The position numbers and the translations under genes are program-made. This document shows, in pieces, positions 1 through 64,000 of a DNA stretch of 64,000 nucleotides. This DNA is from Azoarcus sp. Aa7 (GTDB lineage: Bacteria > Pseudomonadota > Gammaproteobacteria > Burkholderiales > Rhodocyclaceae), in NCBI RefSeq assembly GCF_014822185.1, contig NZ_QVLR01000104.1:1-64000 (forward strand), written 5' to 3'. The notes beneath the pieces were generated by a model. It was given only the letters and a program-made list of their open reading frames with translations. It was not told where the DNA came from and searched no databases. The stretch's first letter is position 1. Each line of letters starts with the position of its first letter.

Positions 1-127
1 GCATGTTCATGGTGATCATCTCCTCGGTTCCCCGCTTCACAACGGAAGCGGCGGAGGTTAATGACCCTGAGTAATTTTCAGCGCGCACACCCCTCTAAAA
101 CTGGGTAGTTTTCATCGCGCGCCAACA
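1..127 (-). mobile_element. End of an IS21-like insertion sequence, running off the left edge
   Basis: Two 20-bp direct repeats differing at three positions lie at 67-86 and 101-120 (form CTGRGTARTTTTCAKCGCGC). Such multiple terminal repeats are typical of IS21-family ends. Read on the minus strand, the probable tip is TGTTGGCGCG, ending at 127, where it interrupts a small helix-turn-helix frame. A reading frame starts near the left edge on the minus strand, with GAGGAG nine bases before an ATG at 8-10, as expected for the first transposase gene (istA). Only the end is present, so the family call is from the repeat style and the tip, not from a transposase. The other end and any target duplication are outside the window. 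Confidence 0.5.
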
Positions 128-226
128 GGCGTGATTCTCGCGCAGCTCGCTAGTTGATACCGGGCCCTTGCGGAGCAGGGTGAGGACGCGTTCGCGCTGC
201 GCGGTCTTGGTGAGGCTGATGCTCAT
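95..226 (-). pseudogene. Small winged-helix protein, truncated by the IS end
   Basis: A 43-residue frame begins MSISLTKTAQRERVLTLLRK and continues GPVSTSELRE before changing character. The start matches small phage/island helix-turn-helix proteins, in which an RxxVLxLLRKGPVST-ELRE segment begins a winged helix of about 70 residues. After ELRE the frame runs into the IS21-like tip at 127 and stops at 95, so the recognition half is lost. The start has a purine-rich ribosome site (GAGGGGGA) that overlaps the stop of the preceding small gene, so both probably form one transcript. Functional loss is inferred from the truncation. Confidence 0.5.
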
Positions 227-239
227 GATTACGTCCCCC

Positions 240-443
240 TCACTTCGGCATGTGAAGGAGCCACTGATACAGCTCGTACTGCAGATTCTTCAGCTCTTGC
301 AGGACGGTAGCGTAGCAGGGGGAGCCGACGCCACGGCTCAAGATTGCTGTGAAGCGAGGGCGATTGTTTTCAAGCCATGTGGCGAAATCAATCAGCTTTC
401 TTGCGGCCTCGAACTCGTCGGCGCGTATGACATTGCGTTGCAT
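240..443 (-). CDS. Small hypothetical protein of 67 residues
   Basis: Begins MQRNVIRADEFEAARKLIDF and ends QWLLHMPK. The ATG at 441-443 is chosen over an in-frame TTG at 461 because GAGG lies eight bases before it. The product is probably mostly helical; no known catalytic motif is visible. It sits directly upstream of the IS-truncated winged-helix gene, with its stop inside that gene's ribosome site, an arrangement typical of phage or ICE regulatory cassettes. A short inverted repeat GTGAC-N6-GTCAC (462-477) lies just upstream and could be an operator. Function unknown. Confidence 0.5.
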   Translation of the reverse strand: MQRNVIRADEFEAARKLIDFATWLENNRPRFTAILSRGVGSPCYATVLQELKNLQYELYQWLLHMPK

Positions 444-513
444 CGTTTTAACCTCAGTCAAGTGACAAGAGCGTCACAGGACCAAGGCTAGACGGGCGTT
501 CGAGGCGATCCGC

Positions 514-540
514 GATAGGTGCCTAACGATTGCACCTATC
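514..540. repeat. Perfect 9-bp inverted repeat with 9-base loop
   Basis: GATAGGTGC at 514-522 pairs with GCACCTATC at 532-540. There is no T-run on either side, so a plain intrinsic terminator is unlikely. It lies between the small minus-strand gene at 240-443 and the stop of the minus-strand gene at 557-1387. It could be an operator or an RNA hairpin. Confidence 0.4.
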
Positions 541-556
541 ACGAATCACCAATCGG

Positions 557-1387
557 CTACCGCTCGCCGGACCCAACAAGCTGAGGTGACGGCAAGGTTT
601 CACGGCGCGGTTCAACCCTCCACGCCCGCTTGAGTTCCTCTTTAGCCTTCTTGTTGTAGTCCGCGCCCTTCCTTCCCGTGGGGGTACCTTTGGGTTCGAG
701 CTGATACCCACTGGTGCGAGCGCGAGACAAGTACGTAGTGCACAGCGATTCGGGCTCCATGTCAGTGATGCCCGGTACGTCCTTGAGCTCGCCCTGCAGG
801 AATTCACCGAGCGTCTGCCGGCTTATAAGCTCAATCACCAACCCGCCTTCCTCCAGGCGCAAGATCGCCTTACTGATCGCAGCTCGAATCACGCCACTTG
901 ACTCCCTGCGGGTACGCCCAGCGCCCTTGGTGATAGGCTCGGTTGGGGGCATGGAGGTTGTTAGCTCGCGCGCTGTCGCTTGCTGAGCTGTGAGAAATTG
1001 CACTAGCTCCCGCTGCACAGCAAGGGATTCCTCTTCTCTGGCTTCTCGTTCCCGCTGCACCGCGCGACTGGCATCTGATATCAGCGAAGCCGTGTCCAAG
1101 TGCTTCGTCGAGGATCTCCGCGTTCTCTCTCCCTCCGCCGCGAGGGCTTCAGTAGCGCTACGGGGTACGGAGTCGTCCGATTGCGGTGATGTGCCGTCGC
1201 GCTGTGCGCCGTAGTGCTCAAAGATGTCCATGAGGTTCCCCGTCTTGCTGGCCCGTCGCGGTGGAGACGGGGACAGGGAGCGCGACGGGGAGCGCTCTTC
1301 TTCGGCTGGCCGGCCTAGTCCCCTGCTCCGACTATAAGATAACTTTATGGCTTGACCAAGCTTTTCCGACGGGTCGCCCCATATCAC
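557..1387 (-). CDS. Hypothetical accessory protein with charged, low-complexity N-terminus
   Basis: 276 residues if the ATG at 1387 is used. The first 110 residues are rich in Ser, Arg, Pro and Glu and look disordered. Residues ~105-140 are Glu/Gln/Arg-rich and likely helical. The C-terminal ~110 residues look folded and end basic, including RTRRESSGVIRAAISKAI and a Lys-rich YNKKAKEELKRAW stretch. No family is recognised. The start is uncertain: the ATG at 1387 has GAGGTG only two bases away, and a shorter start at MDIFEHYG (near 1230) is possible. It faces away from the TGTGAC repeat array at 1417-1740, so the array could be its regulatory region or a replication/transfer site that it serves; that is inference. 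Confidence 0.45.
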   Translation of the reverse strand: MIWGDPSEKLGQAIKLSYSRSRGLGRPAEEERSPSRSLSPSPPRRASKTGNLMDIFEHYGAQRDGTSPQSDDSVPRSATEALAAEGERTRRSSTKHLDTASLISDASRAVQREREAREEESLAVQRELVQFLTAQQATARELTTSMPPTEPITKGAGRTRRESSGVIRAAISKAILRLEEGGLVIELISRQTLGEFLQGELKDVPGITDMEPESLCTTYLSRARTSGYQLEPKGTPTGRKGADYNKKAKEELKRAWRVEPRRETLPSPQLVGSGER

Positions 1388-1416
1388 CTCGCCGCTGCAA
1401 CAAGCCTCCTACAAGG

Positions 1417-1740
1417 TGTGACGATGTGACCGTCCTGTGACCGTCCAAATTTCGACGGTCACAGGCTGAAACCCTTGCCATTACTGCGTTCTAGCATTCT
1501 CTGTGACGATGTGACCATACCTGTGGTGTATAGAGATTAGAAAAATGGCAGAGCGGCGGAGCGCCCACACACACACCTTGTATATGGCGCCCGCGCCGGC
1601 CAGCCCCGCCACCGCCGATGGTCACATCGTCACGGATATCCCTTCGGCATTCACAAAAACAAGTAATGGCTAGGGTTTCAGCCTGCGACTGTCGCTAACC
1701 GTATGGTCACACTACAGTCACAGGACCGTCACATCGTCAG
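1417..1740. repeat. TGTGAC iteron-like repeat array
   Basis: A 15-bp sequence TGTGACGATGTGACC occurs exactly at 1417-1431 and 1502-1516. It occurs inverted with one mismatch at 1620-1633 (GGTCACATCGTCAC) and degenerately at 1727-1740. In addition CCTGTGACCGTC (1434-1445) and GACGGTCACAGG (1454-1465) form a perfect 12-bp inverted repeat, and more GTCAC half-sites lie at 1706-1723. The array fills the gene-free stretch 1388-1765 between a minus-strand and a plus-strand gene. Repeats of this density are typical of iterons in plasmid or ICE origins, or of multi-site operators. Which one cannot be told from sequence, since no recognisable Rep or relaxase gene is present. Confidence 0.6.
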
Positions 1741-1766
1741 GCCTTGCAAGGGCGCGACGGCAATTT

Positions 1767-1806
1767 GTTACTGCGTAACGATGCTATACTTCCGTTACTG
1801 CGTAAC
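1767..1806 (+). promoter_or_regulatory. Paired palindromic boxes around a -10-like element
   Basis: GTTACTGCGTAAC occurs twice, at 1767-1779 and 1794-1806, with 27 bp between equivalent positions. Each is a 5-bp inverted repeat with a 3-base centre. Between them is TATACT (1785-1790), a good -10 hexamer. The second box ends 12 bp before the start of the downstream gene. A dimeric repressor binding both boxes would cover the promoter; autoregulation by that downstream protein is inferred. Confidence 0.55.
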
Positions 1807-1818
1807 AAACCGAAAGAC

Positions 1819-2343
1819 ATGGCGACTACTGCGGCAGAACGACAAGCGGCTTATCGGCGCCGACAGGCCGAGGGCTTAGGCGACAAGCGCCTCAACACCT
1901 GGATCAGCGCCGACGCCAGCCGCGCGCTCGAACACCTTGCAAGGGCAAAATCAATGACACAGCGAGGCGTCCTCGAAAACCTGATTCTTGCCGCAGCGGC
2001 AGAAATGCCTGCTGTCGCAACGACAGAGACACCCCAAGCCACAACGGCCGAAATGCCCGCAGCCGATACCGCAGACGATAAGCCCGACGCCGCGCTATCA
2101 AGCGATTTGGAACGTCAGGAAGAATTGCTCCGCGCCAACCGTGCCTACAGGGGCAAACTTGTGCGAGCGATGGAGGATATCCTCAACGCAAAAGACGAAG
2201 CCAGCAAGGAGGCCGCCTCTAAGAATTCAAGGCGCCTCGTTCGCGAGAGTGAGCGGGTGCGGAGGGAGCTAGGCAGAGTGAGTCGCCGCATTACCCAACA
2301 TGTGTCGGCCCAGAAGCGCCCCAAGGAAGACAACCATGAATGA
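1819..2343 (+). CDS. Ribbon-helix-helix/KfrA-like DNA-binding protein, putative autorepressor
   Basis: 174 residues from the ATG at 1819 (MATTAAERQAAYRRRQAEGL). Residues ~8-55 (AYRRRQAEG, KRLNTWISADASRALEHLAR, QRGVLENLIL) fit a short basic N-terminus followed by a strand and two helices, as in ribbon-helix-helix regulators of plasmids and ICEs. Residues ~60-100 are an Ala/Thr/Glu-rich linker and the C-terminal ~75 residues are a charged helix rich in Arg, probably coiled coil. The start is placed after the two GTTACTGCGTAAC boxes; an upstream in-frame start would run through them. It overlaps the next gene by 8 bases. The domain assignment is from pattern only, and the target is inferred from the boxes. 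Confidence 0.55.
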   Translation: MATTAAERQAAYRRRQAEGLGDKRLNTWISADASRALEHLARAKSMTQRGVLENLILAAAAEMPAVATTETPQATTAEMPAADTADDKPDAALSSDLERQEELLRANRAYRGKLVRAMEDILNAKDEASKEAASKNSRRLVRESERVRRELGRVSRRITQHVSAQKRPKEDNHE

Positions 2344-2749
2344 CACACCCTTGCGTGACCGCGTGCTCGCCTCCCTTGGCGCTGCCCCCGATGTCATCCC
2401 AGCCCCCGCCCTTGACCATCGGCAAGCGAAGGCGCGCGCCTTGGCGGTGCTGGCCGGGGGCGATCCCTTGATCGCCGCCAAGCCCGCCCTCGACGCCCTG
2501 ACGGCGCGCAATCGCGCCCTCGCCAACGGTGGCCCCGACGAAATCCGCGCCGCCCTTGCCGATCAAGTGGCGCTCCTGGAGGCGACGGTCAGCGCCTACA
2601 CGATTGCAGGCGCGAAAGAGCGCGTCACAGATCGGCGGCGCGCTCTAGCCGGGGTGGCGATCCGGGCGAGCACCACCTTGACCGCCACCCTCCTCGCCCT
2701 GCACCGTGTCAACGAGGACCAGCGCAATGGCGCGGCGATCCCAGCGTAA
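2336..2749 (+). CDS. Hypothetical island protein, all-helical
   Basis: 137 residues (MNDTPLRDRVLASLGAAPDV...). It is Ala-, Leu- and Arg-rich and predicted helical throughout; no motif is recognised. The ATG at 2336 has AAGGAAG nine bases before it and overlaps the preceding gene as ATGAATGA, so the two are translationally coupled. The next gene overlaps its 3' end by 23 bases. The three-gene block resembles small accessory operons of conjugative elements, but no specific role can be given. Confidence 0.55.
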   Translation: MNDTPLRDRVLASLGAAPDVIPAPALDHRQAKARALAVLAGGDPLIAAKPALDALTARNRALANGGPDEIRAALADQVALLEATVSAYTIAGAKERVTDRRRALAGVAIRASTTLTATLLALHRVNEDQRNGAAIPA

Positions 2750-3044
2750 GTTGGCGAGGATGAGGGCCGAGCGCTCGGAAACGGTAGCGGCGCGGCGGCG
2801 CCGGGAATTGCAGGAGCGTTATCCCGATGTTTCTGTACAAGCGTGGGCGAACATGGGCGACGGCTTGCTCGGGGGCGAGGGTGCGCGAGCGTTGCGGAGA
2901 TGGTTGCAGAGTATTAACTACGTTACGAAGCAATATTCAATCTTCACCTTGCGGAAACAAGAGCCCGTGCAAGGTCGGATAATTCTGAGAAGTGCACCAA
3001 ATGGATTCCAGAAACTTCCGCAAGTTGGCGTGCAGAAGAAGTAA
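2727..3044 (+). CDS. Small basic hypothetical protein, probably truncated or chimeric at its 3' end
   Basis: 105 residues from the ATG at 2727 (MARRSQRKLARMRAERSETV). The first ~65 residues are Arg/Ala-rich, match the codon style of the upstream genes and include ELQERYPDVSVQAWANMG. From about 2915 the DNA becomes AT-richer and the frame runs 100 bases antisense into the Mrr-type nuclease gene, ending with an unrelated-looking tail. The simplest reading is that insertion of the lower-GC nuclease block removed the original 3' end. It may or may not still make protein. Confidence 0.4.
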   Translation: MARRSQRKLARMRAERSETVAARRRRELQERYPDVSVQAWANMGDGLLGGEGARALRRWLQSINYVTKQYSIFTLRKQEPVQGRIILRSAPNGFQKLPQVGVQKK

Positions 3045-3714
3045 ATGTGTTATTCGAAATAACGCCAGCAATTTCCGCTTTCTCGTACTCCCTTCCAGCA
3101 ATAATTTCTTGAACCGCAGCATTTCCAACTGGAGTTGAATACAACTTGCATTGAAAAACCGCCCTTTTTCCATCGAACTCGGCAAGTACATCGACACCTT
3201 GGTCACCGCTTGAGCGAGTCACCCTAGCATCCCAACCGGCCTCGCGTAATATCCGAGCGCAATAATGCTCAAACTCAATCGGCGACATACCTTCTGGAAG
3301 CTCCAGGGAAGTATCTTCGTCTTCACCCATATCGCTAAGAACAGCGTCGCTAACTTCTTCACGCAGTGAATCGGCGCCTAACGTCATCGCCTCCGGACAC
3401 TCTCTTGAAACAACAGTAGAAACGAAGTAATCACACTCCGCCCACCACTTATCAAATACGTAATTTCCGTAATCGTCTCGATACACTGATTGACTGTATT
3501 TTCTCAAGAGTACTTTTATATGCCGTGCAACACATGCCCTCACCGCCTCGCGCTGTGCAGCAATCCGGTCGGACAATGCCCTTCTTTTATTATTCTCATC
3601 AATTTGAAATAGCCACATACAAAAGGCAATCAACAAAACAACGAGCACCAAAAGCCACGGCGCCTTATCCCATAGTATCAGACCGACAACCAACACAATA
3701 AGTAAAGCAGGCAT
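2944..3714 (-). CDS. Membrane-anchored Mrr-like restriction endonuclease
   Basis: 256 residues. Two N-terminal membrane segments (~3-15 and ~19-38) are followed by a charged linker and, from ~160, a restriction-endonuclease (Mrr_cat) fold. The visible signature is the acidic residue of GDQGVDVLAEF followed by FQCK, the PD-(D/E)xK-type active site in its D...QxK form, preceded by MSPIEFEHYCARILREAGW, the usual first helix. Family members cut modified or foreign DNA; the membrane anchor places it at the inner membrane. AGGA precedes the ATG. It lies 24 bases after a lipoprotein gene on the same strand, in a patch of clearly lower GC than the neighbourhood, so recent acquisition is likely. A defence role is inferred from the family. 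Confidence 0.8.
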   Translation of the reverse strand: MPALLIVLVVGLILWDKAPWLLVLVVLLIAFCMWLFQIDENNKRRALSDRIAAQREAVRACVARHIKVLLRKYSQSVYRDDYGNYVFDKWWAECDYFVSTVVSRECPEAMTLGADSLREEVSDAVLSDMGEDEDTSLELPEGMSPIEFEHYCARILREAGWDARVTRSSGDQGVDVLAEFDGKRAVFQCKLYSTPVGNAAVQEIIAGREYEKAEIAGVISNNTFTSSARQLAEVSGIHLVHFSELSDLARALVSAR

Positions 3715-3738
3715 ATTAGGTTTCCTGTTTAATTGCGG

Positions 3739-4113
3739 TCACTTCGGCTTGGAAAGATTCTTCATCATCTCAGCCTGCATTTCGCGGGTCTTCTCCATTG
3801 TGTCGGACGGGTCGTATTTGTCGCCCCACTCCACCACCTTGCCGTTAAGGAAGCCCACGAAAACTCGATCAGAGGCCATCATTTCGTTGTCGATCGGTGT
3901 AAAGCCGATGAGGACCGGCGACCACCATGAAAGACGCTCGACAAGGCCGTCAGGTGTCTTACGCGCCGATGCTCGTTTCGGCGGCCCCATCACACTCACC
4001 ACTTCCGCCTTTGTCATTCCCATCCCGACACCCATGGATTTTGTTGTGTAAGGCGTCGTGGCACAGCCGGCCATAACCGCAGCCGAAAGAACGAATGCGA
4101 TCGCTTTGTTCAT
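3739..4113 (-). CDS. Small outer-membrane-type lipoprotein with SmpA/OmlA-like motif
   Basis: 124 residues. The ATG at 4113 (MNKAIAFVLSAAVMAGCATT) is chosen because GGAG lies nine bases upstream and it gives a clean lipoprotein signal with lipobox VMAGC; an in-frame upstream start would add 21 residues before the signal. The mature part has GMTKAEVVSVMGPP, the motif that opens the BamE/SmpA/OmlA fold, and FLNGKVVEWGDKY, a typical strand of that fold. Probably a periplasm-facing lipoprotein. It precedes the membrane Mrr nuclease gene by 24 bases; the pair may be co-transcribed. Role unknown. Confidence 0.65.
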   Translation of the reverse strand: MNKAIAFVLSAAVMAGCATTPYTTKSMGVGMGMTKAEVVSVMGPPKRASARKTPDGLVERLSWWSPVLIGFTPIDNEMMASDRVFVGFLNGKVVEWGDKYDPSDTMEKTREMQAEMMKNLSKPK

Positions 4114-4481
4114 CTTTTTCTCCGAGTAGGTAGCATGCGAACCCCTTCGATTTACGTAGGAATCATATCGCAACATCGCACTTGCATGTCGTCGTGCGCT
4201 CTAGCACCGCATGCAACTCGAAAACCAAAAGTTTGAAAACTTGGCCCCGGTCTAAAAGCGCTCTGGTAGGCATCGAATAGTTATACGCAATACAAACTAC
4301 CCCCGTCATCGCTTTACGCTATCAAATTGCAATAAGTGATGGCTGCGCAGATCGCGTCGAGTTGGTAGTGTATGACTTGGGGCGAGAGGTTCGCCCTGGT
4401 CGCGTTGGGCAAGACTTGCCAACTGACCTTGTGCAAACTTTGTGCAACGGAGCTTGCACAGCGCGCACGGGACGTAGACGC
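4114..4481. other. Gene-free, lower-GC boundary segment of the accessory region
   Basis: No convincing coding frame on either strand. The octamer TTGTGCAA occurs twice near 4431-4448 with a reverse half (TTGCACA) at 4454-4460. The segment ends at the terminator of the tRNA gene. Its lower GC joins it to the accessory region rather than to the tsaC side. Confidence 0.4.
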
Positions 4482-4510
4482 AAAAAAGGGCTGGCTTTCG
4501 CCAACCCTTT
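4482..4510 (-). terminator. Intrinsic terminator of the tRNA-Ala gene
   Basis: On the minus strand AAAGGGTTGG and CCAGCCCTTT form a 10-bp stem with one mismatch around a CGAAAG loop, ending in a run of six T. It lies 18 bases past the tRNA 3' end. Confidence 0.75.
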
Positions 4511-4527
4511 GATTTGCTTCAATTCGA

Positions 4528-4603
4528 TGGTGGACCGAAAGGGGATCGAACCCTCGACCTCTGCATTGCGAACGCAGCGCTCTCCCAGCTGAGCTATCGG
4601 CCC
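4528..4603 (-). tRNA. tRNA-Ala, anticodon CGC
   Basis: The minus strand reads GGGCCGATAGCTCAG at the 5' end, has a TTCGATC T-loop and an encoded terminal CCA, 76 bases in all. The anticodon stem-loop is CTGCG-TTCGCAA-TGCAG, giving anticodon CGC, which reads the alanine codon GCG. The 5' GGGCCGA pairs with TCGGTCC at the acceptor end with a G-U pair. The 3' end faces the accessory DNA at 1-4480, the usual side for island integration, but no duplicated tRNA end was seen in the window. Confidence 0.92.
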
Positions 4604-4657
4604 AAGAGCGGCGAATTATAGCGACGCTCCCGGCATTTTGGAAGGGCGAGTTTTCAC

Positions 4658-5716
4658 TCAGGTTTCGTCATGCTCGTCGGGCGCTGTCTCGCCGTCGCCG
4701 GACCCCACCGCCGCGCGGCCGAGGCGGTCGGCGATGGCTTGCCAGTCGGGGACGTCGGGCAGCGCTTCGACGACGATGAAATCCGCGCCGCAGGCGTCCA
4801 GCTCGCGCAGGCTGGCGTAGAGGTCGTGCGCGAAGCCGGCGGGATCTGCCGCGGCGTTGCGCCAGATCAGGCGGGCGTCCCGGGGGTCCGGGCAGGTTCG
4901 TGCCAGAACGGCAACGCGGCTGCCTTCGCCTGCCAACGTGGCGGCTTCCTCGACCAGACGGGCGGCGGGAATGAGTTGCAGCGGCGTACGTGGCGCATAG
5001 TGTGCGGCGAGCGAGCCGGAGACGCGCGGCCGATCGGAATCCGCCGCAGCGGCGCCCTCCTCCGCGTGTGCAGTGCGCGTTGCCGGCCGGCGGCCGATTA
5101 CGCGGGCGATGTCGTCGGCAGAGATCGCGCCGGGGCGCAGGATCACGGGCGTGTCGCGCGAGAGGTCGAGGATGGTCGATTCGATACCGACCTGGCAGGG
5201 GCCGCCGTCGAGCACCAGCGCGACCTTGTCGCCCAGTTCCTCGCGCACGTGGGCGGCAGTGGTCGGGCTGATGCGGCCGAAACGGTTGGCGGACGGAGCA
5301 GCGATGCCGGAGTCGAATGCACGCAGCAAGGCGAGCGCGACGGGGTGGTCCGGCACGCGCAGGCCGACCGTGTCCTGTCCGCCGGTGACGGCGTCGGGGA
5401 CGCCCTCCTCGCGCTTGAGAATCAGCGTCATCGGGCCAGGCCAGAAGGCGTTGGCAAGGGCGATCGCTTCCTTCGGGATGGCACGTGCCCAGCGCGTGAG
5501 GTGTGCGGCATCGGGCAGATGGACGATCAGCGGGTGATCGACCGGCCGGCCCTTGGCACTGAAAATTTTGCCGACGGCGTCGACGTTCAGGGCGTCGGCG
5601 GCAAGGCCATACACCGTCTCGGTCGGCATGCCGACGAGTTCGCCGGCGCGCAGCAGTTCAGCGGCGCGCCGGATGTCGTCCGCGTCCGGCTGCAGCGCGG
5701 GATCAGTGCCCTTCAT
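4658..5716 (-). CDS. tsaC: Threonylcarbamoyl-AMP synthase (Sua5/TsaC type)
   Basis: 352 residues, the long Sua5 form. It makes L-threonylcarbamoyl-AMP from threonine, bicarbonate and ATP, the first step of the t6A37 modification of ANN-decoding tRNAs. Seen are VGMPTETVYGLAADA (~28-42), KGRPVDHPLIVHL with the KxR motif, SANRFGRISPT with the SxN motif, and GIESTILDL. After residue ~205 a linker leads to the C-terminal Sua5 domain with SGSLAAHYAPRTPL. The ATG at 5716 overlaps the end of purK by 14 bases, so it is the last gene of folD-purE-purK-tsaC; an in-frame start 14 codons upstream is less likely. Confidence 0.92.
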   Translation of the reverse strand: MKGTDPALQPDADDIRRAAELLRAGELVGMPTETVYGLAADALNVDAVGKIFSAKGRPVDHPLIVHLPDAAHLTRWARAIPKEAIALANAFWPGPMTLILKREEGVPDAVTGGQDTVGLRVPDHPVALALLRAFDSGIAAPSANRFGRISPTTAAHVREELGDKVALVLDGGPCQVGIESTILDLSRDTPVILRPGAISADDIARVIGRRPATRTAHAEEGAAAADSDRPRVSGSLAAHYAPRTPLQLIPAARLVEEAATLAGEGSRVAVLARTCPDPRDARLIWRNAAADPAGFAHDLYASLRELDACGADFIVVEALPDVPDWQAIADRLGRAAVGSGDGETAPDEHDET

Positions 5717-6854
5717 CGCGGATGCCGATCGCCTCACGAGCCTGCATCGCGGCGGCAAGAACCTGTTCCGCGTCCGTGCCGATCACGGTGAAGTGGCCCA
5801 TCTTGCGGCCGGGCCGGGCGTGGTGCTTGGCATACAGGTGTACGCGCAGGTTGGGCACCGCCTGCAGCACCGACCAGTCCGGCTCGCGGTAGTCGCCGGC
5901 CTCGTCGTACCACAGCTCGCCGAGCAGGTTCACCATCACCGCGGCGCTGTGGGCGCGCGACTCGCCGAGCGGCAGGCCGCACAGTGCCTTGACCTGCTGT
6001 TCGTACTGGCTGGTGACGCAGGCGTCGATGGTGTGGTGGCCGCTGTTGTGCGGACGCGGGGCCATTTCGTTCACGAAGAGCTGTCCGCCGCAGACGAAGA
6101 ATTCGACGCCCAGCGTGCCGACATAGTCGAGATGCTCGGCGATGGCCTGCGCTACTTCGCGCGCGCGCTCGGCGAGCACCGGTTCGATGCGCGCCGGCAT
6201 GATCGTGACGTCGAGGATGCCGTGGCGGTGACTGTTCTCGCCGGCGGGGAAACAGTGCACCGTGCCGGCCTCGTCGCGCGCGAGCACGACCGACATTTCG
6301 CTGTCGAGCTTGAGCATCTTCTCGAGCACGCAGGATTCGCCGCCGAACTGATGGAAGGCGTGCAGCGCCTCGTCGCGGTTGGCGACGCGCGCCTGCCCCT
6401 TGCCGTCGTAGCCGAAGCGGGCGATCTTGAGCACCGCCGGGAACAGCGCCTCGTCCGCGCTGCGCAGGTTCTCCTCGCAGCGGATCACCGCGAAGGGGCC
6501 GTGCGGCAGGCCGTTGTCGGCGAGGAAGGTCTTTTCGGCGACGCGGTTCTGGCACACGGCGACGGCGCTCGCCGACGGGTGCACGGGAATGAACTTGGCG
6601 AGGTAGTCGAGCGTCGTCGCCGGTACGTTCTCGAACTCCGTCGTAACGGCCGCACAGCCGTTCGCCAGTTCGTCGAGTGCGGAGTAGTCGTCGTAGGCCG
6701 AGGCGATGTGGCGGTCGGCGATCAGCCCGGCCGGGCTGTTCGCATCGGGGTCGAGCACCCAGACCTTGTAGCCCATTTCATGGGCGGCAGAAACGAAGAA
6801 GCGGCCGAGTTGGCCGCCACCGAGCATTCCCAGGGTTGCGGGAGGCAGGATCAT
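5703..6854 (-). CDS. purK: N5-carboxyaminoimidazole ribonucleotide synthase, PurK
   Basis: 383 residues, normal for the family. It uses ATP and bicarbonate to carboxylate AIR to N5-CAIR in purine synthesis. The N-terminus LGMLGGGQLGRFFVSAAHEM is the diagnostic PurK start. The ATP-grasp body has ARFGYDGKGQARV (nucleotide loop), GVEFFVCGGQLFVNEMAPRPHNSGH (metal and substrate site) and SQYEQQVKALCGLPLG. The ATG overlaps the purE stop by one base (TAATG), indicating coupling. Confidence 0.96.
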   Translation of the reverse strand: MILPPATLGMLGGGQLGRFFVSAAHEMGYKVWVLDPDANSPAGLIADRHIASAYDDYSALDELANGCAAVTTEFENVPATTLDYLAKFIPVHPSASAVAVCQNRVAEKTFLADNGLPHGPFAVIRCEENLRSADEALFPAVLKIARFGYDGKGQARVANRDEALHAFHQFGGESCVLEKMLKLDSEMSVVLARDEAGTVHCFPAGENSHRHGILDVTIMPARIEPVLAERAREVAQAIAEHLDYVGTLGVEFFVCGGQLFVNEMAPRPHNSGHHTIDACVTSQYEQQVKALCGLPLGESRAHSAAVMVNLLGELWYDEAGDYREPDWSVLQAVPNLRVHLYAKHHARPGRKMGHFTVIGTDAEQVLAAAMQAREAIGIRDEGH

Positions 6855-7357
6855 TAGGCTTCGTCCAGCGTCATGTCGAGCACCGTCTGAGTCTGGCGGG
6901 TGCGGAATTCTTCGAGCTTCTTCGCCAGCGCGGCGTCCTCGTTGGCGAGCAGCGCCACCGCGAAGAGGCCCGCGTTCGCCGCGCCGGCCTCGCCGATCGC
7001 GAAGGTCGCCACCGGGATGCCCTTGGGCATCTGCACGATGGAAAGGAGCGAATCCTGGCCGGACAGCGCCTTGGACTGCACCGGCACGCCCAGCACCGGC
7101 AGGGTGGTCTTCGCGGCGACCATGCCCGGCAGATGGGCGGCGCCGCCGGCGCCGGCGATGATGGCCTTCAGTCCGCGGCTGCGGGCGGTGTCCGCATAGG
7201 CGAACATCAGGTCCGGCGTGCGGTGGGCCGAGACGACGCGCGCCTCGTAGGGGACGCCGAATTCCTTGAGGACCTTCGCCGCGGCCTGCATGGTGGGCCA
7301 GTCGGAGTTGGATCCCATGATGATCCCGATCAGAGGTTTTTCGTTTGCGGGGCTCAT
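6854..7357 (-). CDS. purE: N5-carboxyaminoimidazole ribonucleotide mutase, PurE
   Basis: 167 residues, full length for class I PurE. It converts N5-CAIR to CAIR, the step after PurK. Seen are [14 protein letters not shown] near the N-terminus (phosphate-binding SDW), [14 protein letters not shown] with the catalytic His, and [16 protein letters not shown] and [17 protein letters not shown] in the middle. It begins three bases after folD ends and overlaps purK by one base. Confidence 0.97.
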
Positions 7358-7360
7358 GAA

Positions 7361-8233
7361 TTAAGCTTTCCTGCGCAGCGCGCGTTCGGCCGACTCTACG
7401 GTGTTCGCGAGCAGCATGGTGATGGTCATCGGCCCGACGCCGCCGGGCACCGGCGTAATCGCCGACGCGACTTCCTTCGCCGATGCGAAATCGACGTCGC
7501 CGCACAGCTTGCCGGCATCCGGCCCTTCGGTCAGGCGGTTGATGCCGACGTCGATGACGACCGCACCGGGCTTGATCATGTCGCCGGTGACGAAGCGCGG
7601 TTTGCCGATCGCGGCGACGAGGATGTCGGCGCGGCGGGTGTGGAAGGCGAGGTCGCGCGTCTTCGAGTGCGTGACGGTGACGGTCGCGCCGGCATTGGTC
7701 AGCAGCATCGCCATCGGCTTGCCGACGATGTTCGAGCGGCCGATGATGACGGCCTCGGCGCCCTGCACCGGAACGTTCTCGGCTTCGAGCATCTTCATGA
7801 CGCCATGCGGCGTGCAGGGCAGGAAGGCTTCCTGGCCTTGCGACAGACGCCCGACGTTCTCGGCGTGAAAACCGTCGACGTCCTTCTCGACACTGATCGC
7901 CTCGAGCACTTCCGCCTCGTTGAACTGCTTGGGCAGGGGCAGTTGCACGAGGATGCCGTGCACCGCGGGGTCGGCGTTGAGCGCGGCGATCTTCGCCATG
8001 ACTTCGGCGGCGTCGACATCGGCCGGGAAATCGTAGCGCAGCGAGCGGATGCCAGCCTTTTCGCAGCCGGACACCTTGTTGCGGACATACACGGCAGAAG
8101 CCGGATTGTCGCCGACGAGGATCACTGCGAGGCAGGGTTGCACCCCTTGCGCACTGAGCGTTGCCGCACGGTCGGCAATTTCGCCGCGCACGCGCGCCGA
8201 GAGGGCGTTGCCGTCGATGATGCGAGCAGTCAT
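7361..8233 (-). CDS. folD: Bifunctional methylenetetrahydrofolate dehydrogenase / methenyl-THF cyclohydrolase, FolD
   Basis: 290 residues. It interconverts 5,10-methylene-THF and 10-formyl-THF with NADP, supplying formyl groups for purine synthesis, which fits its place before purE-purK. Seen are [17 protein letters not shown] (catalytic Tyr and Lys region), [34 protein letters not shown], and the NADP-binding [17 protein letters not shown]. The C-terminus has [19 protein letters not shown]. It is the first gene of the minus-strand unit; a REP-like palindrome lies 76 bases upstream. Confidence 0.97.
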
Positions 8234-8308
8234 GGAAGATGCCCTGATGAAAAACCCGCGATTTTATCGCAGGATCAGGGGCTTGTGCGAACGGCGCGAG
8301 GAGTGCGC

Positions 8309-8383
8309 GTAGGGCGGGATGAAATCCCGCCACCACGCAACGCGCGTCATCGGCCGATGCGGCGGGATTTCATCCCGCCCTAC
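8309..8383. repeat. Pair of inverted REP-like elements
   Basis: A 23-bp element, GTAGGGCGGGATGAAATCCC plus GCC (8309-8331), is repeated perfectly inverted at 8361-8383, separated by 29 bases. Each unit is itself a small hairpin (GCGGGAT-GAA-ATCCCGC). The right copy includes the stop codon of iorB. Such paired units are typical of REPINs moved by RAYT-type transposases; the whole pair could fold as one long hairpin between iorB and folD. Confidence 0.75.
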
Positions 8384-8997
8384 GATTCCGTGGCCGCCAG
8401 CGCCTCGCCGGCCACCGCCCGCCGTCCCGCCTCGAAGGCCCCGCGGTTGGCATCGACGAGCTGCGGCTTGCGCGTGCCGAAACGGGCCAGCACAGCGTCG
8501 CGCAGGGCTTCTGCCGGGAAAGGCAGCCTGTCGGCACAGGCGCCGAGCATCACGGTGTTGCCGAGGCGGATGTTGCCCAGCTGGATCGCGAGCGAGCTGG
8601 CGTCGAACGCATGCACCGTCAGCCCCAGCGCGCGCATCTGCGCGACCGGATCTTCGGGATAGTCGAACAGGCCGAGATTGACGACCGGCGGCACGATGCG
8701 ACCGGAGTTCACGAGCGCGACGCCGTCCGGGCGCAGCATGTGGCTCCAGCGCAGCGCTTCGGCCGATTCGAAGCCGATCAGCAGGTCCGCCTCGCCGGGG
8801 GCGATCTGCGGCGACAGGACGACGTCGCCGAAACGCAGGTGCGAGGTGACGACCCCGCCGCGCTGGCTCATGCCGGCGACTTCGGTCTTCTTTACATCGA
8901 AGCCGAGCGAGATGGCCGCTTCGGCGAGGATTTCGGTCGCCGTCATGACGCCCTGCCCGCCGACGCCGCACACGAGGATGTTGGTGATCTTGGACAT
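8380..8997 (-). CDS. iorB: Indolepyruvate:ferredoxin oxidoreductase beta subunit
   Basis: 205 residues, the gamma-domain-like subunit of 2-oxoacid:ferredoxin oxidoreductases. With IorA it decarboxylates aryl pyruvates (indolepyruvate, phenylpyruvate) to aryl-acetyl-CoA, reducing ferredoxin. Seen are ILVCGVGGQGVMTATEIL at the N-terminus, VKKTEVAGMSQRGGVVTSHLR with the conserved SQRGG, and GEADLLIGFESAEALR. It starts eight bases after iorA ends. The C-terminal codons and stop lie in a REP-like palindrome, so the present C-terminus may have been set by that insertion. A role in aromatic amino-acid breakdown is inferred from the family. Confidence 0.93.
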   Translation of the reverse strand: MSKITNILVCGVGGQGVMTATEILAEAAISLGFDVKKTEVAGMSQRGGVVTSHLRFGDVVLSPQIAPGEADLLIGFESAEALRWSHMLRPDGVALVNSGRIVPPVVNLGLFDYPEDPVAQMRALGLTVHAFDASSLAIQLGNIRLGNTVMLGACADRLPFPAEALRDAVLARFGTRKPQLVDANRGAFEAGRRAVAGEALAATES

Positions 8998-9005
8998 GGC
9001 GGCGC

Positions 9006-10886
9006 TCACTTCCTGACGAACTGGACGGACTGCACGGATTGCACGGATTGCACGGGATCGGCGTGCACGATGGCCTCGGGCGCGCAGGGCTGCACGCACA
9101 GGCCGCAGCCGGTGCAGGCCGAGGTTTCGATGCGCACAAAGGAGAGATCGACCTCCTTGCCCGACGCCTTGACGACCTTGTCGCGGCGCGTGACGTGGAT
9201 CGCCGGGCAGCCGACCTCGATGCAGTTGCCGCAGCCGGTGCAACGGTCCTCCTCGACGGTGTAGGACTTGGCCGGCTGGTAGTGGTCGATCAGCACGCAG
9301 GGGCGGTTGGTGATGATGACCGAGGGTTCCTCGATCTTCGTTTCTTCGCGCAGCGCCTTGAACAGCACCGGCAGTTCGTAGGGATCGAGGACGCGGATGC
9401 GCTCCTTCTTCACGCCGAGCGCCTCGCACAGCTTGGCGAAATCGACGCGCGCGGTTTCCTCGCCGTGGATGTCGCGTCCGGTACCGGGGTTGTCCTGGCC
9501 GCCGGTCATGCCGACGGCGCGGTTGTCGAGCAGAAGCACGGTGACGTTGCCGCGGTTCCAGGTAATGTCGAGCAGGCCCTGCATGCCCATGTGCATGAAG
9601 GTGGAGTCGCCGATCACCGCGACAACCTTCTTGTTCTCGTCGACCTTGCCGCGCCCCTTGTCCATGCCCAGCGCGGTACCCATCGACGCCCCCATCGAGA
9701 TGCAGGTGTCGAGCGCGTTCCACGGGTGGCCGGCGCCCAGCGTGTAGCAGCCGATGTCGCCGGAGATGATGACGTTGCGCATCTGCGACAGCGTGTAATA
9801 CACGCCCAGGTGCGGGCAGGCGACGCACATCGTCGGCGGGCGCGGGAAGACCTGCTGCGGCGGGACATGCTCCGGTTCCGGCACGACCTCGCCACGCAGG
9901 CGCTTGACCGCGGGCTCCAGCACGTCGGGGGCGAGTTCGCCGATGCGTGGCAGCACGTCCTTGCCATGGCAGGCGATGCCGGCGGCCTTCATTTCGGTTT
10001 CGAGCAGCGGCTCGGTCTCCTCGACGACCAGCACGGCGTCGACCGTGGCGGCGAAGCGCCGCAGGCTTTCGAGCGGCGGCGGACAGGAGAGGCCGAGCTT
10101 GAACACCGGGGCGTCCGGGAAGGCCTCGCGCACGTGCATGAAGGTGGGGCCGGAGGTGACGAAGCCGATGCGGCGGTCGCTTCCATCGACCTGAAAATTG
10201 AGCGGGGTGACTTCCGCCTCGGCACGCGCAGCGGACTCGCGTTCGAACATCGAAGGCAGGCGCGGCTTGGCGTTGCCGGGCACCATGACCCAGTGGCGCG
10301 GATCCTTGACGAAGCCCTTGGGCTCGACTTCGATCCGCTCGCCAGTGTGCACCACGCCCTTCACATGGCAGATGCGCGTCGTCAGCCGCAGGATCACCGG
10401 GCTCTTCAGGCGCTCGGACAGCTCGAAGGCGGCGAGCGTCATCGAATAGGCTTCCTGCGAGTCGGCGGGTTCGAGCACCGGCACGTGCGCAAAGCGCCCC
10501 CAGTAGCGCGAATCCTGCTCGTTCTGCGACGAGGACATGCCGACATCGTCGGCCACGGCGATCACGAGACCGCCTTCGGTGCCAGTGACGGTCATCGTCA
10601 TCAGCGCGTCGGAGGCCACGTTGAGGCCCACGTGCTTCATCGCGCAGAACGCGCGCGCACCGACCATCGAGGCGCCGAGGGCCACTTCCATCGAGACCTT
10701 CTCGTTCACCGACCATTCCGTATGCAGGCCGGAATAGCGCGAAAGGATCTCGAGGATTTCGGTCGACGGAGTACCCGGATAAGCGGCGGCGACGCGGGTG
10801 CCCGCTTCCCAGACGGCACGCGCGACCGCGTCGTTGCCGGAGAGGAACATGCGGGCGGCCGCGGGAACGGTCTGAGTGGCAGGCAT
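9006..10886 (-). CDS. iorA: Indolepyruvate:ferredoxin oxidoreductase alpha subunit
   Basis: 626 residues from MPATQTVPAAARMFLSGNDA; a start 12 codons upstream is possible but would lie inside the operator. Seen are AAYPGTPSTEILEIL (pyrimidine-binding domain), MCVACPHLGVYYTL and SGDIGCYTLGAGHPW (thiamine diphosphate domain), GDSTFMHMGMQGL and DNRAVGMTGGQDNPGTG (Mg/TPP site). The C-terminus has two 4Fe-4S motifs, CTGCGNCIEVGCP and CTGCGLCVQPCAPEA. The tail ends in VQSVQSVQSVQF, encoded by 9-bp tandem repeats. In Aromatoleum-type bacteria the homologue acts on phenylpyruvate in phenylalanine degradation; that substrate is inferred here. Confidence 0.94.
   Translation of the reverse strand: MPATQTVPAAARMFLSGNDAVARAVWEAGTRVAAAYPGTPSTEILEILSRYSGLHTEWSVNEKVSMEVALGASMVGARAFCAMKHVGLNVASDALMTMTVTGTEGGLVIAVADDVGMSSSQNEQDSRYWGRFAHVPVLEPADSQEAYSMTLAAFELSERLKSPVILRLTTRICHVKGVVHTGERIEVEPKGFVKDPRHWVMVPGNAKPRLPSMFERESAARAEAEVTPLNFQVDGSDRRIGFVTSGPTFMHVREAFPDAPVFKLGLSCPPPLESLRRFAATVDAVLVVEETEPLLETEMKAAGIACHGKDVLPRIGELAPDVLEPAVKRLRGEVVPEPEHVPPQQVFPRPPTMCVACPHLGVYYTLSQMRNVIISGDIGCYTLGAGHPWNALDTCISMGASMGTALGMDKGRGKVDENKKVVAVIGDSTFMHMGMQGLLDITWNRGNVTVLLLDNRAVGMTGGQDNPGTGRDIHGEETARVDFAKLCEALGVKKERIRVLDPYELPVLFKALREETKIEEPSVIITNRPCVLIDHYQPAKSYTVEEDRCTGCGNCIEVGCPAIHVTRRDKVVKASGKEVDLSFVRIETSACTGCGLCVQPCAPEAIVHADPVQSVQSVQSVQFVRK
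9027..9053. repeat. Three tandem 9-bp repeats at the 3' end of iorA
   Basis: GGACTGCAC is followed by GGATTGCAC twice. In iorA (minus strand) the units encode V-Q-S repeats just before the stop. The region lies after the last Fe-S cluster and is probably tolerated tail sequence. The number of units could vary between strains by slippage. Confidence 0.65.
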
Positions 10887-10915
10887 GGAATGACCCTGGA
10901 TGATGTGAATCGGAG

Positions 10916-10949
10916 AGAGCAAAGTTTACCGATCGGTCAACTTTGCTCT
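10916..10949 (-). promoter_or_regulatory. 34-bp palindromic operator upstream of iorAB (TetR type)
   Basis: Arms AGAGCAAAGTT (10916-10926) and AACTTTGCTCT (10939-10949) flank the perfect palindrome ACCGATCGGT, with a single mismatched pair in 34 bp. The core ACCGATCGGT with flanking TTxACC is the style of TetR-family operators, including PaaR/FadR-like regulators of aromatic and fatty acyl-CoA catabolism. It ends 30 bases before the iorA start and so probably overlaps its promoter. Identity of the regulator is inferred. Confidence 0.7.
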
Positions 10950-10964
10950 ATTGACCAGGATCAA

Positions 10965-10983
10965 ACGGGGCAAAATGCCCCGT
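10965..10983 (-). terminator. Hairpin after the chemoreceptor gene
   Basis: ACGGGGCA and TGCCCCGT form a perfect 8-bp stem with an AAA loop, 11 bases past the stop of the minus-strand chemoreceptor gene. The T-run is short (TTT), so it is a weak intrinsic terminator. Confidence 0.5.
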
Positions 10984-10994
10984 ACTGAAAGGAT

Positions 10995-12638
10995 TCAGTC
11001 CACGCGAAAGCCGGCGGTGAGGGCTTCGAGCGCTTCGGCGCTGTGCCTGAGCTTTTCCGTCGATTCGGTGCTGCTGCGGATTTCGCTGCTGCTGCGCTCG
11101 GCCATCTGCGCGACTTCCTGCATGTTGGTCGCGACGCTGTTGCTGGCAGCGGTGAGTTCCTTCATCGACGAGACGACGTCTTCGAGGCGGCCCAGCGTGT
11201 CGCGCGCGCCCTCGCGGATTTCGCGCAGCGCATCGGCTGCCTGCTGGGAGCGGCGTGCGCCGGAATCGACCTTGGGCACGATCTGCTCGATGCTCGCCAC
11301 CGCGCTTTCGGTCTCGGCCTTCACGGACTGGATCACCTGCGAGATCTGCGCCGTGGCCGCGCCCGTGCGCTCGGCAAGCTTGCGCACTTCGTCGGCGACA
11401 ACGGCGAAGCCGCGGCCCTGCTCGCCCGCACGCGCGGCCTCGATCGCCGCATTGAGCGCGAGCAGGTTGGTCTGGTCGGAGATTTCGCGGATCACGTTGG
11501 CGATCTCGCCGATCTCGCCCGAGCGGTCACGCAGCACCTGGATCTGCTTCGCCGCGCTGCTGACCGTCTCCGAGATCTGGGCGATGCCTTCCGAGGCGTC
11601 GCGGGCGAGATCCTCGCCGCGTTGCGCGACCTCCGCGGTGCGCTGCGAGTTGCCGCGCGCCTCGTCGGTGTTTTCGGACACATGGGCAATGCTCACCGCC
11701 ATCTGCTCGATCGCGGCAGCGGTGCTGCCGGCAACTTCAGTCTGGTGCAGCGCCGCGTCGTGGATCGCCTGTCCGGCATCGGCGGCCTGGCGCACGGCGT
11801 CGGTGACGTCGTGGGCATTGTCGCGCACGCGCCGGATCACTTCGGCCAGCCGCGACTGCATCTGATCCATTGCGTAAGTGATGCTGCGTGAATCGCCCTC
11901 CTTCACCTTGACGTGCGAAGTCAGGTCACGCTCCGCGATCCGCGCGGCGATGCGCTGCAGCTCCGACGGCTCGCCACCGAGCTGGCGCAGGATGCCGCGA
12001 CCGATGCGCCACGACACCAGGACCAGCAGCAGCACGGCAACGCCGGCGAAGATCAGTGTCTGCGTCGTCTGACGCCAGAAGACCCGATCCATGTCATTAA
12101 CATAGACGCCAGTCCCGAGGATCCAGCCCCAGGGCGCAAACGCCTTGACGTAGGAAATCTTCGGCTGCGGCTCGCTCTCGCCCGGCTTGGGCCAGAGATA
12201 GTCGACGAAGCCGGCGCCGTCCTTGCGCACGACTTTGACGAACTCGACGAACAGGCGCTTGCCCTTGGGGTCGGCGGCATCGGTCATGTCCCGCCCGTCG
12301 AGCTCCGGCTTGATCGGATGCATCAGGGTGCGCGGGTGCATGTCGGTGACGAAGAAGTATTCACCCTCGCCGTGGCGCAGCCCCTTGATCGCAGCTTTCG
12401 CTGCAGTCTGCGCATCCTCGCGGCTCATTTCGCCCGAGACCTCGCGCTTGTGGAAATACTCCAGCGTCCCGTGCACGGACTCGACCGCGTGCTGGACGCT
12501 TCCCTTGCGCTCGCCCTCCATCGCCCCCCGGAAAGAGACCACCGCCTGGGCCATCACCGCCGCGAACAGAACGAACGCCACGACCACGATGAGGCGCAAG
12601 CGGAATCCCACACTCAAGCCATACAGATTCGGCACCAT
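10995..12638 (-). CDS. Methyl-accepting chemotaxis protein with periplasmic Cache domain
   Basis: 547 residues. Membrane segment 1 is at ~13-34, a periplasmic single-Cache domain at ~35-190 ([48 protein letters not shown]), membrane segment 2 at ~195-213, HAMP at ~214-268, then the cytoplasmic signalling helices. The hairpin tip [20 protein letters not shown] and [20 protein letters not shown] is the hallmark that docks CheA/CheW. Cache domains of this type often sense small carboxylates; the ligand is not known. A FliA-type promoter lies ~50 bases upstream, so it is a class III flagellar gene. The C-terminus lacks an NWETF-like CheR pentapeptide. Confidence 0.93.
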
Positions 12639-12687
12639 ATACCCCCGACAAAATTAATGGCCGCAAATATTAATTTAATAACGACCA

Positions 12688-12714
12688 TTAACGGGTGTAC
12701 GCACCCAAACTTGA
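12688..12714 (-). promoter_or_regulatory. Sigma28 (FliA) promoter of the chemoreceptor gene
   Basis: On the minus strand TCAAGTTT (12707-12714), 11 bases, then CCCGTTAA (12688-12695) matches the FliA consensus TAAAGTTT-N11-GCCGATAA at 13 of 16 positions with exact spacing. The start codon is at 12638. Confidence 0.7.
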
Positions 12715-12770
12715 GCTCCGGTGACACACACGGACAGGAAAACGGTCGACGGGAGGCGACCGGGGGGCAT

Positions 12771-13370
12771 TCACTCCATCACGCTGAGGAACCTTGCGAC
12801 CGCCTCGATCTCCGGGTCGGCAATGTTCTCGACGACCGTGTGCATGACCATGTTGGGCGAGATGCGGGAATGCTCGCGGAAGGCCCGCAACTGGGTGGCG
12901 AGATACTGCGCATGCTGTCCGGCAAGGCGCGGCAGGTACATCGCTCCGCGGCCCTGCGGACCGTGGCAGGTCGTGCAGGCGGTGACGCCTTTTGCCGGGA
13001 TGCCGGAATAGTAGATGTGGCGGCCGATATCGACCTGCGCCGGATCGGCGCCCTGCTCCGGCACCATCGGCTTGGCGCTGAAATATTCGGCCAGCGCGCG
13101 CATTTCGCCGCCGGAGAGGTCTTCGACGCGCTGCTTCATGCGCTTGCTGGTGCGCACGCCGGTCTTGAAGTTGGCCATCTGCCGGGTGAGGTATTCGACG
13201 TCCTGGCCCGCGAGCTTGGGAAACTCGGCCTCGCCGCTGAGTCCGTTCGTGCCGTGGCACTTGCGGCAGCGTTCACGGACCAGTTGCTCCACCGGCCGGT
13301 CGGGGGCGGCGATGGCCGGTGCCATGCACCCGAGGATGAGGACTGCGACCAGACACTTCCCGACGCTCAT
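12771..13370 (-). CDS. Periplasmic di-haem cytochrome c, c4-like
   Basis: 199 residues. A signal peptide of ~21 residues (KCLVAVLILGCMAPAIA) precedes two cytochrome c domains, with haem motifs CRKCH (~35-39) and CTTCH (~132-136). Each domain has a likely Met ligand region (TSKRM, SPNMVMHT). Two-domain c4 cytochromes shuttle electrons from the bc1 complex to terminal oxidases or other periplasmic enzymes. The gene starts 31 bases after the FixJ-type regulator gene on the same strand and may be transcribed with it; whether it is a target of that system is not known. Confidence 0.88.
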   Translation of the reverse strand: MSVGKCLVAVLILGCMAPAIAAPDRPVEQLVRERCRKCHGTNGLSGEAEFPKLAGQDVEYLTRQMANFKTGVRTSKRMKQRVEDLSGGEMRALAEYFSAKPMVPEQGADPAQVDIGRHIYYSGIPAKGVTACTTCHGPQGRGAMYLPRLAGQHAQYLATQLRAFREHSRISPNMVMHTVVENIADPEIEAVARFLSVME

Positions 13371-13401
13371 GTTTCCCCCTCCGCAACGGGCGGCACATCC
13401 G

Positions 13402-14037
13402 TCAGCGGCCGCCGCCTCCGGGCGCCGCCAGCACGTTCTGCACGAGTTCGGCCAGCGAATTGGCCTCCATCTTCTCCATCACGCGCGCCCGGTGGACTTC
13501 CACCGTCTTGATGCTGATGCCGAGCACGTCGGCAATCTGCTTGTTGAGCTTGCCCGCGATGATGAGATCCAGCACCTCGCGCTCGCGCTGCGTCAGGTGC
13601 GTCAGGCGCCGCGCGGTCTGCGCCTCGAGCTGCCGCTTGTCCCGGTTCTGCTGCTCGGCTGCGAGGCATTCCGAGATCAGGTTCAGCATGTCGCGCTCGC
13701 TGAACGGCTTCTCGATGAAATCGACGGCCCCCTTCTTCACCGCCGATACTGCCATCGGCACGTCGCCATGACCGGTGATGAAAATCACCGGCAACGTGAA
13801 GTGGCGGCGCTTGAGCTCCTCGAAGAGCTCCAGCCCGCTCATGCCGGGCATGCGCACGTCGAGCACGAGACAACCCGTCATCGCCGGGATGTAGTCGCGC
13901 AGAAAGCTCTCGGCGGACTCCCATGCCCGCACGCCATGCCCGCTCGACTCGAGCAGCCACACGAGCGAATCGCGCAGGGCTTCGTCGTCATCGACGATGT
14001 AGATGCATTGTTCAGGTACGGCGGACGGTCCTGTCAC
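13402..14037 (-). CDS. FixJ-family response regulator
   Basis: 211 residues from a GTG at 14037; GAGG lies six bases upstream, while the in-frame ATG at 14100 would lie deep inside the kinase gene and add residues before the receiver. The receiver has DDDEAL, the phosphoacceptor Asp in CLVLDVRMPGMSG, TGHGD and the switch Lys in FIEKPF. The C-terminal LuxR-type helix-turn-helix is LTQREREVLDLIIAGKLNKQ followed by SIKTVEVHRARVMEKM. It overlaps the kinase gene by 26 bases, so the two form a pair. Targets may include the cytochrome c gene behind it or the divergent binding protein; this is inferred from position. Confidence 0.92.
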   Translation of the reverse strand: MTGPSAVPEQCIYIVDDDEALRDSLVWLLESSGHGVRAWESAESFLRDYIPAMTGCLVLDVRMPGMSGLELFEELKRRHFTLPVIFITGHGDVPMAVSAVKKGAVDFIEKPFSERDMLNLISECLAAEQQNRDKRQLEAQTARRLTHLTQREREVLDLIIAGKLNKQIADVLGISIKTVEVHRARVMEKMEANSLAELVQNVLAAPGGGGR

Positions 14038-16723
14038 TGGCGACCTCGGTAGGCAAGGTGAATGAGAAGATGGTACCCCCTTCCGGATTGGAGTCCACAA
14101 TCAATCGCCCGTCATGAAATTCGATGATGGAGCGGCAGATGTTGAGGCCCATCCCCATGCCTTCCGTCTTGGTCGTATAGAAGGGCGTGAACAGGTGGCC
14201 GCGCTCCTCCTCGCCGATGCCGTGGCCGCGGTCGACCACGGCCACTTCGACCGCCCTCGGCCCCAGCGCGCGTGCGCGCACCGTCAACACGCGCTGCTCG
14301 GGCGGCAGGTCGGCCATCGCGTCGATGCCGTTCTTGACCAGGTTCAGGACGACCTGCTCGATCATGATGCGGTCCGCGAACACCGGCGGCAGGTCGGGAG
14401 CGACCTCCGGTACGATCCGCGAACTCATGCGCCGGGCGTCGATCTCGGCGAAACCGATCGCGTCGTCCAGCACGTCGGAAATCTGCACGCCGCTGCGGCG
14501 CGGCTCGCTCTTCTTCACGAACTCGCGGATGCGGCGGATGATCTTGCCGGCGCGCTCGGCCTGGAAGCTCGCCTTCTGCATCGCCGCCAGCAGGTCCTCC
14601 TCGCGCGCGGTGCCGCCCTGGATGCGCGTCACGCAACCCATGCAGTAGTTGGCGATCGCCGACAGCGGCTGGTTGAGCTCGTGCGCGAGCGTGGACGCCA
14701 TCTCGCCCATCGTGATCAGGCGCGAGGTGCGCTGCAGGCGCTCGGCCTGCTGGCGCGAGACTTCCGCCGTCTGCTTGCGCTCGGTGATGTCGGTCGCGAT
14801 GCCCATGCGCACGATGCGCCCGTCCACCCAGCGCGTCGCGTGCTCGCGCACGTGATACCAGCGCCCGGACAGCGGATGCTGCAATTCGCCGTCGAACAGC
14901 TCGCGCGGCAGGTCGGCGGCGGTCAGTCCGCGCGGGTCGACCGGGTAGTCGCCGCGCTCGGGCTGCGGCACGGCGACGCCGCGCACGGTCCGTCCGACGG
15001 CGTCGAAGCCGTGGATGCTCTTGAACGCGCGGTTGGCGAACAGGATCTCGTCCGTGCGCGCATCGGCGACGAACACCGCGGCTTCGAGACCGTCCAGCAC
15101 CGCCTCGAAGCGCTCGTGCGCCGCCTCGAGCGCGGCGCGGATGCGCTTCGGCTCGGTGATGTCGGTGACCGAGGCCATCCAGCCAGTCTGCACGCCGTTG
15201 GCGTCGATCAGCGGCGAAAGGTAGAAGCGCGCGTCGAGGCGCTCGCCGTTCTTGCGCCGGATGTGCATCTCGAAACCGCTCGGGGGCGCGTGTCCCTGCA
15301 GGGTCAGGTCGAGGTTGTGGCTGCACAGTTCGAGCTCCTCGGGCGCCCAGTACGGGAAGGGCCGGGTCGCGCCGAGGAGCTCTTCCTGCTCGAAGCCGAC
15401 CATGCGGCAGAAGGCGGAGTTCACATAGATGATCCGGCCCGTGAGGTCGATCGCGCGCATGCCGGTCATCACCGACTCTTCCATCGCCTTGCGGAAGGCG
15501 GACTCCGCCCGCAGCGCCTCCTCGCCCGCCTTGCGGCCGGTGATGTCGTGCGCGACGGCATACACCAGCTTTTCCTCGCGCACGGGGTTGATGCTCCAGT
15601 CGAGCCAGCGGAAGCTGCCGTCGGCGCAACGGCAGCGGATCTCGAAGCTGACCGGCTGTCCGTCCGCCAGCCGACGCAACTGCTCGACCGCGAAAGGCAC
15701 GTCGTCGGCATGCACGATATCGAGCAGCGGCCGCCCGGGCAGCTCGTCCGGCAGGTAGCCGAGGATGCGCTCGAACGCCGGATTCGCGCGCCGGAACACA
15801 CCGTCGAGACCGACGATGCACAGCAGGTCGAGCGACAGGTTGAACAGCCGGTCGCGCTCCTTCTCGACGCGTACGCGCTGCTGCACGTGGGTGCGTAGCA
15901 GCCACAGCGTCCACAGCACGATCACCGACAGACTGACGATCATCGCCGTCGGCAGGGCCTGCGGCAGCTGGCTGGGGGTACGAAAGGCGGTTGCGCGCAG
16001 CACGAGGCCGGTACCGGGGGGATCGAGCGGTATCGAATACGAGATCGACTGGTCGAGGTCCACGACGCTGGAATTCACCGCCAGCGTCTCGCCCTGGGCA
16101 CCGATCAGCGCGAGGTGGTATTTCTCGCCGAACCAGCTCGGCACGAGATACTGCAGCACCCGCTCGATCGAATACACGCCGACGATCGCACCGAGGAATT
16201 CGCGCCCGTGCCGCACCGGCACGAACACTTCCAGCATGAAGCGCTTGCCTGGCGTCTGATAGGCCTCGCCGTAGCTTGCGTGCGCCGAGTCGCGGGCCCG
16301 GTAGAACGTGGCCGCCTGGATGCGGGACAAGGCGTCGCCCGCCAGCCAGTCCGTGGTATCGAAGGGTGCCGTCCAGCGCACGAGTTCCTCCGGGCCGACC
16401 CAGGCGACGTTCACCAGTTCGCCGTTATTGGCGATGTGCTGATTGGCGCGGACCTGAAAACCGTTCAGATCCAGCGTCGAGACGGCCAGGTCGCGCGCGA
16501 GCTGGGTCAGAAATTCCTCCGTGCCCTGCATGTGCAGGCGCATCGTCTGTTCCGCCCACTGCACGTCGCGGGCGACCGCATTGCGCTGCGTTTCGGCGTC
16601 GCGCAACTGGAGCAACCACACCAGGCCCAGCATCGTGAGCGCGAAGATGCCCACCGCCACGTAAGGGGCGGTCCAGTACAGGCGGGTCCGCGCAAGGCGG
16701 CCGGATTCGGCAGAGTCGGACAT
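14012..16723 (-). CDS. Membrane PAS-domain sensor histidine kinase, FixL/DctB-like
   Basis: 903 residues from MSDSAESGRLARTRLYWTAP; an in-frame start 20 codons upstream is less likely. Membrane segment 1 is at ~18-38, a periplasmic sensing region of ~225 residues follows (GKRFMLEVFVPVRHGREFLG is Cache-like), and membrane segment 2 is at ~265-290. Then come three PAS domains near 305, 430 and 555 (NPAFERILGY; NSAFCRMVGF; NRAFKSIHGF). The H-box is HELNQPLSAIANY, the N-box VLNLVKNGIDAM, and the G-boxes DRGHGIG and GMGMGLNICRSII. The large periplasmic domain argues for an external ligand, perhaps through the divergent binding protein. Confidence 0.92.
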   Translation of the reverse strand: MSDSAESGRLARTRLYWTAPYVAVGIFALTMLGLVWLLQLRDAETQRNAVARDVQWAEQTMRLHMQGTEEFLTQLARDLAVSTLDLNGFQVRANQHIANNGELVNVAWVGPEELVRWTAPFDTTDWLAGDALSRIQAATFYRARDSAHASYGEAYQTPGKRFMLEVFVPVRHGREFLGAIVGVYSIERVLQYLVPSWFGEKYHLALIGAQGETLAVNSSVVDLDQSISYSIPLDPPGTGLVLRATAFRTPSQLPQALPTAMIVSLSVIVLWTLWLLRTHVQQRVRVEKERDRLFNLSLDLLCIVGLDGVFRRANPAFERILGYLPDELPGRPLLDIVHADDVPFAVEQLRRLADGQPVSFEIRCRCADGSFRWLDWSINPVREEKLVYAVAHDITGRKAGEEALRAESAFRKAMEESVMTGMRAIDLTGRIIYVNSAFCRMVGFEQEELLGATRPFPYWAPEELELCSHNLDLTLQGHAPPSGFEMHIRRKNGERLDARFYLSPLIDANGVQTGWMASVTDITEPKRIRAALEAAHERFEAVLDGLEAAVFVADARTDEILFANRAFKSIHGFDAVGRTVRGVAVPQPERGDYPVDPRGLTAADLPRELFDGELQHPLSGRWYHVREHATRWVDGRIVRMGIATDITERKQTAEVSRQQAERLQRTSRLITMGEMASTLAHELNQPLSAIANYCMGCVTRIQGGTAREEDLLAAMQKASFQAERAGKIIRRIREFVKKSEPRRSGVQISDVLDDAIGFAEIDARRMSSRIVPEVAPDLPPVFADRIMIEQVVLNLVKNGIDAMADLPPEQRVLTVRARALGPRAVEVAVVDRGHGIGEEERGHLFTPFYTTKTEGMGMGLNICRSIIEFHDGRLIVDSNPEGGTIFSFTLPTEVASDRTVRRT

Positions 16724-16945
16724 CGGAATGCGGAGCAGGCGGCAGGATCGGACGACAGACGGCCAACACGCGCACCTGCGCACACGGCCCGGTCCGCCGC
16801 AATTGTCATGGCGGCGGCCCGGCTGCGTCAGTCGGGTTTTCCCCTAAACCCTCACTCCGCACGACGCTTCGGGTTTTCGCCAATTCTGCCGGATCGACGC
16901 CGAACGTACATTGGGGGCCTTGCCGACCCGACGTGAGATTTCCGC

Positions 16946-18124
16946 GTGCTTCGCCTGACCCTTGCACTGCTGTATCTCCTCGCCCTCCCCGCACTGGCGG
17001 CCGATCCCGTACGTATCGGGGTGTCCGGGCCGTTCACCGGCGGATCCAGCCCGATGGGCATCTCCATGCGCGAAGGCATCCGCATCGCTGCCGCCGAACT
17101 GAATGCGAGAGGCGGCGTGCTCGGCCGGCCGATCGAACTGGTGGAGCGCGACGACGAGGCGCGCAATGAACGCGGCGCGCAGGTCGTACAGGACCTCATC
17201 AACAAGCAGCGCGTCGTCGCCGGGCTGGGCATCGCCAACACCGGCGTCGCGCTCGCGACCCAGCGCTTCTACCAGGAGGCGCGCATCCCGGTGATCACCT
17301 CGGTGGCGACGGGTTCGGTCGTCACGCAGCAATTCCTGCCCCCGCAGCATCCCGACAACTTCATCTTCCGCGTCTCCGCCAACGACACGATACAGGCGGC
17401 GATGATCGTCACCGAGGCGGTCGACCGGCGCGGCCTGAAGCGCGTCGCAATCTTCCATGACGCAACGAACTACGGCCAGCTCGGACGCGAGGACCTCGAA
17501 CGCACGCTCGCCGAGCGCAGCTTGAAACCGGTCACTGTCGAGCGCTTCAATCTTCAGCAGACCGACATGACCATGCAGCTGCGCCGTGCGCGCGACGCCG
17601 GCGCCGAGGCGATCCTGACCTACGGCATCGGGCCGGAACTCGCGCAGATCGCCAACGGCATGGCGCGCATCAACTGGCGCGTGCCGCTGATCGGCAGCTG
17701 GACGCTGGCGATGTCGAATTTCATCGACAACGCCGGCCCCAACGCCGAAGGCGCACGCATGCCGCAGACATTCATACCGGAACCGACGAGCCCGCGTCGC
17801 AAGGCCTTCATCGAGGCGTGGCGCGCATCGACCGGCAGCGGGCGCATTCCGGTCCCCCCCGCCGCCGCGCAGGGGTATGATTCGCTCCTTCTGCTCGCAG
17901 CAGCGATCCGCCAGGCAGGCACCACCGATGGCGACCGCGTCCGCGAGGCGCTGGAAAACCTGAACGAGAAGATCGAGGGCGTGGTCATGACGTATCGCAC
18001 CCCCTTTTCGAAGGACCGCCACGAAACGATCACCAGCGTCCATGATATTTTCATGGGCGAGGTACGCGACGGTCGCGTTGTGTTTGCCTACGATGATGAC
18101 CGTCGCAGGGCATCGGGCCGCTAG
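16946..18124 (+). CDS. ABC-type branched-chain amino-acid-like substrate-binding protein, orphan
   Basis: 392 residues. GTG start, signal peptide of ~19 residues ending ALAA, then a type I periplasmic binding fold (Peripla_BP_6): VRIGVSGPFTGGSSPMG, GGVLGRPIELVERDDEARNE, GLGIANTGVALATQRF, VITSVATGSVV, TMQLRRARDAGAEAILTYG. Relatives bind branched-chain amino acids, amides or aromatic acids for LIV-type transporters. No permease or ATPase gene is near. It is divergent from the sensor kinase gene, with 222 bases between starts, so it may deliver a ligand signal to that kinase; inference. A strong terminator follows. Confidence 0.85.
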   Translation: MLRLTLALLYLLALPALAADPVRIGVSGPFTGGSSPMGISMREGIRIAAAELNARGGVLGRPIELVERDDEARNERGAQVVQDLINKQRVVAGLGIANTGVALATQRFYQEARIPVITSVATGSVVTQQFLPPQHPDNFIFRVSANDTIQAAMIVTEAVDRRGLKRVAIFHDATNYGQLGREDLERTLAERSLKPVTVERFNLQQTDMTMQLRRARDAGAEAILTYGIGPELAQIANGMARINWRVPLIGSWTLAMSNFIDNAGPNAEGARMPQTFIPEPTSPRRKAFIEAWRASTGSGRIPVPPAAAQGYDSLLLLAAAIRQAGTTDGDRVREALENLNEKIEGVVMTYRTPFSKDRHETITSVHDIFMGEVRDGRVVFAYDDDRRRASGR

Positions 18125-18147
18125 CCCCTCCGCATCCCGCTTTCCGA

Positions 18148-18197
18148 ATCGGCCGGGAGATCTTCCTCTCCCTCCCTTTCTCCCGGCCGATTTTTTT
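18148..18197 (+). terminator. Strong intrinsic terminator after the binding-protein gene
   Basis: A perfect 13-bp stem, ATCGGCCGGGAGA (18148-18160) with TCTCCCGGCCGAT (18179-18191), an 18-base pyrimidine loop and eight T at 18190-18197. It separates the binding-protein gene from the aceE promoter. Confidence 0.9.
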
Positions 18198-18345
18198 CCC
18201 GCCTCCCCCCGGGCGAACCGTCTGTTCCCCGCCGCACCCACGCTCCTCACGCCCACCGCGAACGCACCCGATGCCGTTCGCAGCGCGGCTTTCCGTGCGC
18301 TTTCCGCGTGCCCGTTTCCATGCCCGAAATGAGCACTCGAGGTTA

Positions 18346-18374
18346 TTGCACATCCTGAAATCTCGTTTTAGAAT
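18346..18374 (+). promoter_or_regulatory. Sigma70-type promoter of aceE-aceF-lpd
   Basis: TTGCAC (18346-18351), 17 bases, TAGAAT (18369-18374), with a 5' leader of ~105 bases before the aceE start. The remaining stretch 18198-18345 holds no gene or clear motif. Confidence 0.65.
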
Positions 18375-18483
18375 GCGAAAAATGCTGCTCGACGACCTCG
18401 ACCGGCGCCTTACGGATTCGACCCGAATCACCGAGCCAGGGCGGATTCGCCAAACCGCGAAGCTCAACACAAGGAGACAGAGC

Positions 18484-21153
18484 ATGGCCGCGACACCCAA
18501 CGTAACGCTGCAGACCGACCCGGACACCGTGGAAACCCAGGAATGGCTGGACGCCCTCCAGGCCGTCGTCGCCAATGAAGGCCAGGACCGCGCGCATTTC
18601 CTGATCGAGAAGCTGATCGAAGCCGGCCGCGAGGAAGGCATCGACATCCCCTACTCGGCGACGACGCAGTACATCAACACCATCCCCGCCAGCCAGCAGC
18701 CGAAGTACCCGGGCAACCCGGACATGGAGATCAAGCTGCACTCCTACATCCGCTGGAACGCGATGGCGATGGTGGTGCGTGCGAACAAGCACACCAACGT
18801 TGGCGGCCATATCGCTTCTTTCGCCTCCGCTGCAGCGCTCTACGACGTGGGTTTCTCGCACTTCTGGCGTGCTCCGTCCGCCGAACACGGCGGCGACCTG
18901 ATCTTCTTCCAGGGCCACTCGGTCCCGGGCGTCTATGCCCGCGCATTCATGCTCGGCCGCCTGACCGAAGACCAGATGGACAGCTTCCGCCAGGAAGTCG
19001 ACGGCAAGGGCATCTCGTCCTACCCACACCCGTGGCTGATGCCGGACTTCTGGCAGTTCCCGACGGTGTCGATGGGCCTCGGCCCCCTGTGCGCGATTTA
19101 CGCCGCGCGCTTCATGAAGTACATGGATTCGCGCGACATGGCCAAGGCGCAGGACCGCAAGGTGTGGGCCTTCCTCGGCGACGGCGAGACCGACGAGGTC
19201 GAATCGCTGGGCGCGATCGGCATGGCCGGGCGTGAAAAACTCGACAACCTGGTCTTCGTCATCAACTGCAACCTGCAGCGCCTGGACGGTCCGGTGCGCG
19301 GCAACGGCAAGATCATCCAGGAACTGGAAGCCGAATTCCGCGGCGCCGGCTGGAACGTCATCAAGCTCGTGTGGGGCACGCACTGGGATTCGCTGCTGGC
19401 GCGCGACACCAAGGGCCTGCTGAAGAAGCGCATGATGGAATGCGTCGACGGCGAGTACCAGACCTTCAAGGCGAAGGATGGCGCCTACGTGCGCGAGCAC
19501 TTCTTCAATACGCCGGAACTGAAGGCGATGGTCGCCGACTGGACCGACGATGAGGTGTGGGCACTGAACCGCGGCGGCCACGACCTGTTCAAGATCTTCT
19601 CCGCCTACAAGGCTGCGGTCGAGCACAAGGGCCAGCCGACACTGATCCTCGCCAAGACCGTCAAGGGCTTCGGCATGGGCCAGGCCGGCGAGGCGATGAA
19701 CATCTCGCACCAGCAGAAGAAGCTCGACGAAGAGGCGATCCGCCGCTTCCGCGACCGCTTCGGCCTGCCGGTGCCCGACGACGAGCTCGCCGAGCTGCCC
19801 TACCTGAAGTTCGCCGAGGATTCGCCCGAATACAAGTACATGATGGAGCGCCGCGTGTCGCTGGGCGGCTTCCTGCCGCAGCGCCGCCGCACGGCCGACG
19901 CACTGCCGGTGCCGGCACTGGACACGTTCGCCGCGCTGCTGAAGGCGTCGGGCGAAGGCCGCGAACTGTCGACGACGATGGCGATCGTGCGCATCATGAA
20001 CACGCTGCTCAAGGACAAGCAGATCGGCAAGAACATCGTCCCGATCGTGCCCGACGAGTCGCGCACCTTCGGCATGGAAGGCATGTTCCGCCAGTACGGC
20101 ATCTGGAACCAGCAAGGCCAGAACTACGTGCCGGAAGACCATGACCAGCTGATGTTCTACAAGGAATCGAAGACCGGCCAGGTGCTCCAGGAAGGTATCA
20201 ACGAAGCCGGCGCGATGGCCGACTGGATCGCCGCCGGTACCGCCTACTCGGTGCACGGCGTGCAGATGGTGCCGTTCTACATCTTCTATTCGATGTTCGG
20301 CCTGCAGCGCACGATGGACCTGTGCTGGGCGGCTGCGGACCAGCGTACCCGCGGCTTCCTCATCGGCGGCACCGCCGGCCGCACCACGCTGAACGGCGAA
20401 GGCCTGCAGCACGAAGACGGCCACAGCCTGCTGCTCGCCAACATGATCCCGAACTGCATCAGCTACGACCCGACCTTCCAGTACGAAGTCGCCGTCGTCG
20501 TGCAGGACGGCATGCGCCGCATGTTCGCCGAACAGCAGGACGTGTACTACTACATCACGGTGATGAACGAGAACTACGAACATCCCGAGATGCCTGCCGG
20601 CGCCGAAGCCGACATCGTCAAGGGTATGTACGCGTTCAAGAAGGGTGGTGAAGGCAAGCTGCGCGTGCAGTTGCTGGGTTCCGGCACCATCTTCCGCGAA
20701 GTCATCGCCGCGGCCGACTTGCTGAAGAACGACTGGGGCGTCGAGGCCGACATCTGGGGCTGCCCGAGCTTCAACGAACTGGCCCGCGACGGCCAGGACG
20801 CCGAGCGCTGGAACATGCTGCACCCGATGGAAGCGCAGCGTCTGTCGCACGTCGAGAAGTGCCTGAAAGGCACGACCGGCCCGGTGATCGCCGCGACCGA
20901 CTACATCCGCATGTTCTCGGAGCAGATCCGTCCCTTCGTCAAGCGCACCTACTCGACGCTGGGCACCGATGGTTTCGGCCGCTCGGATACACGGGAAAAA
21001 CTGCGCCACTTCTTCGAGGTGGATCGTCACTGGGTCACGGTCGCCGCGCTGAAGGCACTTGCTGACGACGGCCTGATCGAGCGCGACAAGGTGGCCGCCG
21101 CGCTGCTGAAGTACAACCTCGATCCCGCCAAGCCGAACCCGATGAGCGTCTGA
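18484..21153 (+). CDS. aceE: Pyruvate dehydrogenase E1 component, homodimeric type
   Basis: 889 residues, full length for AceE. It decarboxylates pyruvate with thiamine diphosphate and transfers the acetyl group to the lipoyl groups of E2. Seen are YINTIPASQQPKYPGNPDME near the N-terminus, GGHIASFASAAALYDVGFSH, the TPP motif GDGETDEVESLGAIGMAGRE ending with NCNLQRLDGPVRGNG, KTVKGFGMGQAGEAMN, and the C-terminal domain with TEGL-like TTLNGEGLQHEDGHS. The ATG at 18484 follows AAGGAG by eight bases; in-frame starts further upstream lie in the promoter. It heads the aceE-aceF-lpd operon. Confidence 0.97.
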   Translation: MAATPNVTLQTDPDTVETQEWLDALQAVVANEGQDRAHFLIEKLIEAGREEGIDIPYSATTQYINTIPASQQPKYPGNPDMEIKLHSYIRWNAMAMVVRANKHTNVGGHIASFASAAALYDVGFSHFWRAPSAEHGGDLIFFQGHSVPGVYARAFMLGRLTEDQMDSFRQEVDGKGISSYPHPWLMPDFWQFPTVSMGLGPLCAIYAARFMKYMDSRDMAKAQDRKVWAFLGDGETDEVESLGAIGMAGREKLDNLVFVINCNLQRLDGPVRGNGKIIQELEAEFRGAGWNVIKLVWGTHWDSLLARDTKGLLKKRMMECVDGEYQTFKAKDGAYVREHFFNTPELKAMVADWTDDEVWALNRGGHDLFKIFSAYKAAVEHKGQPTLILAKTVKGFGMGQAGEAMNISHQQKKLDEEAIRRFRDRFGLPVPDDELAELPYLKFAEDSPEYKYMMERRVSLGGFLPQRRRTADALPVPALDTFAALLKASGEGRELSTTMAIVRIMNTLLKDKQIGKNIVPIVPDESRTFGMEGMFRQYGIWNQQGQNYVPEDHDQLMFYKESKTGQVLQEGINEAGAMADWIAAGTAYSVHGVQMVPFYIFYSMFGLQRTMDLCWAAADQRTRGFLIGGTAGRTTLNGEGLQHEDGHSLLLANMIPNCISYDPTFQYEVAVVVQDGMRRMFAEQQDVYYYITVMNENYEHPEMPAGAEADIVKGMYAFKKGGEGKLRVQLLGSGTIFREVIAAADLLKNDWGVEADIWGCPSFNELARDGQDAERWNMLHPMEAQRLSHVEKCLKGTTGPVIAATDYIRMFSEQIRPFVKRTYSTLGTDGFGRSDTREKLRHFFEVDRHWVTVAALKALADDGLIERDKVAAALLKYNLDPAKPNPMSV

Positions 21154-21175
21154 GCGCGCGAGGGAGACAAAGAAC

Positions 21176-22855
21176 ATGAGCCAAATCATTGAAGTGAAAG
21201 TCCCGGACATCGGCGATTTCGACGAAGTGCCGGTCATCGAGCTGTTCGTGAAAGTCGGCGACACCATCAAGGTCGACGACGCCATCGCGACACTCGAATC
21301 CGACAAGGCGACGATGGACGTGCCCTCGTCGGCCGCCGGCGTCGTCAAGGAAGTGCTGGTCGGTCTCGGCGACAAGGTCGGCGAAGGCAGCGTGCTGATC
21401 AAGGTCGAAACCGCCAACGGTGCTGCGCCCGCAGCTCCGGCAGCGGCCGCCGCCCCGGCACCCGCTGCTCCGACCCCGGTTGCTGCCGCGGCAGCGCCTG
21501 CACCGGCCGCGGCGCCGGCCGCCGCTGGTCCGATCGAAGTCACCGTGCCGGATATCGGCGACTTCTCCGACGTGCCGGTGATCGAGCTGTTCGTGAAGGT
21601 CGGCGACACCATCAAGGTCGATGACGCCATCGCGACGCTCGAATCCGACAAGGCGACGATGGACGTGCCCTCGTCGGCCGCCGGCGTCGTCAAGGAAGTG
21701 AAGGTCAAGCTCGGCGACAAGGTGTCGATGGGCGCCGTGCTGATCGTCGTCGAAGGCGCCGGTGCAGCACCCGCTGCTGCCGCTCCGGCACCGGCCGCCG
21801 CTCCCGCACCCGCCTCGACCCCGTCGGGCGCTGTCCCGGCTGCATCGACCGCTGCATTCGGCCAGTCGGCGCTGTCGGCGCCCGCCGTCGCCGCGCCGGC
21901 CGCGCCGTCTGCGGTCACGCTCGGCGGCAAGGTGCATGCGAGTCCGTCGGTGCGCGCTTACTCCCGCGAACTGGGTGTCGATCTCGCGCAGGTCAAGGCG
22001 ACAGGTCCGAAGGGCCGCGTCCTGAAGGAAGACGTCACCACCTTCGTCAAGGGCGCCATGCAGACCGGCGTCGTTCCGGGCAAGGCTGTGGCCGCCGCCG
22101 CGGTCGGCAGCCTCGGTGGCGGGCTGGATCTCCTGCCGTGGCCGAAAGTCGATTTCTCCAAGTTCGGCGAAGTCGAATCCAAGCCGCTGTCGCGTATCAA
22201 GAAGATCTCCGGCCAGAACCTCGCCCGCAACTGGGCGATGATCCCGGCGGTGACCTATCACGAAGACGCCGACATCACCGACCTGGAAGCCTTCCGCGTC
22301 CTGATGAACAAGGAGAACGAGAAGTCGGGCAAGAAGCTCACGATGCTCGCCTTCATCGTCAAGGCCTCGGTGCGTGCGCTGCAGGAATTCCCCGAGTTCA
22401 ACACCTCGCTCGACGGCGACAACCTGGTCTACAAGAAGTACTTCAACATCGCGTTCGCGGCGGATACGCCGAACGGCCTGGTCGTGCCGGTCATCAAGAA
22501 CGCCGACAAGAAGAGCGTGTTCGAGATCGCCGCGGAATCTGGCGAGCTGGCGAAGAAGGCGCGTGACGGCAAGCTCGGCCCGGCCGACATGTCGGGTGCG
22601 TGCTTCACGATTTCCTCGCTGGGCGGCATCGGCGGCACCTACTTCGCGCCGATCGTCAATGCACCGGAAGTCGCGATCCTCGGCGTCAACAAGTCGGTGA
22701 TGAAGCCGGTGTGGGACGGCAAGGCTTTCGTGCCGCGCCTGACCCTGCCGATGTCGCTGACCGCCGACCACCGCGTCATCGACGGCGCGCTGGCGACCCG
22801 CTTCAACGTCTATCTCGCGCAACTGCTGGCCGACTTCCGTCGGGTCATGCTGTAA
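21176..22855 (+). CDS. aceF: Dihydrolipoamide acetyltransferase (PDH E2) with two lipoyl domains
   Basis: 559 residues. Two lipoyl domains (~3-76 and ~120-193), each with the lipoyl-Lys motif ESDKATMDVPS, are joined by Ala/Pro-rich linkers. A peripheral subunit-binding domain (~245-280: VHASPSVRAYSRELGVDL) and the CAT domain (~325-559) follow, with the catalytic motif DHRVIDGA near the C-terminus. It makes acetyl-CoA from the acetyl-lipoyl group. At the DNA level the two lipoyl segments are nearly identical (94 of 96 bases between 21260-21355 and 21605-21700). Its stop lies in the lpd ribosome site (TAAGGAGG). Confidence 0.97.
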   Translation: MSQIIEVKVPDIGDFDEVPVIELFVKVGDTIKVDDAIATLESDKATMDVPSSAAGVVKEVLVGLGDKVGEGSVLIKVETANGAAPAAPAAAAAPAPAAPTPVAAAAAPAPAAAPAAAGPIEVTVPDIGDFSDVPVIELFVKVGDTIKVDDAIATLESDKATMDVPSSAAGVVKEVKVKLGDKVSMGAVLIVVEGAGAAPAAAAPAPAAAPAPASTPSGAVPAASTAAFGQSALSAPAVAAPAAPSAVTLGGKVHASPSVRAYSRELGVDLAQVKATGPKGRVLKEDVTTFVKGAMQTGVVPGKAVAAAAVGSLGGGLDLLPWPKVDFSKFGEVESKPLSRIKKISGQNLARNWAMIPAVTYHEDADITDLEAFRVLMNKENEKSGKKLTMLAFIVKASVRALQEFPEFNTSLDGDNLVYKKYFNIAFAADTPNGLVVPVIKNADKKSVFEIAAESGELAKKARDGKLGPADMSGACFTISSLGGIGGTYFAPIVNAPEVAILGVNKSVMKPVWDGKAFVPRLTLPMSLTADHRVIDGALATRFNVYLAQLLADFRRVML

Positions 22856-22867
22856 GGAGGCCGCGCC

Positions 22868-24652
22868 ATGAGCCAAGTTGAAGTCAAGGTTCCGGATATC
22901 GGCGATTTCGAATCCGTCCCCATCATCGAGCTGTTCGTGAAGGCCGGCGACACCATCAAGGTCGACGACGCGATCTGCACGCTGGAATCGGACAAGGCGA
23001 CGATGGACGTACCCTCGTCGGCCGCCGGTGTCGTCACCGAAGTGCTGGTGAAGGTCGGCGACAAGGTCGGTGAGGGTGCAGTGCTGCTGAAGGTGGAAGC
23101 AGCGGGCGCCGCCGCCGCCGCGGCACCAGCCTCAGCCCCTGCTCCGGCGGCCGCTGCTGCAACCCCGGCTACCGCACCTGTCGCAGCTCCGACCGCCGCG
23201 AGCCACGCCGGCGGCGCCGATATCGAGTGCGACATGCTCGTGCTCGGCGCCGGCCCCGGCGGCTACTCCGCCGCGTTCCGCTCGGCCGACCTCGGCATGA
23301 AGACCGTCATCGTCGAGCGCTACGCGACGCTCGGCGGCGTGTGCCTGAACGTCGGCTGCATCCCGTCGAAGGCCCTGCTGCACGTCGCCGCGGTGATGGA
23401 CGAAGCCGAGCACATGTCGGCCGCCGGCATCACCTTCGCGAAGCCGACTGTCGATATCGACGCTCTGCGCGCCCACAAGGACAAGGTCGTCGGCAAGCTC
23501 ACCGGCGGTCTCGCCGGCATGGCCAAGGGCCGCAAGGTCGACGTCGTGCGCGGCTACGGCAGCTTCCTCGACCCGAACCACGTCGAGGTCGAGGTCACCA
23601 CCGGCGACGCACAGGACAAGACCGGCGAGAAGAAGGTCATCAAGTTCAAGCAGTGCATCATCGCCGCCGGTTCGGCCGCGGTGCACCTGCCCTTCATCCC
23701 GCGCGACCCGCGCATCGTCGACTCGACCGGCGCGCTGGAACTCCGTCAGGTGCCGGCGAAGATGCTGGTCATCGGCGGCGGCATCATCGGCCTCGAGATG
23801 GCGACCGTGTATTCGACGCTCGGCACCCGCGTCGACGTCGTCGAAATGCTCGACGCCCTGATGCAGGGCCCGGACCGCGACGCCGTCAAGGTGTGGGAGA
23901 AACAGAACGCCCACCGCTTCGACAGCATCATGCTCAAGACCAAGACCGTCGCCGTCGAGGCGAAGGACGACGGTCTGTGGGTCACGTTCGAAGGCGAGAA
24001 GGCCCCGGCCGGTCCGCAGCGTTACGACATGATCCTGCAAGCCGCCGGCCGCAGCCCGAACGGCAAGAAGATCGGCGCCGAGAAGGCGGGCGTGGTCGTC
24101 ACCGACCGTGGCTTCATCCCGGTCGATGCGCAGATGCGTACCAACGTGCCGAACATCTTCGCGATCGGCGACGTCGTCGGCAACCCGATGCTCGCCCACA
24201 AGGCGGTGCATGAGGCGCACGTCGCAGCCGAAGTCGCCGCCGGCGAAAAGTCGGCGTTCGACGCGACCGTGATCCCGGGCGTCGCCTACACCCATCCGGA
24301 AGTGGCATGGGTCGGCTACACCGAGGAACAGGCGAAGAAGGAAGGCCGCAAGATCGAGACCGCGAAGTTCCCGTGGGCCGCTTCGGGCCGCGCGATCGCC
24401 AACGGCGCCGACTACGGCTTCACCAAGCTGATCTTCGATGCCGAAACGCACCGCGTGATCGGCGGCGCGATCGTCGGCCCGTCGGCCGGCGACATGATCG
24501 GCGAAGTATGCCTCGCCATCGAGATGGGCGCGGACGCAGTGGATATCGGCAAGACCATCCACCCGCACCCGACGCTGGGCGAAACCGTCGGCATGGCAGC
24601 GGAAGTCGCGCACGGCAGCTGCACCGACGTGCCGGCGCCGCGCAAGAAGTAA
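22868..24652 (+). CDS. lpd: Dihydrolipoamide dehydrogenase (PDH E3) with N-terminal lipoyl domain
   Basis: 594 residues, about 120 longer than a plain E3. Residues ~3-76 are a lipoyl domain (ESDKATMDVPS) almost copied from those of aceF; an Ala/Pro linker follows, then the flavoprotein from ~122: LVLGAGPGGYSAAFRSADLG (FAD), GGVCLNVGCIPSKALLH (redox-active disulfide), VIGGGIIGLEMATVYSTLGT (NAD), and the C-terminal HPHPTLGETVGMAAE with the catalytic His-Glu pair. It reoxidises the dihydrolipoyl group with NAD. Fused lipoyl-E3 is known in betaproteobacteria and Neisseria. Confidence 0.97.
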   Translation: MSQVEVKVPDIGDFESVPIIELFVKAGDTIKVDDAICTLESDKATMDVPSSAAGVVTEVLVKVGDKVGEGAVLLKVEAAGAAAAAAPASAPAPAAAAATPATAPVAAPTAASHAGGADIECDMLVLGAGPGGYSAAFRSADLGMKTVIVERYATLGGVCLNVGCIPSKALLHVAAVMDEAEHMSAAGITFAKPTVDIDALRAHKDKVVGKLTGGLAGMAKGRKVDVVRGYGSFLDPNHVEVEVTTGDAQDKTGEKKVIKFKQCIIAAGSAAVHLPFIPRDPRIVDSTGALELRQVPAKMLVIGGGIIGLEMATVYSTLGTRVDVVEMLDALMQGPDRDAVKVWEKQNAHRFDSIMLKTKTVAVEAKDDGLWVTFEGEKAPAGPQRYDMILQAAGRSPNGKKIGAEKAGVVVTDRGFIPVDAQMRTNVPNIFAIGDVVGNPMLAHKAVHEAHVAAEVAAGEKSAFDATVIPGVAYTHPEVAWVGYTEEQAKKEGRKIETAKFPWAASGRAIANGADYGFTKLIFDAETHRVIGGAIVGPSAGDMIGEVCLAIEMGADAVDIGKTIHPHPTLGETVGMAAEVAHGSCTDVPAPRKK

Positions 24653-24671
24653 GCACGGCAGGACCACGATC

Positions 24672-24700
24672 AAGGGGCGCTTCGGCGCCCCTTTTCATTT
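24672..24700 (+). terminator. Intrinsic terminator of the pyruvate dehydrogenase operon
   Basis: AAGGGGCGC-TTCG-GCGCCCCTT, a 9-bp stem closed by a stable tetraloop, followed by TTCATTTTG. It starts 20 bases after the lpd stop. Confidence 0.85.
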
Positions 24701-24777
24701 TGTGCTCGCCCCACCCGCCCCTGACGGATGAACGCCACACCCCGAGCTTGCGGCACGGCAATCGCATGAATGAATCG

Positions 24778-24876
24778 TAGGGCGGAAAAGCGCAGCGCCT
24801 TCCGCCGCATGCGTACCCCCGATGCTGCGCATGCGGCGGCGCAGTTGGCAAACTCGGCCTTCGGCTCTTCCGCCCT
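24778..24876. repeat. Nested REPIN-like palindrome
   Basis: Outer arms AGGGCGGAA (24779-24787) and TTCCGCCCT (24868-24876) enclose inner arms CCGCCGCATGCG (24802-24813) and CGCATGCGGCGG (24825-24836). The left part also folds alone as GGCGGAA...TTCCGCC (24781-24808). It fills much of the gene-free stretch 24701-25031. The GTAGGGCGG head is shared with the elements at 8309-8383. Confidence 0.6.
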
Positions 24877-24945
24877 TGAATCGCCCCCATGCCCACGATC
24901 CGCGGCCGGCACGACGGAGATTGTGTTCATGCGATCCCCCTGAAC

Positions 24946-24980
24946 TTGCGGCTGGGCTTGAATACTGTATATACTTACAG
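24946..24980 (+). promoter_or_regulatory. LexA (SOS) box overlapping a promoter
   Basis: CTGTATATACTTACAG at 24965-24980 fits CTGT-N8-ACAG and differs from the E. coli consensus centre only slightly. It contains TATACT (24970-24975), a -10 hexamer 18 bases after TTGCGG (24946-24951), so LexA would block the promoter. The next start codon, at 25032, is 51 bases downstream. Confidence 0.75.
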
Positions 24981-25031
24981 CACTCGATCAACACAGCCCC
25001 GCAGAGGGCTCTCTTCCCGACGGAGACCGAT

Positions 25032-25193
25032 ATGGAACAGTGGATCAATCGACTGCTGATGGGCTGCGGTGGCGCCTCCGGCCTGATGCTCGGCACAGGC
25101 CACGTCGTCGAGGCGACGACCCTCGCGACCGCGACGATCTTCGCGGTGTGGTTCATGCGCATGCAGGCCCGCAGCGCAGCCGAGGAGCGCTGA
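25032..25193 (+). CDS. Small SOS-controlled membrane protein, function unknown
   Basis: 53 residues (MEQWINRLLMGCGGASGLML...). One hydrophobic segment runs about residues 26-44 (EATTLATATIFAVWFMRMQ) and the C-terminus is charged (RSAAEER), so a single-pass inner-membrane protein is likely, N-terminus outside or inside not decided. GGAG precedes the ATG by eight bases. It stands alone behind the LexA box. Small membrane proteins under LexA control in other bacteria act as division inhibitors or membrane-depolarising toxins; no homology to any is claimed. It could also be a non-toxic stress protein. Confidence 0.6.
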   Translation: MEQWINRLLMGCGGASGLMLGTGHVVEATTLATATIFAVWFMRMQARSAAEER

Positions 25194-25286
25194 ATTACGG
25201 GCCTAGCCTGTCGTAGCCCGCCGGCACGGTCATGCATCGGCCGGCAGAAATTTCACGCGCAAATCCCTGCCGGCATGTCCGGTATT

Positions 25287-25311
25287 GCGCCGATCTCCCT
25301 ATAATCGGCGC
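25287..25311 (+). promoter_or_regulatory. Inverted repeat over a -10 element before the diguanylate cyclase gene
   Basis: GCGCCGAT (25287-25294) and ATCGGCGC (25304-25311) form a perfect 8-bp inverted repeat. TATAAT at 25300-25305 lies in it and no good -35 is seen 17 bases upstream, as in an activated or repressed promoter. The start codon is 30 bases downstream. Confidence 0.4.
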
Positions 25312-25340
25312 TCAACTTGCCCGCGTGAAAGCTGCTGTCG

Positions 25341-27152
25341 ATGCCCGCCCCAACCCAGCCATCGGAAATTGCCCGCGAAGTCCTGCGCCTGTTCGCGGCC
25401 CGGCGCATCTCACCGACACCGGACAACTTTCGCGCCCTCTACTACGAGGTCGCCGGATCGGCGGACCCGGAAGGCCCCTTCCCCGACAAATTCGTGCGTG
25501 CCTTGGCGCGGCAGTTGCCACGCGACACCGCCGAACGCGCACGGATCGCACGCCAGCTGGACCAGGCTCTGGCGGATAACAACCAGGACACCAGCCGGCA
25601 GGCGCTAAGCGACTACCTTGCCAGCCTGAAGACCGAGCAGCCGCCCGGCTGGAACGAACTGATCGCCAACCTGCTCAGGCAGTGGGAAGCGCGCCAGTTC
25701 GGCTGGACCACGGCGCGCAAGCGCGAATCGCTCGAACGCGTGCTCGCGGCCAACGATCCCGCAACGCTGCACGCGCGTCTGCAGGCGCTCGTCCGCTCGT
25801 GGACGCAAGCTCCGGGCGACCCCGAAGCGCCGGCCCCCCGCGAACCGTCCGACGCAACAAACGCGCCCGCCAACGCACCGTCTGCCGGCGCCCCCACGCC
25901 CCCTGCCGGTGTGGCACCCGAAATGCGCCCGATCGAACCCGGAGAAGCCGGCGAGCTGCTGGCCGCACGACAGGAACTGCTGCAACTCGCGCTCGATACG
26001 GTGCTTCCCCCGCTGCTCGCCGAACAACCCGAGCTTGCGCAGGAAGCCGACCGGCTCGCCGGATCGGTCAAGACCGCGGGCAGCGCGGACGAACTGCGCA
26101 ACATCGCCACACGCATGCGCAAGTTCGCCTACCGGCTCGAAATGGTCGCGGGTGACCGGGCCGAGATCAATGCCGGACTGATCAACCTGCTGCGCCTGCT
26201 GCTCGACAACATCGACCAGATCGTCGTGGACGACAGCTGGCTCAGCGGCCAGATCGAGGTCCTGCGCGACGTCCTCGGCAAACCGGCGAACGTGCGCCTC
26301 ATCGACGACGTCGAACGCCGCCTGCGCGAGATCATCTACAAGCAGAGCCAGCTCAAGCACAACCACTCCGAAGCCCAGCGCTCGCTCAAGGAACTGCTCG
26401 CCGGCTTCGTCGACCACCTCGCCAGCTTCGCCGAAACCACCGGCGCCTACCACGACCGCATCGGCAACTGTGCCGACCGCATTTCCACCGCACGCGACAT
26501 CACCGAGATCAGCGGCGTCCTCGGCGAAGTGATGCGCGAAACGCTCACCATGCGTGACGCCGCCCGCCGCTCGCGCGACGAATTGGACGCCACGCGCGAA
26601 CGCGCCCGCGAAGCCGAACAACGAATGAACGAACTGCAGCGCCGACTCGACGAAGCCAGTCGCCTGATGCGCCACGACCAGCTCACCGGCGTTCTCAATC
26701 GCCGCGGACTGGAAGAAACCTTCGACAAGGAAGCCGCCCGCGCCCGTCGCAACGGAAGTCCCCTGAGCCTCGCCCTGCTCGACCTCGACAACTTCAAGCA
26801 GCTCAACGACACCTTCGGCCACCGCACCGGCGACGACGCCCTCGTCCACCTCGCCACCATCATCCGGCAAAGCCTGCGCCCGCAGGACACCATCTCCCGC
26901 CACGGCGGCGAGGAATTTATCCTGCTCTACCCGGACACCACGCTCGAACAGGCCCAGACCGCCCTCGTGCGCCTGCAGCGCGAACTCACACGCAATTTCT
27001 TCCTCGCCAACGACAACAAGCTGCTGATCACCTTCAGCGCTGGCGTCACCGAATGGGTCGCCACAGAAACCATGGACTCGATACTGAAACGCGCAGACGG
27101 AGCGATGTATCAAGCCAAGCAGGAGGGAAAGAACAAGGTGGTAGCGGCTTAA
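25341..27152 (+). CDS. Diguanylate cyclase with N-terminal helical region
   Basis: 603 residues. The C-terminal GGDEF domain (~445-600) starts LMRHDQLTGVLNRRGLEE and has the active-site loop SRHGGEEFILLYPD. An intact inhibitory I-site RxxD (RPQD) lies five residues before GGEEF, so it should make c-di-GMP from two GTP with product inhibition. No membrane segments or known sensor domain are visible; the N-terminal 440 residues are helical and include a low-complexity Ala/Pro stretch (~160-200) and coiled coil before the catalytic domain. Output may reach the YcgR-type brake at 46487-47257; this link is inferred. Confidence 0.92.
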   Translation: MPAPTQPSEIAREVLRLFAARRISPTPDNFRALYYEVAGSADPEGPFPDKFVRALARQLPRDTAERARIARQLDQALADNNQDTSRQALSDYLASLKTEQPPGWNELIANLLRQWEARQFGWTTARKRESLERVLAANDPATLHARLQALVRSWTQAPGDPEAPAPREPSDATNAPANAPSAGAPTPPAGVAPEMRPIEPGEAGELLAARQELLQLALDTVLPPLLAEQPELAQEADRLAGSVKTAGSADELRNIATRMRKFAYRLEMVAGDRAEINAGLINLLRLLLDNIDQIVVDDSWLSGQIEVLRDVLGKPANVRLIDDVERRLREIIYKQSQLKHNHSEAQRSLKELLAGFVDHLASFAETTGAYHDRIGNCADRISTARDITEISGVLGEVMRETLTMRDAARRSRDELDATRERAREAEQRMNELQRRLDEASRLMRHDQLTGVLNRRGLEETFDKEAARARRNGSPLSLALLDLDNFKQLNDTFGHRTGDDALVHLATIIRQSLRPQDTISRHGGEEFILLYPDTTLEQAQTALVRLQRELTRNFFLANDNKLLITFSAGVTEWVATETMDSILKRADGAMYQAKQEGKNKVVAA

Positions 27153-27282
27153 ACAGGCCGCCCACGGTCAACGTCGGACACGTTCGCGATCAGCGCGGAA
27201 GAGTCGGCCCCAGCGAGGGGGCCCGGCGCATCGGAATTGCGGCGGGATCCCTTACCAGCCGATCACCGGAACGGCGTCAGAC

Positions 27283-28113
27283 TTACCCCTGGAGCAGTTG
27301 CAGCACGTTCTGCGGCAACGCGTTGGCCTGCGCGAGCATCGCCGTACCCGCCTGCTGAAGGATCTGCGCCCGCGACAGCGCGGCAGTTTCCGCCGCGAAG
27401 TCGGCATCCATGATGCGGCTCGTCGCCGCCGTCTGATTCTCGCGCGAAATCTGCAGGATAGACACGACCCCTTCGAAACGGACCTGCGCCGCACCATAGG
27501 TGGCACGGTCGGTATTGATCTTGTCGAGCGCGGTGTCGATCGTCGAGATCGCTGCGGATGCACCGCTGGCAGTCGAGACGGTCGCCGCCGAAGCCGTCGC
27601 CGCCGACACCGCAGAACCCGAAATCGCGGTAGTCGTCACGTCGATCGTTTCCCCGCCGTTCGCACCGATCTGGAAGGTTTGCAATCCGGCATTGCTGTCG
27701 AGGATCTTCAGTCCGTTGAACGCCGTCTGCTGGCCGATGCGGTCGATCTCGGCCTGAAGCTGGTCGAATTCGGCTTCAAGCGCGCCACGATCGGACGAGG
27801 TGTTGGTGGCGTTGGACGACTGAACCGCAAGATCGCGCATGCGCAGCAGGTGATCCTTGATCTGCCCGAGCGCGCCTTCGGCGGTCTGCGCCAGCGAAAT
27901 GCCGTCATTGGCGTTGCGGATCGCCACCGTCATCCCGCGCGACTGGGCCGTCATGCGTGTTGCGATCGCAAGCCCGGCAGCGTCGTCCTTGGCACTGTTC
28001 ACGCGCAACCCCGACGACAGGCGCTGGAGCGCGGTGTTCAGTGCCCCCTGCGACGTGGTGAGATTACGCTGCGCATTGAGCGAGGGAATATTCGTATTGA
28101 TGATCGAAGCCAT
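27283..28113 (-). CDS. fliC: Flagellin, copy 1
   Basis: 276 residues. Start [20 protein letters not shown] with AAGGAG ten bases upstream; a longer in-frame start would run over the promoter. Conserved D0/D1 regions are seen at both ends: [20 protein letters not shown] and the C-terminal [20 protein letters not shown] with [11 protein letters not shown]. The central variable region is short (~100 residues) and rich in Ser, Thr and Ala, the usual targets of O-glycosylation. It has the same length as the second copy at 41428-42258 and is very similar in sequence. Transcribed away from the sugar cluster, from a sigma54-type promoter. Confidence 0.95.
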
Positions 28114-28196
28114 GATTTCACTCCTTGCAGGATTTCCGTCGTCCTTGGTGATGGCTGCGACCAACGCAATCTGTCGAGCCACCTTGGCCTCCACTC

Positions 28197-28212
28197 AGCA
28201 ACAAGGATGCCA
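28197..28212 (-). promoter_or_regulatory. Sigma54 promoter of flagellin copy 1
   Basis: The minus strand reads TGGCATCCTTGTTGCT: GG and GC separated by exactly 10 bases and a match to TGGCAC-N5-TTGCW at all but one informative position. It lies 84 bases before the flagellin start, leaving room for a leader. The remainder of 28213-28500, before rfbF, shows no gene. Confidence 0.7.
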
Positions 28213-28500
28213 GCTCGTCGAAACCGTGTTTTTCCCCGTTTGACCACCAGCCAGGACGGTGCGAGCGGCAAAACATGGGCCGTCGTCGCCGGCATCCGGA
28301 AATTATTGCCGGCAAAGTGGCAACGATTGACGGCACGGCGGCATGCACTGTGCGCGGAAGCCGCCGAAACCGGACGAATCCCCGACGATTTCCGGCCGCG
28401 GCTCGAATAGGCACGAAGAACGACTCCTTATCCTTGTTTGCAAGTGCGGCCGCTCTCGGTAATCTCGCACGAGTCGAAATAGGCAGGCGGAGCGCATCGC

Positions 28501-29274
28501 ATGAAGGCAGTCATTTTGGCGGGAGGACTCGGCACACGCTTGTCCGAAGAAACCCAGGACAAGCCCAAGCCGATGGTCAACATCGGCGGGCGCCCGATCC
28601 TGTGGCATCTGATGAAGATATTCACTGCGCACGGCGTGCACGAATTCATCATCTGCCTTGGGTACAAGGGGTATGTCGTAAAGGAATTCTTTGCGAACTA
28701 TTTCCTGCACACATCGGATGTCACCTTCGACATGCGCGAGAACCGCATGGAAGTCCACGAACAACACACGGAACCGTGGCGCGTGACGCTCATCGACACC
28801 GGCGAACAGACCCAAACCGGCGGACGCCTGCGACGTGTCCGTCAGTACCTCGATCAGGAGGAGTCCTTCTTCTTCACCTACGGCGACGGGCTGGCGGACG
28901 TGGACCTTCGTGCCCTGCACGACTTCCATCGCTCCCACGGCAAACTCGCGACGGTAACCGCGGTGATACCGCCAGGGCGATTCGGTGCGCTCGAGTTTTC
29001 CGGACATGAAGTGTCGCGATTCACGGAAAAGCCGGCAGGGGACGGGACGCTCATCAACGGCGGCTTCTTCGTCCTGTCGCCCAAGGTGATCGATTTGATC
29101 GAGGGCGACCAGATGCCCTGGGAACAGACGCCCATGCAAGCCCTCGTCGCACAACAGCAGCTTTGCGCATACCGCCATGACGGTTTCTGGCAGCCGATGG
29201 ACACACTACGCGACAAGTTCAACCTCGAGCGCCTGTGGAGGGATGGCAGCGCGCCCTGGAAGATCTGGCAATGA
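28501..29274 (+). CDS. rfbF: Glucose-1-phosphate cytidylyltransferase
   Basis: 257 residues, full length. It makes CDP-glucose from CTP and glucose-1-phosphate, the entry to CDP-linked deoxysugars. Seen are MKAVILAGGLGTRLSEETQ (nucleotide loop), DKPKPMVNIGGRPILWHLMK, and the family-specific NGGFFVLSPKVIDLI and VAQQQLCAYRHDGFWQPMDT. The last codons overlap rfbG as ATGA. GGAG lies before the start. It heads the sugar cluster, divergent from flagellin copy 1. Confidence 0.95.
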   Translation: MKAVILAGGLGTRLSEETQDKPKPMVNIGGRPILWHLMKIFTAHGVHEFIICLGYKGYVVKEFFANYFLHTSDVTFDMRENRMEVHEQHTEPWRVTLIDTGEQTQTGGRLRRVRQYLDQEESFFFTYGDGLADVDLRALHDFHRSHGKLATVTAVIPPGRFGALEFSGHEVSRFTEKPAGDGTLINGGFFVLSPKVIDLIEGDQMPWEQTPMQALVAQQQLCAYRHDGFWQPMDTLRDKFNLERLWRDGSAPWKIWQ

Positions 29275-30335
29275 ATCTCGCAAACTACGCCGGTCGTCGC
29301 GTACTCATCACCGGACATACCGGTTTCAAGGGCGGGTGGCTGGCAACCTGGCTTCACCGGCTCGGCGCCCGCGTCGCGGGGATCGCGCTCGAACCCGACA
29401 CGGCGCCATCGCTATTTCTCGAAGCACGAATTGCGGACCTCGTGGACTCCACCATCGCCGATGTCCGCGATGAAACGAGGGTCTCGGAAATCATTGCCGG
29501 ATTCTCACCGGAGATCGTGTTCCATCTTGCCGCCCAGCCTCTCGTGCGGACAGGATACGAGGCCCCCCTGCGCACCTTTGCGACCAACGTCATGGGCACC
29601 GCCAACGTGCTGGAAGCCGCCCGCAGGACGCCGTCGGTGCGTGCGGTAGTCGTTGTCACCAGCGACAAGTGCTACCGTGAAACAGGATCCATCTGGGGCT
29701 ATCGGGAAAGCGATCCGCTGGGCGGCCACGACCCCTATGCGGCCAGCAAGGCCGCGGCGGAACTGGTAACGGGGGCCTGGCGGGACAGTTTCGGCAGCGA
29801 ACCCGGCGCGCCCCTCATCGCGTCCGCGCGTGCCGGCAATGTCATCGGCGGCGGCGACTGGGCGAAGGACCGGCTTGTTCCCGACCTGTGGCGCGCGGCA
29901 CGCGCGGGGATGCCGGCGGAGATCCGCAATCCCGCGGCCGTGCGGCCGTGGCAACATGTGCTGGAGCCGCTGGCCGGCTACCTGATCCTGGGCGAACGTC
30001 TGCTTGCCGCCGACATGCAGGCTGCGGAAGCATGGAATTTCGGCTGCAACCTCGCGGACATGCAGCCCGTGAGCGTATTGTGCGAACACTTGGCCCCCCT
30101 GCTCGGCTTCACGTGGCGGCACGATGGCACCGCCCATCCCCGCGAAGCGCCCACCTTGCGGCTCGACAGCAGCAAAGCCATGCTCGGACTGGACTGGCAC
30201 CCCTGCCTGAGTCTGCAGCGTGCGTGCGAACTCACGGGCGATTGGTATGCGCGCCACGCGCGCGGAGAGGATGCGTGCACCCTCATGCTTGAACAGATCG
30301 GCATCTACGAGGCCGCCACCGGAGACAATCGATGA
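29271..30335 (+). CDS. rfbG: CDP-glucose 4,6-dehydratase
   Basis: 354 residues. A short-chain dehydrogenase fold converts CDP-glucose to CDP-4-keto-6-deoxyglucose. Seen are the NAD loop [40 protein letters not shown] (typical of RfbG) and the catalytic [13 protein letters not shown] (YxxxK). The ATG overlaps the rfbF stop by four bases and its own end overlaps rfbH by four, so the three are coupled. Confidence 0.94.
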
Positions 30336-31732
30336 GCCCCCCCCAAGACGCCCGCGACACCGTACGCGATGCAGTTCGCGCCTATTGCGCCGCAAGCGCG
30401 GGCGAGCGCCCCTTCGTTCCGGGCGAGACCCCGATTCCGCCCTCCGGAAAGGTCATTGGCGAAGCCGAAACGCAGGCGATGGTCGAGGCCGCACTCGACG
30501 GATGGCTGACCACGGGACGATTCAATGCGGCCTTCGAGCAGCGCCTCGCCGCATTCGTCGGACTCCACCATGCCCTGACGGTCAATTCCGGCTCGTCGGC
30601 CAACCTCGTGGCCGTCTCGGCGTTGTTCTCGCCGATGCTGGGCCAATCGGCGATCGCACCGGACGACGAGATCATCACCGTCGCCGCCGGCTTTCCAACC
30701 ACGGTCAATCCCATCCTGCAAAACGGGGCCGTGCCGGTCTTCGTCGATGTCCTGCCCCACACCTACAACATCGACACGCGCCTGCTCGACGGCGCGCTGT
30801 CGCCGCGAACCCGGGCCGTGGTCCTGGCCCACACGCTCGGGAACCCCTACGACCTCGCCGCCGTCACCGCCTTCTGCGCCCGCAACAACCTGTGGCTCGT
30901 CGAGGACTGCTGCGACGCGCTCGGCGCCCGCTACGCCCTGCCCGCCGATACCGACGCATGGCTTCCGCGAACACCGACGCCGGACGATCCCAGCCTGTGG
31001 CGCCGCGGCACGGATGCCGACCGCGAACGCCACGTCGGCTGCTTCGGCCATCTCGCCACGCTCTCGTTCTACCCCGCCCACCACATCACGATGGGCGAAG
31101 GCGGCGCGGTGCTCACCGGCGATGGCCTCCTCAAGCGCATCGCCGAATCGATCCGCGACTGGGGCCGTGACTGCTGGTGCGCACCGGGATGCGACAACAC
31201 CTGCGGCAAACGCTTCGGCTGGCAGTTCGGCGAACTCCCGGCCGGCTACGACCACAAGTACACCTATTCGCACCTCGGCTACAACCTCAAGATTTCCGAC
31301 ATGCAGGCCGCCTGTGCGCTCGCTCAGCTCGATCGCCTTCCGGGATTCGTCGAGGCACGCCGGCGCAATTTCGCCCGACTCGCCGAGCGCCTCGCACGCT
31401 ACGAAGGGTCGCTGGACCTGCCCCAAGCGACACACGGGGCCACGCCTTCATGGTTCGGCTTTCCGATCACCCTGCGGGCGGAAGCGGGACTGAATCGTGT
31501 CGATCTGCTGCAGTGGCTCGACCAACACCGCATCGGCACCCGACTGCTTTTCGCGGGCAACCTCACCCGCCAGCCTTACTTTGCCGGTCGTCCATTCCGG
31601 ATAGCCGGAACACTCACCACGACCGACAGGATCATGAACGACACCTTCTGGGTCGGCGTCTGGCCCGGACTGCAGGAACCCATGATCGACTATATCGCCG
31701 ACACGCTCGGAGTATTCCTCGGTAATTTTTGA
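30332..31732 (+). CDS. rfbH: CDP-4-keto-6-deoxyglucose 3-dehydratase, RfbH/E1 type
   Basis: 466 residues. A PMP-dependent [2Fe-2S] enzyme of the aminotransferase fold that removes the C3 hydroxyl of CDP-4-keto-6-deoxyglucose. The usual Lys is replaced by His (~251) in [14 protein letters not shown], as in E1/DdhC. Cluster Cys residues are at ~193 (EDCCDALG), 281, 283 and 291 ([17 protein letters not shown]); a ~30-residue insertion lies between the first and the others compared with the textbook spacing. GSGSSANL (here NSGSSANLV) binds the cofactor phosphate. The reductase partner (RfbI/E3) is not in the window and may be elsewhere or replaced. Confidence 0.93.
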
Positions 31733-31751
31733 AGGAGGTGGAAACCCCACC

Positions 31752-33509
31752 ATGGAACCGATTCAAACACGCATTGCTGAACGGGAATTTCTCTTTGCCA
31801 AGGCCGGCGACACGATCAACGAGGTCTGGCAGCGCTCACTGCCACTGCCCTCGGGCGGAAGCCTGCTTCCGGTGTCCCGCCCCCACCTCGACAACATGGA
31901 CCTGATGGCAACCCTCGGACGGTGGCGGTCCGAAAACCAGTTTGCCTACACTAATCGTTTCCCCATCACTACCGAGCGTACCCGCAACTGGCTCGATCGG
32001 GCCGTCGTCCAGCGCCCGGACCGGATCCTCTTCCTGGTCGTCCAGCGCGACGCGGAGGTCATTGGGCACATAGGACTCGCCAACGGCCTGGGACGCGAAG
32101 GCGCGCTCGAGATCGACAACGTCCTGCGTGGAAAGAAGGACGGGGCGCCCGGCCTGATGACGGAGGCGCTCGCCGCCATCATGGAGTGGGCGCGCAAGGT
32201 TCTGTTCATCGACCGTTTCTACCTGCGCGTGCTGGAGTCGAACACGGAAGCCCTCGATTACTACCGTCGGCAGGGCTTCGTCGAGGAAGATCGTCTGCCG
32301 CTCAAGTGGCACACCTCCGACAACGGGGAGCGCCAACTGGAACCATGCACCTCGCCCGAAGGCGAGGACGCTTTCGTCGTGATGACGCACAAGGCAGTGG
32401 AGCACGACCCGCACCAGCTGATCCTCACCGCAGGCCCGTCGATCGGCATGCGCGAACGCGCTTATGCCGCGGATGCCGTGCGAACGGGCTGGAACCAGGA
32501 CTGGAACCGTTACATCGGCAGGCTCGAAACCAAGATGTGCGAGCGGATCGGCGTTGCGCACGCGATCTCGACATCGTCATGCACCGGGGCGCTTCATATC
32601 GCCCTTGCGGCACTGGGAATCGGCCCGGGCGATGAAGTGATCGTGCCCGAATTGACATGGGTGGCTACCGCAAACGCCGTGCGCTACGTCGGCGCAACTC
32701 CCGTGTTTGCCGATGTCGATGAAAAAACCTGGCTGATCGACACGGAAACGGCCGCCCGCTGCCTGACGTCGCGCACGAAGGCGATCATGCCGGTGCATCT
32801 GTACGGATTTCCGTGCGATCTCTCGAATCTGATGGCGTTCGCCGAACAGCACGGGCTCTACGTCATCGAGGATGCTGCGGCCGCACTGGGAGCCCGGCAC
32901 GCCGGCCGACCGGCCGGCAGTTTCGGGCATTTTTCGACGTTCAGCTTCCAGGGTGCGAAGGTTGCGGTCTCCGGCGAAGGGGGAATGCTCGTCACCAACG
33001 ACGAGACCCTCTTCCGTGCGGCCGCCAAGATCGCCGACCAGGGCCGCAAGCCGGGCACTTTCAGGATTGACGGCCAAGGTCTGAAATACAAGATGTCGAA
33101 CATGCAGGCCGCCGTTGCCCTTGCCCAGGTCGAGCGCATCGACGAGCTCGTATTCGCCAAGCGGCGGCTGCACGGCTGGTATCGTGAGGGGCTGGCCGGC
33201 CTGCGCCACGCGGAGTTCTATGCCGAGCAGGCCGAACAGCAGAGCGCCTGCTGGATGAACAGCCTGCGGCTCCACGCCGATGCACCGCTCACACGCGACG
33301 CTTTGATCGCGGCGCTCCGGCAACGCAATATCGATACCCGGCCGGTCTTCCCCGCGATCAGCCAGTATCCGATCTGGCAGGAAAGCCACACCCCCGGCCC
33401 CGTCGCACACGCCATCGGCGAAAGCGCCTTGAACCTTCCGTCGGGAGTGTGTCTTGAGCGCAGTGCCGTCGATTACGTGTGTCGGACCATCCGGGATCTG
33501 CTCGAATGA
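31752..33509 (+). CDS. Fusion of GNAT N-acetyltransferase and DegT-type sugar aminotransferase
   Basis: 585 residues. Residues ~45-215 are a RimJ/RimL-like GNAT domain (RWRSENQFAYTNRFPIT; IGHIGLANGL; YLRVLESNTEALDYYRRQGF). Residues ~220-585 are a DegT/DnrJ/EryC1 aminotransferase: STSSCTGALHIALAALGI, IVPELTWVATANAVRYVGAT, VIEDAAAALGARH with Asp ~374, and FSTFSFQGAKVAVSGEGGML with the PLP Lys ~403. A single chain that aminates a keto-sugar and acylates the new amine would fit. Both active sites look complete. The start has AAGGAGG ten bases upstream. The substrate, probably the CDP-keto-deoxysugar of the upstream genes, is inferred. Confidence 0.9.
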   Translation: MEPIQTRIAEREFLFAKAGDTINEVWQRSLPLPSGGSLLPVSRPHLDNMDLMATLGRWRSENQFAYTNRFPITTERTRNWLDRAVVQRPDRILFLVVQRDAEVIGHIGLANGLGREGALEIDNVLRGKKDGAPGLMTEALAAIMEWARKVLFIDRFYLRVLESNTEALDYYRRQGFVEEDRLPLKWHTSDNGERQLEPCTSPEGEDAFVVMTHKAVEHDPHQLILTAGPSIGMRERAYAADAVRTGWNQDWNRYIGRLETKMCERIGVAHAISTSSCTGALHIALAALGIGPGDEVIVPELTWVATANAVRYVGATPVFADVDEKTWLIDTETAARCLTSRTKAIMPVHLYGFPCDLSNLMAFAEQHGLYVIEDAAAALGARHAGRPAGSFGHFSTFSFQGAKVAVSGEGGMLVTNDETLFRAAAKIADQGRKPGTFRIDGQGLKYKMSNMQAAVALAQVERIDELVFAKRRLHGWYREGLAGLRHAEFYAEQAEQQSACWMNSLRLHADAPLTRDALIAALRQRNIDTRPVFPAISQYPIWQESHTPGPVAHAIGESALNLPSGVCLERSAVDYVCRTIRDLLE

Positions 33510-34315
33510 CGCAGGACCTCGCGCGCCGCATACGGATCAATGCCTTAAGCATGGTCGCGCGGGCGCGCGCCTCCCATATCGGGAGCGCCCTGTCCATCGC
33601 GGACATCGTCGCCGTCCTCTATGGCGACATCCTCCGCGTCGACCCGCGGCGGCCGGATTGGGCGGAACGCGACCGGTTCATCCTGAGCAAAGGCCACGCA
33701 TGCGTGGCCGTCTATGCGGCCCTGGCCGAGCAAGGCTTCTTTCCGACCGAATGGCTGGATACTTACGGTGCCGTGGATAGTCCGCTGCTCAACCACGTGT
33801 CCCACACCGTGCCGGGGGTCGAATTCTCGACCGGATCCCTCGGGCATGGGCTGCCTTTCGCGGCCGGCAAGGCCTTGGCCCTATGGACGCGCGGACAAAC
33901 GTCGCGCGTATTCGCGCTCCTCAGCGACGGCGAACTCGACGAAGGCAGCAACTGGGAGGCACTCCTCTTCGCCGCCCACCACGGGTTGTCCAACCTCACC
34001 GCGATCATCGACTTCAACAACCTGCAGAGCCTCGACACCGTGGACAACACGCTGCGTCTGGCCCCCCTGGCGGACAAGTTTGCCGCCTTCGGCTGGGCGG
34101 TGCGGGAAATCGACGGGCATTCCCACGACGCCCTGCGAGAGGCTCTTTCGGCCGTTCCCTGGGACGGCAAGCGCCCGTGCATGCTCGTCGCCCACACGGT
34201 CAAAGGCAAAGGGGTTTCATTCATGGAGAACAAGGTCGAGTGGCACTACCGCGCCCCGGACGCAGCACAACTGGAGCAGGCGCTCGCAGAACAAGGCGGA
34301 GGCGCCGATGCGTGA
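33506..34315 (+). CDS. Transketolase-like protein, N-terminal (TPP) subunit
   Basis: 269 residues from the ATG at 33506, which overlaps the previous stop as ATGA. Seen are MVARARASHIGSALSIADIV, RDRFILSKGHACVAVYAALA, SLGHGLPFAAGKALA and the thiamine diphosphate motif LSDGELDEGSNWEALLFAAH ending in DFNNLQSLD. The C-terminal half-enzyme is the next gene, overlapping by eight bases. Split transketolases in surface-sugar clusters are thought to add a two-carbon unit to a keto-sugar rather than serve the pentose phosphate pathway; this role is inferred from context. Confidence 0.88.
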   Translation: MTQDLARRIRINALSMVARARASHIGSALSIADIVAVLYGDILRVDPRRPDWAERDRFILSKGHACVAVYAALAEQGFFPTEWLDTYGAVDSPLLNHVSHTVPGVEFSTGSLGHGLPFAAGKALALWTRGQTSRVFALLSDGELDEGSNWEALLFAAHHGLSNLTAIIDFNNLQSLDTVDNTLRLAPLADKFAAFGWAVREIDGHSHDALREALSAVPWDGKRPCMLVAHTVKGKGVSFMENKVEWHYRAPDAAQLEQALAEQGGGADA

Positions 34316-35156
34316 CGCCTTCATCGACGAGCTGTGCCGGCAGGCCGAGCAGCGTTCCAACGTCATCCTGATCGTCGGCGACCTCGGCTACTCGGTGGTC
34401 GAACCGTTCGCCGCACGCTTCCCGGATCGTTTCTTCAACGCCGGCGTCGCGGAGCAGAACATGCTGGGCCTTGCGGCCGGCATGGCATCCGAAGGCTGCC
34501 ATGTCTTCGCGTACTCGATAGCCAACTTTCCCACCTTCCGCTGCGCCGAACAGTTCCGCAACGACGTTGATTATCATCAGCTCGCGGTGACGGTCGTCGC
34601 CGTAGGTGGAGGCCTGGCCTACGGGAATCTCGGCTATTCCCACCACGCCGTGCAGGATTTCGGGCTGATGCGCCTGTTTCCGCAAACGTTGATTGCGGCG
34701 CCCGGGGACCCACTCGAGGCCCGCGCGTGCCTGCGCTACCTGCTCGACCACCCTCAACCATCCTATTTCAGGCTCGGCAAGGCCGGGGAAGTCGCGGTCC
34801 ACCCGGAGGTGCCTAGCGTCGCACCGGGCCAGTGGCTCCAGGTCGTGGCTGAAAGAGGCGCGGCCTCCGCCCGCCTTTCGACCGGAACCATGTTGCACCG
34901 GACCCTCGCATCGCATCGCGAGCGAGATACCCCTCTCCCCGAGGATCTCTTCACCATGCCGTTGTGGGGCGCAGGGTGCAAGGATTCCCAGGCGGCACAG
35001 CTCGCCCGTTACGGATGCGTCGAAACCTGGGAGGACCATTATCTGGACGGCGGCTTCGGATCCTGGCTGCGGGAGGCAGCCGCGCTGTCGGGAAGTCCGA
35101 CCCGAATTCGGTCCCGATTCCTCCGGCCCGATCAAACTCTCGGCCACACCGCATGA
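34308..35156 (+). CDS. Transketolase-like protein, C-terminal (Pyr) subunit
   Basis: 282 residues. Seen are VGDLGYSVVEPFAARFPDRF, FNAGVAEQNMLGLAAGMASE with the conserved Glu that activates TPP, ANFPTFRCAEQFRNDVDYH, and GGLAYGNLGYSHHAVQDFGL. The C-terminal domain has WGAGCKDSQAAQLARYGCVE. It completes the active site with the preceding subunit. Overlaps at both ends (eight bases with the N-subunit, an ATGA with a possible start of the following glycosyltransferase) suggest tight co-expression. Confidence 0.88.
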   Translation: MRDAFIDELCRQAEQRSNVILIVGDLGYSVVEPFAARFPDRFFNAGVAEQNMLGLAAGMASEGCHVFAYSIANFPTFRCAEQFRNDVDYHQLAVTVVAVGGGLAYGNLGYSHHAVQDFGLMRLFPQTLIAAPGDPLEARACLRYLLDHPQPSYFRLGKAGEVAVHPEVPSVAPGQWLQVVAERGAASARLSTGTMLHRTLASHRERDTPLPEDLFTMPLWGAGCKDSQAAQLARYGCVETWEDHYLDGGFGSWLREAAALSGSPTRIRSRFLRPDQTLGHTA

Positions 35157-35164
35157 GAACCTCA

Positions 35165-36397
35165 ATGAGCCTTACGATCGCGATTCCGAGCTACAAGCGC
35201 CCCGAACTCCTCATCCGCACGCTCGGCACCCTGCTGGCCCAGCCCTGGCGCAATCCCCCGCAAATCGTCGTGTGCGTGAATCACCCGAACGACGGGTACC
35301 CCGAGGCGCTTGCGCCATTCGCCACCTCGCCGCGCATACGCATCCTGCAGCAGGCATCCCATGTATCCAGCGGTCAGCAACTCTTTGCCGCACTCGCGCA
35401 TGCCGAGACCGAATTCGTGGTCGGCCTCGCGGACGATGACGAACTCGACGTCGCCGCTATCGAACAATACGTCGACTTCCTGGCGCAATTTCCCGAGATC
35501 GCCGCCGTCTATGCGCCCGTCAGCTACATCGACTATGTCAGCGGAAATCAATTCAACTACAACGCAGTTCCAGCTGAAGGCAAGGTGATCAACCGCGGCG
35601 ACTATTACGGCCTGCTCGCCTTCGTCGCCGAGAACCAGCATTGGCCGGAACTTGGCATCTACCGCACCGCGGCCCTGCGCGGTGCCTTGCACGCGTCGGA
35701 CTGGTCGTTCTACGAGCTGTCGAAACTGAGCGGCCTGCTGTCCCACGGACACGTGGCCTTCGTTCCGCAACCCTTCTACGTATTCGTTCTCCGCCACCAG
35801 GGCGAAACGGAAAGACAGAACCTGGGCACCGGTCTCGTGATGCAACCGGCCTACATCGAGCGCGCACGGGGCGGGCTGGAGCGCCTGGCGGAGCGCGCGA
35901 TGCAGCAACTCGGAAACGGCATTACCCAGCAACAGTTCGACTACATCAGCGCAACGTGTCGGGTTCTGTTCTCGACCCGCCTTCGCGAGTCCTATCATGC
36001 CGCCGTGAATTCGGGACAGTTCGCGGACGCGCTGGAGATCGCCCTGCGCCTGCGCACCTATCTCGTCCCTCTCGATCCCCCGCCGGAACGCCTCCTGTGC
36101 GGCGCGGTAATCGAGCTTGCTCACCGGGTCCTGCTCTCCCGCAGCTGGAAAAAATACCTCGTGTTGTACAAACTAGGTCGAGGCGAAGAACATGCAAGAC
36201 GACTGGACAACGTGCTGATCGCGGACGACCATGACCTCTCTGCGCGAGTCGCACCGGACGCCCTCTTCCTTGCCGATAGCCGGCGCATCGAGGAGCTTCA
36301 CGACATCGCACCTGCCGTCGACTGTCTCTCGTTCGAGGAGGTCGCCTCGCATTTCTACCTCGGTCCTCAACAAGGTCCGGAAAACGCCGGAAGCTGA
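35165..36397 (+). CDS. Family 2 glycosyltransferase
   Basis: 410 residues from MSLTIAIPSYKRPELLIRTL; an in-frame ATG at 35153 overlapping the previous stop is possible, but GAGA lies before 35165. The GT-A fold has VVCVNHPNDG, ISGQQ-like VSSGQQLFAALAHAETEFVV and the DxD-type LADDDELD (~85-92) that binds the metal-nucleotide sugar. The C-terminal ~170 residues are helical without membrane segments, so a soluble cytoplasmic enzyme. Donor and acceptor are unknown; in this cluster it probably extends the glycan on flagellin or a lipid-linked precursor. Confidence 0.85.
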   Translation: MSLTIAIPSYKRPELLIRTLGTLLAQPWRNPPQIVVCVNHPNDGYPEALAPFATSPRIRILQQASHVSSGQQLFAALAHAETEFVVGLADDDELDVAAIEQYVDFLAQFPEIAAVYAPVSYIDYVSGNQFNYNAVPAEGKVINRGDYYGLLAFVAENQHWPELGIYRTAALRGALHASDWSFYELSKLSGLLSHGHVAFVPQPFYVFVLRHQGETERQNLGTGLVMQPAYIERARGGLERLAERAMQQLGNGITQQQFDYISATCRVLFSTRLRESYHAAVNSGQFADALEIALRLRTYLVPLDPPPERLLCGAVIELAHRVLLSRSWKKYLVLYKLGRGEEHARRLDNVLIADDHDLSARVAPDALFLADSRRIEELHDIAPAVDCLSFEEVASHFYLGPQQGPENAGS

Positions 36398-36403
36398 TCT
36401 CGC

Positions 36404-37528
36404 GTGCAAACACATCGAATCCTGATCGTCGGCGCGGGCTACTCCGGCGCCGTCGCGGCCCGTGAACTCGCGGATCATGGCTTTCAAGTCCTCGTCATCG
36501 ACCGCCGCGAGCACATCGCCGGAAATGCCTATGACGAAGGGGACGCCGCGGGAATTCTGGTCCACCGCTACGGCCCGCACATATTCCACACCAACTCCGA
36601 ACGGGTCTTCCGCTACCTCTCCCGCTTCACCGCATGGCGCGCCTACGAGCACCGGGTGCTCGCTCACGTGGCCGGCAAACTGCTGCCGATCCCCATCAAC
36701 CGCACCACGATCAATGAACTATACGGGCTGAATCTCGACGAGGCGGGGGTCGCTGCCTACCTCGAATCGGTCCGTGTGCCGTGCGAGCACCCGCAAACGA
36801 GCGAAGACGTCGTCCTCAACTCGGTGGGCCACGACCTGTGCGAGAAATTCTTTCGTGGCTACACGCGAAAGCAGTGGGGACTGGACCTCTCGGAGCTGGC
36901 GGCAGGAGTCGCGGCACGCATTCCAACTCGCTGCAACGACGACGACCGCTACTTCACCGACGTCTATCAGGCGATGCCGCTGGAGGGCTACACGCAGATG
37001 TTCGAGCGCATGCTCGACCACCCTTCGATCGAGACGCGTCTTGGCGTCGATTACTTCAATGCGACGGACCTCGGCGACTTTGATCACACGATATTCACCG
37101 GGCCGATCGACGCCTTCTTCGGCTATTGCCTCGGACGCCTTCCTTATCGCAGCCTTCGATTCGAACACGAGCACCTTGCCGGAGTGGAACGCTACCAGCC
37201 GACCGGCACGATCAATTATCCCAACGATCACGCGTACACCCGGATCACAGAGTTCCGCCATCTGACCGGGCAGACGCACACGGGGACCTCGATCGTTCGC
37301 GAGTTCCCACAGGCCGATGGCGAGCCCTACTACCCCATACCTCGACCGCAGAACCAGGCGCACTACAAGCGCTATGAGACTCTCGCCGCCGAAAGGCCGG
37401 ACGTCACCTTCGTGGGACGACTTGCCGAATATCGCTACTACAACATGGACCAGGCCGTTGCGGCGGCGCTAACCGCGGCCCGGCGACTCATCGAGCGCCT
37501 GCGTCCCGGTTCACAGGGAGAAGCATGA
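36404..37528 (+). CDS. glf: UDP-galactopyranose mutase
   Basis: 374 residues, GTG start. Converts UDP-galactopyranose to UDP-galactofuranose, a reduced-FAD enzyme. Seen are ILIVGAGYSGAVAARELA (FAD), HIAGNAYDEGDAAGILVHRY, the hallmark GPHIFHTNSERV, FFRGYTRKQWG, VERYQPTGTINYP and FVGRLAEYRYYNMDQAV at the C-terminus. It implies a galactofuranose residue in the glycan made here. It ends directly before the next start (TGAATG). Confidence 0.94.
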   Translation: MQTHRILIVGAGYSGAVAARELADHGFQVLVIDRREHIAGNAYDEGDAAGILVHRYGPHIFHTNSERVFRYLSRFTAWRAYEHRVLAHVAGKLLPIPINRTTINELYGLNLDEAGVAAYLESVRVPCEHPQTSEDVVLNSVGHDLCEKFFRGYTRKQWGLDLSELAAGVAARIPTRCNDDDRYFTDVYQAMPLEGYTQMFERMLDHPSIETRLGVDYFNATDLGDFDHTIFTGPIDAFFGYCLGRLPYRSLRFEHEHLAGVERYQPTGTINYPNDHAYTRITEFRHLTGQTHTGTSIVREFPQADGEPYYPIPRPQNQAHYKRYETLAAERPDVTFVGRLAEYRYYNMDQAVAAALTAARRLIERLRPGSQGEA

Positions 37529-40500
37529 ATGAAGGCAATCTACATCCTGTTGCCGCATAACACGCGCACCGGCGGCCCCGAGGCGCTCCTGCAGCTGTCC
37601 GATGCACTCGCTGAACGGATGCCGGACGTTCCAAGCCATGTAGTCTGTTATAACGCGGCCGAGATCGCGGACCTCAGGGCCCAAGGCGACAGGAAGCTCG
37701 ATGCCGGGTCCGAACTGGTATTCGGCGAACGCGAAATCGGCATTCCCGAGTATGCCGGGTACCGCAGCACGCTCGCCCATCGCGTTCCGCGGACGCCCGA
37801 ATCCGTCGTGGTCCTGCCCGAGGTGTTGGCCGACCTGGTGCCGCTGTTCCGTCGAAACACGGTCCTCTTGTGGTGGCTGAGCGTCGATAACGCCTTCCCT
37901 GCGCTGGGCCGGATCAACATGAACCACCTGCGCCGCCCCGGCGTGTTCCACGCAAGCCAGAGCACTTACGCGGAACGATTCCTGTCTGCGTGCGGACTCC
38001 CGTCGCTAGGGCTTCTCTCCGACTACACGCCCGACAGCTTCGGCCTGACGACCGCAGCGACGGCCCGGGAGCGCCTGATCGTCCTCAACGCGAGCGCAAA
38101 GGTCGTGTCCGACCTCGACGCCGTCGAGCGCTTCATCCACGAGCAGGCGCCGGACGCCGAAGTGCGCAGGCTCGCCGGCCTCTCACGCAAGGAAGTCGCC
38201 CACCTGCTCGGTCGCGCCAGCGTATATGTCGACCTGGCCTCATTTCCCGGCAAGGACCGACTCCCCCGCGAAGCGGCCCAGCTCGGCTGCGCGGTGCTCG
38301 TCGCCGCAGCGGGCGCCGGGATCGGCGGTGGCGACTTCCCGGTACCCCAGAACGCGATCGTGTCCCCATGGAACGCCGAAGAGGTTGCCCGTCAGGCGGT
38401 ACGGCTCCTGGACCCGACCGAGGCCGATGCGAACCGCGCCACGATGCGGCAGGTCATCGCAAACGAGCGCGCACAGTTCTTCACGGAAGTATCAAGCGTC
38501 TTTTCCGCACTGGCCGACTCTGCGGAGACTGCGCCGCAGGAGGCCCCGGTCGCACACACGGAGGTTCACCTCGGCAAGGACGTCCGCAACAACCGATATC
38601 AGCTCTGGCGCAGCCGCAGAACGCCCCAGGAAATCGACGGCCAGATCCACGCAGAACGGATGCTCAATACGTGGCGCTTTCGTCCGCGTTTCACGTTCGG
38701 CATGAACCTCGAGAGCCCAGAAGCGTTCGCGCTGCTCGCCGACACGGTCGATGCGCTGGCCCGCCAGTGGTATCCGGAGTGGCAGCTGGTGGTCTTCGCA
38801 GCCAACCAGGCCGAACCCCCGGAGGTCGCGGACATCCCGCACATCGTGTGGATCTCGGATCCCGCCATCGTGCCGAGCTACAGGAACGCCCTTGCGGCCG
38901 CCGACGGCGATTTCGTGTCGCAGCTGCCGGCCGGGACGACCCTCGATGATCACGCCCTGCAGCTGATTTCGGATCACGTCAATCGCGCCAGCGGCTGGCT
39001 TGCGTTCTACCTCGATCACGACGAACAGGACGCCGCGGGGAATGTCCTTCCGCGCTTCAAGCCGGACTTCAACGCAGACCTGCTCTACGCACAGAACTAC
39101 ATCGGACCCGTGGCCTTCATATGTCGGGAGGCGATCCAGGCGTTCGCTGACGCGAACGAAGCCGGAGCCCCTGAACCCTATGGGCTGCTGGTCAGGCTCT
39201 TCGAACAGGCCTCGGCAGCCACCATCGGACATATCGCGGACCCGTTGATCCACCTGCCGAGCCGTCCGACTGCAAATCTCGCGTACGAACAGACCGTGCT
39301 CGAGCAGCATTTCGCCCGGACAAAGCGTTCGGCGAACATCGAATCAGGCTGGTTCGAAGGGACCCGTCGCATCCGCTTCGCCAAGGCCGACGGTTGCCTG
39401 CTGTCAGTCATCGTCATGACCCACTGCCTCCCCGGATACCTTCGCTGCAGCCTCGAATCGCTGCGCAAACACGGCGGGCATGAGTCGCTCGAAGTAATCG
39501 TCGTCGCACACCGTGTCAGCGACCCCGACCTCCAGCACCTCCTCGCGAGCTATGCCGCCGGCGGGCTCGGCATCCCCGTCAGCATCCGTCATGAAGACGG
39601 CGAGTTCGCGCCGGCAGCCTTCCGCAACCGCGCGGCCGCCACCGCGCGCGGCGACTACCTCCTGTTCCTCGACGACGACGCCGAGTTCTTCCAGCCGGAC
39701 TCCCTGGCGCACTTGCTGTCGTATGTCAGCGCGACCGGTCTCGCCGCGGCCGCGCCGCGGCTCGTCTCGGCTGACGAAGGCAACCCGCGAATCGTCGGGT
39801 CCGCCGCCATCCTCGGTTTCCAATCCCTGGCCGGCAGCATTGCCCCCGCGGACGCGAGCCTGCTCGACGCCAGTCGCGAGTTGCGACTCCAGCTGGACCA
39901 GGAGGCCTCGTCACTCCCCTCGAATTGTCTGCTCGTGGACAAGAGGTGGTTTACGCGGCTGGGCGGATTCGACGAACAAGCAGCGCCGATGCTGCTGCAC
40001 GACCTCGACTTCTGCATCAAGGCCCGAAAGGCAGGTGCCCGTCTTGCCTGGCTGCCCAGTATCGACGTCATCCATCACGGAGGCCTGACCCTTCGCGAAA
40101 TCGCGAACGACCCATTGGAGCGCGCGCGCTGGTCGGGCATCCAGGAAAGGGAGCACGAATCGATGCTGGACCGGCATCTCCGCACCATCGCAGAGGACCC
40201 GGCGTACAACCGCAACCTGAGCTTCCGGGAACCCTTCCTGCCCGACGTACAGGCTGTCCCCGACTGGGACACGGCTTTCCGCGACCGCCCGCGCCTGCTA
40301 GGCGTGCCGCTAACGACCGGAGCCGGGCAATACCGTCTCGTCGCGCCCTTCAAGGCCCTCGCGCGCGCCGCACTCGCGCAATGCACGGTCGTCCATCCGA
40401 TCCGGGACAATCTGCTCCGCGCACTCACGCCGACCGAGGTCGCCCGCCTCGCCCCGGACACGCTCGTCTACCAAAACTGCATCGAGGAGGCCATGATCCA

Positions 40501-41305
40501 GCGGCTCGCCGAATCGCGCCGATGGAACCCTGACGTGTTCCACATCTGCACCATCGACGACCGCCTGGGCGATCTCCCGCGCGACAATCCCCTCTACGCC
40601 TTCCACGCGCGGCAGGGGCGCACCCAGCTGCGCAAGACGCTTTCACACTGCGATCGCCTGATCGTCTCCACCGAACCGCTCCGCGAGTACTGCGCGGATC
40701 TCATCGAGGACATCCGTGTCGTGCCGAACCGTCTCGAGCGCGACGTCTGGACCGGGCTGAAGGTCGCGATCAACGAAGGCAAGCGGCCGCGAGTCGGCTG
40801 GGTCGGAGCGATGCAGCACGGGGGCGACCTGCGCCTGCTCGAACCCGTCGTGCGCGACCTGGCGGCCGGGGTGGACTGGGTCTTCATGGGCATGTGCCCG
40901 GACTTCCTCAAGCCATACGTATGCGAGACCCACGACTTCGTCTCGATCCGCGATTACCCCGCCAAGATGGCCTCCCTGGCCCTCGATCTCGCACTCGCTC
41001 CGCTCGAGATCCATCCCTTCAACGAGTGCAAGAGCAACCTGCGGCTGCTGGAGTACGGCGCCCTCGGCTGGCCCGTGATCTGCACCGACATCGATCCCTA
41101 CCGGACCGGTTCGCCGCCCGTCACACGCCTTCCCAACACGTCCGCATCATGGATCGATGCCATACGGGAACGTCTCGCCGACCGCGCCGCGCTGCGCGCT
41201 GAAGGCGCCCGCCTGCGGCAGTGGGCCTACGCCGGATACATGCTTGAAGACGGCCTGGAAGCCTGGCTGGATGCCTTCTTGCGAAATCCTGCAAAACGCC
41301 CCTAA
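37529..41305 (+). CDS. Large multi-domain glycosyltransferase, candidate flagellin glycosyltransferase
   Basis: 1258 residues. Three parts are visible. Residues ~1-270 resemble a GT-B fold (LLPHNTRTGGPEALLQLSDAL, AQLGCAVLVAAAGAG). Residues ~350-870 hold GT2-like units: a degenerate one around ~390-520 and a clear one from ~620, LSVIVMTHCLPGYLRCSLES, FRNRAAATARGDYLLFLDDD with the DDD metal motif, and a second half HDLDFCIKARKAG. Residues ~920-1258 are GT4/GT1-like (RVGWVGAMQHGGDLRLLEPV, NECKSNLRLLEYGALGWPVI). No membrane segment. Such proteins near flagellin genes often glycosylate flagellin or build its glycan stepwise; the target is inferred. Confidence 0.85.
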   Translation: MKAIYILLPHNTRTGGPEALLQLSDALAERMPDVPSHVVCYNAAEIADLRAQGDRKLDAGSELVFGEREIGIPEYAGYRSTLAHRVPRTPESVVVLPEVLADLVPLFRRNTVLLWWLSVDNAFPALGRINMNHLRRPGVFHASQSTYAERFLSACGLPSLGLLSDYTPDSFGLTTAATARERLIVLNASAKVVSDLDAVERFIHEQAPDAEVRRLAGLSRKEVAHLLGRASVYVDLASFPGKDRLPREAAQLGCAVLVAAAGAGIGGGDFPVPQNAIVSPWNAEEVARQAVRLLDPTEADANRATMRQVIANERAQFFTEVSSVFSALADSAETAPQEAPVAHTEVHLGKDVRNNRYQLWRSRRTPQEIDGQIHAERMLNTWRFRPRFTFGMNLESPEAFALLADTVDALARQWYPEWQLVVFAANQAEPPEVADIPHIVWISDPAIVPSYRNALAAADGDFVSQLPAGTTLDDHALQLISDHVNRASGWLAFYLDHDEQDAAGNVLPRFKPDFNADLLYAQNYIGPVAFICREAIQAFADANEAGAPEPYGLLVRLFEQASAATIGHIADPLIHLPSRPTANLAYEQTVLEQHFARTKRSANIESGWFEGTRRIRFAKADGCLLSVIVMTHCLPGYLRCSLESLRKHGGHESLEVIVVAHRVSDPDLQHLLASYAAGGLGIPVSIRHEDGEFAPAAFRNRAAATARGDYLLFLDDDAEFFQPDSLAHLLSYVSATGLAAAAPRLVSADEGNPRIVGSAAILGFQSLAGSIAPADASLLDASRELRLQLDQEASSLPSNCLLVDKRWFTRLGGFDEQAAPMLLHDLDFCIKARKAGARLAWLPSIDVIHHGGLTLREIANDPLERARWSGIQEREHESMLDRHLRTIAEDPAYNRNLSFREPFLPDVQAVPDWDTAFRDRPRLLGVPLTTGAGQYRLVAPFKALARAALAQCTVVHPIRDNLLRALTPTEVARLAPDTLVYQNCIEEAMIQRLAESRRWNPDVFHICTIDDRLGDLPRDNPLYAFHARQGRTQLRKTLSHCDRLIVSTEPLREYCADLIEDIRVVPNRLERDVWTGLKVAINEGKRPRVGWVGAMQHGGDLRLLEPVVRDLAAGVDWVFMGMCPDFLKPYVCETHDFVSIRDYPAKMASLALDLALAPLEIHPFNECKSNLRLLEYGALGWPVICTDIDPYRTGSPPVTRLPNTSASWIDAIRERLADRAALRAEGARLRQWAYAGYMLEDGLEAWLDAFLRNPAKRP

Positions 41306-41380
41306 AGAATTCCCCGCCCCGTCCGTAATAACAACCAACGGCACAGTAGTCAGCCGGAAAGGAACAAACACCAAGCCGAT

Positions 41381-41396
41381 CGGGCTCGGGTTTGCC
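41381..41396 (+). promoter_or_regulatory. Possible sigma54 promoter of flagellin copy 2
   Basis: CGGGCTCGGGTTTGCC has GG-N10-GC spacing and an intact TTGC, but the -24 half is poor (CGGGCT against TGGCAC). It ends 32 bases before the flagellin start. The overlapping GCCGATCG at 41375-41382 resembles a FliA -10, but no -35 goes with it. Confidence 0.35.
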
Positions 41397-41427
41397 AGGA
41401 TCGTGGGACAACTCAAGGAGATTAAAA

Positions 41428-42258
41428 ATGGCCTCCGTCATCAACACCAATGTCCAGTCGTTGAATGCTCAGCGCAATCTTTCGACTTCGCAAAACTCGC
41501 TCAACTCCGCGCTCCAGCGCCTGTCCTCCGGCCTGCGCGTAAATAGCGCCAAGGACGACGCTGCCGGTCTCGCGATCGCCACGCGAATGACGGCACAGTC
41601 TCGCGGCATGTCGGTCGCAATCCGCAACGCGAACGACGCGATCTCCCTGACCCAGACCGCCGAAGGCGCACTCGGCCAAGTCAAGGATCACCTGCTGCGC
41701 ATGCGCGACCTCGCAGTGCAGTCGACCAATGCGACCAACACGTCGGCCGACCGCAACGCACTGGAAGCCGAGTTCGACCAACTCCAGGCAGAAATCGACC
41801 GTATTGGCACGCAAACCGCCTTCAACGGCCTGAAGATCCTCGATTCGAACGCCGGCGCACAAGCCTTCCAGATCGGCGCGAACGGCGGTGAGACGATCAC
41901 CGTGACGACCACCGCGATCTCGGCATCCTCGGTGTCGGCAGCAACCGCCTCGGGAGCGACCGTCGCGAGCGCCAGCGGCGCATCCGCAGCCATCGCGACG
42001 ATCGACACCGCGATCGACAAGGTCAATACCGACCGCGCGACCTACGGTGCCGCCCAAGCGCGCTTCGAAGGCGTCGTGTCGATGCTGCAGGTCGCCCGCG
42101 AGAACCAGACGGCAGCGGTCAGCCGTATCATGGACGCCGACTTCGCTGCGGAAACGGCCTCGCTGAGCCGTGCGCAGATCCTGCAGCAGGCTGGCACTGC
42201 GATGCTGGCACAGGCCAATGCGCTTCCGCAGAACGTGCTGAGCCTCCTGCGCGGCTAA
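41428..42258 (+). CDS. fliC: Flagellin, copy 2
   Basis: 276 residues, the same length as copy 1. Start [20 protein letters not shown], with AAGGAG eight bases upstream. D0/D1 ends are [20 protein letters not shown] and [20 protein letters not shown] with [13 protein letters not shown]. Differences from copy 1 are scattered and mostly in the middle ([20 protein letters not shown]). It heads the run flaG-fliD-fliS-fliT, the normal filament gene order, so it is probably the original copy. A hairpin follows. Confidence 0.95.
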
Positions 42259-42277
42259 CTCACGATTCGCTGAACGC

Positions 42278-42309
42278 ACGCGGGAGGCGGCGAAAGCCCT
42301 CTCCCGCGT
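42278..42309 (+). terminator. Hairpin after flagellin copy 2
   Basis: ACGCGGGAG (42278-42286) and CTCCCGCGT (42301-42309) form a perfect 9-bp stem. No T-run follows, so it may attenuate or protect the flagellin mRNA rather than terminate fully before flaG. Confidence 0.45.
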
Positions 42310-42330
42310 AGTCACTCCGGAGGCAAGAAC

Positions 42331-42759
42331 ATGGCGCTCCAACCTGTTACCCCCCTAGTTCCGGCTAATGTCCAGGCACTATCTGTCCGGCCGGCCGCGC
42401 CGCAGGGAAACCCGGACGGCGTCGCAAACACGGCAAAGAACCCGCCCGCCGCAGCGCAGTCAACACCGGTAGCCGCGGCCGTGGGACTGGCGCGGATCGG
42501 CACAGTATCGGGCGCGGCAGAAGACAGATCGGCCCGCCGGGAAGAACTGGACCGCGCCCTCGACGACGTTCGAAAGGTGGTCGAGCCTGTGGCGCGTAAT
42601 TTGCTTTTCTCCGTCGACGACGATTCCGGGCGCACTATCGTTAAAGTTGTGGATAACGCCACCAAGGAAGTTATCCGGCAGATTCCGAGCGAGGAGATTC
42701 TTTCCATTGCCAAGGCATTGGACAGATTGAAGGGACTCCTCATCAAGCAAGAAGCCTGA
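42331..42759 (+). CDS. flaG: FlaG family flagellar protein
   Basis: 142 residues. A disordered Ala/Pro/Thr N-terminal half is followed by the FlaG core from ~75: LDRALDDVRKVVEPVARNLL, FSVDDDSGRTIVKVVDNATK, EVIRQIPSEEILSIAKAL. FlaG lies between flagellin and fliD in polar-flagellated bacteria and affects filament length; its exact role is unclear. CGGAGG precedes the start by ten bases. Confidence 0.92.
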   Translation: MALQPVTPLVPANVQALSVRPAAPQGNPDGVANTAKNPPAAAQSTPVAAAVGLARIGTVSGAAEDRSARREELDRALDDVRKVVEPVARNLLFSVDDDSGRTIVKVVDNATKEVIRQIPSEEILSIAKALDRLKGLLIKQEA

Positions 42760-42775
42760 AACGCAGGAGGCACAC

Positions 42776-44179
42776 ATGGCGACGATCACATCCGCGGGCA
42801 TCGGCTCCGGCCTCGCGGTCGAGTCGATCATCACCCAGTTGATGCAACTGGAGCGCCAGCCCATTACCCAGTTGCAGCAGCGGCAGAGTTCGTACAACGC
42901 GAAGCTGTCGTCGCTCGGAAAGATCAAGAGCGCGATGTCGGCCCTACAGACGGCTGCCGACAACATCAAGACGGCGGCAAAGTTTGCCATCTTCAAGACC
43001 GACATCGGCAATACGAACGTCATGAGCGCCTCCGCCGGCTCTGGCGCGATCGCAGCCAACCATTCCATCGAGGTGACGTCCCTCGCCGCGACCCAGAAAT
43101 TGGCGGCACCGGGCCGCGCAAGCAGCACCGAGGCCATCGCGACCGGCACGCTCACGCTGGAACTCGGCAAGCTCTCCGGCGGAACCTATACGCCCGACCC
43201 CGCACGCACCTACACGATCACCGTCGACAGCACGAACAACACGCTGGAGGGCCTGCGTGACGCGATCAACGATCTCGATGCCGACGTCACCGCATCCATC
43301 GTCAACGACGGCAGCGCCAATCCTGCCCGCCTCGTAATCAGTCCGAAGGACTCGGGCACCGCCAACGTCGTGCGTATGTCGGGCCTGACCGGTTTCGACT
43401 TCAATCCGGCGGCTCCGCTGGCCGGCTCGATGCAGCAGACCATCCCCGCCGCCGACGCAGTGGCCATCATCGACGGTATCACGGTCACGAAATCGTCGAA
43501 CGTCATCACCGACGCAATCGCGGGTGTGACACTCACGCTGAAGGCGAAGAACGAAGGTTCGCCGACGACGCTTCAGGTGTCCACGGACAACGACGCGATC
43601 AAGAAGGGCATTGAAGCCTTCGTGAAGGCCTACAACGACCTCAACAGCCAGATCCGGACCGAAACCAACTTCAATGCGGCCTCGGGCCAAGCGGGCGCAT
43701 TGAATTCGGACTCCGCCGTCCGCTCGGTACGCGATCAGTTGCGCCAGATCGTTTCGTCCGATCTTTCCGCCGCCGCCGGTGGTCTGACGCGTCTTTCCGA
43801 TGTCGGGATTGCCTTTGCCGTCGATGGCTCGATGACGATCAACAGCAGCAAGCTCGAGCAGGTCCTCGCCGATCCGAACAAGGACATCGCCGGCTTGTTT
43901 GCCGGGAATTCCAGCGTTTCAGGTATCGCAGCGCAACTCAGCGACCGGATCGGGGACATGCTCGCCGCCGATGGCACCATCAGCACACGCACCGAGAGCT
44001 ATAACCAGACCATCGCCGGCTTCAAATCACGGATCGAGGGATTCGAACGCCGGATGACCGCAATCGAGGCGCGCTACCGTCGCCAGTACTCCGCACTGGA
44101 CACGCTCGTTGCGAGCATGAACACGACGGGAACCTTCCTCGCACAGCAACTCGCGTCGCTGACAAGCATCAACAGCTGA
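42776..44179 (+). CDS. fliD: Flagellar filament cap protein FliD (HAP2)
   Basis: 467 residues. The N-terminal domain TSAGIGSGLAVESIITQLMQ and LERQPITQLQQRQSSYNAKL is diagnostic, and the C-terminal domain ends LDTLVASMNTTGTFLAQQLA. It caps the growing filament and folds flagellin subunits as they exit. The variable middle has the usual repeated beta-rich segments. Coupled in an operon with flaG and fliS (gaps of 16 and 10 bases). Confidence 0.95.
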   Translation: MATITSAGIGSGLAVESIITQLMQLERQPITQLQQRQSSYNAKLSSLGKIKSAMSALQTAADNIKTAAKFAIFKTDIGNTNVMSASAGSGAIAANHSIEVTSLAATQKLAAPGRASSTEAIATGTLTLELGKLSGGTYTPDPARTYTITVDSTNNTLEGLRDAINDLDADVTASIVNDGSANPARLVISPKDSGTANVVRMSGLTGFDFNPAAPLAGSMQQTIPAADAVAIIDGITVTKSSNVITDAIAGVTLTLKAKNEGSPTTLQVSTDNDAIKKGIEAFVKAYNDLNSQIRTETNFNAASGQAGALNSDSAVRSVRDQLRQIVSSDLSAAAGGLTRLSDVGIAFAVDGSMTINSSKLEQVLADPNKDIAGLFAGNSSVSGIAAQLSDRIGDMLAADGTISTRTESYNQTIAGFKSRIEGFERRMTAIEARYRRQYSALDTLVASMNTTGTFLAQQLASLTSINS

Positions 44180-44189
44180 CGCATCGGAG

Positions 44190-44606
44190 ATGCACCATAT
44201 GTTTGGCCAAAGAATGACCGCTGCGAACGCCTACGCAAGCGTGGGACTGGAAACCAAAGTCAGCACCTCGAATCCTCACCAGTTGATCGTGATGCTGTAC
44301 GACGGGGCATTGCTTGCCATCACATCAGCAGGCATCTCGATGGAAGCCGGTGACGTCGCGAGCAAGGGGAAATCCATCTCGCAGGCTATCAACATCATCG
44401 CCAATGGACTCAAGGCGAGCCTGGACATGGAAGCCGGCGGGGAGCTCTCGTCCCGCCTCGCGGCGTTGTATGACTACATGGGGCAACGCCTGTTGCAGGC
44501 GAACCTGCAGAACAGCCGGCCCACGCTGACCGAGGTTGCCTTGCTGCTCACTGAATTGAAAGAAGCCTGGGTAAGCATCGCCGACAGCGCCGCAGCCGTT
44601 GGCTAG
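44190..44606 (+). CDS. fliS: Flagellin export chaperone FliS
   Basis: 138 residues. Seen are NAYASVGLETKVSTSNPHQL, IVMLYDGALLAITSAG and the second-helix region KGKSISQAINIIANGLKASL. FliS binds the C-terminal disordered end of flagellin in the cytoplasm and keeps it from polymerising before export. Start codon chosen at MHHMFGQRMTAANAYAS; GGAG lies eight bases before it. Confidence 0.94.
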   Translation: MHHMFGQRMTAANAYASVGLETKVSTSNPHQLIVMLYDGALLAITSAGISMEAGDVASKGKSISQAINIIANGLKASLDMEAGGELSSRLAALYDYMGQRLLQANLQNSRPTLTEVALLLTELKEAWVSIADSAAAVG

Positions 44607-44616
44607 GAGCGATTCG

Positions 44617-44952
44617 ATGAGCGATCTCGCACAATTCGAAGCGATGCTGCAGCTGTCACGACAGATGGTCGACGCGGCAAGCGCGAATGATTGGGATCGT
44701 CTCCTCGCCCTCGAGAAGGCCGAGGCCGAGCTGCGCGAGACATTGCGATCAGGAGCGCCGGCCGGCGACTCCACGCTTTCGACCGAAGAACGCGAGCGCA
44801 TCGGCGGACTCATTCGCGAGATTCAGGCCGATCACGCAAAGGTGCATGACATCGTCGGGCCGTGGCTCAGCAGCGTGCGGCAGTTGCTCGCGCATCAGAC
44901 GCGCGAGCGCAGTGTCCGCAAGAGTTACGGCGCCTTTACGCAAGCGCCCTAA
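44617..44952 (+). CDS. fliT: Flagellar export chaperone FliT
   Basis: 111 residues from MSDLAQFEAMLQLSRQMVDA; GGAG precedes it by seven bases, and an in-frame ATG six codons upstream overlaps the fliS stop. Helical, with the FliT-like ANDWDRLLALEKAEAELRET. FliT chaperones FliD for export. Assigned by position after fliS and by helical pattern, since FliT is poorly conserved. Confidence 0.8.
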   Translation: MSDLAQFEAMLQLSRQMVDAASANDWDRLLALEKAEAELRETLRSGAPAGDSTLSTEERERIGGLIREIQADHAKVHDIVGPWLSSVRQLLAHQTRERSVRKSYGAFTQAP

Positions 44953-44983
44953 GGATCTTGTTGCCGCGCGGGAGCATGACATC

Positions 44984-46141
44984 ATGATTCCGTCCGATCT
45001 CGCCGCCCGCCTGCGTCTGATCACGGAGGCGAGCCTCTTCGACAGCGAACCGCCGATCAACGGCACGGCGCGCGTGCGCGAGGTTCAGGCACGCCTTCCC
45101 GAACTTCTGCCCGGCGCGCGCTTCGTCGCGACGATCGACCGCCGGTTGCCCGACGGCACCTTCAAGGCCATCGTCGGCGGACGCGATTACACGCTGGCTC
45201 TCAATCACTCCGCAAATTCCGGCGACACGCTGGAACTGGTCGTCACGCAAAGCACACCCAAAGCGGTGTTCGCCCAGCTTGCCGAGCCGATGCTCACGGG
45301 CAATGAAGGCGCTCGCCCGACGCTCAGCGCCGCAGGGCGGCTGATCGGCTTCCTGCTCACGGGGCAGCCGGCTCCGCAGCCAGCGACGCTCGCTGCCGGA
45401 AAACCCATCGTTGCGGCACCACCGGCAAACAATGCCGCCGCCACGCTCGCCCCTGCCTTGCAGCAGGCGCTGTCCCGCAGCGGCCTGTTCTACGAATCCC
45501 ATCAGTTGCAGTGGCTGTCCGGCAAGCTCACGACCTCGGCGTTGTTGCAGGAGCCTCAGGGCGAACATCTGCGGGCGCCGGCGCCCCAGTCTGCCGGCCC
45601 GGCTGATGCGGCCGTACTTGCTCGTTCGCCTGGCCTGCTGCGGGCCACCAGCGAAATGGCGCCGAACGCACTGTCACAGGGGGCAAGCGCGGCGGCCGCG
45701 AACGAATCCGACGCCACAGCCGGACCGAATCCGGCACCGGCTCCGGGCGTGCGCGCAGCCGCCATTCCCGAGCGGCTCGTCCCGGTCGTCTATCAGCAAC
45801 TCGACGCGATGGCGACACAGAACTATGTCTGGCAGGGCCAGGTCTGGCCTGGACAGACCATGGAATGGGAGATCGAGGATCCACAGCGCGACCGCGAACC
45901 GGGTTCGGACGAGCCGCCGACGGAATGGAAGACCACCTTGCGGCTCAGCCTGCCGCGGCTCGGCGGTGTCGAGGCGCTTCTGATCCTGACGCCAGCAGGC
46001 GTCGCGCTGCGCCTGATGGCCGACGACGACGCCACGGTCGCGGCGCTCGCCAATGCCCGGGCGGAACTCGACAGCGCCCTCGAAGCGGCCAACGTCCCGC
46101 TCACGGGCTTCGTCGCGGAGCGCCGTGATGGCGAAAACTGA
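44984..46141 (+). CDS. Second FliK-like hook-length control domain protein
   Basis: 385 residues. An N-terminal region (LPGARFVATIDRRLPDGTFK) is followed by an Ala/Pro-rich middle and a C-terminal FliK (Flg_hook) domain with LRLSLPRLGGVEALLILTPA. The genuine fliK, with the standard motif, is at 55958-57250. This one is paired with a stand-alone FlhB C-terminal domain just downstream (overlap of 14 bases), the same partners that interact in the export switch. GGGAG lies before the start. Confidence 0.75.
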   Translation: MIPSDLAARLRLITEASLFDSEPPINGTARVREVQARLPELLPGARFVATIDRRLPDGTFKAIVGGRDYTLALNHSANSGDTLELVVTQSTPKAVFAQLAEPMLTGNEGARPTLSAAGRLIGFLLTGQPAPQPATLAAGKPIVAAPPANNAAATLAPALQQALSRSGLFYESHQLQWLSGKLTTSALLQEPQGEHLRAPAPQSAGPADAAVLARSPGLLRATSEMAPNALSQGASAAAANESDATAGPNPAPAPGVRAAAIPERLVPVVYQQLDAMATQNYVWQGQVWPGQTMEWEIEDPQRDREPGSDEPPTEWKTTLRLSLPRLGGVEALLILTPAGVALRLMADDDATVAALANARAELDSALEAANVPLTGFVAERRDGEN

Positions 46142-46448
46142 GCACGATCCGGCACCGCGCGGCGAGGCCGTCGCGCTCGCCTACAGCAAGGGCGACGCGG
46201 CGCCGCGCGTGGTTGCTAAGGGGCGCGGGCTGATCGCACGCGAGATCATCGAGCGCGCGCGCGAAGCCGGGGTGTTCGTGCACGAATCCCCCGAGCTGGT
46301 CGGCCTGCTGATGCAGGTCGACCTCGACGCGCGCATCCCGCCCGAGCTATATGTCGCAATCGCGGAGCTGCTTGCGTGGATCTATCGTGTCGAACAGGGC
46401 GTACCGGGCACGCGGGCGCAAGCACCGGGCGGGCCGCCCCGCCCCTAG
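46128..46448 (+). CDS. Stand-alone FlhB C-terminal domain (FlhX-like)
   Basis: 106 residues. It matches the cytoplasmic tail of FlhB: EAVALAYSKGDAAPRVVAKG, LIAREIIERAREAGVFVHES and RIPPELYVAIAELLAWIYRV. The NPTH cleavage motif and all membrane segments are absent, as in FlhX/YlqH-type proteins. In FlhB this part decides the switch from hook to filament export, and it can be partly replaced in trans by FlhX. It overlaps the FliK-like gene by 14 bases. Confidence 0.88.
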   Translation: MAKTEHDPAPRGEAVALAYSKGDAAPRVVAKGRGLIAREIIERAREAGVFVHESPELVGLLMQVDLDARIPPELYVAIAELLAWIYRVEQGVPGTRAQAPGGPPRP

Positions 46449-46486
46449 TCGTGCTATAAATTCGGCTTTGCCCGAACCCGTTGCCG

Positions 46487-47257
46487 ATGCCCGAACCGTC
46501 CGAAACCACGACGACGCAGCGACCGCTGGATGCCGACGCCTTTGCCCGCTACGCGGTACACGACCCGCGCGAAATCATCCAGTTGCTCAGGATGCTGGTC
46601 GACAAACGTCCGCTCCTGACTGCGTTCATCGACGGTGGGGAATCCTTCATCACGCTGGCACTCGCGCTGACCGACGACGGGGCCGTGATCGTCGATGCCT
46701 GCCCCGACGAGCTGCGCAACGCGAAGGCAGGCAACGCCGCCCGCCTGGTCTGCGCGACGCGCCTCGACAACGTGAAGCTGCAGTTCGCGCTGGAGGCTCC
46801 GGCCCGCATCGTGCATGCGGGCAAACCTGCCCTGCGCGCGGCACTTCCCGACAGCATCATCCGCCTGCAACGGCGCGAGTTCTATCGCCTGCCCACATCG
46901 CAAGCCGAGCCGCTCGTCTGCGTGATCACCCACGTCCCCGAGGACGGCCGTCGGCAGGAGGTCCAGGTGCGGATCGTGGACATCAGCGGCGGCGGACTGG
47001 CGGTCCTCGTCCCGCCGAAGGAACTTCGCTTCGAACCGGGCACGGAATACAACCAGTGCGTGCTCCGGCTACCCGACGGCAATCCCCTGCCCGTGCGCCT
47101 GAAGGTCCGGAATCTTTTCGAGATCGAGAAAGCGAACGGAGTGAAGGTGCAGCGCGCCGGCTGCGAGTTCATGGGTTTGTCGAGCCAGGCGACCGCACGA
47201 ATCCAGCGCTACATGTTCAAGCTCGAACGTGACCGGCGAATGCACGACGAACACTGA
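46487..47257 (+). CDS. ycgR: YcgR-type c-di-GMP-binding flagellar brake protein
   Basis: 256 residues. The N-terminal YcgR domain (residues ~15-110) is followed by a PilZ domain with the c-di-GMP motifs RRxxxR (RLQRREFYRLP) and DxSxxG (DISGGGL). Binding c-di-GMP slows or biases the flagellar motor through FliG or MotA. The ATG at 46487 is used; a TTG two codons earlier is possible. Together with the GGEEF protein at 25341-27152 it makes a plausible signal-to-brake circuit. Confidence 0.9.
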   Translation: MPEPSETTTTQRPLDADAFARYAVHDPREIIQLLRMLVDKRPLLTAFIDGGESFITLALALTDDGAVIVDACPDELRNAKAGNAARLVCATRLDNVKLQFALEAPARIVHAGKPALRAALPDSIIRLQRREFYRLPTSQAEPLVCVITHVPEDGRRQEVQVRIVDISGGGLAVLVPPKELRFEPGTEYNQCVLRLPDGNPLPVRLKVRNLFEIEKANGVKVQRAGCEFMGLSSQATARIQRYMFKLERDRRMHDEH

Positions 47258-47276
47258 TCCTGTCGTCGGAAACGAA

Positions 47277-47301
47277 GAAGCCGCCCCGGGGCGGCGGCTT
47301 C
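47277..47301. terminator. Bidirectional hairpin terminator between ycgR and fliE
   Basis: GAAGCCGCC (47277-47285) and GGCGGCTTC (47293-47301) form a perfect 9-bp stem with a CCGGGGC loop. It lies between two convergent genes. Flanking A and T tracts are short. Confidence 0.65.
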
Positions 47302-47322
47302 GTCTGTGCGCACGGAGCCCGG

Positions 47323-47646
47323 TCACACCGGCATGTTCATAATGTCTTGATAGGCCGTGACGAGGCGGTTGCGCACCTGCACCATCTGCTGGAAGGACAG
47401 GTTGGCTTTCTGCAGGTTGACCATCACGTCCTGGAGATTGACGTTCGGATCGCCGGCGGAAAACTCCTGCGCCATGCCGCGGGCTTCCTGCTGCGCGGCG
47501 CTCACGTCCTTGAGCGCGCCCTGCAGCACTTCGGCAAAATCGACGCCGCCAGCGGCCTGGTTGGCGGGGGCAGACGACTTCGCGCCCGCCGCCTGGGCGG
47601 TGGCGCGCAATTCGCCGATCATCTGGTTGATTCCACGCGTATCCAT
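47323..47646 (-). CDS. fliE: Flagellar hook-basal body protein FliE
   Basis: 107 residues, normal. Seen are INQMIGELRATAQAAGA, VDFAEVLQGALKDVSAAQQE and the C-terminal VNLQKANLSFQQMVQVRNRL with VTAYQDIMNMPV. FliE joins the MS ring (FliF) to the rod. It is transcribed on the opposite strand to fliF, from its own sigma54 promoter, unlike the common fliE-fliF order. Confidence 0.94.
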   Translation of the reverse strand: MDTRGINQMIGELRATAQAAGAKSSAPANQAAGGVDFAEVLQGALKDVSAAQQEARGMAQEFSAGDPNVNLQDVMVNLQKANLSFQQMVQVRNRLVTAYQDIMNMPV

Positions 47647-47691
47647 ACGCTCGACTCCAGGACGGAGTATCCGTTGTGCTCAGTCTAGCAG

Positions 47692-47707
47692 AGCAATCGT
47701 CGTGCCA
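47692..47707 (-). promoter_or_regulatory. Consensus sigma54 promoter of fliE
   Basis: The minus strand reads TGGCACGACGATTGCT, a full match to TGGCACG-N4-TTGCW, 46 bases before the fliE start. It lies between fliE and fleR, the activator gene that would act on it. Confidence 0.9.
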
Positions 47708-47763
47708 AAAGGATGCTGCAGGGTGCCGCCAATACCCGGGCGACCGCTACCGCAACTCCATGC

Positions 47764-49197
47764 CTACACCTCGTAGCCCTCGTCGCGGTACTGCTGCAGC
47801 TTGTAACGCAAGGTCCGTTCCGAGATTCCGAGCTTTTCGACGGCCCGTTTGCGCGATCCGCCGACTTCGCGCAGGGTCGAGAGAATGTGTTCGCGCTCGA
47901 GATCCTTCATGTTTGCCGGCCGCCCGACGGCAGCCGGATCGGGCCGGAAAGGGGACGAAACGGCAATATTTTCCGGCGGCACGGCAAAATTTGCCGACAC
48001 CGACACTGACACCGGCGCCGTTTCGGCCCGGTTTGGCACTTCGGCACTCGGGGCCGGTTCCGCCGCGACCCAGTTCGGCAGGCACAGATGCACCGTCTCG
48101 GCGGTGATCGTGTCGCCGGCAGCAAGAATCAGTGCGCGCTGCATCGCGTTCTCGAGTTCGCGCACGTTGCCCGGCCAGGCATGGCGCACGAGCAGTTGCT
48201 CGGCTTCCGGGCTCAGGCGGGCGCTGCGCTTGAGGCGTTCGCCGTGGCGGGCGAGGAAATGGCGCGCGAGCGGCAGGATGTCGCGGGGGCGTTCGCGCAA
48301 CCCCGGGATCGCAAGCGGAAATACATTGAGCCGGTAATACAGGTCTTCGCGGAAGCGGCCGGCGGCGACTTCCCGCGCCATGTCGCGGTTGCTCGTCGCC
48401 AGCACGCGGATGTCGAGCTCGACCGGTTTCTTCCCGCCGACGCGCTCGACCTCGCGTTCCTGCAGCACGCGCAGCAGCTTGGCCTGCAGCGCGAGCGGCA
48501 TTTCGGAGATCTCGTCGAGCAGGATGGTGCCGTCCTGGGCCTGCTCGAACTTGCCCGGCTGCGCCGTCTGGGCGCCGGTGAACGCGCCCTTCTCGTATCC
48601 GAACAGCGTCGCTTCGAGCAGGTTCTCGGGGATGGCGGCGCAGTTGATCGCGACGAAGGCCCCCGCCTTGCGCGACGAGTGATCGTGGATGTAGCGCGCG
48701 AAGACTTCCTTGCCGGTACCCGATTCGCCCGTGAGCAGTACCGTGGCGTCGGTGTCGGCGACACGCGCGGCGAGCGCGAGCAGGTTGCGCGTGTGCGGAT
48801 CCTCGGCGACGGTGTCGTCCGCGCCCGGCGGCTGCGAGGCGTAGCGTCGCACGTGTTCGAGCAGGACGTCGGGCTCGAAGGGCTTCATGAGGAAGTCGCA
48901 GGCGCCGCCGCGCATCGCGGCAACGGCCTTGTCGACGTCGCCGTAGGCGGTCATCAGCAGGACGGGAAGCTGGGGCAGGCGCGAGCGGATTTCGCCTAGA
49001 AGTTGCAGGCCGTCCATCGGCTGCATGCGCAGATCGCTGACGACGAGGTTGAACGCCTGCCGGCCGATCTCCGCGAGCGCGGCCGGTCCGCCATCGACAC
49101 CGGTGACGCGATGCCCGCCCATCTCCAGCGTGAGACACACGGCATCGCGCAGTGCGGCGTCGTCCTCGACGACGAGGATGTTGATCTGTTCGATCAT
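47764..49197 (-). CDS. fleR: Sigma54-dependent flagellar response regulator FleR/FlrC
   Basis: 477 residues. Receiver (1-115) with EDD, the phosphoacceptor Asp in LVVSDLRMQPMDG, and the switch region FLMKPFEPDV. AAA+ domain (~135-365) with GESGTGKEVFARYI (Walker A), the sigma54-contact loop EKGAFTGAQT, and ILLDEISEMPLALQAKL (Walker B). C-terminal Fis-type helix-turn-helix SRKRAVEKLGISERTLRYKL. It turns on basal-body, hook and sometimes flagellin promoters of sigma54 type when phosphorylated by FleS. Two such promoters are visible in the window. It overlaps fleS by four bases. Confidence 0.95.
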   Translation of the reverse strand: MIEQINILVVEDDAALRDAVCLTLEMGGHRVTGVDGGPAALAEIGRQAFNLVVSDLRMQPMDGLQLLGEIRSRLPQLPVLLMTAYGDVDKAVAAMRGGACDFLMKPFEPDVLLEHVRRYASQPPGADDTVAEDPHTRNLLALAARVADTDATVLLTGESGTGKEVFARYIHDHSSRKAGAFVAINCAAIPENLLEATLFGYEKGAFTGAQTAQPGKFEQAQDGTILLDEISEMPLALQAKLLRVLQEREVERVGGKKPVELDIRVLATSNRDMAREVAAGRFREDLYYRLNVFPLAIPGLRERPRDILPLARHFLARHGERLKRSARLSPEAEQLLVRHAWPGNVRELENAMQRALILAAGDTITAETVHLCLPNWVAAEPAPSAEVPNRAETAPVSVSVSANFAVPPENIAVSSPFRPDPAAVGRPANMKDLEREHILSTLREVGGSRKRAVEKLGISERTLRYKLQQYRDEGYEV

Positions 49198-50366
49198 GAA
49201 GGTTCCTTCGGTGCGGGTGCGGCGTCCCCCTCGTCGGGACGCGGCAGCGGCAGGCTGAGGATGAACAAGGCGCCCTTGCCGGGGCTGGATTCGACGGCGA
49301 TGTCACCACCGTGGGCGCGTGCAACGCCGCGTGCGATCGCGAGCCCCAGGCCGGTGCCGTCCGCGCGGGTGGTGAAGAAGGGGTCGAACAGGCGCGCCTG
49401 GTGGGCCGGCTCGATGCCGCGGCCGTTGTCGCGGATGCGGAAGTGCACGGTGTCGCCTTCGAGCGTGGCGGAAAGATCCACCGCGCCGCCGGCCTCGGTA
49501 GCCTGGATGGCGTTTTCGAGCAGGTTCGTGATCGCACCGCCCAAGGCTTTGCGGTCGCCGAGCAGGGTCGCATCGCCGCAGTCGCAGGCGGACGAGAAGT
49601 CGACCTGTCGCGCCCGCGCGAGCGGTTCGAGGGTATGCACGAGCTCCCCGGCGAGCTCGCAGATGCCGAAACGCTGGCGGCCGAGGCTGTCGCCGCGCGC
49701 GAAGAGCAGCATGTCGCGGATCAGGCGCTCGAGGTAACGCATGCGCTCGATCGCGCGGTCGGCGACGCGCGCACGGTCGGCGGGGGCGAGTTCGGGTTGC
49801 TTGAGGTTGCCGGTATAGAGCAGCGCGGCGGCGAGCGGCGTGCGCAGCTGGTGGGCGAGGCCGGCGACCATCTCGCCCATCGCCGCCAGCCGTTCGTTGC
49901 GTTCGACCTGCAGGCGCATGCGGTGCGCGTCGGTGACGTCGTGCAGCAGGATGATGCGCCCTTCGCCGGATTCCAGCGCCGCCTCGGACAGCGAGACGCG
50001 GCGGGCGCCCGTTTCTTCGCCCACGGTCAGTTCGCCCGGCGTTTCGGTGGCATGCAGGACGGCGGCGAGTTCGTCCCAGGGACGGCCTGCAAGATCGCCG
50101 CCCAGCAGGCTCTCGGCCGCACTGTTGCACTGCCCGACCCGGCCGCCGCGATCGAGCATCACGACGCCCGCGGGCAGCGCGCCGATCAGCACCGCGAGGC
50201 GTTCGGTAAGCTGCGCGACCTGCCCCTGCAGCGCGTTGTAGGCGGTCGACAGCTCCTCGGACGCGCGCGCAAACATCTCGAACGCCTCGGCGAGCTGCGC
50301 CGCGTCGAGGCGCTGCCCCGCGCCGGGCGCGGCATTCGTTGCGGCAGGAGGCGTTTCAGCGGACAT
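49194..50366 (-). CDS. fleS: Flagellar sensor histidine kinase FleS/FlrB
   Basis: 390 residues, no membrane segments, so cytoplasmic. A PAS-like domain at ~65-150 (VVMLDRGGRVGQCNSAAESL), H-box ~170-190 (VAGLAHQLRTPLAAALLYTG), and catalytic boxes NLLENAIQA, IRDNGRGIEP and GTGLGLAIARGVARAHGG. It phosphorylates FleR in response to an unknown cue of flagellar assembly. Divergent from fliF. Confidence 0.94.
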   Translation of the reverse strand: MSAETPPAATNAAPGAGQRLDAAQLAEAFEMFARASEELSTAYNALQGQVAQLTERLAVLIGALPAGVVMLDRGGRVGQCNSAAESLLGGDLAGRPWDELAAVLHATETPGELTVGEETGARRVSLSEAALESGEGRIILLHDVTDAHRMRLQVERNERLAAMGEMVAGLAHQLRTPLAAALLYTGNLKQPELAPADRARVADRAIERMRYLERLIRDMLLFARGDSLGRQRFGICELAGELVHTLEPLARARQVDFSSACDCGDATLLGDRKALGGAITNLLENAIQATEAGGAVDLSATLEGDTVHFRIRDNGRGIEPAHQARLFDPFFTTRADGTGLGLAIARGVARAHGGDIAVESSPGKGALFILSLPLPRPDEGDAAPAPKEPS

Positions 50367-50425
50367 GGCGTGCAGGACCTGTTTTCACGGCTGGCAGATT
50401 AAGCCCCGTTGCGTCCATGGTAACC

Positions 50426-50439
50426 GGCAAATAGGCGGC
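50426..50439 (+). promoter_or_regulatory. Possible sigma54 promoter of the fliF operon
   Basis: GGCAAATAGGCGGC has GG-N10-GC spacing with an intact GGCA at -24, but CGGC in place of TTGC at -12. It lies 90 bases before the fliF start. Class II flagellar operons are usually of this type, so it is listed with low confidence. Confidence 0.3.
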
Positions 50440-50529
50440 AAAAAATGCCGCTTTTCCGCTCGCGCGATTTGCGCACGCGGACGGACAATGCCGTCATCCG
50501 TAAAAGTGACGTGATCGAAGGACTCCACC

Positions 50530-52188
50530 ATGGCCACCGCCGACACCGCCGTTGATCGGGGAACCCTGCCGCCGGCCCAGCTGGCGCTGCAGCGCTTCAA
50601 TGAGCTGAGCCAGCGCCAGAAGCTCGCCGCCGGCACGGCCGTGGCAATCGCCATCGCAATGCTGGTGGGGGTCTGGCTGTGGTCGCGGGCGCCGGACTAC
50701 GCGGTGCTCTTCTCGAACTTCGAGGAGCGCGACGGCGGCGCGATCGTGACCGCGCTGCAGCAGCAGAACGTTCCCTACAAGTTTTCGCCGGCCGGCAACG
50801 CGATCCTGATCCCGTCCGGGATGGTGCACGATGTGCGTCTGCGCCTTGCCGCACAGGGTCTGCCCAAAGGCGGGCTGGTCGGCTTCGAGCTGATGGAAAA
50901 CCAGAAGCTGGGCGTGTCGCAGTTCCACGAGCAGGTCAACTTCCAGCGCGCGCTCGAAGGCGAACTGGCGCGCACCATCCAGGCGATCGCGTCGGTCTCC
51001 GCTGCGCGCGTGCATCTGGCGATTCCCAAGCAGTCCGGCTTCCTGCGCGACGAGCAGAAACCGACCGCCTCGGTGATGGTGAACCTGTACCCCGGACGAA
51101 CGATGGATTCCGCCCAGGTCGCCGGCATCGTTCATCTGGTCGCATCGAGCGTGCCGCAGCTCGCGAACGACCACGTCAGCGTGATCGACCAGAACGGCAC
51201 CCTGCTCACGAACCGCCCCGACCCGCTGCGCAACGCGGGGCTCGATGCGACTCAGCTCAGCTACGTGCGCGAGGTCGAAGCGGGCTATATCCGCCGCATC
51301 GAGACGATCCTCGCGCCGATCGTGGGCCAGGACAATTTCAAGGCTCAGGTCACCGCGGATGTCGATTTCAACCAGGTCGAGGCCACCGCGGAGACCTTCA
51401 AGCCGAATCCCTCGCCCGACCAGGCGATCCGCAGCCAGCAGATCAACGAGCAGGGGTTGCGCGAGCCCGCCGCGCAAGGGGTACCCGGTGCGCTGAGCAA
51501 CCAGCCGCCCGTTCCCGCGACGGCGCCGATCACCTCGCCGTCGGTCGCGGCCGGCGGCGCACCCGGCGGTCCGGCCACGCCCTTCACGGGCAATCGTGCG
51601 GCGACGATCAACTATGAACTGGACCGCACGATCCAGCACACGAAGCAGGCACTCGGCCAGGTGAAGCGCCTGTCGGTGGCGGTCGTTGTGAACCACCGCA
51701 ACGAAACGCTGCCAAATGGCGAGACGCGGGCGGAAGCGCTGTCGGAGGACGAAATCGCACGCATCACCAGCCTGGTTCGCGAAGCGATGGGCTTCACCCA
51801 GGCGCGCGGGGACAGCCTGAACATATCCAGCGCCCCCTTCGCCGCCGGTCGCAGCGAGGCGCAGGCGCAGGTGCCGGTGTGGAAGGATCCGGAGATGGTG
51901 GACCTCGGCAAGGACGTGCTGAAGTATGTCGTGATTCTCGTCGCCCTCGCCTTCGTGTATTTCGGCGTCGTGCGTCCGCTGCTGCGCACCGTGGCGCAGC
52001 CGCCTCCGCCGGGCCGCGCCCCCGAAGAGGAAGACGAAGGCGCCGTGGTGAGCCTGTCGCATATGGAGCCCGCAAACACCTTCGACGGGAAGCTGGCCCG
52101 GGCGAAGGAACTCGCGGCATCCGACCCGCGCGTCATCGCGAACCTGATCAAGGAATGGATGGGCGTCAATGAGGAAGGCAAGAGATGA
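50530..52188 (+). CDS. fliF: Flagellar MS-ring protein FliF
   Basis: 552 residues. Membrane segments at ~34-50 and ~465-485 enclose the periplasmic ring domains: YAVLFSNFEERDGGAIVTAL, GGLVGFELMENQKLGVSQFH, RTIQAIASVSAARVHLAIPK, ERVQ-like TMDSAQVAGIVHLVASSVPQ. The C-terminal cytoplasmic tail (VISLSHMEPANTF-like) binds FliG. Its end overlaps fliG by four bases. First gene of the fliFGHIJKLMNOPQR run. Confidence 0.96.
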   Translation: MATADTAVDRGTLPPAQLALQRFNELSQRQKLAAGTAVAIAIAMLVGVWLWSRAPDYAVLFSNFEERDGGAIVTALQQQNVPYKFSPAGNAILIPSGMVHDVRLRLAAQGLPKGGLVGFELMENQKLGVSQFHEQVNFQRALEGELARTIQAIASVSAARVHLAIPKQSGFLRDEQKPTASVMVNLYPGRTMDSAQVAGIVHLVASSVPQLANDHVSVIDQNGTLLTNRPDPLRNAGLDATQLSYVREVEAGYIRRIETILAPIVGQDNFKAQVTADVDFNQVEATAETFKPNPSPDQAIRSQQINEQGLREPAAQGVPGALSNQPPVPATAPITSPSVAAGGAPGGPATPFTGNRAATINYELDRTIQHTKQALGQVKRLSVAVVVNHRNETLPNGETRAEALSEDEIARITSLVREAMGFTQARGDSLNISSAPFAAGRSEAQAQVPVWKDPEMVDLGKDVLKYVVILVALAFVYFGVVRPLLRTVAQPPPPGRAPEEEDEGAVVSLSHMEPANTFDGKLARAKELAASDPRVIANLIKEWMGVNEEGKR

Positions 52189-53186
52189 GCTCAATGGATG
52201 ACGGCATCGAGAAAGGCGCTCTGTTGCTGCTCGCGCTCGGTTCGGACGAGGCGGCGGAAGTCCTCAAGCTGCTCGGCCCGAAGGAAGTCCAGAAGCTAGG
52301 CATGGCGATGGCCAGCCTGCCTTCGCAGCAGCGCTCGAAGGTCGAGGCGGTGCTCGACGAGCTCGAGGCCCATCGCATCAAGGGCGCACCGATCGAAGCC
52401 GATGAGGAACAGATCCGCGCGATGCTGACCAAGGCACTCGGCGACGAACGCGCCGGGCACATCATCGCGCGCGTGCTGCAGGGCTCGGACACCGCGGGCA
52501 TCGAGAGCCTGAAGTGGATGGATGCCGTGACCGCAGCCGACCTGATCAAGAACGAACACCCGCAGATCATCGCGACCATTCTGGTGCACCTGGAATTCGA
52601 CCAGGCGGGCGAAATCCTCAAGCAGTTCCCCGACCGCCTGCGCAACGACGTGATCCTGCGCATCGCGACGCTGGACGGCGTGCAGCCCGCTGCTCTCAAG
52701 GAACTCAACGAGGCGCTCGCGCGCATGCTCGCGGGCGCCTCCACGGTCAAGAAGGCCTCGATGGGCGGTGTGCGCCACGCGGCCGAGATCCTCAATTTCG
52801 TCGGCGTGGCGGCGGAGACGGCCGTGCTCGACAACGTGCGCGAGTACGATCCCGACCTCGCGCAGAAGATCCTCGACGAGATGTTCGTGTTCGAGAACAT
52901 CATGGACATCGACGACCGCGGCGTGCAGACGCTGCTGCGCGAGGTGCAGTCCGATTCGCTGGTCACGGCGCTCAAGGGGGCCGCGCCGGAGCTGCGCGAG
53001 AAGATCTTCAAGAACATGTCCCAGCGCGCGGCCGACATGCTGCGCGAGGATCTCGAGGCAAAGGGCCCGGTGCGCCTGTCCGAGGTCGAGGCGGAACAGA
53101 AGGAGATCCTCAAGGTGGTGCGTCGCCTCGCCGAGGAAGGCCAGATCGTGCTCGGCGGCAAGGGGTCCGAAGATGCCTTCGTGTAA
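52185..53186 (+). CDS. fliG: Flagellar motor switch protein FliG
   Basis: 333 residues, full length. Seen are [40 protein letters not shown] (EHPQ motif), and the C-terminal domain [20 protein letters not shown] with the charged helix facing the stator. It is the rotor part that contacts MotA and carries FliM. It overlaps fliF by four bases. Confidence 0.96.
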
Positions 53187-53225
53187 GCAGCCCGCCTCGC
53201 AGCACGAAGCTTCCCGGAGCCGGCC

Positions 53226-53930
53226 ATGAGCATCTCGCGCCATCAGGCGGTCGGCGCCTACCGTCGCTGGGAACCGCCAGCCTTCGGCGAGCAGGAAGAG
53301 CCGCAACTCCGGCCCCCGGAAACGGAGCCCGCCCCCTCTGCTCCACTGGAACCGGCTGTCGAGGCGGCTCCGCCGCCCGAACCCCCGCCCGCGCCTCAGC
53401 CGGAAATCCAGCTGCCGACAGCGGCCGAGATCGAAGCGATGTTCGACGACGCGCGCCGCGAGGGCTACGAGGGCGGCTTTGCGGAGGGAGCCGAGTTCGC
53501 ACGCGAGCAGGCGAACCGCCTCGGCGGCTTGGCCGACGGACTCGACACGGCGCTGAAGCAGCTCGATCAGGAGATCGCAGACGAAATCGTCGCGCTGGCG
53601 ATCGAGGTCGCACGCCAGATGGTCCGGCGCACGCTGGCCGAGAATCCGGAAGAGGCGCTCGTCGAAACCGTGCGCGCCGCACTGAACCAGCTGCCGCAGG
53701 CGCAGGTGCGCATCCACGTGCATCCGGACGATGTCGCGCTGATCCGCGCCTACCTGGCGGAGCAACCCACTCACCTGCACCACCAGATCATCGAGGACGA
53801 ATCGGTGACGCGCGGCGGCTGCCGGCTGCAGGCGCCCGCGAGCGAAATCGATGCGACGGTGGAGACCCGCTGGCGCCGGATCCTCGAAGGGCTCGGCCAC
53901 CGTGGCACGAGTTGGGACGACGGCAAATGA
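53226..53930 (+). CDS. fliH: Flagellar export apparatus regulator FliH
   Basis: 234 residues. A proline- and glutamate-rich N-terminus precedes the FliH core from ~70: [40 protein letters not shown] and [20 protein letters not shown]. FliH binds and restrains the ATPase FliI. It overlaps fliI by four bases. Confidence 0.92.
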
Positions 53931-55330
53931 GCACGATACGTGCGGCGGCGTGGACCGGCTACCTCGACGCCCATCGTCGCCAGCTCGCGAACGTGAATCC
54001 GTTCGAGATCTCGGGGCGGCTGACGCGGATCAACGGCTTGGTCATGGAAGCCGCCGGGCTCAGGCTCCCGCTGGGTGCGGACTGCCGCATCCTCGCGAGC
54101 GGTGGCGCCACCGTCGAGGCGGAGGTCGTCGGCTTCAACGGCGACAAGCTCTATCTGATGCCGACCGACGACGTTTTCGGCCTTGCGCCGGGCGCCTCGG
54201 TCATGCCCGTGGAACCGTCACCACCGCGCATCGTCCTCGGCGCGCGGCCCGTACCCCGACGCCGCACCTCCGACCGCGCCAAGCATCTGCCGGTGGGCGA
54301 GCACATGCTGGGGCGTGTCGTGGACGGCGCGGGCCGCCCACTCGACGGCCTCGGCCCGCTCGATGCGACCGAAAGCCGCTCGCTGCAGAGCCGCCCCTTC
54401 AACCCGCTGACCCGGGCGCCGATCAACACCGCGCTGGACGTCGGCATTCGCGCGATCAATGCGCTCCTCACCGTCGGGCGCGGGCAGCGCCTCGGCCTCT
54501 TCGCCGGCTCGGGCGTCGGCAAATCCGTGCTCATCGGCATGATGGCGCGCTACACCTCGGCCGACGTGATCGTGGTCGGCCTGATCGGCGAGCGGGGCCG
54601 CGAGGTCAAGGAATTCATCGAACAGAACCTCGGGCCCGAGGGCCGCGCGCGCTCGGTCGTGGTCGCTGCACCGGCCGACACCAGCCCGCTGATGCGTCTG
54701 CAGGGTGCCGCCTACGCGACCACGATCGCCGAATACTTCCGCGATCGCGGCAAGCAGGTGCTGCTGATCATGGACTCGCTCACGCGCTATGCGATGGCCC
54801 AGCGCGAAATCGCCCTCGCGATCGGGGAGCCGCCGGTGACGCGCGGTTATCCGCCGAGCGTGTTCGCGCGCCTGCCGGCGCTCGTCGAACGTGCCGGCAA
54901 CGGGCTCGAAGGCGGCGGCTCGATCACGGCCTTCTACACGGTGCTCGCCGAGGGCGACGACCAGCAGGACCCGATCGCCGACTCGGCGCGCGCGATTCTC
55001 GACGGCCACTTCGTGCTGTCGCGCGCGCTCGCCGACCAGGGGCACTACCCGGCGATCGACATCGAGCAGTCGATCTCGCGCGCGATGCATGGCCTCGTCA
55101 GCTCCGAGCATTTCGAACTGGTCCGGCACTTCAAACAGCTGTTCTCGCGCTACCAGCGTTCGCGCGACCTGATCGCAGTGGGCGCCTACCAACCGGGTTC
55201 GGACCCGCTGCTCGACCGGGCAGTCGCCATGTACCCCAAACTGGAGGCATTCCTGCAGCAAAGGATCGACGAGCAGGAAAGTTATCCCCACGCACTTGCG
55301 GGCCTCGGCGCACTGTTTGCACCGGGGTGA
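53927..55330 (+). CDS. fliI: Flagellum-specific ATPase FliI
   Basis: 467 residues. Start [20 protein letters not shown], overlapping the fliH stop as ATGA. Walker [34 protein letters not shown], Walker [21 protein letters not shown], and [21 protein letters not shown] hexameric ATPase that energises substrate delivery to the flagellar export gate. Confidence 0.96.
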
Positions 55331-55423
55331 GCGTTATCACGGGCCGAAGTGACGCCGCTCGTTTAGAATGCTTACAAATTCACATCGGCTCCGGACGTCC
55401 GGTCACGTCCATCGTTTCACTCC

Positions 55424-55879
55424 ATGAGCAAATCCTTCCCCCTCAAACCACTGCTGGAACTCAGCCAGACGCGCATGGACGATGCTGCGCGCCGGCTGGG
55501 CGAGCTCATCTCCAGCGAGCAGGAGGGCACGCGCAAGCTGGAATTGCTGCAGAACTATCGCGACGAGTACGAATCGCGTTTTCATGAAGCCGCACGAAAC
55601 GGCATCAGCCCCGACGAGTGGCGCAACTTCAGCGCCTTCATCGGGCGCATCGACGAAGCCATTGCGGTGCAGAGGACCAACGTCGAACGCTCCCGCCAGT
55701 TGACCGTCGCCGGGCAGAACGCATGGATGGCACAGCGCAACAAGGTGAAGGCCTTCGACACGCTGCAGAAACGCCACAACGTCGGCGAGGCGCGCAAGGA
55801 AGCCCGCCTCGAGCAGCGACAATCCGACGAGCACTCCGCCAAGCGCTACGCGAACCGCGAAGACAACGGCGAATCCTGA
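55424..55879 (+). CDS. fliJ: Flagellar export protein FliJ
   Basis: 151 residues, nearly all charged helix as expected of the antiparallel coiled coil. Start MSKSFPLKPLLELSQTRMDD. FliJ links the FliI ring to FlhA. It follows fliI by 93 bases in the standard order. Confidence 0.9.
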   Translation: MSKSFPLKPLLELSQTRMDDAARRLGELISSEQEGTRKLELLQNYRDEYESRFHEAARNGISPDEWRNFSAFIGRIDEAIAVQRTNVERSRQLTVAGQNAWMAQRNKVKAFDTLQKRHNVGEARKEARLEQRQSDEHSAKRYANREDNGES

Positions 55880-55957
55880 ATCTCCTTCCTCCGTTCCGAA
55901 GCCTGGCATGCGCCTTGCTGAACTCACGGCAGATATAGTCGTGAAAGGGAATCCACC

Positions 55958-57250
55958 ATGTCGAATCAGGTCCTGACCAGCATGCTGCGCCTGACTGCGC
56001 CGTCTGCGCCCGCACAACCGCCGCAGCGCGCAGCGGAGGAAAGCCGGGCCGGCGGAAACGAACTGAACGACGACAGTTTTTCCCGTGCCCTCGACCGCCG
56101 CATGAACGCGGCCGAACGCCCGCCCGCCCGCCCGGAACGGGAAAGGCCACAGGAACGTGCCGCGCAGACGGCGGAACGCCCGCGCAGCGAAGCACGGAGC
56201 GAAACGCAGCGCAGCGGGAAATCCGACGCGACGCGCCACAACAACGAAACCACCGGCGCCGAAGCGACCAGTACCGAAACCACCGGTGCCGAAGCGACCG
56301 GCGAAAATGCCGCGTCGGACAACTCCACGGCGGAAGGCGGGGCGCAGGACGGCAATACGGCCCAGCCCGACACCGCGGCGGCGGATCCCGCCGCCCAGGC
56401 GGCAAGCCTTGCCGCCCTGATGCCCGGCGTTGCCGCCTTGCCGGCCGAAGATGCCGCCGCGGAAGGCGACTCCCTGCTGACGTCCGACGTGCTTCTGGAT
56501 ACGCCGAAGCGCAAGTCCGGCGCTTTCACGCTCGGCCAGTTGATCGCCGAAGCCGCCAGCCAGGCCGGGGCGTCCGAAAAGCCCGGACCGGAATCCGGCG
56601 GGGTTGCGGACGCAGTCGCCAAGGTGAAGGCCGACGTTGCAGCCGGAAGCGCCCCCGCGGCCTTCGGCGCGCGCCTGCAGATGGCTTCGCAGCAGCCGGC
56701 ACCGCCTGCGCCCGGCCTCCAGGCGCTCGAACCCGACGCGCAGGCGGCCGGTCTGCACGCATCGGCCTTTGCTCCCGGCACCGCGCGCGCGGAACAAACA
56801 CCACCGCAGCTACAGGTGCACACCCCGGCCGGCCAGCGCGCCTGGGCAGAGGACGTCGGCAACCGCATGATGTGGATGGTGGGGCGCAACGAATCCAGGG
56901 CGGAACTCGTGCTCACGCCGGCCCATCTCGGCAAGCTCGAGGTTTCGATCCAGGTCAACGGCGACCAGACCACCGCGCATTTCGTCGCGGCGTCGGCCGC
57001 CGCCCGCGACGCGCTCGAACAGGCGATGCCGCGCCTGCGCGAAGTTCTGCAGCAGGCGGGCATCAACCTCGGCCAGACGAACGTCAGCACGCAGCGCGAT
57101 CAGCGCGCGCAGCAGGATGCCGGAGGCGGAAGCGGCCGCGGGCGGCGCGGCGCGACGGGAACGGAGCAGGTGGGCGAGGCCGGGAGCGTTCCCCTCTCCC
57201 CCGCCTCCTGGTCGCGCACCGGCCTGGGCATGGTTGACATCTTTGCCTGA
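55958..57250 (+). CDS. fliK: Flagellar hook-length control protein FliK
   Basis: 430 residues. A long disordered region rich in Ala, Glu, Thr and Pro (with short imperfect repeats of TTGAEAT around ~90-110) is followed by the C-terminal Flg_hook domain with ELVLTPAHLGKLEVSIQVNG and a Gln/Gly-rich end. FliK measures hook length and signals FlhB to change export specificity. Confidence 0.93.
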   Translation: MSNQVLTSMLRLTAPSAPAQPPQRAAEESRAGGNELNDDSFSRALDRRMNAAERPPARPERERPQERAAQTAERPRSEARSETQRSGKSDATRHNNETTGAEATSTETTGAEATGENAASDNSTAEGGAQDGNTAQPDTAAADPAAQAASLAALMPGVAALPAEDAAAEGDSLLTSDVLLDTPKRKSGAFTLGQLIAEAASQAGASEKPGPESGGVADAVAKVKADVAAGSAPAAFGARLQMASQQPAPPAPGLQALEPDAQAAGLHASAFAPGTARAEQTPPQLQVHTPAGQRAWAEDVGNRMMWMVGRNESRAELVLTPAHLGKLEVSIQVNGDQTTAHFVAASAAARDALEQAMPRLREVLQQAGINLGQTNVSTQRDQRAQQDAGGGSGRGRRGATGTEQVGEAGSVPLSPASWSRTGLGMVDIFA

Positions 57251-57342
57251 CGATTTGAATTGGGGCTGGTCTTCCCCACTTTTCCGCAATTGGGCAACGC
57301 AATTTATCGCGGATAATTCAATTGTGGAAACAGGAGAACTTC

Positions 57343-57903
57343 ATGGCCAAGGCCCCTACCCCCCCTCCCGCAGCAGCTGAAGTCCCCGCACCGGCGCCGA
57401 AACGGAGCAAAAAGCTCCTGATCCTGCTGATCGCCGCCGTCTTGGTGGTGGCTCTGATCGCGGTCGCAGTGGTGGGCCTGCTGCTGGTGAAGAAGAGCAA
57501 CTCGGCCGCCGAAGACTCCGACGAAGCGCCCGCAGTCGCCGCCGTCGACCTGAACAAGCCGCCGACCTTCGTGCCGATGGATCCCTTCGTCGTGAACCTC
57601 GCGCCGGCGGAAGGCGAGCGCTACCTCCAGGTCGTGATGGCCCTTCGGGTGTCCGATGCGAAAACGGGCGAGAACCTGAAGGCCTTCATGCCGGAGATCC
57701 GCCACCAGATCAATCTTCTGCTGTCGAGCAAACTGCCTTCCGAACTGTCTACGATGGAAGGGCGTGAAGCGCTGGCGGAAGAAATCGTCCGCCGCACCAA
57801 CCGGGTACTCGGCACGCCGCCCGCGAAGACGGGCGACGGGAAGGCCACGCTCCCCGCCGGACCGATCCAGGCGGTGCTGTTCAACTCGTTCATCATCCAG
57901 TAA
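57343..57903 (+). CDS. fliL: Flagellar basal-body protein FliL
   Basis: 186 residues from the ATG at 57343; AGGAG lies eight bases upstream. Pro/Ala N-terminus, one membrane segment at ~25-47 (LLILLIAAVLVVALIAVAVV), then a periplasmic domain with FVPMDPFVVNLAPAEGERYL and the SPFH-like KLPSELSTMEGREALAEEIV. It surrounds the stators and modulates motor torque. A spacer of 92 bases separates it from fliK. Confidence 0.94.
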   Translation: MAKAPTPPPAAAEVPAPAPKRSKKLLILLIAAVLVVALIAVAVVGLLLVKKSNSAAEDSDEAPAVAAVDLNKPPTFVPMDPFVVNLAPAEGERYLQVVMALRVSDAKTGENLKAFMPEIRHQINLLLSSKLPSELSTMEGREALAEEIVRRTNRVLGTPPAKTGDGKATLPAGPIQAVLFNSFIIQ

Positions 57904-57912
57904 GAGGACGTC

Positions 57913-58917
57913 ATGTCTTCCGATTTTCTCTCCCAGGATGAAGTCGACGCGCTACTGAAGGGCGTCGCCGGGGAGCCCGAGGAACAGGAAGAAGAACTCG
58001 GGGACCAGGCGGGCGTTCGCCCGTACAACCTGGCCACCCAGGAACGCATCGTCCGTGGGCGCATGCCCACGATGGAGCTCATCAACGAGCGCTTTGCCCG
58101 GTACCTGCGTATCGGGCTGTTCAACTACATGCACCGGAACGCTGAAGTGTCGGTCGGGCCGGTGAAGGTGCAGAAGTACGGCGAGTTCGTCCGCAACCTG
58201 GTGGTGCCGACGAACCTCAACCTCATCCTGGCCAAGCCCCTGCGCGGCACCGGGCTGATCGTCTTCGACCCGAACCTCGTGTTCATCGTCGTCGACAACA
58301 TGTTCGGCGGCGACGGACGTTTCCATTCGCGGGTCGAGGGACGCGACTTCACGCCGACGGAGCAGCGCATCATCCAGGGCATGCTCAACGTCGTATTCGC
58401 CGAATACACACGGGCGTGGGCACCGGTGTTCAAGATCGAGCTGGAGTACGTCCGCTCGGAGATGAACTCGCAATTCGCGAACATCGCCACGCCGTCGGAA
58501 ATCGTCATCTCGGCAAGCTTCTCGCTCGAATTCGGCGGTTCGCAGGCGGACATGCACGTCTGCTTCCCGTACTCGATGGTCGAGCCGATCCGCGACCTGC
58601 TCTATTCGACGATGCAGAGCGACCACCTGAGCCAGGACAACCGCTGGATCAGCCTGCTCTCACGCCAATTGCAGAGTGCCGATGTCGAACTGGTGTGCAA
58701 CCTGGGCAGCGCCGAGGTCACCCTGCGCGACATCGTCAATATGCGCGTCGGCGACGTGATCCCGATCGACGTGCCCAAGATTCTGGAGGCCGAAGTCGAC
58801 GGCAGCCCGGTTCTGGAAGTGACCTACGGCAGACAGGGCACGAACTACGCGATCAAGGTCGAACGCTTCGTCGCCAACGACGACGACTCCCCACCACTCG
58901 GAGGCCGAAATGGCTGA
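57913..58917 (+). CDS. fliM: Flagellar motor switch protein FliM
   Basis: 334 residues. The N-terminal CheY-P binding segment is FLSQDEVDALLKGV, the middle domain has LNLILAKPLRGTGLIVFDPN and DNMFGGDGRFHSRVEGRDFT, and the C-terminal SpoA domain ends GTNYAIKVERFV. It is the switch component that binds phosphorylated CheY. Its stop overlaps fliN by eight bases. Confidence 0.96.
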   Translation: MSSDFLSQDEVDALLKGVAGEPEEQEEELGDQAGVRPYNLATQERIVRGRMPTMELINERFARYLRIGLFNYMHRNAEVSVGPVKVQKYGEFVRNLVVPTNLNLILAKPLRGTGLIVFDPNLVFIVVDNMFGGDGRFHSRVEGRDFTPTEQRIIQGMLNVVFAEYTRAWAPVFKIELEYVRSEMNSQFANIATPSEIVISASFSLEFGGSQADMHVCFPYSMVEPIRDLLYSTMQSDHLSQDNRWISLLSRQLQSADVELVCNLGSAEVTLRDIVNMRVGDVIPIDVPKILEAEVDGSPVLEVTYGRQGTNYAIKVERFVANDDDSPPLGGRNG

Positions 58918-59386
58918 CAACGACAACGAGCTCGACAACCAGGTCACCGAAGACGACTGGGCAGCGGCTATGATGGAACAGGCTGCGACCGAAACCAGCC
59001 CGGACGCGGAGGCGCGCCGCGTTGCCGCGGACCTTGCCGCCGCCGCGGAGTCGCCCTATCAGGCGAAACCCGCCAGCCACCTCTTCCCGGACTTCGGTGC
59101 GTCCTCGCCCCGCACGGGCGCGCTAAACGACTTCGACATGATCCTGGACATCCCCGTCCAACTGACCGTCGAACTGGGCCGCACCAAGATCTCGATACGC
59201 AACCTGCTGCAGTTGGCACACGGCTCGGTGGTCGAACTCGACGGACTGGCCGGCGAGCCGATGGACGTGCTCGTGAACGGCACGCTGATCGCCCAGGGCG
59301 AGGTGGTGGTCGTCAATGACAAGTTCGGCATCCGCCTGACCGACATCATCACTCCGGCCGAGCGCATGCGGAAGATCCGCGGCTGA
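58910..59386 (+). CDS. fliN: Flagellar motor switch protein FliN
   Basis: 158 residues. N-terminal charged region (MADNDNELDNQVTEDDWAAA), then the SpoA/FliN domain FDMILDIPVQLTVELGRTKI, NLLQLAHGSVVELDGLAGEP and GEVVVVNDKFGIRLTDIITP. Forms the C-ring base with FliM. Confidence 0.96.
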   Translation: MADNDNELDNQVTEDDWAAAMMEQAATETSPDAEARRVAADLAAAAESPYQAKPASHLFPDFGASSPRTGALNDFDMILDIPVQLTVELGRTKISIRNLLQLAHGSVVELDGLAGEPMDVLVNGTLIAQGEVVVVNDKFGIRLTDIITPAERMRKIRG

Positions 59387-59543
59387 ACACCCGGGGCCGC
59401 CGCACCGGCGGCCTGCGCGGCACCCGTGCATCGTGCGCGCGCGGCAAAGCGCCGAATTGTCCCGTTTTTGTCCGTCTTATTGCCCCCTCGGCAAGACATG
59501 CGCACGGGTATGCTTCTCCCATCCCAAGAAGCGCAGATCCACC

Positions 59544-60014
59544 GTGACGCAATTTCCCAATCTCGTCGTCCCCGTCCCCAAGCCCGTCCGCCTCGCGCCG
59601 CTCGCCCTGGCCGCCGCGACCACGCCGCTCTTCGCCGCGGACGCGGCAGTTCCGGCCGCCCCCGGCATCACCGACGGCCTCGGCCAGATGCTGCTGGGCC
59701 TCGCGATTGTCCTCGGCCTGCTGCTGGGCTGCCTGTGGCTGATCAAGAAGCTTTCGGCGCCACACGGGGCCGCCGCCGGCCTCCGCGTGCTCGGCGCCGT
59801 GCCCGTCGGCCCGCGCGAGCGTGTGGTGCTCGTCGAAGTCGGCGGACAGGTGCTGGTGCTGGGCGTCACGCCGACCAACGTCCGCACGCTGCACACGCTG
59901 CCCGCGAACGCGCTGCAGAACACATCGCCGGGTGCGCCCCCGATCTCCGGCCCGTTCGGCGACTTCCAGGGCTGGCTGAAGCGTTCGATGGAGCGTCGCA
60001 ATGATGCGAAATGA
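59544..60014 (+). CDS. fliO: Flagellar export protein FliO
   Basis: 156 residues from a GTG at 59544 ([20 protein letters not shown]). No ATG is close; in-frame starts further upstream cover poorly coded sequence, and only a weak AGAAG lies before this GTG. A likely signal/membrane segment at ~15-35, then the membrane helix [20 protein letters not shown] and the cytoplasmic [20 protein letters not shown], typical of FliO. It stabilises FliP during gate assembly. Overlaps fliP by 14 bases. Confidence 0.85.
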
Positions 60015-60762
60015 CGCCCGCTCCGCGCTGATCCGCGCACTCGCTCCGCTCGCCCTGCTGCTCCTGCCGATCGCGGCCGGCGCGCAGGGCCTGCCCGCCA
60101 TCACCGGGGCGCCGGCACCGGGCGGCGGCACGACCTACAGCCTGAGCGTGCAGACCCTGTTGCTGCTCACCTCGCTGAGCTTCCTGCCCTCGGTGGTGCT
60201 GATGATGACGAGCTTCACGCGCATCATCATCGTCTTCGCGCTGCTGCGCACCGCGATGGGCACGCAGACTTCGCCGCCCAACCAGGTGCTGCTCGGCCTG
60301 GCGCTGTTCCTGACCTTTTTCATCATGTCGCCGATCGCCGACAAGGTGTACACCGACGCCTACCTGCCGATGTCGCGCAACGAGATCCAGTTCGACCAGG
60401 CCCTCGAACGCGCCACGGTGCCCGTGAAAGCCTTCATGCTCAAGCAGGTGCGCGAACCGGACATCGCGCTGTTCGCCAAGCTGTCGAAGACGCCGCCGGT
60501 CGAAAAGGCCGAGGACCTGCCGATGCGCGTCGTCGTGCCGGCCTTCGTCACGTCGGAGCTGAAGACCGCCTTCCAGATAGGCTTCCTCGTGTTCATCCCC
60601 TTCCTCATCATCGACATGGTGGTCGCGTCGGTGCTGATGTCCATGGGCATGATGATGATGTCGCCGGTGATCGTTTCGCTGCCGTTCAAGATCATGCTGT
60701 TCGTGCTCGTCGATGGCTGGACCCTGCTCGTCGGGTCGCTGGTCGGCAGCTTCGCGGTTTAA
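60001..60762 (+). CDS. fliP: Flagellar export gate protein FliP
   Basis: 253 residues. A signal peptide (~1-28) precedes [20 protein letters not shown] and [20 protein letters not shown], then [20 protein letters not shown], and the C-terminal [20 protein letters not shown] with [19 protein letters not shown]. Forms the export pore with FliQ and FliR. The start overlaps the fliO end. Confidence 0.96.
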
Positions 60763-60778
60763 AACAGGAGATTTCGCC

Positions 60779-61048
60779 ATGACCCCGGGTACCGTCGTCG
60801 ATATCGGCCGCCAGGCCGTCGAGATGACCCTGATGCTGGCCGCGCCGATGTTCCTCGCCGCGCTGATCACGGGCCTGATCGTCAGCGTCTTCCAGGCCGC
60901 GACGCAGATCAACGAGATGACGCTGACCTTCGTGCCCAAGCTCATCGCGGTGTTCGTCACGATGGTCGTCGCCGGCCACTGGATGATCGCCCTGATCACC
61001 GATTTCACGCGGCGCCTGTTCGAGTCGATACCGACGATGATCGGATAG
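60779..61048 (+). CDS. fliQ: Flagellar export gate protein FliQ
   Basis: 89 residues, two membrane helices (~15-38 and ~52-72). Seen are RQAVEMTLMLAAPMFLAALI and FQAATQINEMTLTFVPKLIA. GGAG lies nine bases before the ATG. Between fliP and fliR with gaps of 16 and 8 bases. Confidence 0.95.
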   Translation: MTPGTVVDIGRQAVEMTLMLAAPMFLAALITGLIVSVFQAATQINEMTLTFVPKLIAVFVTMVVAGHWMIALITDFTRRLFESIPTMIG

Positions 61049-61056
61049 CGCCGGCA

Positions 61057-61836
61057 ATGCTGAGCGTCACTTCCGCCCAGCTCGACGCTTGGCTCGCGGC
61101 GCTGATGTTCCCGCTCGCGCGCCTGCTCGGGCTGGTGAGCGCGGCCCCGCTGTTCAGCAACCGCATGGTGCCCGCGCGCATCCGCCTGGCCGTCGGCATG
61201 GCGATGGCGATGGCCGTGCTCCCCGCCCTGCCGCCCATGCCCGAGGTGCCGGCCGATTCCATGCTGGCGCTGGCCCTGCTCGCCCAGCAGGCCTTCATCG
61301 GCATCGCCATGGGCTTCATGATGCGGCTGATGTTCGCCGCGGTGGACGTCGCGGGCGAGATGATCGGCCTGCAGATGGGCCTGTCCTTCGCGGTGTTCTT
61401 CAGTCCGCAGACTGGTGGCCAGACGTCGGTGATCGCCGAATTCCTCGGCCTGCTCACGCTGCTCGTGTTCGTTGCGATGAACGGCCACCTGATGCTCGTG
61501 AACGTCGTCGTTGCGAGCTTCGAATGGCTCCCGGTCGGCAAGCTGCCCAAGGGCGAGGGGTGGCTGCTGGTCGTGTCCTACGCCGCCGTAATGTTCGCGT
61601 CAGGCCTGCTGCTGGCCCTGCCCATGGTCGCAGCGCTGCTCATCGCCAACACGGCACTCGGTGTGCTCACGCGCGCGGCACCGCAGCTCAACCTCTTCGC
61701 CGTGGGCTTTCCGGTGACGCTTTCGGTGGGCTTCGTGGTGCTGCTGCTGAGCCTGGGAAGCTTTGCGCCGGTGCTGCAGCGCATCTTCGAATCCGGCTTC
61801 GACGGGATAGACCGGTTGCTGCGCGCGTTCGTGTAA
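61057..61836 (+). CDS. fliR: Flagellar export gate protein FliR
   Basis: 259 residues with about six membrane helices. Seen are LGLVSAAPLFSNRMVPARIR, FIGIAMGFMMRLMFAAVDVA, GEMIGLQMGLSFAVFFSPQT and TRAAPQLNLFAVGFPVTLSV. Last gene of the plus-strand operon; a convergent lipoprotein gene ends six bases downstream. Confidence 0.95.
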   Translation: MLSVTSAQLDAWLAALMFPLARLLGLVSAAPLFSNRMVPARIRLAVGMAMAMAVLPALPPMPEVPADSMLALALLAQQAFIGIAMGFMMRLMFAAVDVAGEMIGLQMGLSFAVFFSPQTGGQTSVIAEFLGLLTLLVFVAMNGHLMLVNVVVASFEWLPVGKLPKGEGWLLVVSYAAVMFASGLLLALPMVAALLIANTALGVLTRAAPQLNLFAVGFPVTLSVGFVVLLLSLGSFAPVLQRIFESGFDGIDRLLRAFV

Positions 61837-61842
61837 GCCGCC

Positions 61843-62301
61843 TCAGATGCCGGGGAAGGTGCGCGAACGCAGGTAGCGCACTTCGCCGCTCGCGACGCGG
61901 CACGCGAACGGGCGGGTGGAGTCGATGCCTTCCTCGAAACGCATCACGTCGAAACCGGCAAAACCCTTGGACTCTGCGATTTCCCGCGCATTGCGGACGA
62001 AGACCTGGCGTGCCTCACCCTCGCCGCCCGTGACCAGCCGCTTCATGCGCAGGTCGAAGCGCACGCGCTCCTCGTCGAGCCGGGTCACCGAAATGTCCCA
62101 AGTCGGCGCCAGGGGATCGTAGATCGCGTAGGCGATCAAGGCCCCGCCGATGAACTCGGGCTCGAACAGGTCCAGTTCCGAAGCCGTGATCGCGGCCCCC
62201 ACGCCCGCCGCCACCTTCGTGCCGTGATCCTGCAGCAGCGCGCACCCCGCGAAGGCCGGCACGATCAGGCACAGAGCGACGCGGACAGGGACGCGAATCA
62301 C
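61843..62301 (-). CDS. Putative lipoprotein between fliR and flgL
   Basis: 152 residues. Lipoprotein signal with lipobox AFAGC (MIRVPVRVALCLIVPAFAGC). The mature part contains a Gly/Ala-rich short segment (AAGVGAAITASEL) and a hydrophobic stretch FIGGALIAYAIYDPL, then PTWDISVTRLDEERVRFDLR. No family is recognised. Transcribed in the direction of flgK-flgL, starting nine bases after flgL, so it may be part of that unit; a flagellar role is only suggested by position. Confidence 0.7.
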   Translation of the reverse strand: MIRVPVRVALCLIVPAFAGCALLQDHGTKVAAGVGAAITASELDLFEPEFIGGALIAYAIYDPLAPTWDISVTRLDEERVRFDLRMKRLVTGGEGEARQVFVRNAREIAESKGFAGFDVMRFEEGIDSTRPFACRVASGEVRYLRSRTFPGI

Positions 62302-62310
62302 GTTCGGACC

Positions 62311-63255
62311 TCAGCTGAGCAGATTGAAGAGCGACAGGCCCGTCACGCGCACGTAGGTCTGCTGTGCGGCCTCGAGAATCGTCTGCTGCTGGGTGAAGCG
62401 CGAGATGGCCTCGTTGTAGTCCAGATCCTGCAGCCGCGACAGCGTCTCGGCGTACTGCTGGTCCTGGACCGCAGCGAGTTCGCCCAGCGCGTCGAGTTCC
62501 ACCATGCGCGAACCGACCGAGGCGCGGATCGTACTGACGTTGTCGAGCGCCACGTCCATGTCGCCGATCGCCTGGGACACCGCGGCGCCGATGTTGCGCG
62601 TCGGATCGGCCGGATCCTTGCGCAGTTCGGTGATGAACTGCGAGATGGCGCCGAACACCTGCGACTCGCCGGTCGCGGGATCGGCCATGAACACCTTGCT
62701 GCCGGGCTCCGCGACCGGCAGGACGCGGGTCGAACCCACCTGCATGCTGCGCTCGCCACCGTCGCCGTCGTAGATCACCGGACCGGGTCCGGCCGAGAGA
62801 ACCGCCGCGCCACCCGAAAAGGCCGGCTGCGCCGACTGGTAGCCGGCAAACTGGAAATCCCCGGTCGCATCCTTGCCGTTGGCGATGCCCAGCAGGGCAT
62901 TGAACTGCGCCTCGAGGTCGGTCGCGATCGCCTGATGCTCGCTGGCGCTGAACGCCCCGTTGCCCGCCTCCACCGCGCGCGTGCGGATGTAGGTCAGGAC
63001 GTCGGTGATGCTGCCGAGGTTGCTCTCGAGCGATGCCAGTGCATCCTTCGCATAGCCCTGGTTGGTCTGGAACTGCGTGTTGACGCTCTTCGATTGCGTC
63101 ACTTCGAGCGCGCGCGATGCGCCGATCGGGTCGTCCGACGGGCTCAGGATGCGCCGCCCGGAAGAGAGTTGCTGCTGCGTATGCACGAGATCTGCGCTCT
63201 GCCGCATCATCGAGTTGCGGCCCGCGTCGAAGATCATGCCGGTCGAGATTCTCAT
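62311..63255 (-). CDS. flgL: Flagellar hook-filament junction protein FlgL (HAP3)
   Basis: 314 residues. N-terminal RISTGMIFDAGRNSMMRQSA and LSSGRRILSPSDDPIGASRA are diagnostic flagellin-like D0/D1 ends, and the C-terminal YNEAISRFTQQQTILEAAQQ and TYVRVTGLSLFNLL match. It sits between FlgK and FliC at the hook-filament junction. It starts 13 bases after flgK ends. Confidence 0.95.
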   Translation of the reverse strand: MRISTGMIFDAGRNSMMRQSADLVHTQQQLSSGRRILSPSDDPIGASRALEVTQSKSVNTQFQTNQGYAKDALASLESNLGSITDVLTYIRTRAVEAGNGAFSASEHQAIATDLEAQFNALLGIANGKDATGDFQFAGYQSAQPAFSGGAAVLSAGPGPVIYDGDGGERSMQVGSTRVLPVAEPGSKVFMADPATGESQVFGAISQFITELRKDPADPTRNIGAAVSQAIGDMDVALDNVSTIRASVGSRMVELDALGELAAVQDQQYAETLSRLQDLDYNEAISRFTQQQTILEAAQQTYVRVTGLSLFNLLS

Positions 63256-63268
63256 GATTTCACCCCGC

Positions 63269-64000
63269 TCAACGCGAAATCGACAGGATTTCGTCGAACA
63301 GCGTTCCCGCCACGGACATGACCCGCGCCGCTGCCTGGTAGGACTGCTGGAAGCGGATCAGGTTGGCCGCCTCCTCGTCGAGATTCACCCCCGAAAGGGC
63401 CTGCTGCGCGTCGATCGCCTGCTGCAGCTGCGATTCCTGGCTGCGCTCGCCGATCTGCACCTCTCGGGTCTTGTTGCCGACGAAGCTGACCAGCTGCGCG
63501 TAGGCCGACTGGAAAGTCGCGCTGTCGCCGTTCATGACCTTTTCCGTCTGCAGCGCGGCGAGTCTCAGCGCATTCTCGTTGTTGCTCCCGCCCGCCCCCA
63601 CGGTGCCCGTCGGCGCCCCCGAAGCCGCGACCTTGCGCGGGTCGGTGAGCACGACGGCGAAGGCCCCGGCGGCCTCACGGCGTCCGAGGTCGGTGGCGGC
63701 AAAGCTGCTCAGGTCCTTGAAGAAGGCGATGCCGGTGGTCGTCCCGTCGAGGTCGTATCCCGCGGCATGGATCGCGTTGAACTCCGATGCGACTGCGATC
63801 GCGAGATCGCCGAGTTGTTCGCGCGCCGCGTTGAGCGTCTCGTTGCGGAACCTCAGGTACCCGCCGAGCTGACCGCCGGTGAGCACCGAATCCGGCATCA
63901 GCACTGAACCGCCGCCGGGTGTCGCAAGGCGGATCTCGCCGCGGAAAGGATCGGACGGCACCGATGAGTCTGCAGCGACGACGAGCTGCGAGACCGTGGT
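63269..64000 (-). CDS. flgK: Flagellar hook-associated protein FlgK (HAP1), C-terminal part
   Basis: Partial; the frame stays open to the right edge and the N-terminal part lies beyond it. At least 243 residues are visible. Seen are TGGQLGGYLRFRNETLNAAR (middle), GVNLDEEAANLIRFQQSYQA and ARVMSVAGTLFDEILSISR at the C-terminus, the HAP1 hallmark. Joins the hook to FlgL. The sequence reading into the edge (TTVSQLVVAADSS) is in frame. Confidence 0.95.
   Translation of the reverse strand, partial: TTVSQLVVAADSSVPSDPFRGEIRLATPGGGSVLMPDSVLTGGQLGGYLRFRNETLNAAREQLGDLAIAVASEFNAIHAAGYDLDGTTTGIAFFKDLSSFAATDLGRREAAGAFAVVLTDPRKVAASGAPTGTVGAGGSNNENALRLAALQTEKVMNGDSATFQSAYAQLVSFVGNKTREVQIGERSQESQLQQAIDAQQALSGVNLDEEAANLIRFQQSYQAAARVMSVAGTLFDEILSISR

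Follow-up and report, generated by a model that had tools for sequence, protein, structure and literature searches.

A putative flagellin glycosylation island in Azoarcus sp. Aa7 with a candidate sugar-branching split transketolase

What sugar would be made by a set of genes enclosed by two flagellin genes, and would it be destined for the flagellin? We asked this of Azoarcus sp. Aa7, in a stretch of 64,000 nucleotides (contig NZ_QVLR01000104.1, positions 1 to 64,000), which we call the window. Positions 28501-41305 hold nine closely spaced genes on the same strand, with a flagellin gene on each side, the two flagellin genes being opposed in orientation.

Genes of the island and their surroundings

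The island and the flagellar genes around it read as follows.

27283..28113, minus strand: fliC1, flagellin, 276 aa (PF00669, 153 bits), divergent from the island
28501..29274, plus strand: rfbF, glucose-1-phosphate cytidylyltransferase (TIGR02623, 444 bits, cut-off 300)
29271..30335, plus strand: rfbG, CDP-glucose 4,6-dehydratase (TIGR02622, 434 bits, cut-off 278)
30332..31732, plus strand: rfbH, PMP/[2Fe-2S] 3-dehydrase of E1 type (NF011936, 685 bits, cut-off 423)
31752..33509, plus strand: fusion of a GNAT acyltransferase and a DegT aminotransferase, 585 aa (PF13302 and PF01041)
33506..34315, plus strand: tktN, ThDP/Mg-binding half of a split transketolase (PF00456; nearest PDB entry 6yak, a split transketolase)
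34308..35156, plus strand: tktC, pyrimidine-binding half of the split transketolase (PF02779; nearest PDB entry 6yaj)
35165..36397, plus strand: GT2-family glycosyltransferase, 410 aa (PF00535, 1.4e-11)
36404..37528, plus strand: glf, putative UDP-galactopyranose mutase (TIGR00031, 368 bits, cut-off 304; PDB 3hdq, 506 bits)
37529..41305, plus strand: large glycosyltransferase, 1258 aa, probable flagellin glycosyltransferase (GT2 domain 626-755; fliC-linked homologs)
41428..42258, plus strand: fliC2, flagellin, 276 aa (PF00669 and PF00700)
42331..42759, plus strand: flaG (PF03646)
42776..44179, plus strand: fliD, filament cap (PF02465/PF07195)
44190..44606, plus strand: fliS, flagellin chaperone (PF02561)

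A preliminary description of this DNA had named these island genes and read their packing as one operon, and both points were recovered. The genes run in the same direction, 4-base overlaps join rfbF to rfbG, rfbG to rfbH and the fusion gene to tktN, tktN and tktC overlap by 8 bases, and the remaining intergenic gaps are of 0-19 bases. Small corrections concern the start of tktN (33506, or a GTG further upstream) and that of tktC (34308). RfbF, RfbG and RfbH are all over their curated cut-offs, and a chance or misread cluster is ruled out by the key families exceeding theirs. The two glycosyltransferases had also been named correctly, with the GT2 domain as the sole domain that Pfam detects in the larger one. 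A scan for the sigma-28 pattern gave a single match, away from the island (0.09 expected), and the sigma-70 and terminator scans gave matches not above the level of shuffled sequence.

The predicted CDP trunk and the split transketolase

RfbF, RfbG and RfbH are the first enzymes of the CDP-3,6-dideoxyhexose pathway (RfbFGHI). RfbH aligns to the Yersinia E1 enzyme 3bcx, with PAHH at the position of the lysine and the Cys motif retained; we take this His and the [2Fe-2S] Cys motif to be the E1-type functional residues. A domain search found no RfbI (E3) reductase among the island genes. The preliminary description had called this reductase missing, which holds for the cluster; elsewhere in the genome lies a ferredoxin/FAD-type reductase of the RfbI superfamily (locus L005, at G000:C40). 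Its NCBIfam matches are all under cut-off, and it is the sole one sorted among seven PF00970 matches of the genome. All 17 genomes examined in the genus have a reductase of the L005 type, and 2 of these 17 have RfbH. In locus L055, described below, a reductase ORF sits between rfbH and the fusion gene, and a reductase homologous to that ORF (31%, 150 bits) lies upstream of rfbF in L094. Because of the conserved reductase elsewhere in the genome, the operon copy in L055 and the homolog in L094, the absence of RfbI from the island is a weak sign of any other function of RfbH.

The TktN-TktC pair has transketolase domains and not the TPP_enzyme N/M/C architecture of YerE-type carboligases. It carries the ThDP/Mg motif, the catalytic His set and the catalytic Glu, with SDG in place of GDG. 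Among residues of the E. coli enzyme, H26, H66, H100, D155, N185, H261, R358, E411, F437 and H473 are kept, H461 is replaced by Gly, D469 by Leu and R520 by Lys, and S385 falls in an alignment gap. Thus neither H461, which we take to be an aldose acceptor-site residue, nor D469 of the same site is present in the window pair. D469 contributes to the choice of acceptor in transketolase, according to PMC5073344.

We compared the pair with those of other loci in tables of 98 rows (97 loci and the window; L040, L053 and L088 of the 100 loci were left out, since two separate subunit ORFs were not obtained). The context of each locus was assigned by BLAST to the window proteins inside its stretch, a procedure that misses unrelated sugar genes and scores cut contigs as lacking. 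Gly stands at 461 in all 64 rows from CDP-sugar or other NDP-sugar contexts (the window counted) and Asp at 469 in none of the 64; both H461 and D469 are retained in 8 rows, all among the 34 of the mixed class "other", and related rows in these counts are non-independent. In the phylogeny the window transketolase belongs to a supported set that counts 22 rows, and CDP-glucose loci make up 20 of them. As a marker of sugar transketolases, SDG for GDG is not diagnostic: it occurs in 66 of the 98 rows and 28 of the 32 CDP rows, and in a 19-row class set S and G were counted 3 and 1 times for CDP, 5 and 5 for NDP-sugar, and 3 and 1 for other contexts. One of the scans is biased, because its search pattern adjoined that motif.

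The surroundings of the pairs were also compared. In 25 of 31 CDP-transketolase loci an SDR accompanies the pair at a distance of up to about 7 kb; it is lacking in L039, L055, L060, L073, L077 and L093, and in L039 and L055 an aminotransferase adjoins the pair. This is a weak argument, as the SDR cluster is broad, four of the six SDR-less loci are also without an adjacent aminotransferase, and L124 has both. Over all 97 loci, an aminotransferase directly adjoins the transketolase in 12.

Families, active-site residues and phylogeny support both a predicted CDP-3,6-dideoxy-keto trunk and TktN-TktC as a candidate branching enzyme, and the best reading of the latter is that CDP-3,6-dideoxy-4-keto-glucose would receive a hydroxyacetyl group. 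The closest solved homolog for both subunits is the split transketolase of Carboxydothermus (6yaj/6yak), described in PMC7661550 as an alpha2beta2 enzyme whose activity requires both halves joined; this catabolic enzyme retains the equivalents of H461 and D469 and was assayed on aldehydes, whereas the window pair has neither residue. In the yersiniose A/erwiniose pathway, as given in the review PMC12247030, the same acceptor is branched at C4 by a ThDP enzyme (YerE or ErwE), but these are decarboxylase-type enzymes acting on 2-oxo acids and not of the transketolase type. For the miharamycin and amipurimycin clusters, section 2.3 of the same review relates a proposal in which a two-gene transketolase likewise moves hydroxyacetyl onto a keto sugar. 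Compared by description, those are antibiotic clusters, whereas pairs of the window type belong to loci of surface-glycan type in many phyla; all 13 candidates named in PMC12247030 come from streptomycetes. Section 2.3 of this 2025 review reports in vitro proof of ketone acceptance for no transketolase and treats it as still pending. In the open-licence literature we found no paper combining a transketolase with rfbH and rfbG, and none joining a transketolase to flagellin or flagellin glycosylation.

The fusion protein and the possible place of amination

The fusion has its GNAT domain (PF13302) at residues 48-176 and its DegT domain (PF01041, 352 bits) at 231-580. The motif SFQGAK, of which the lysine presumably binds PLP, is invariant in a three-row alignment (A2). 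The nearest PDB entries are the perosamine synthetases 3bn1 and 3dr7, and the PDB matches of the GNAT domain are weak. Aminotransferase and acyltransferase roles are those of vioA and vioB in the viosamine island of Pseudomonas. In the yersiniose A/erwiniose pathway, on the other hand, the ketoreductase YerF stands at the place that is held here by an aminotransferase-acyltransferase.

The six-enzyme module, including the same fusion, recurs in L055, from a Verrucomicrobia MAG. No flagellar gene was recognised across the 20.7 kb of this locus, so the sugar does not go with flagellin everywhere. In L039 a block of RfbH, tktN, tktC and aminotransferase stands beside a FlgL match, and another contig of that genome has the large glycosyltransferase beside fliC.

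The aminotransferases of the window, L055 and L039 form a subgroup of 51-62% identity, and RfbH and the transketolase accompany it in 3 of 3 cases, a count that is biased because L055 and L039 were found through their transketolase. An aminotransferase search over 398 genomes of the phylum gave no further member (1 of 398 by the score gap, which at 714 to 435 bits is inflated because the window itself is a row of the search model). At E<=1e-100 a single genome among 249 of the family has the fusion, and none of the plasmid records covers 80% of it. The nearest aminotransferases beyond the module have 42-45% identity, and their loci lack a transketolase: at the 12 places fetched of 27, RfbF and/or RfbG was found in 9, and transketolase or RfbH in none. 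Two of three plasmid loci have RfbF-RfbG-RfbC-aminotransferase, and the third is of another type. In the loci of these relatives the C4 ketone is the sole one in sight, which points to amination at ring C4, where these aminotransferases probably act. For the fusion itself, locus context points both ways as to an action at ring C4.

As these relatives are mostly in transketolase-free CDP-glucose loci, two separate sugars from one trunk have to be weighed against one branched amino sugar. The fusion would then make a CDP-4-acylamino-4,6-dideoxy-sugar, aminated at ring C4, and RfbH with the transketolase a separate branched 3,6-dideoxy sugar, its ketone kept or reduced by an enzyme elsewhere. The perosamine-type structures closest to the aminotransferase fit this reading, as do the two glycosyltransferase genes of the island and L270, in which an unfused GNAT (37%) lies beside an aminotransferase with no transketolase within 12 kb. 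We nevertheless think it rather unlikely: RfbH and a C4 aminotransferase would contest a single substrate, neither the island nor the surroundings of the L055 pair showed a recognisable ketoreductase, and the subgroup keeps company with RfbH and transketolase throughout, although its sampling is biased. Action of the aminotransferase on the branch ketone, which would yield a single branched amino sugar with an N-acyl group, is no more than plausible. Granted a branched sugar, we put amination at the branch slightly short of an even chance, a confidence lowered because the loci joining aminotransferase and transketolase were found via the transketolase. The two-carbon-branched, N-acylated amino sugar of the preliminary description has thus kept its keto trunk and its transketolase branching, while its amination site is in doubt.

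An ordinary pentose-phosphate role for TktN-TktC, in which the pair supplies precursors and leaves the nucleotide sugar untouched, is very improbable. Family and catalytic residues agree with such a role, but tktN and tktC are placed within the operon, the tree set is made up of CDP loci in 20 of 22 rows, H461 and D469 are lost in every sugar-context row, and the genome has 8 further Transket_pyr matches (transketolase, DXS and dehydrogenase E1 unsorted).

Flagellin as the probable target and the proposed pathway

Sugar and glycosyltransferase genes adjoin fliC1 and fliC2, as in a flagellin glycosylation island, and the large glycosyltransferase is of a flagellin-tied family: of the 21 stretches fetched for its homologs, 18 also hold fliC, and the 21 together take in 22 of the 32 further places that the search gave. 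Two congeners have different sugar cassettes next to fliC, and in congener G213 the flagellin island combines the same RfbFGH trunk with a decarboxylase-type ThDP carboligase (TPP_enzyme architecture). Flagellin as the likely target, as initially proposed, is well supported by this comparative genomics. The Pseudomonas flagellin islands likewise bring sugar-nucleotide and flagellin glycosyltransferase genes together (P. syringae viosamine island, fgt1/fgt2; PMC3927599). Their glycan is a modified viosamine-rhamnose-rhamnose, whereas this island, compared by gene content, combines a trunk built on CDP with a split transketolase and glf. A glycan destined for LPS or another polysaccharide, with the flagellin locus incidental, is hardly credible: related enzyme sets do occur in loci with no recognised flagellar gene (L055, L056, L057), some with a flippase-like gene or an undecaprenyl-type GT2 as read from sequence, but none of the nine island genes was recognised as a flippase, polymerase or ligase, and both the fliC linkage of the last gene's family and the congener cassettes speak against it.

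We infer the following reactions, with their order, two-carbon donor and target. RfbF and RfbG would make CDP-4-keto-6-deoxy-glucose, which RfbH would turn into CDP-3,6-dideoxy-4-keto-glucose with electrons from the ferredoxin/flavin reductase of the RfbI superfamily encoded elsewhere on the chromosome. Working as an alpha2beta2 transketolase, TktN-TktC would transfer hydroxyacetyl from a ketose phosphate or hydroxypyruvate to the C4 ketone, leaving a tertiary alcohol that bears a two-carbon branch. The fusion would aminate the new branch ketone and then N-acylate it. Glf, the sole GLF match of the genome and over the family cut-off (the nucleotide of its substrate being putative), may supply UDP-galactofuranose for a second residue. 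The GT2 protein and the large glycosyltransferase would place the glycan on FliC1 and FliC2 in the cytoplasm, prior to export.

The core of this, a transketolase-branched CDP-sugar destined for flagellin, we regard as fairly probable. We put forward only tentatively the complete proposal. In it the flagellin would bear a C8 sugar, 3,6-dideoxy-4-C-(1-acylamino-2-hydroxyethyl)-hexose, made on CDP by a transketolase that takes a nucleotide-sugar ketone as its acceptor. Such transketolases would be a functional class of their own, new and common across the sugar loci of bacteria, and, with the YerE-like enzyme of the sister species in the same place, branching enzymes of two ThDP families would have been exchanged within one flagellin island.

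If true, the island would be a compact, testable system for hydroxyacetyl transfer onto a ketone by a transketolase, and flagellin sugars would gain a new kind. It would also suggest that the entire branch of sugar-locus split transketolases serves sugar branching and not the pentose-phosphate pathway, and many annotations would change.

The island and its proposed trunk pathway

The interval 28501-41305 is filled by nine genes on the + strand, in the order rfbF, rfbG, rfbH, a GNAT acyltransferase-DegT aminotransferase fusion, tktN and tktC (a split transketolase), a GT2 gene, glf and the gene of a large glycosyltransferase (1258 aa). All the genes listed in the preliminary description (RfbF/G/H, the fusion, the split transketolase, glf and two glycosyltransferases) are thus present. 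At four junctions neighbouring genes overlap, by 4-8 bases, while the remaining gaps measure 0-19 bases, so that a single operon, previously proposed from the overlaps, is likely. The island is flanked by two flagellin genes, with flaG, fliD and fliS downstream of the second:

27283-28113, - strand, fliC1, flagellin gene flanking the island
41428-42258, + strand, fliC2, flagellin gene flanking the island

The genome has these two strong flagellin matches and a weaker one at 62836-63249, read as FlgL; Glf and, at E<=1e-80, RfbH have one match each. An aceE-aceF-lpd set (pyruvate dehydrogenase, 18271-24652) lies a few kb from fliC, as it does in several congeners.

RfbH matches the Yersinia E1 enzyme with 583 bits. 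Because it retains the CxC...C motif and has PAHH where the PLP lysine would stand, RfbH should be a genuine 3-dehydrase, dependent on an electron supply. There is no reductase among the nine genes, in line with the earlier remark that the cluster lacks RfbI. A reductase elsewhere in the same genome (G000:C40, L005) is a possible housekeeping partner in trans. Its BenC match extends over the ferredoxin and FAD/NAD portions alike; since every NCBIfam match was below cut-off, we label it RfbI-superfamily and not RfbI. This reductase occurs in 17 of the 17 genomes of the genus, as against RfbH in 2 of 17, and this genome has six further PF00970 matches. A homolog precedes rfbF in locus L094.

Glf is close to the UGM structure 3hdq (506 bits), which we take to be from Deinococcus, and hence its product is likely UDP-galactofuranose; conceivably it acts on the CDP sugar instead.

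The aminotransferase step

The C4 ketone being the sole electrophile, the transketolase would have to precede the fusion if the two share a single substrate molecule. The fusion would then aminate the new branch ketone. Given a transketolase-branched CDP-sugar for flagellin, we hold this tentatively, at slightly less than an even chance. Alternatively, the fusion could aminate the ring C4 ketone while RfbH and the transketolase make a separate branched sugar, which we consider unlikely.

A scan of named genomes with five tktN seeds confirmed at least 588 stretches, of which the best 80 were examined. Among these 80, the full six-enzyme module was found once, in a Verrucomicrobia MAG, FR_27 (L055): RfbF, RfbH, the same fusion, tktN, tktC and an RfbG spread over two overlapping frames, with identities to the window's proteins of 62% for the aminotransferase, 40% for GNAT, 63% for tktN and 52% for tktC. 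Between its rfbH and the fusion lies a 254-aa reductase ORF, assigned by NCBIfam to flavin/ferredoxin reductases below cut-offs and without a Pfam match at 1e-8. The closest tktC genes of the same 80 (60-65%; L054, L056 and L057, from Methylococcaceae, Burkholderiales and Limnohabitans) are accompanied by an SDR, with no such aminotransferase beside the pair. In the class set, genome G434 has an RfbH-tktN-tktC-aminotransferase block (L039; aminotransferase 51%) adjoining a FlgL match. Another of its contigs (C238, L194) opens within the large glycosyltransferase gene, after which come fliC, fliD and fliS, and a congener, G293, has FlgL, the large glycosyltransferase and fliC on one contig; we infer that the two G434 contigs join. 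The preliminary description had suggested looking for the gene set near flagellins: the L039 block adjoins a FlgL match, and no flagellar gene was recognised in any of the best 80 of at least 588 stretches.

WecB-like genes adjoin the FlgL match in L039 and in L212 of G293, and in L039 also a WbcJ-type gene (UDP-L-FucNAc pathway); because of these genes, both islands may use an L-FucNAc-type sugar as well.

In 25 of 31 CDP-transketolase loci an SDR lies no more than about 7 kb from the pair; the SDR cluster is broad, and was checked as PF01370 on four representatives for the main cluster and on one for a second, smaller one. Of the six loci without it (L039, L055, L060, L073, L077 and L093), L039 and L055 have an aminotransferase adjoining the pair, a pattern that favours branch amination. 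The other four lack an adjacent aminotransferase, L124 has both enzymes, and the SDR neighbouring in L039 is the WbcJ-type enzyme. L034 also has an aminotransferase next to the pair, on a cut contig with no CDP gene visible. Transketolase and aminotransferase genes are direct neighbours in 12 of 97 loci. Both L055 and L039 came to light via their transketolase, so the tie between this aminotransferase subgroup and transketolase is not an unbiased count.

In the aminotransferase search, whose model included the window itself, scores fell from 714 to 435 bits. The loci below this gap (12 fetched of 27 places) speak against branch amination: they contain neither a transketolase nor RfbH, and 9 of the 12 contain RfbF and/or RfbG. 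Since the next aminotransferases sit in such loci, ring C4 amination was probably the ancestral job. Among the plasmid loci, H1 and H2 resemble the below-gap loci and H3 is a nonulosonate-type locus.

L266 (G668) has an RfbF-RfbG-aminotransferase set and no transketolase; with a FlgL match (58 bits) close by, it may be a further flagellar locus equipped for a CDP-amino sugar. In L270 (G683; no transketolase in 12 kb), a separate relative of the GNAT domain (37%) stands beside an aminotransferase (43%), likely the unfused counterpart of the fusion.

The split transketolase

TktN and TktC are both nearest to the Carboxydothermus split transketolase, described as active as alpha2beta2 (PMC7661550). 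Aligned with E. coli TktA, the window enzyme retains the catalytic residues, with H461 replaced by Gly and D469 by Leu. H461 and D469 belong to the aldose acceptor site. In the E. coli enzyme, acceptor choice has been changed by substitutions at D469 (PMC5073344).

We compared 98 pairs (97 loci and the window), classed as 32 CDP, 32 other NDP-sugar and 34 'other' rows. Position 461 is Gly throughout the CDP and the other NDP-sugar rows, and Asp at 469 occurs in none of them. The 'other' rows have 18 Gly, 8 His, 7 Ser and 1 Leu at 461, the 8 His rows also having Asp at 469; loss of H461 is therefore not confined to sugar loci, whereas its retention is confined to 'other' rows. In a quick tree with long branches, of which local placement alone is used, these 8 rows group together (support 82) and the other 90 split off at 99. 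The window falls in a set of 22 rows (support 98), 20 of them CDP loci, and context labels change 18 times versus a shuffled mean of 47.6. That the enzyme merely supplies pentose-phosphate precursors, leaving the nucleotide sugar untouched, we regard as very unlikely. The 32 loci near other nucleotide-sugar-type genes whose split transketolases lack H461/D469 (among L034-L133) come from several phyla.

The proposed scheme resembles a yersiniose-type branching pathway coupled to a flagellin island, the transketolase, which does not belong to the YerE family, taking the role of YerE. Section 2.3 of a review of ketone-accepting ThDP enzymes presents such transketolases only as untested proposals from streptomycete antibiotic clusters (PMC12247030). 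In the open-licence literature searched, we found no paper connecting a transketolase with flagellin glycosylation or with rfbG/rfbH.

Flagellin as probable target and variation at the fliC site

Homologs of the large glycosyltransferase were found at 32 places in 31 other genomes (E<=1e-60; 369 genomes of the class searched), and 21 stretches covering 22 of these places were fetched. Of these 21 stretches (<=20 kb), 18 also contain FliC; several of the genomes come from the same genus or family and so are not all independent. Of the others, L199 and L204 are short contigs, and in L220 FliC is absent within about 9 kb. This neighbourhood is the strongest evidence for flagellin as the glycan target and, with the position of the island between fliC genes, supports the target originally proposed; a glycan for LPS or another polysaccharide, with the flagellin locus coincidental, is highly improbable.

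fliC was found in 17 of 17 genus genomes, and its surroundings were compared in 16 relatives. The GGDEF gene, here located upstream, directly adjoins fliC with nothing between in 9 of 16 (L175, L177, L179-L182, L184-L186); next to fliC in L183 and L187-L189 no strong GGDEF match was seen, and the site is rearranged in L190. Two relatives, G213 (L176, L216) and G623 (L178, L217), have a large glycosyltransferase homolog beside two fliC genes. The G213 island spans fliC to GGDEF, and its RfbF, RfbG and RfbH are 76, 64 and 78% identical to those of the window. They are followed by a NeuB-cupin gene, a decarboxylase-type carboligase, a B12 radical SAM gene and further genes:

L216 11872-13722, - strand, G213 ThDP carboligase following the RfbFGH trunk

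Its best PDB match is 8rph (384 bits), before acetolactate synthase 6lpi (272) and 5ahk (269); taking 8rph to be JanthE and 5ahk PpYerE, the carboligase appears YerE/JanthE-like by sequence. It reads SDG in place of the canonical GDG, as does the window TktN. In G623, an RfbG match (55%) marks the distal end of the island, at the limit of the fetched stretch. Thus the cassette varies, but its position next to fliC and the family of the glycosyltransferase are constant. The complete reading, a flagellin carrying a C8 acylamino-branched sugar made through a new ketone-accepting transketolase class, with a YerE-like swap in the sister species, remains doubtful.

Across the three genus genomes that possess the large glycosyltransferase, the flagellin ORFs (6 genes) measure 271-303 aa. 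Among the other 14, the best-matching ORF is 278, 298 and 315 aa long in three genomes and 386-761 aa long in the remaining 11. fliC1 and fliC2 form an inverted pair with 80.4% identity over 827 bases, and recombination between them would invert the island.
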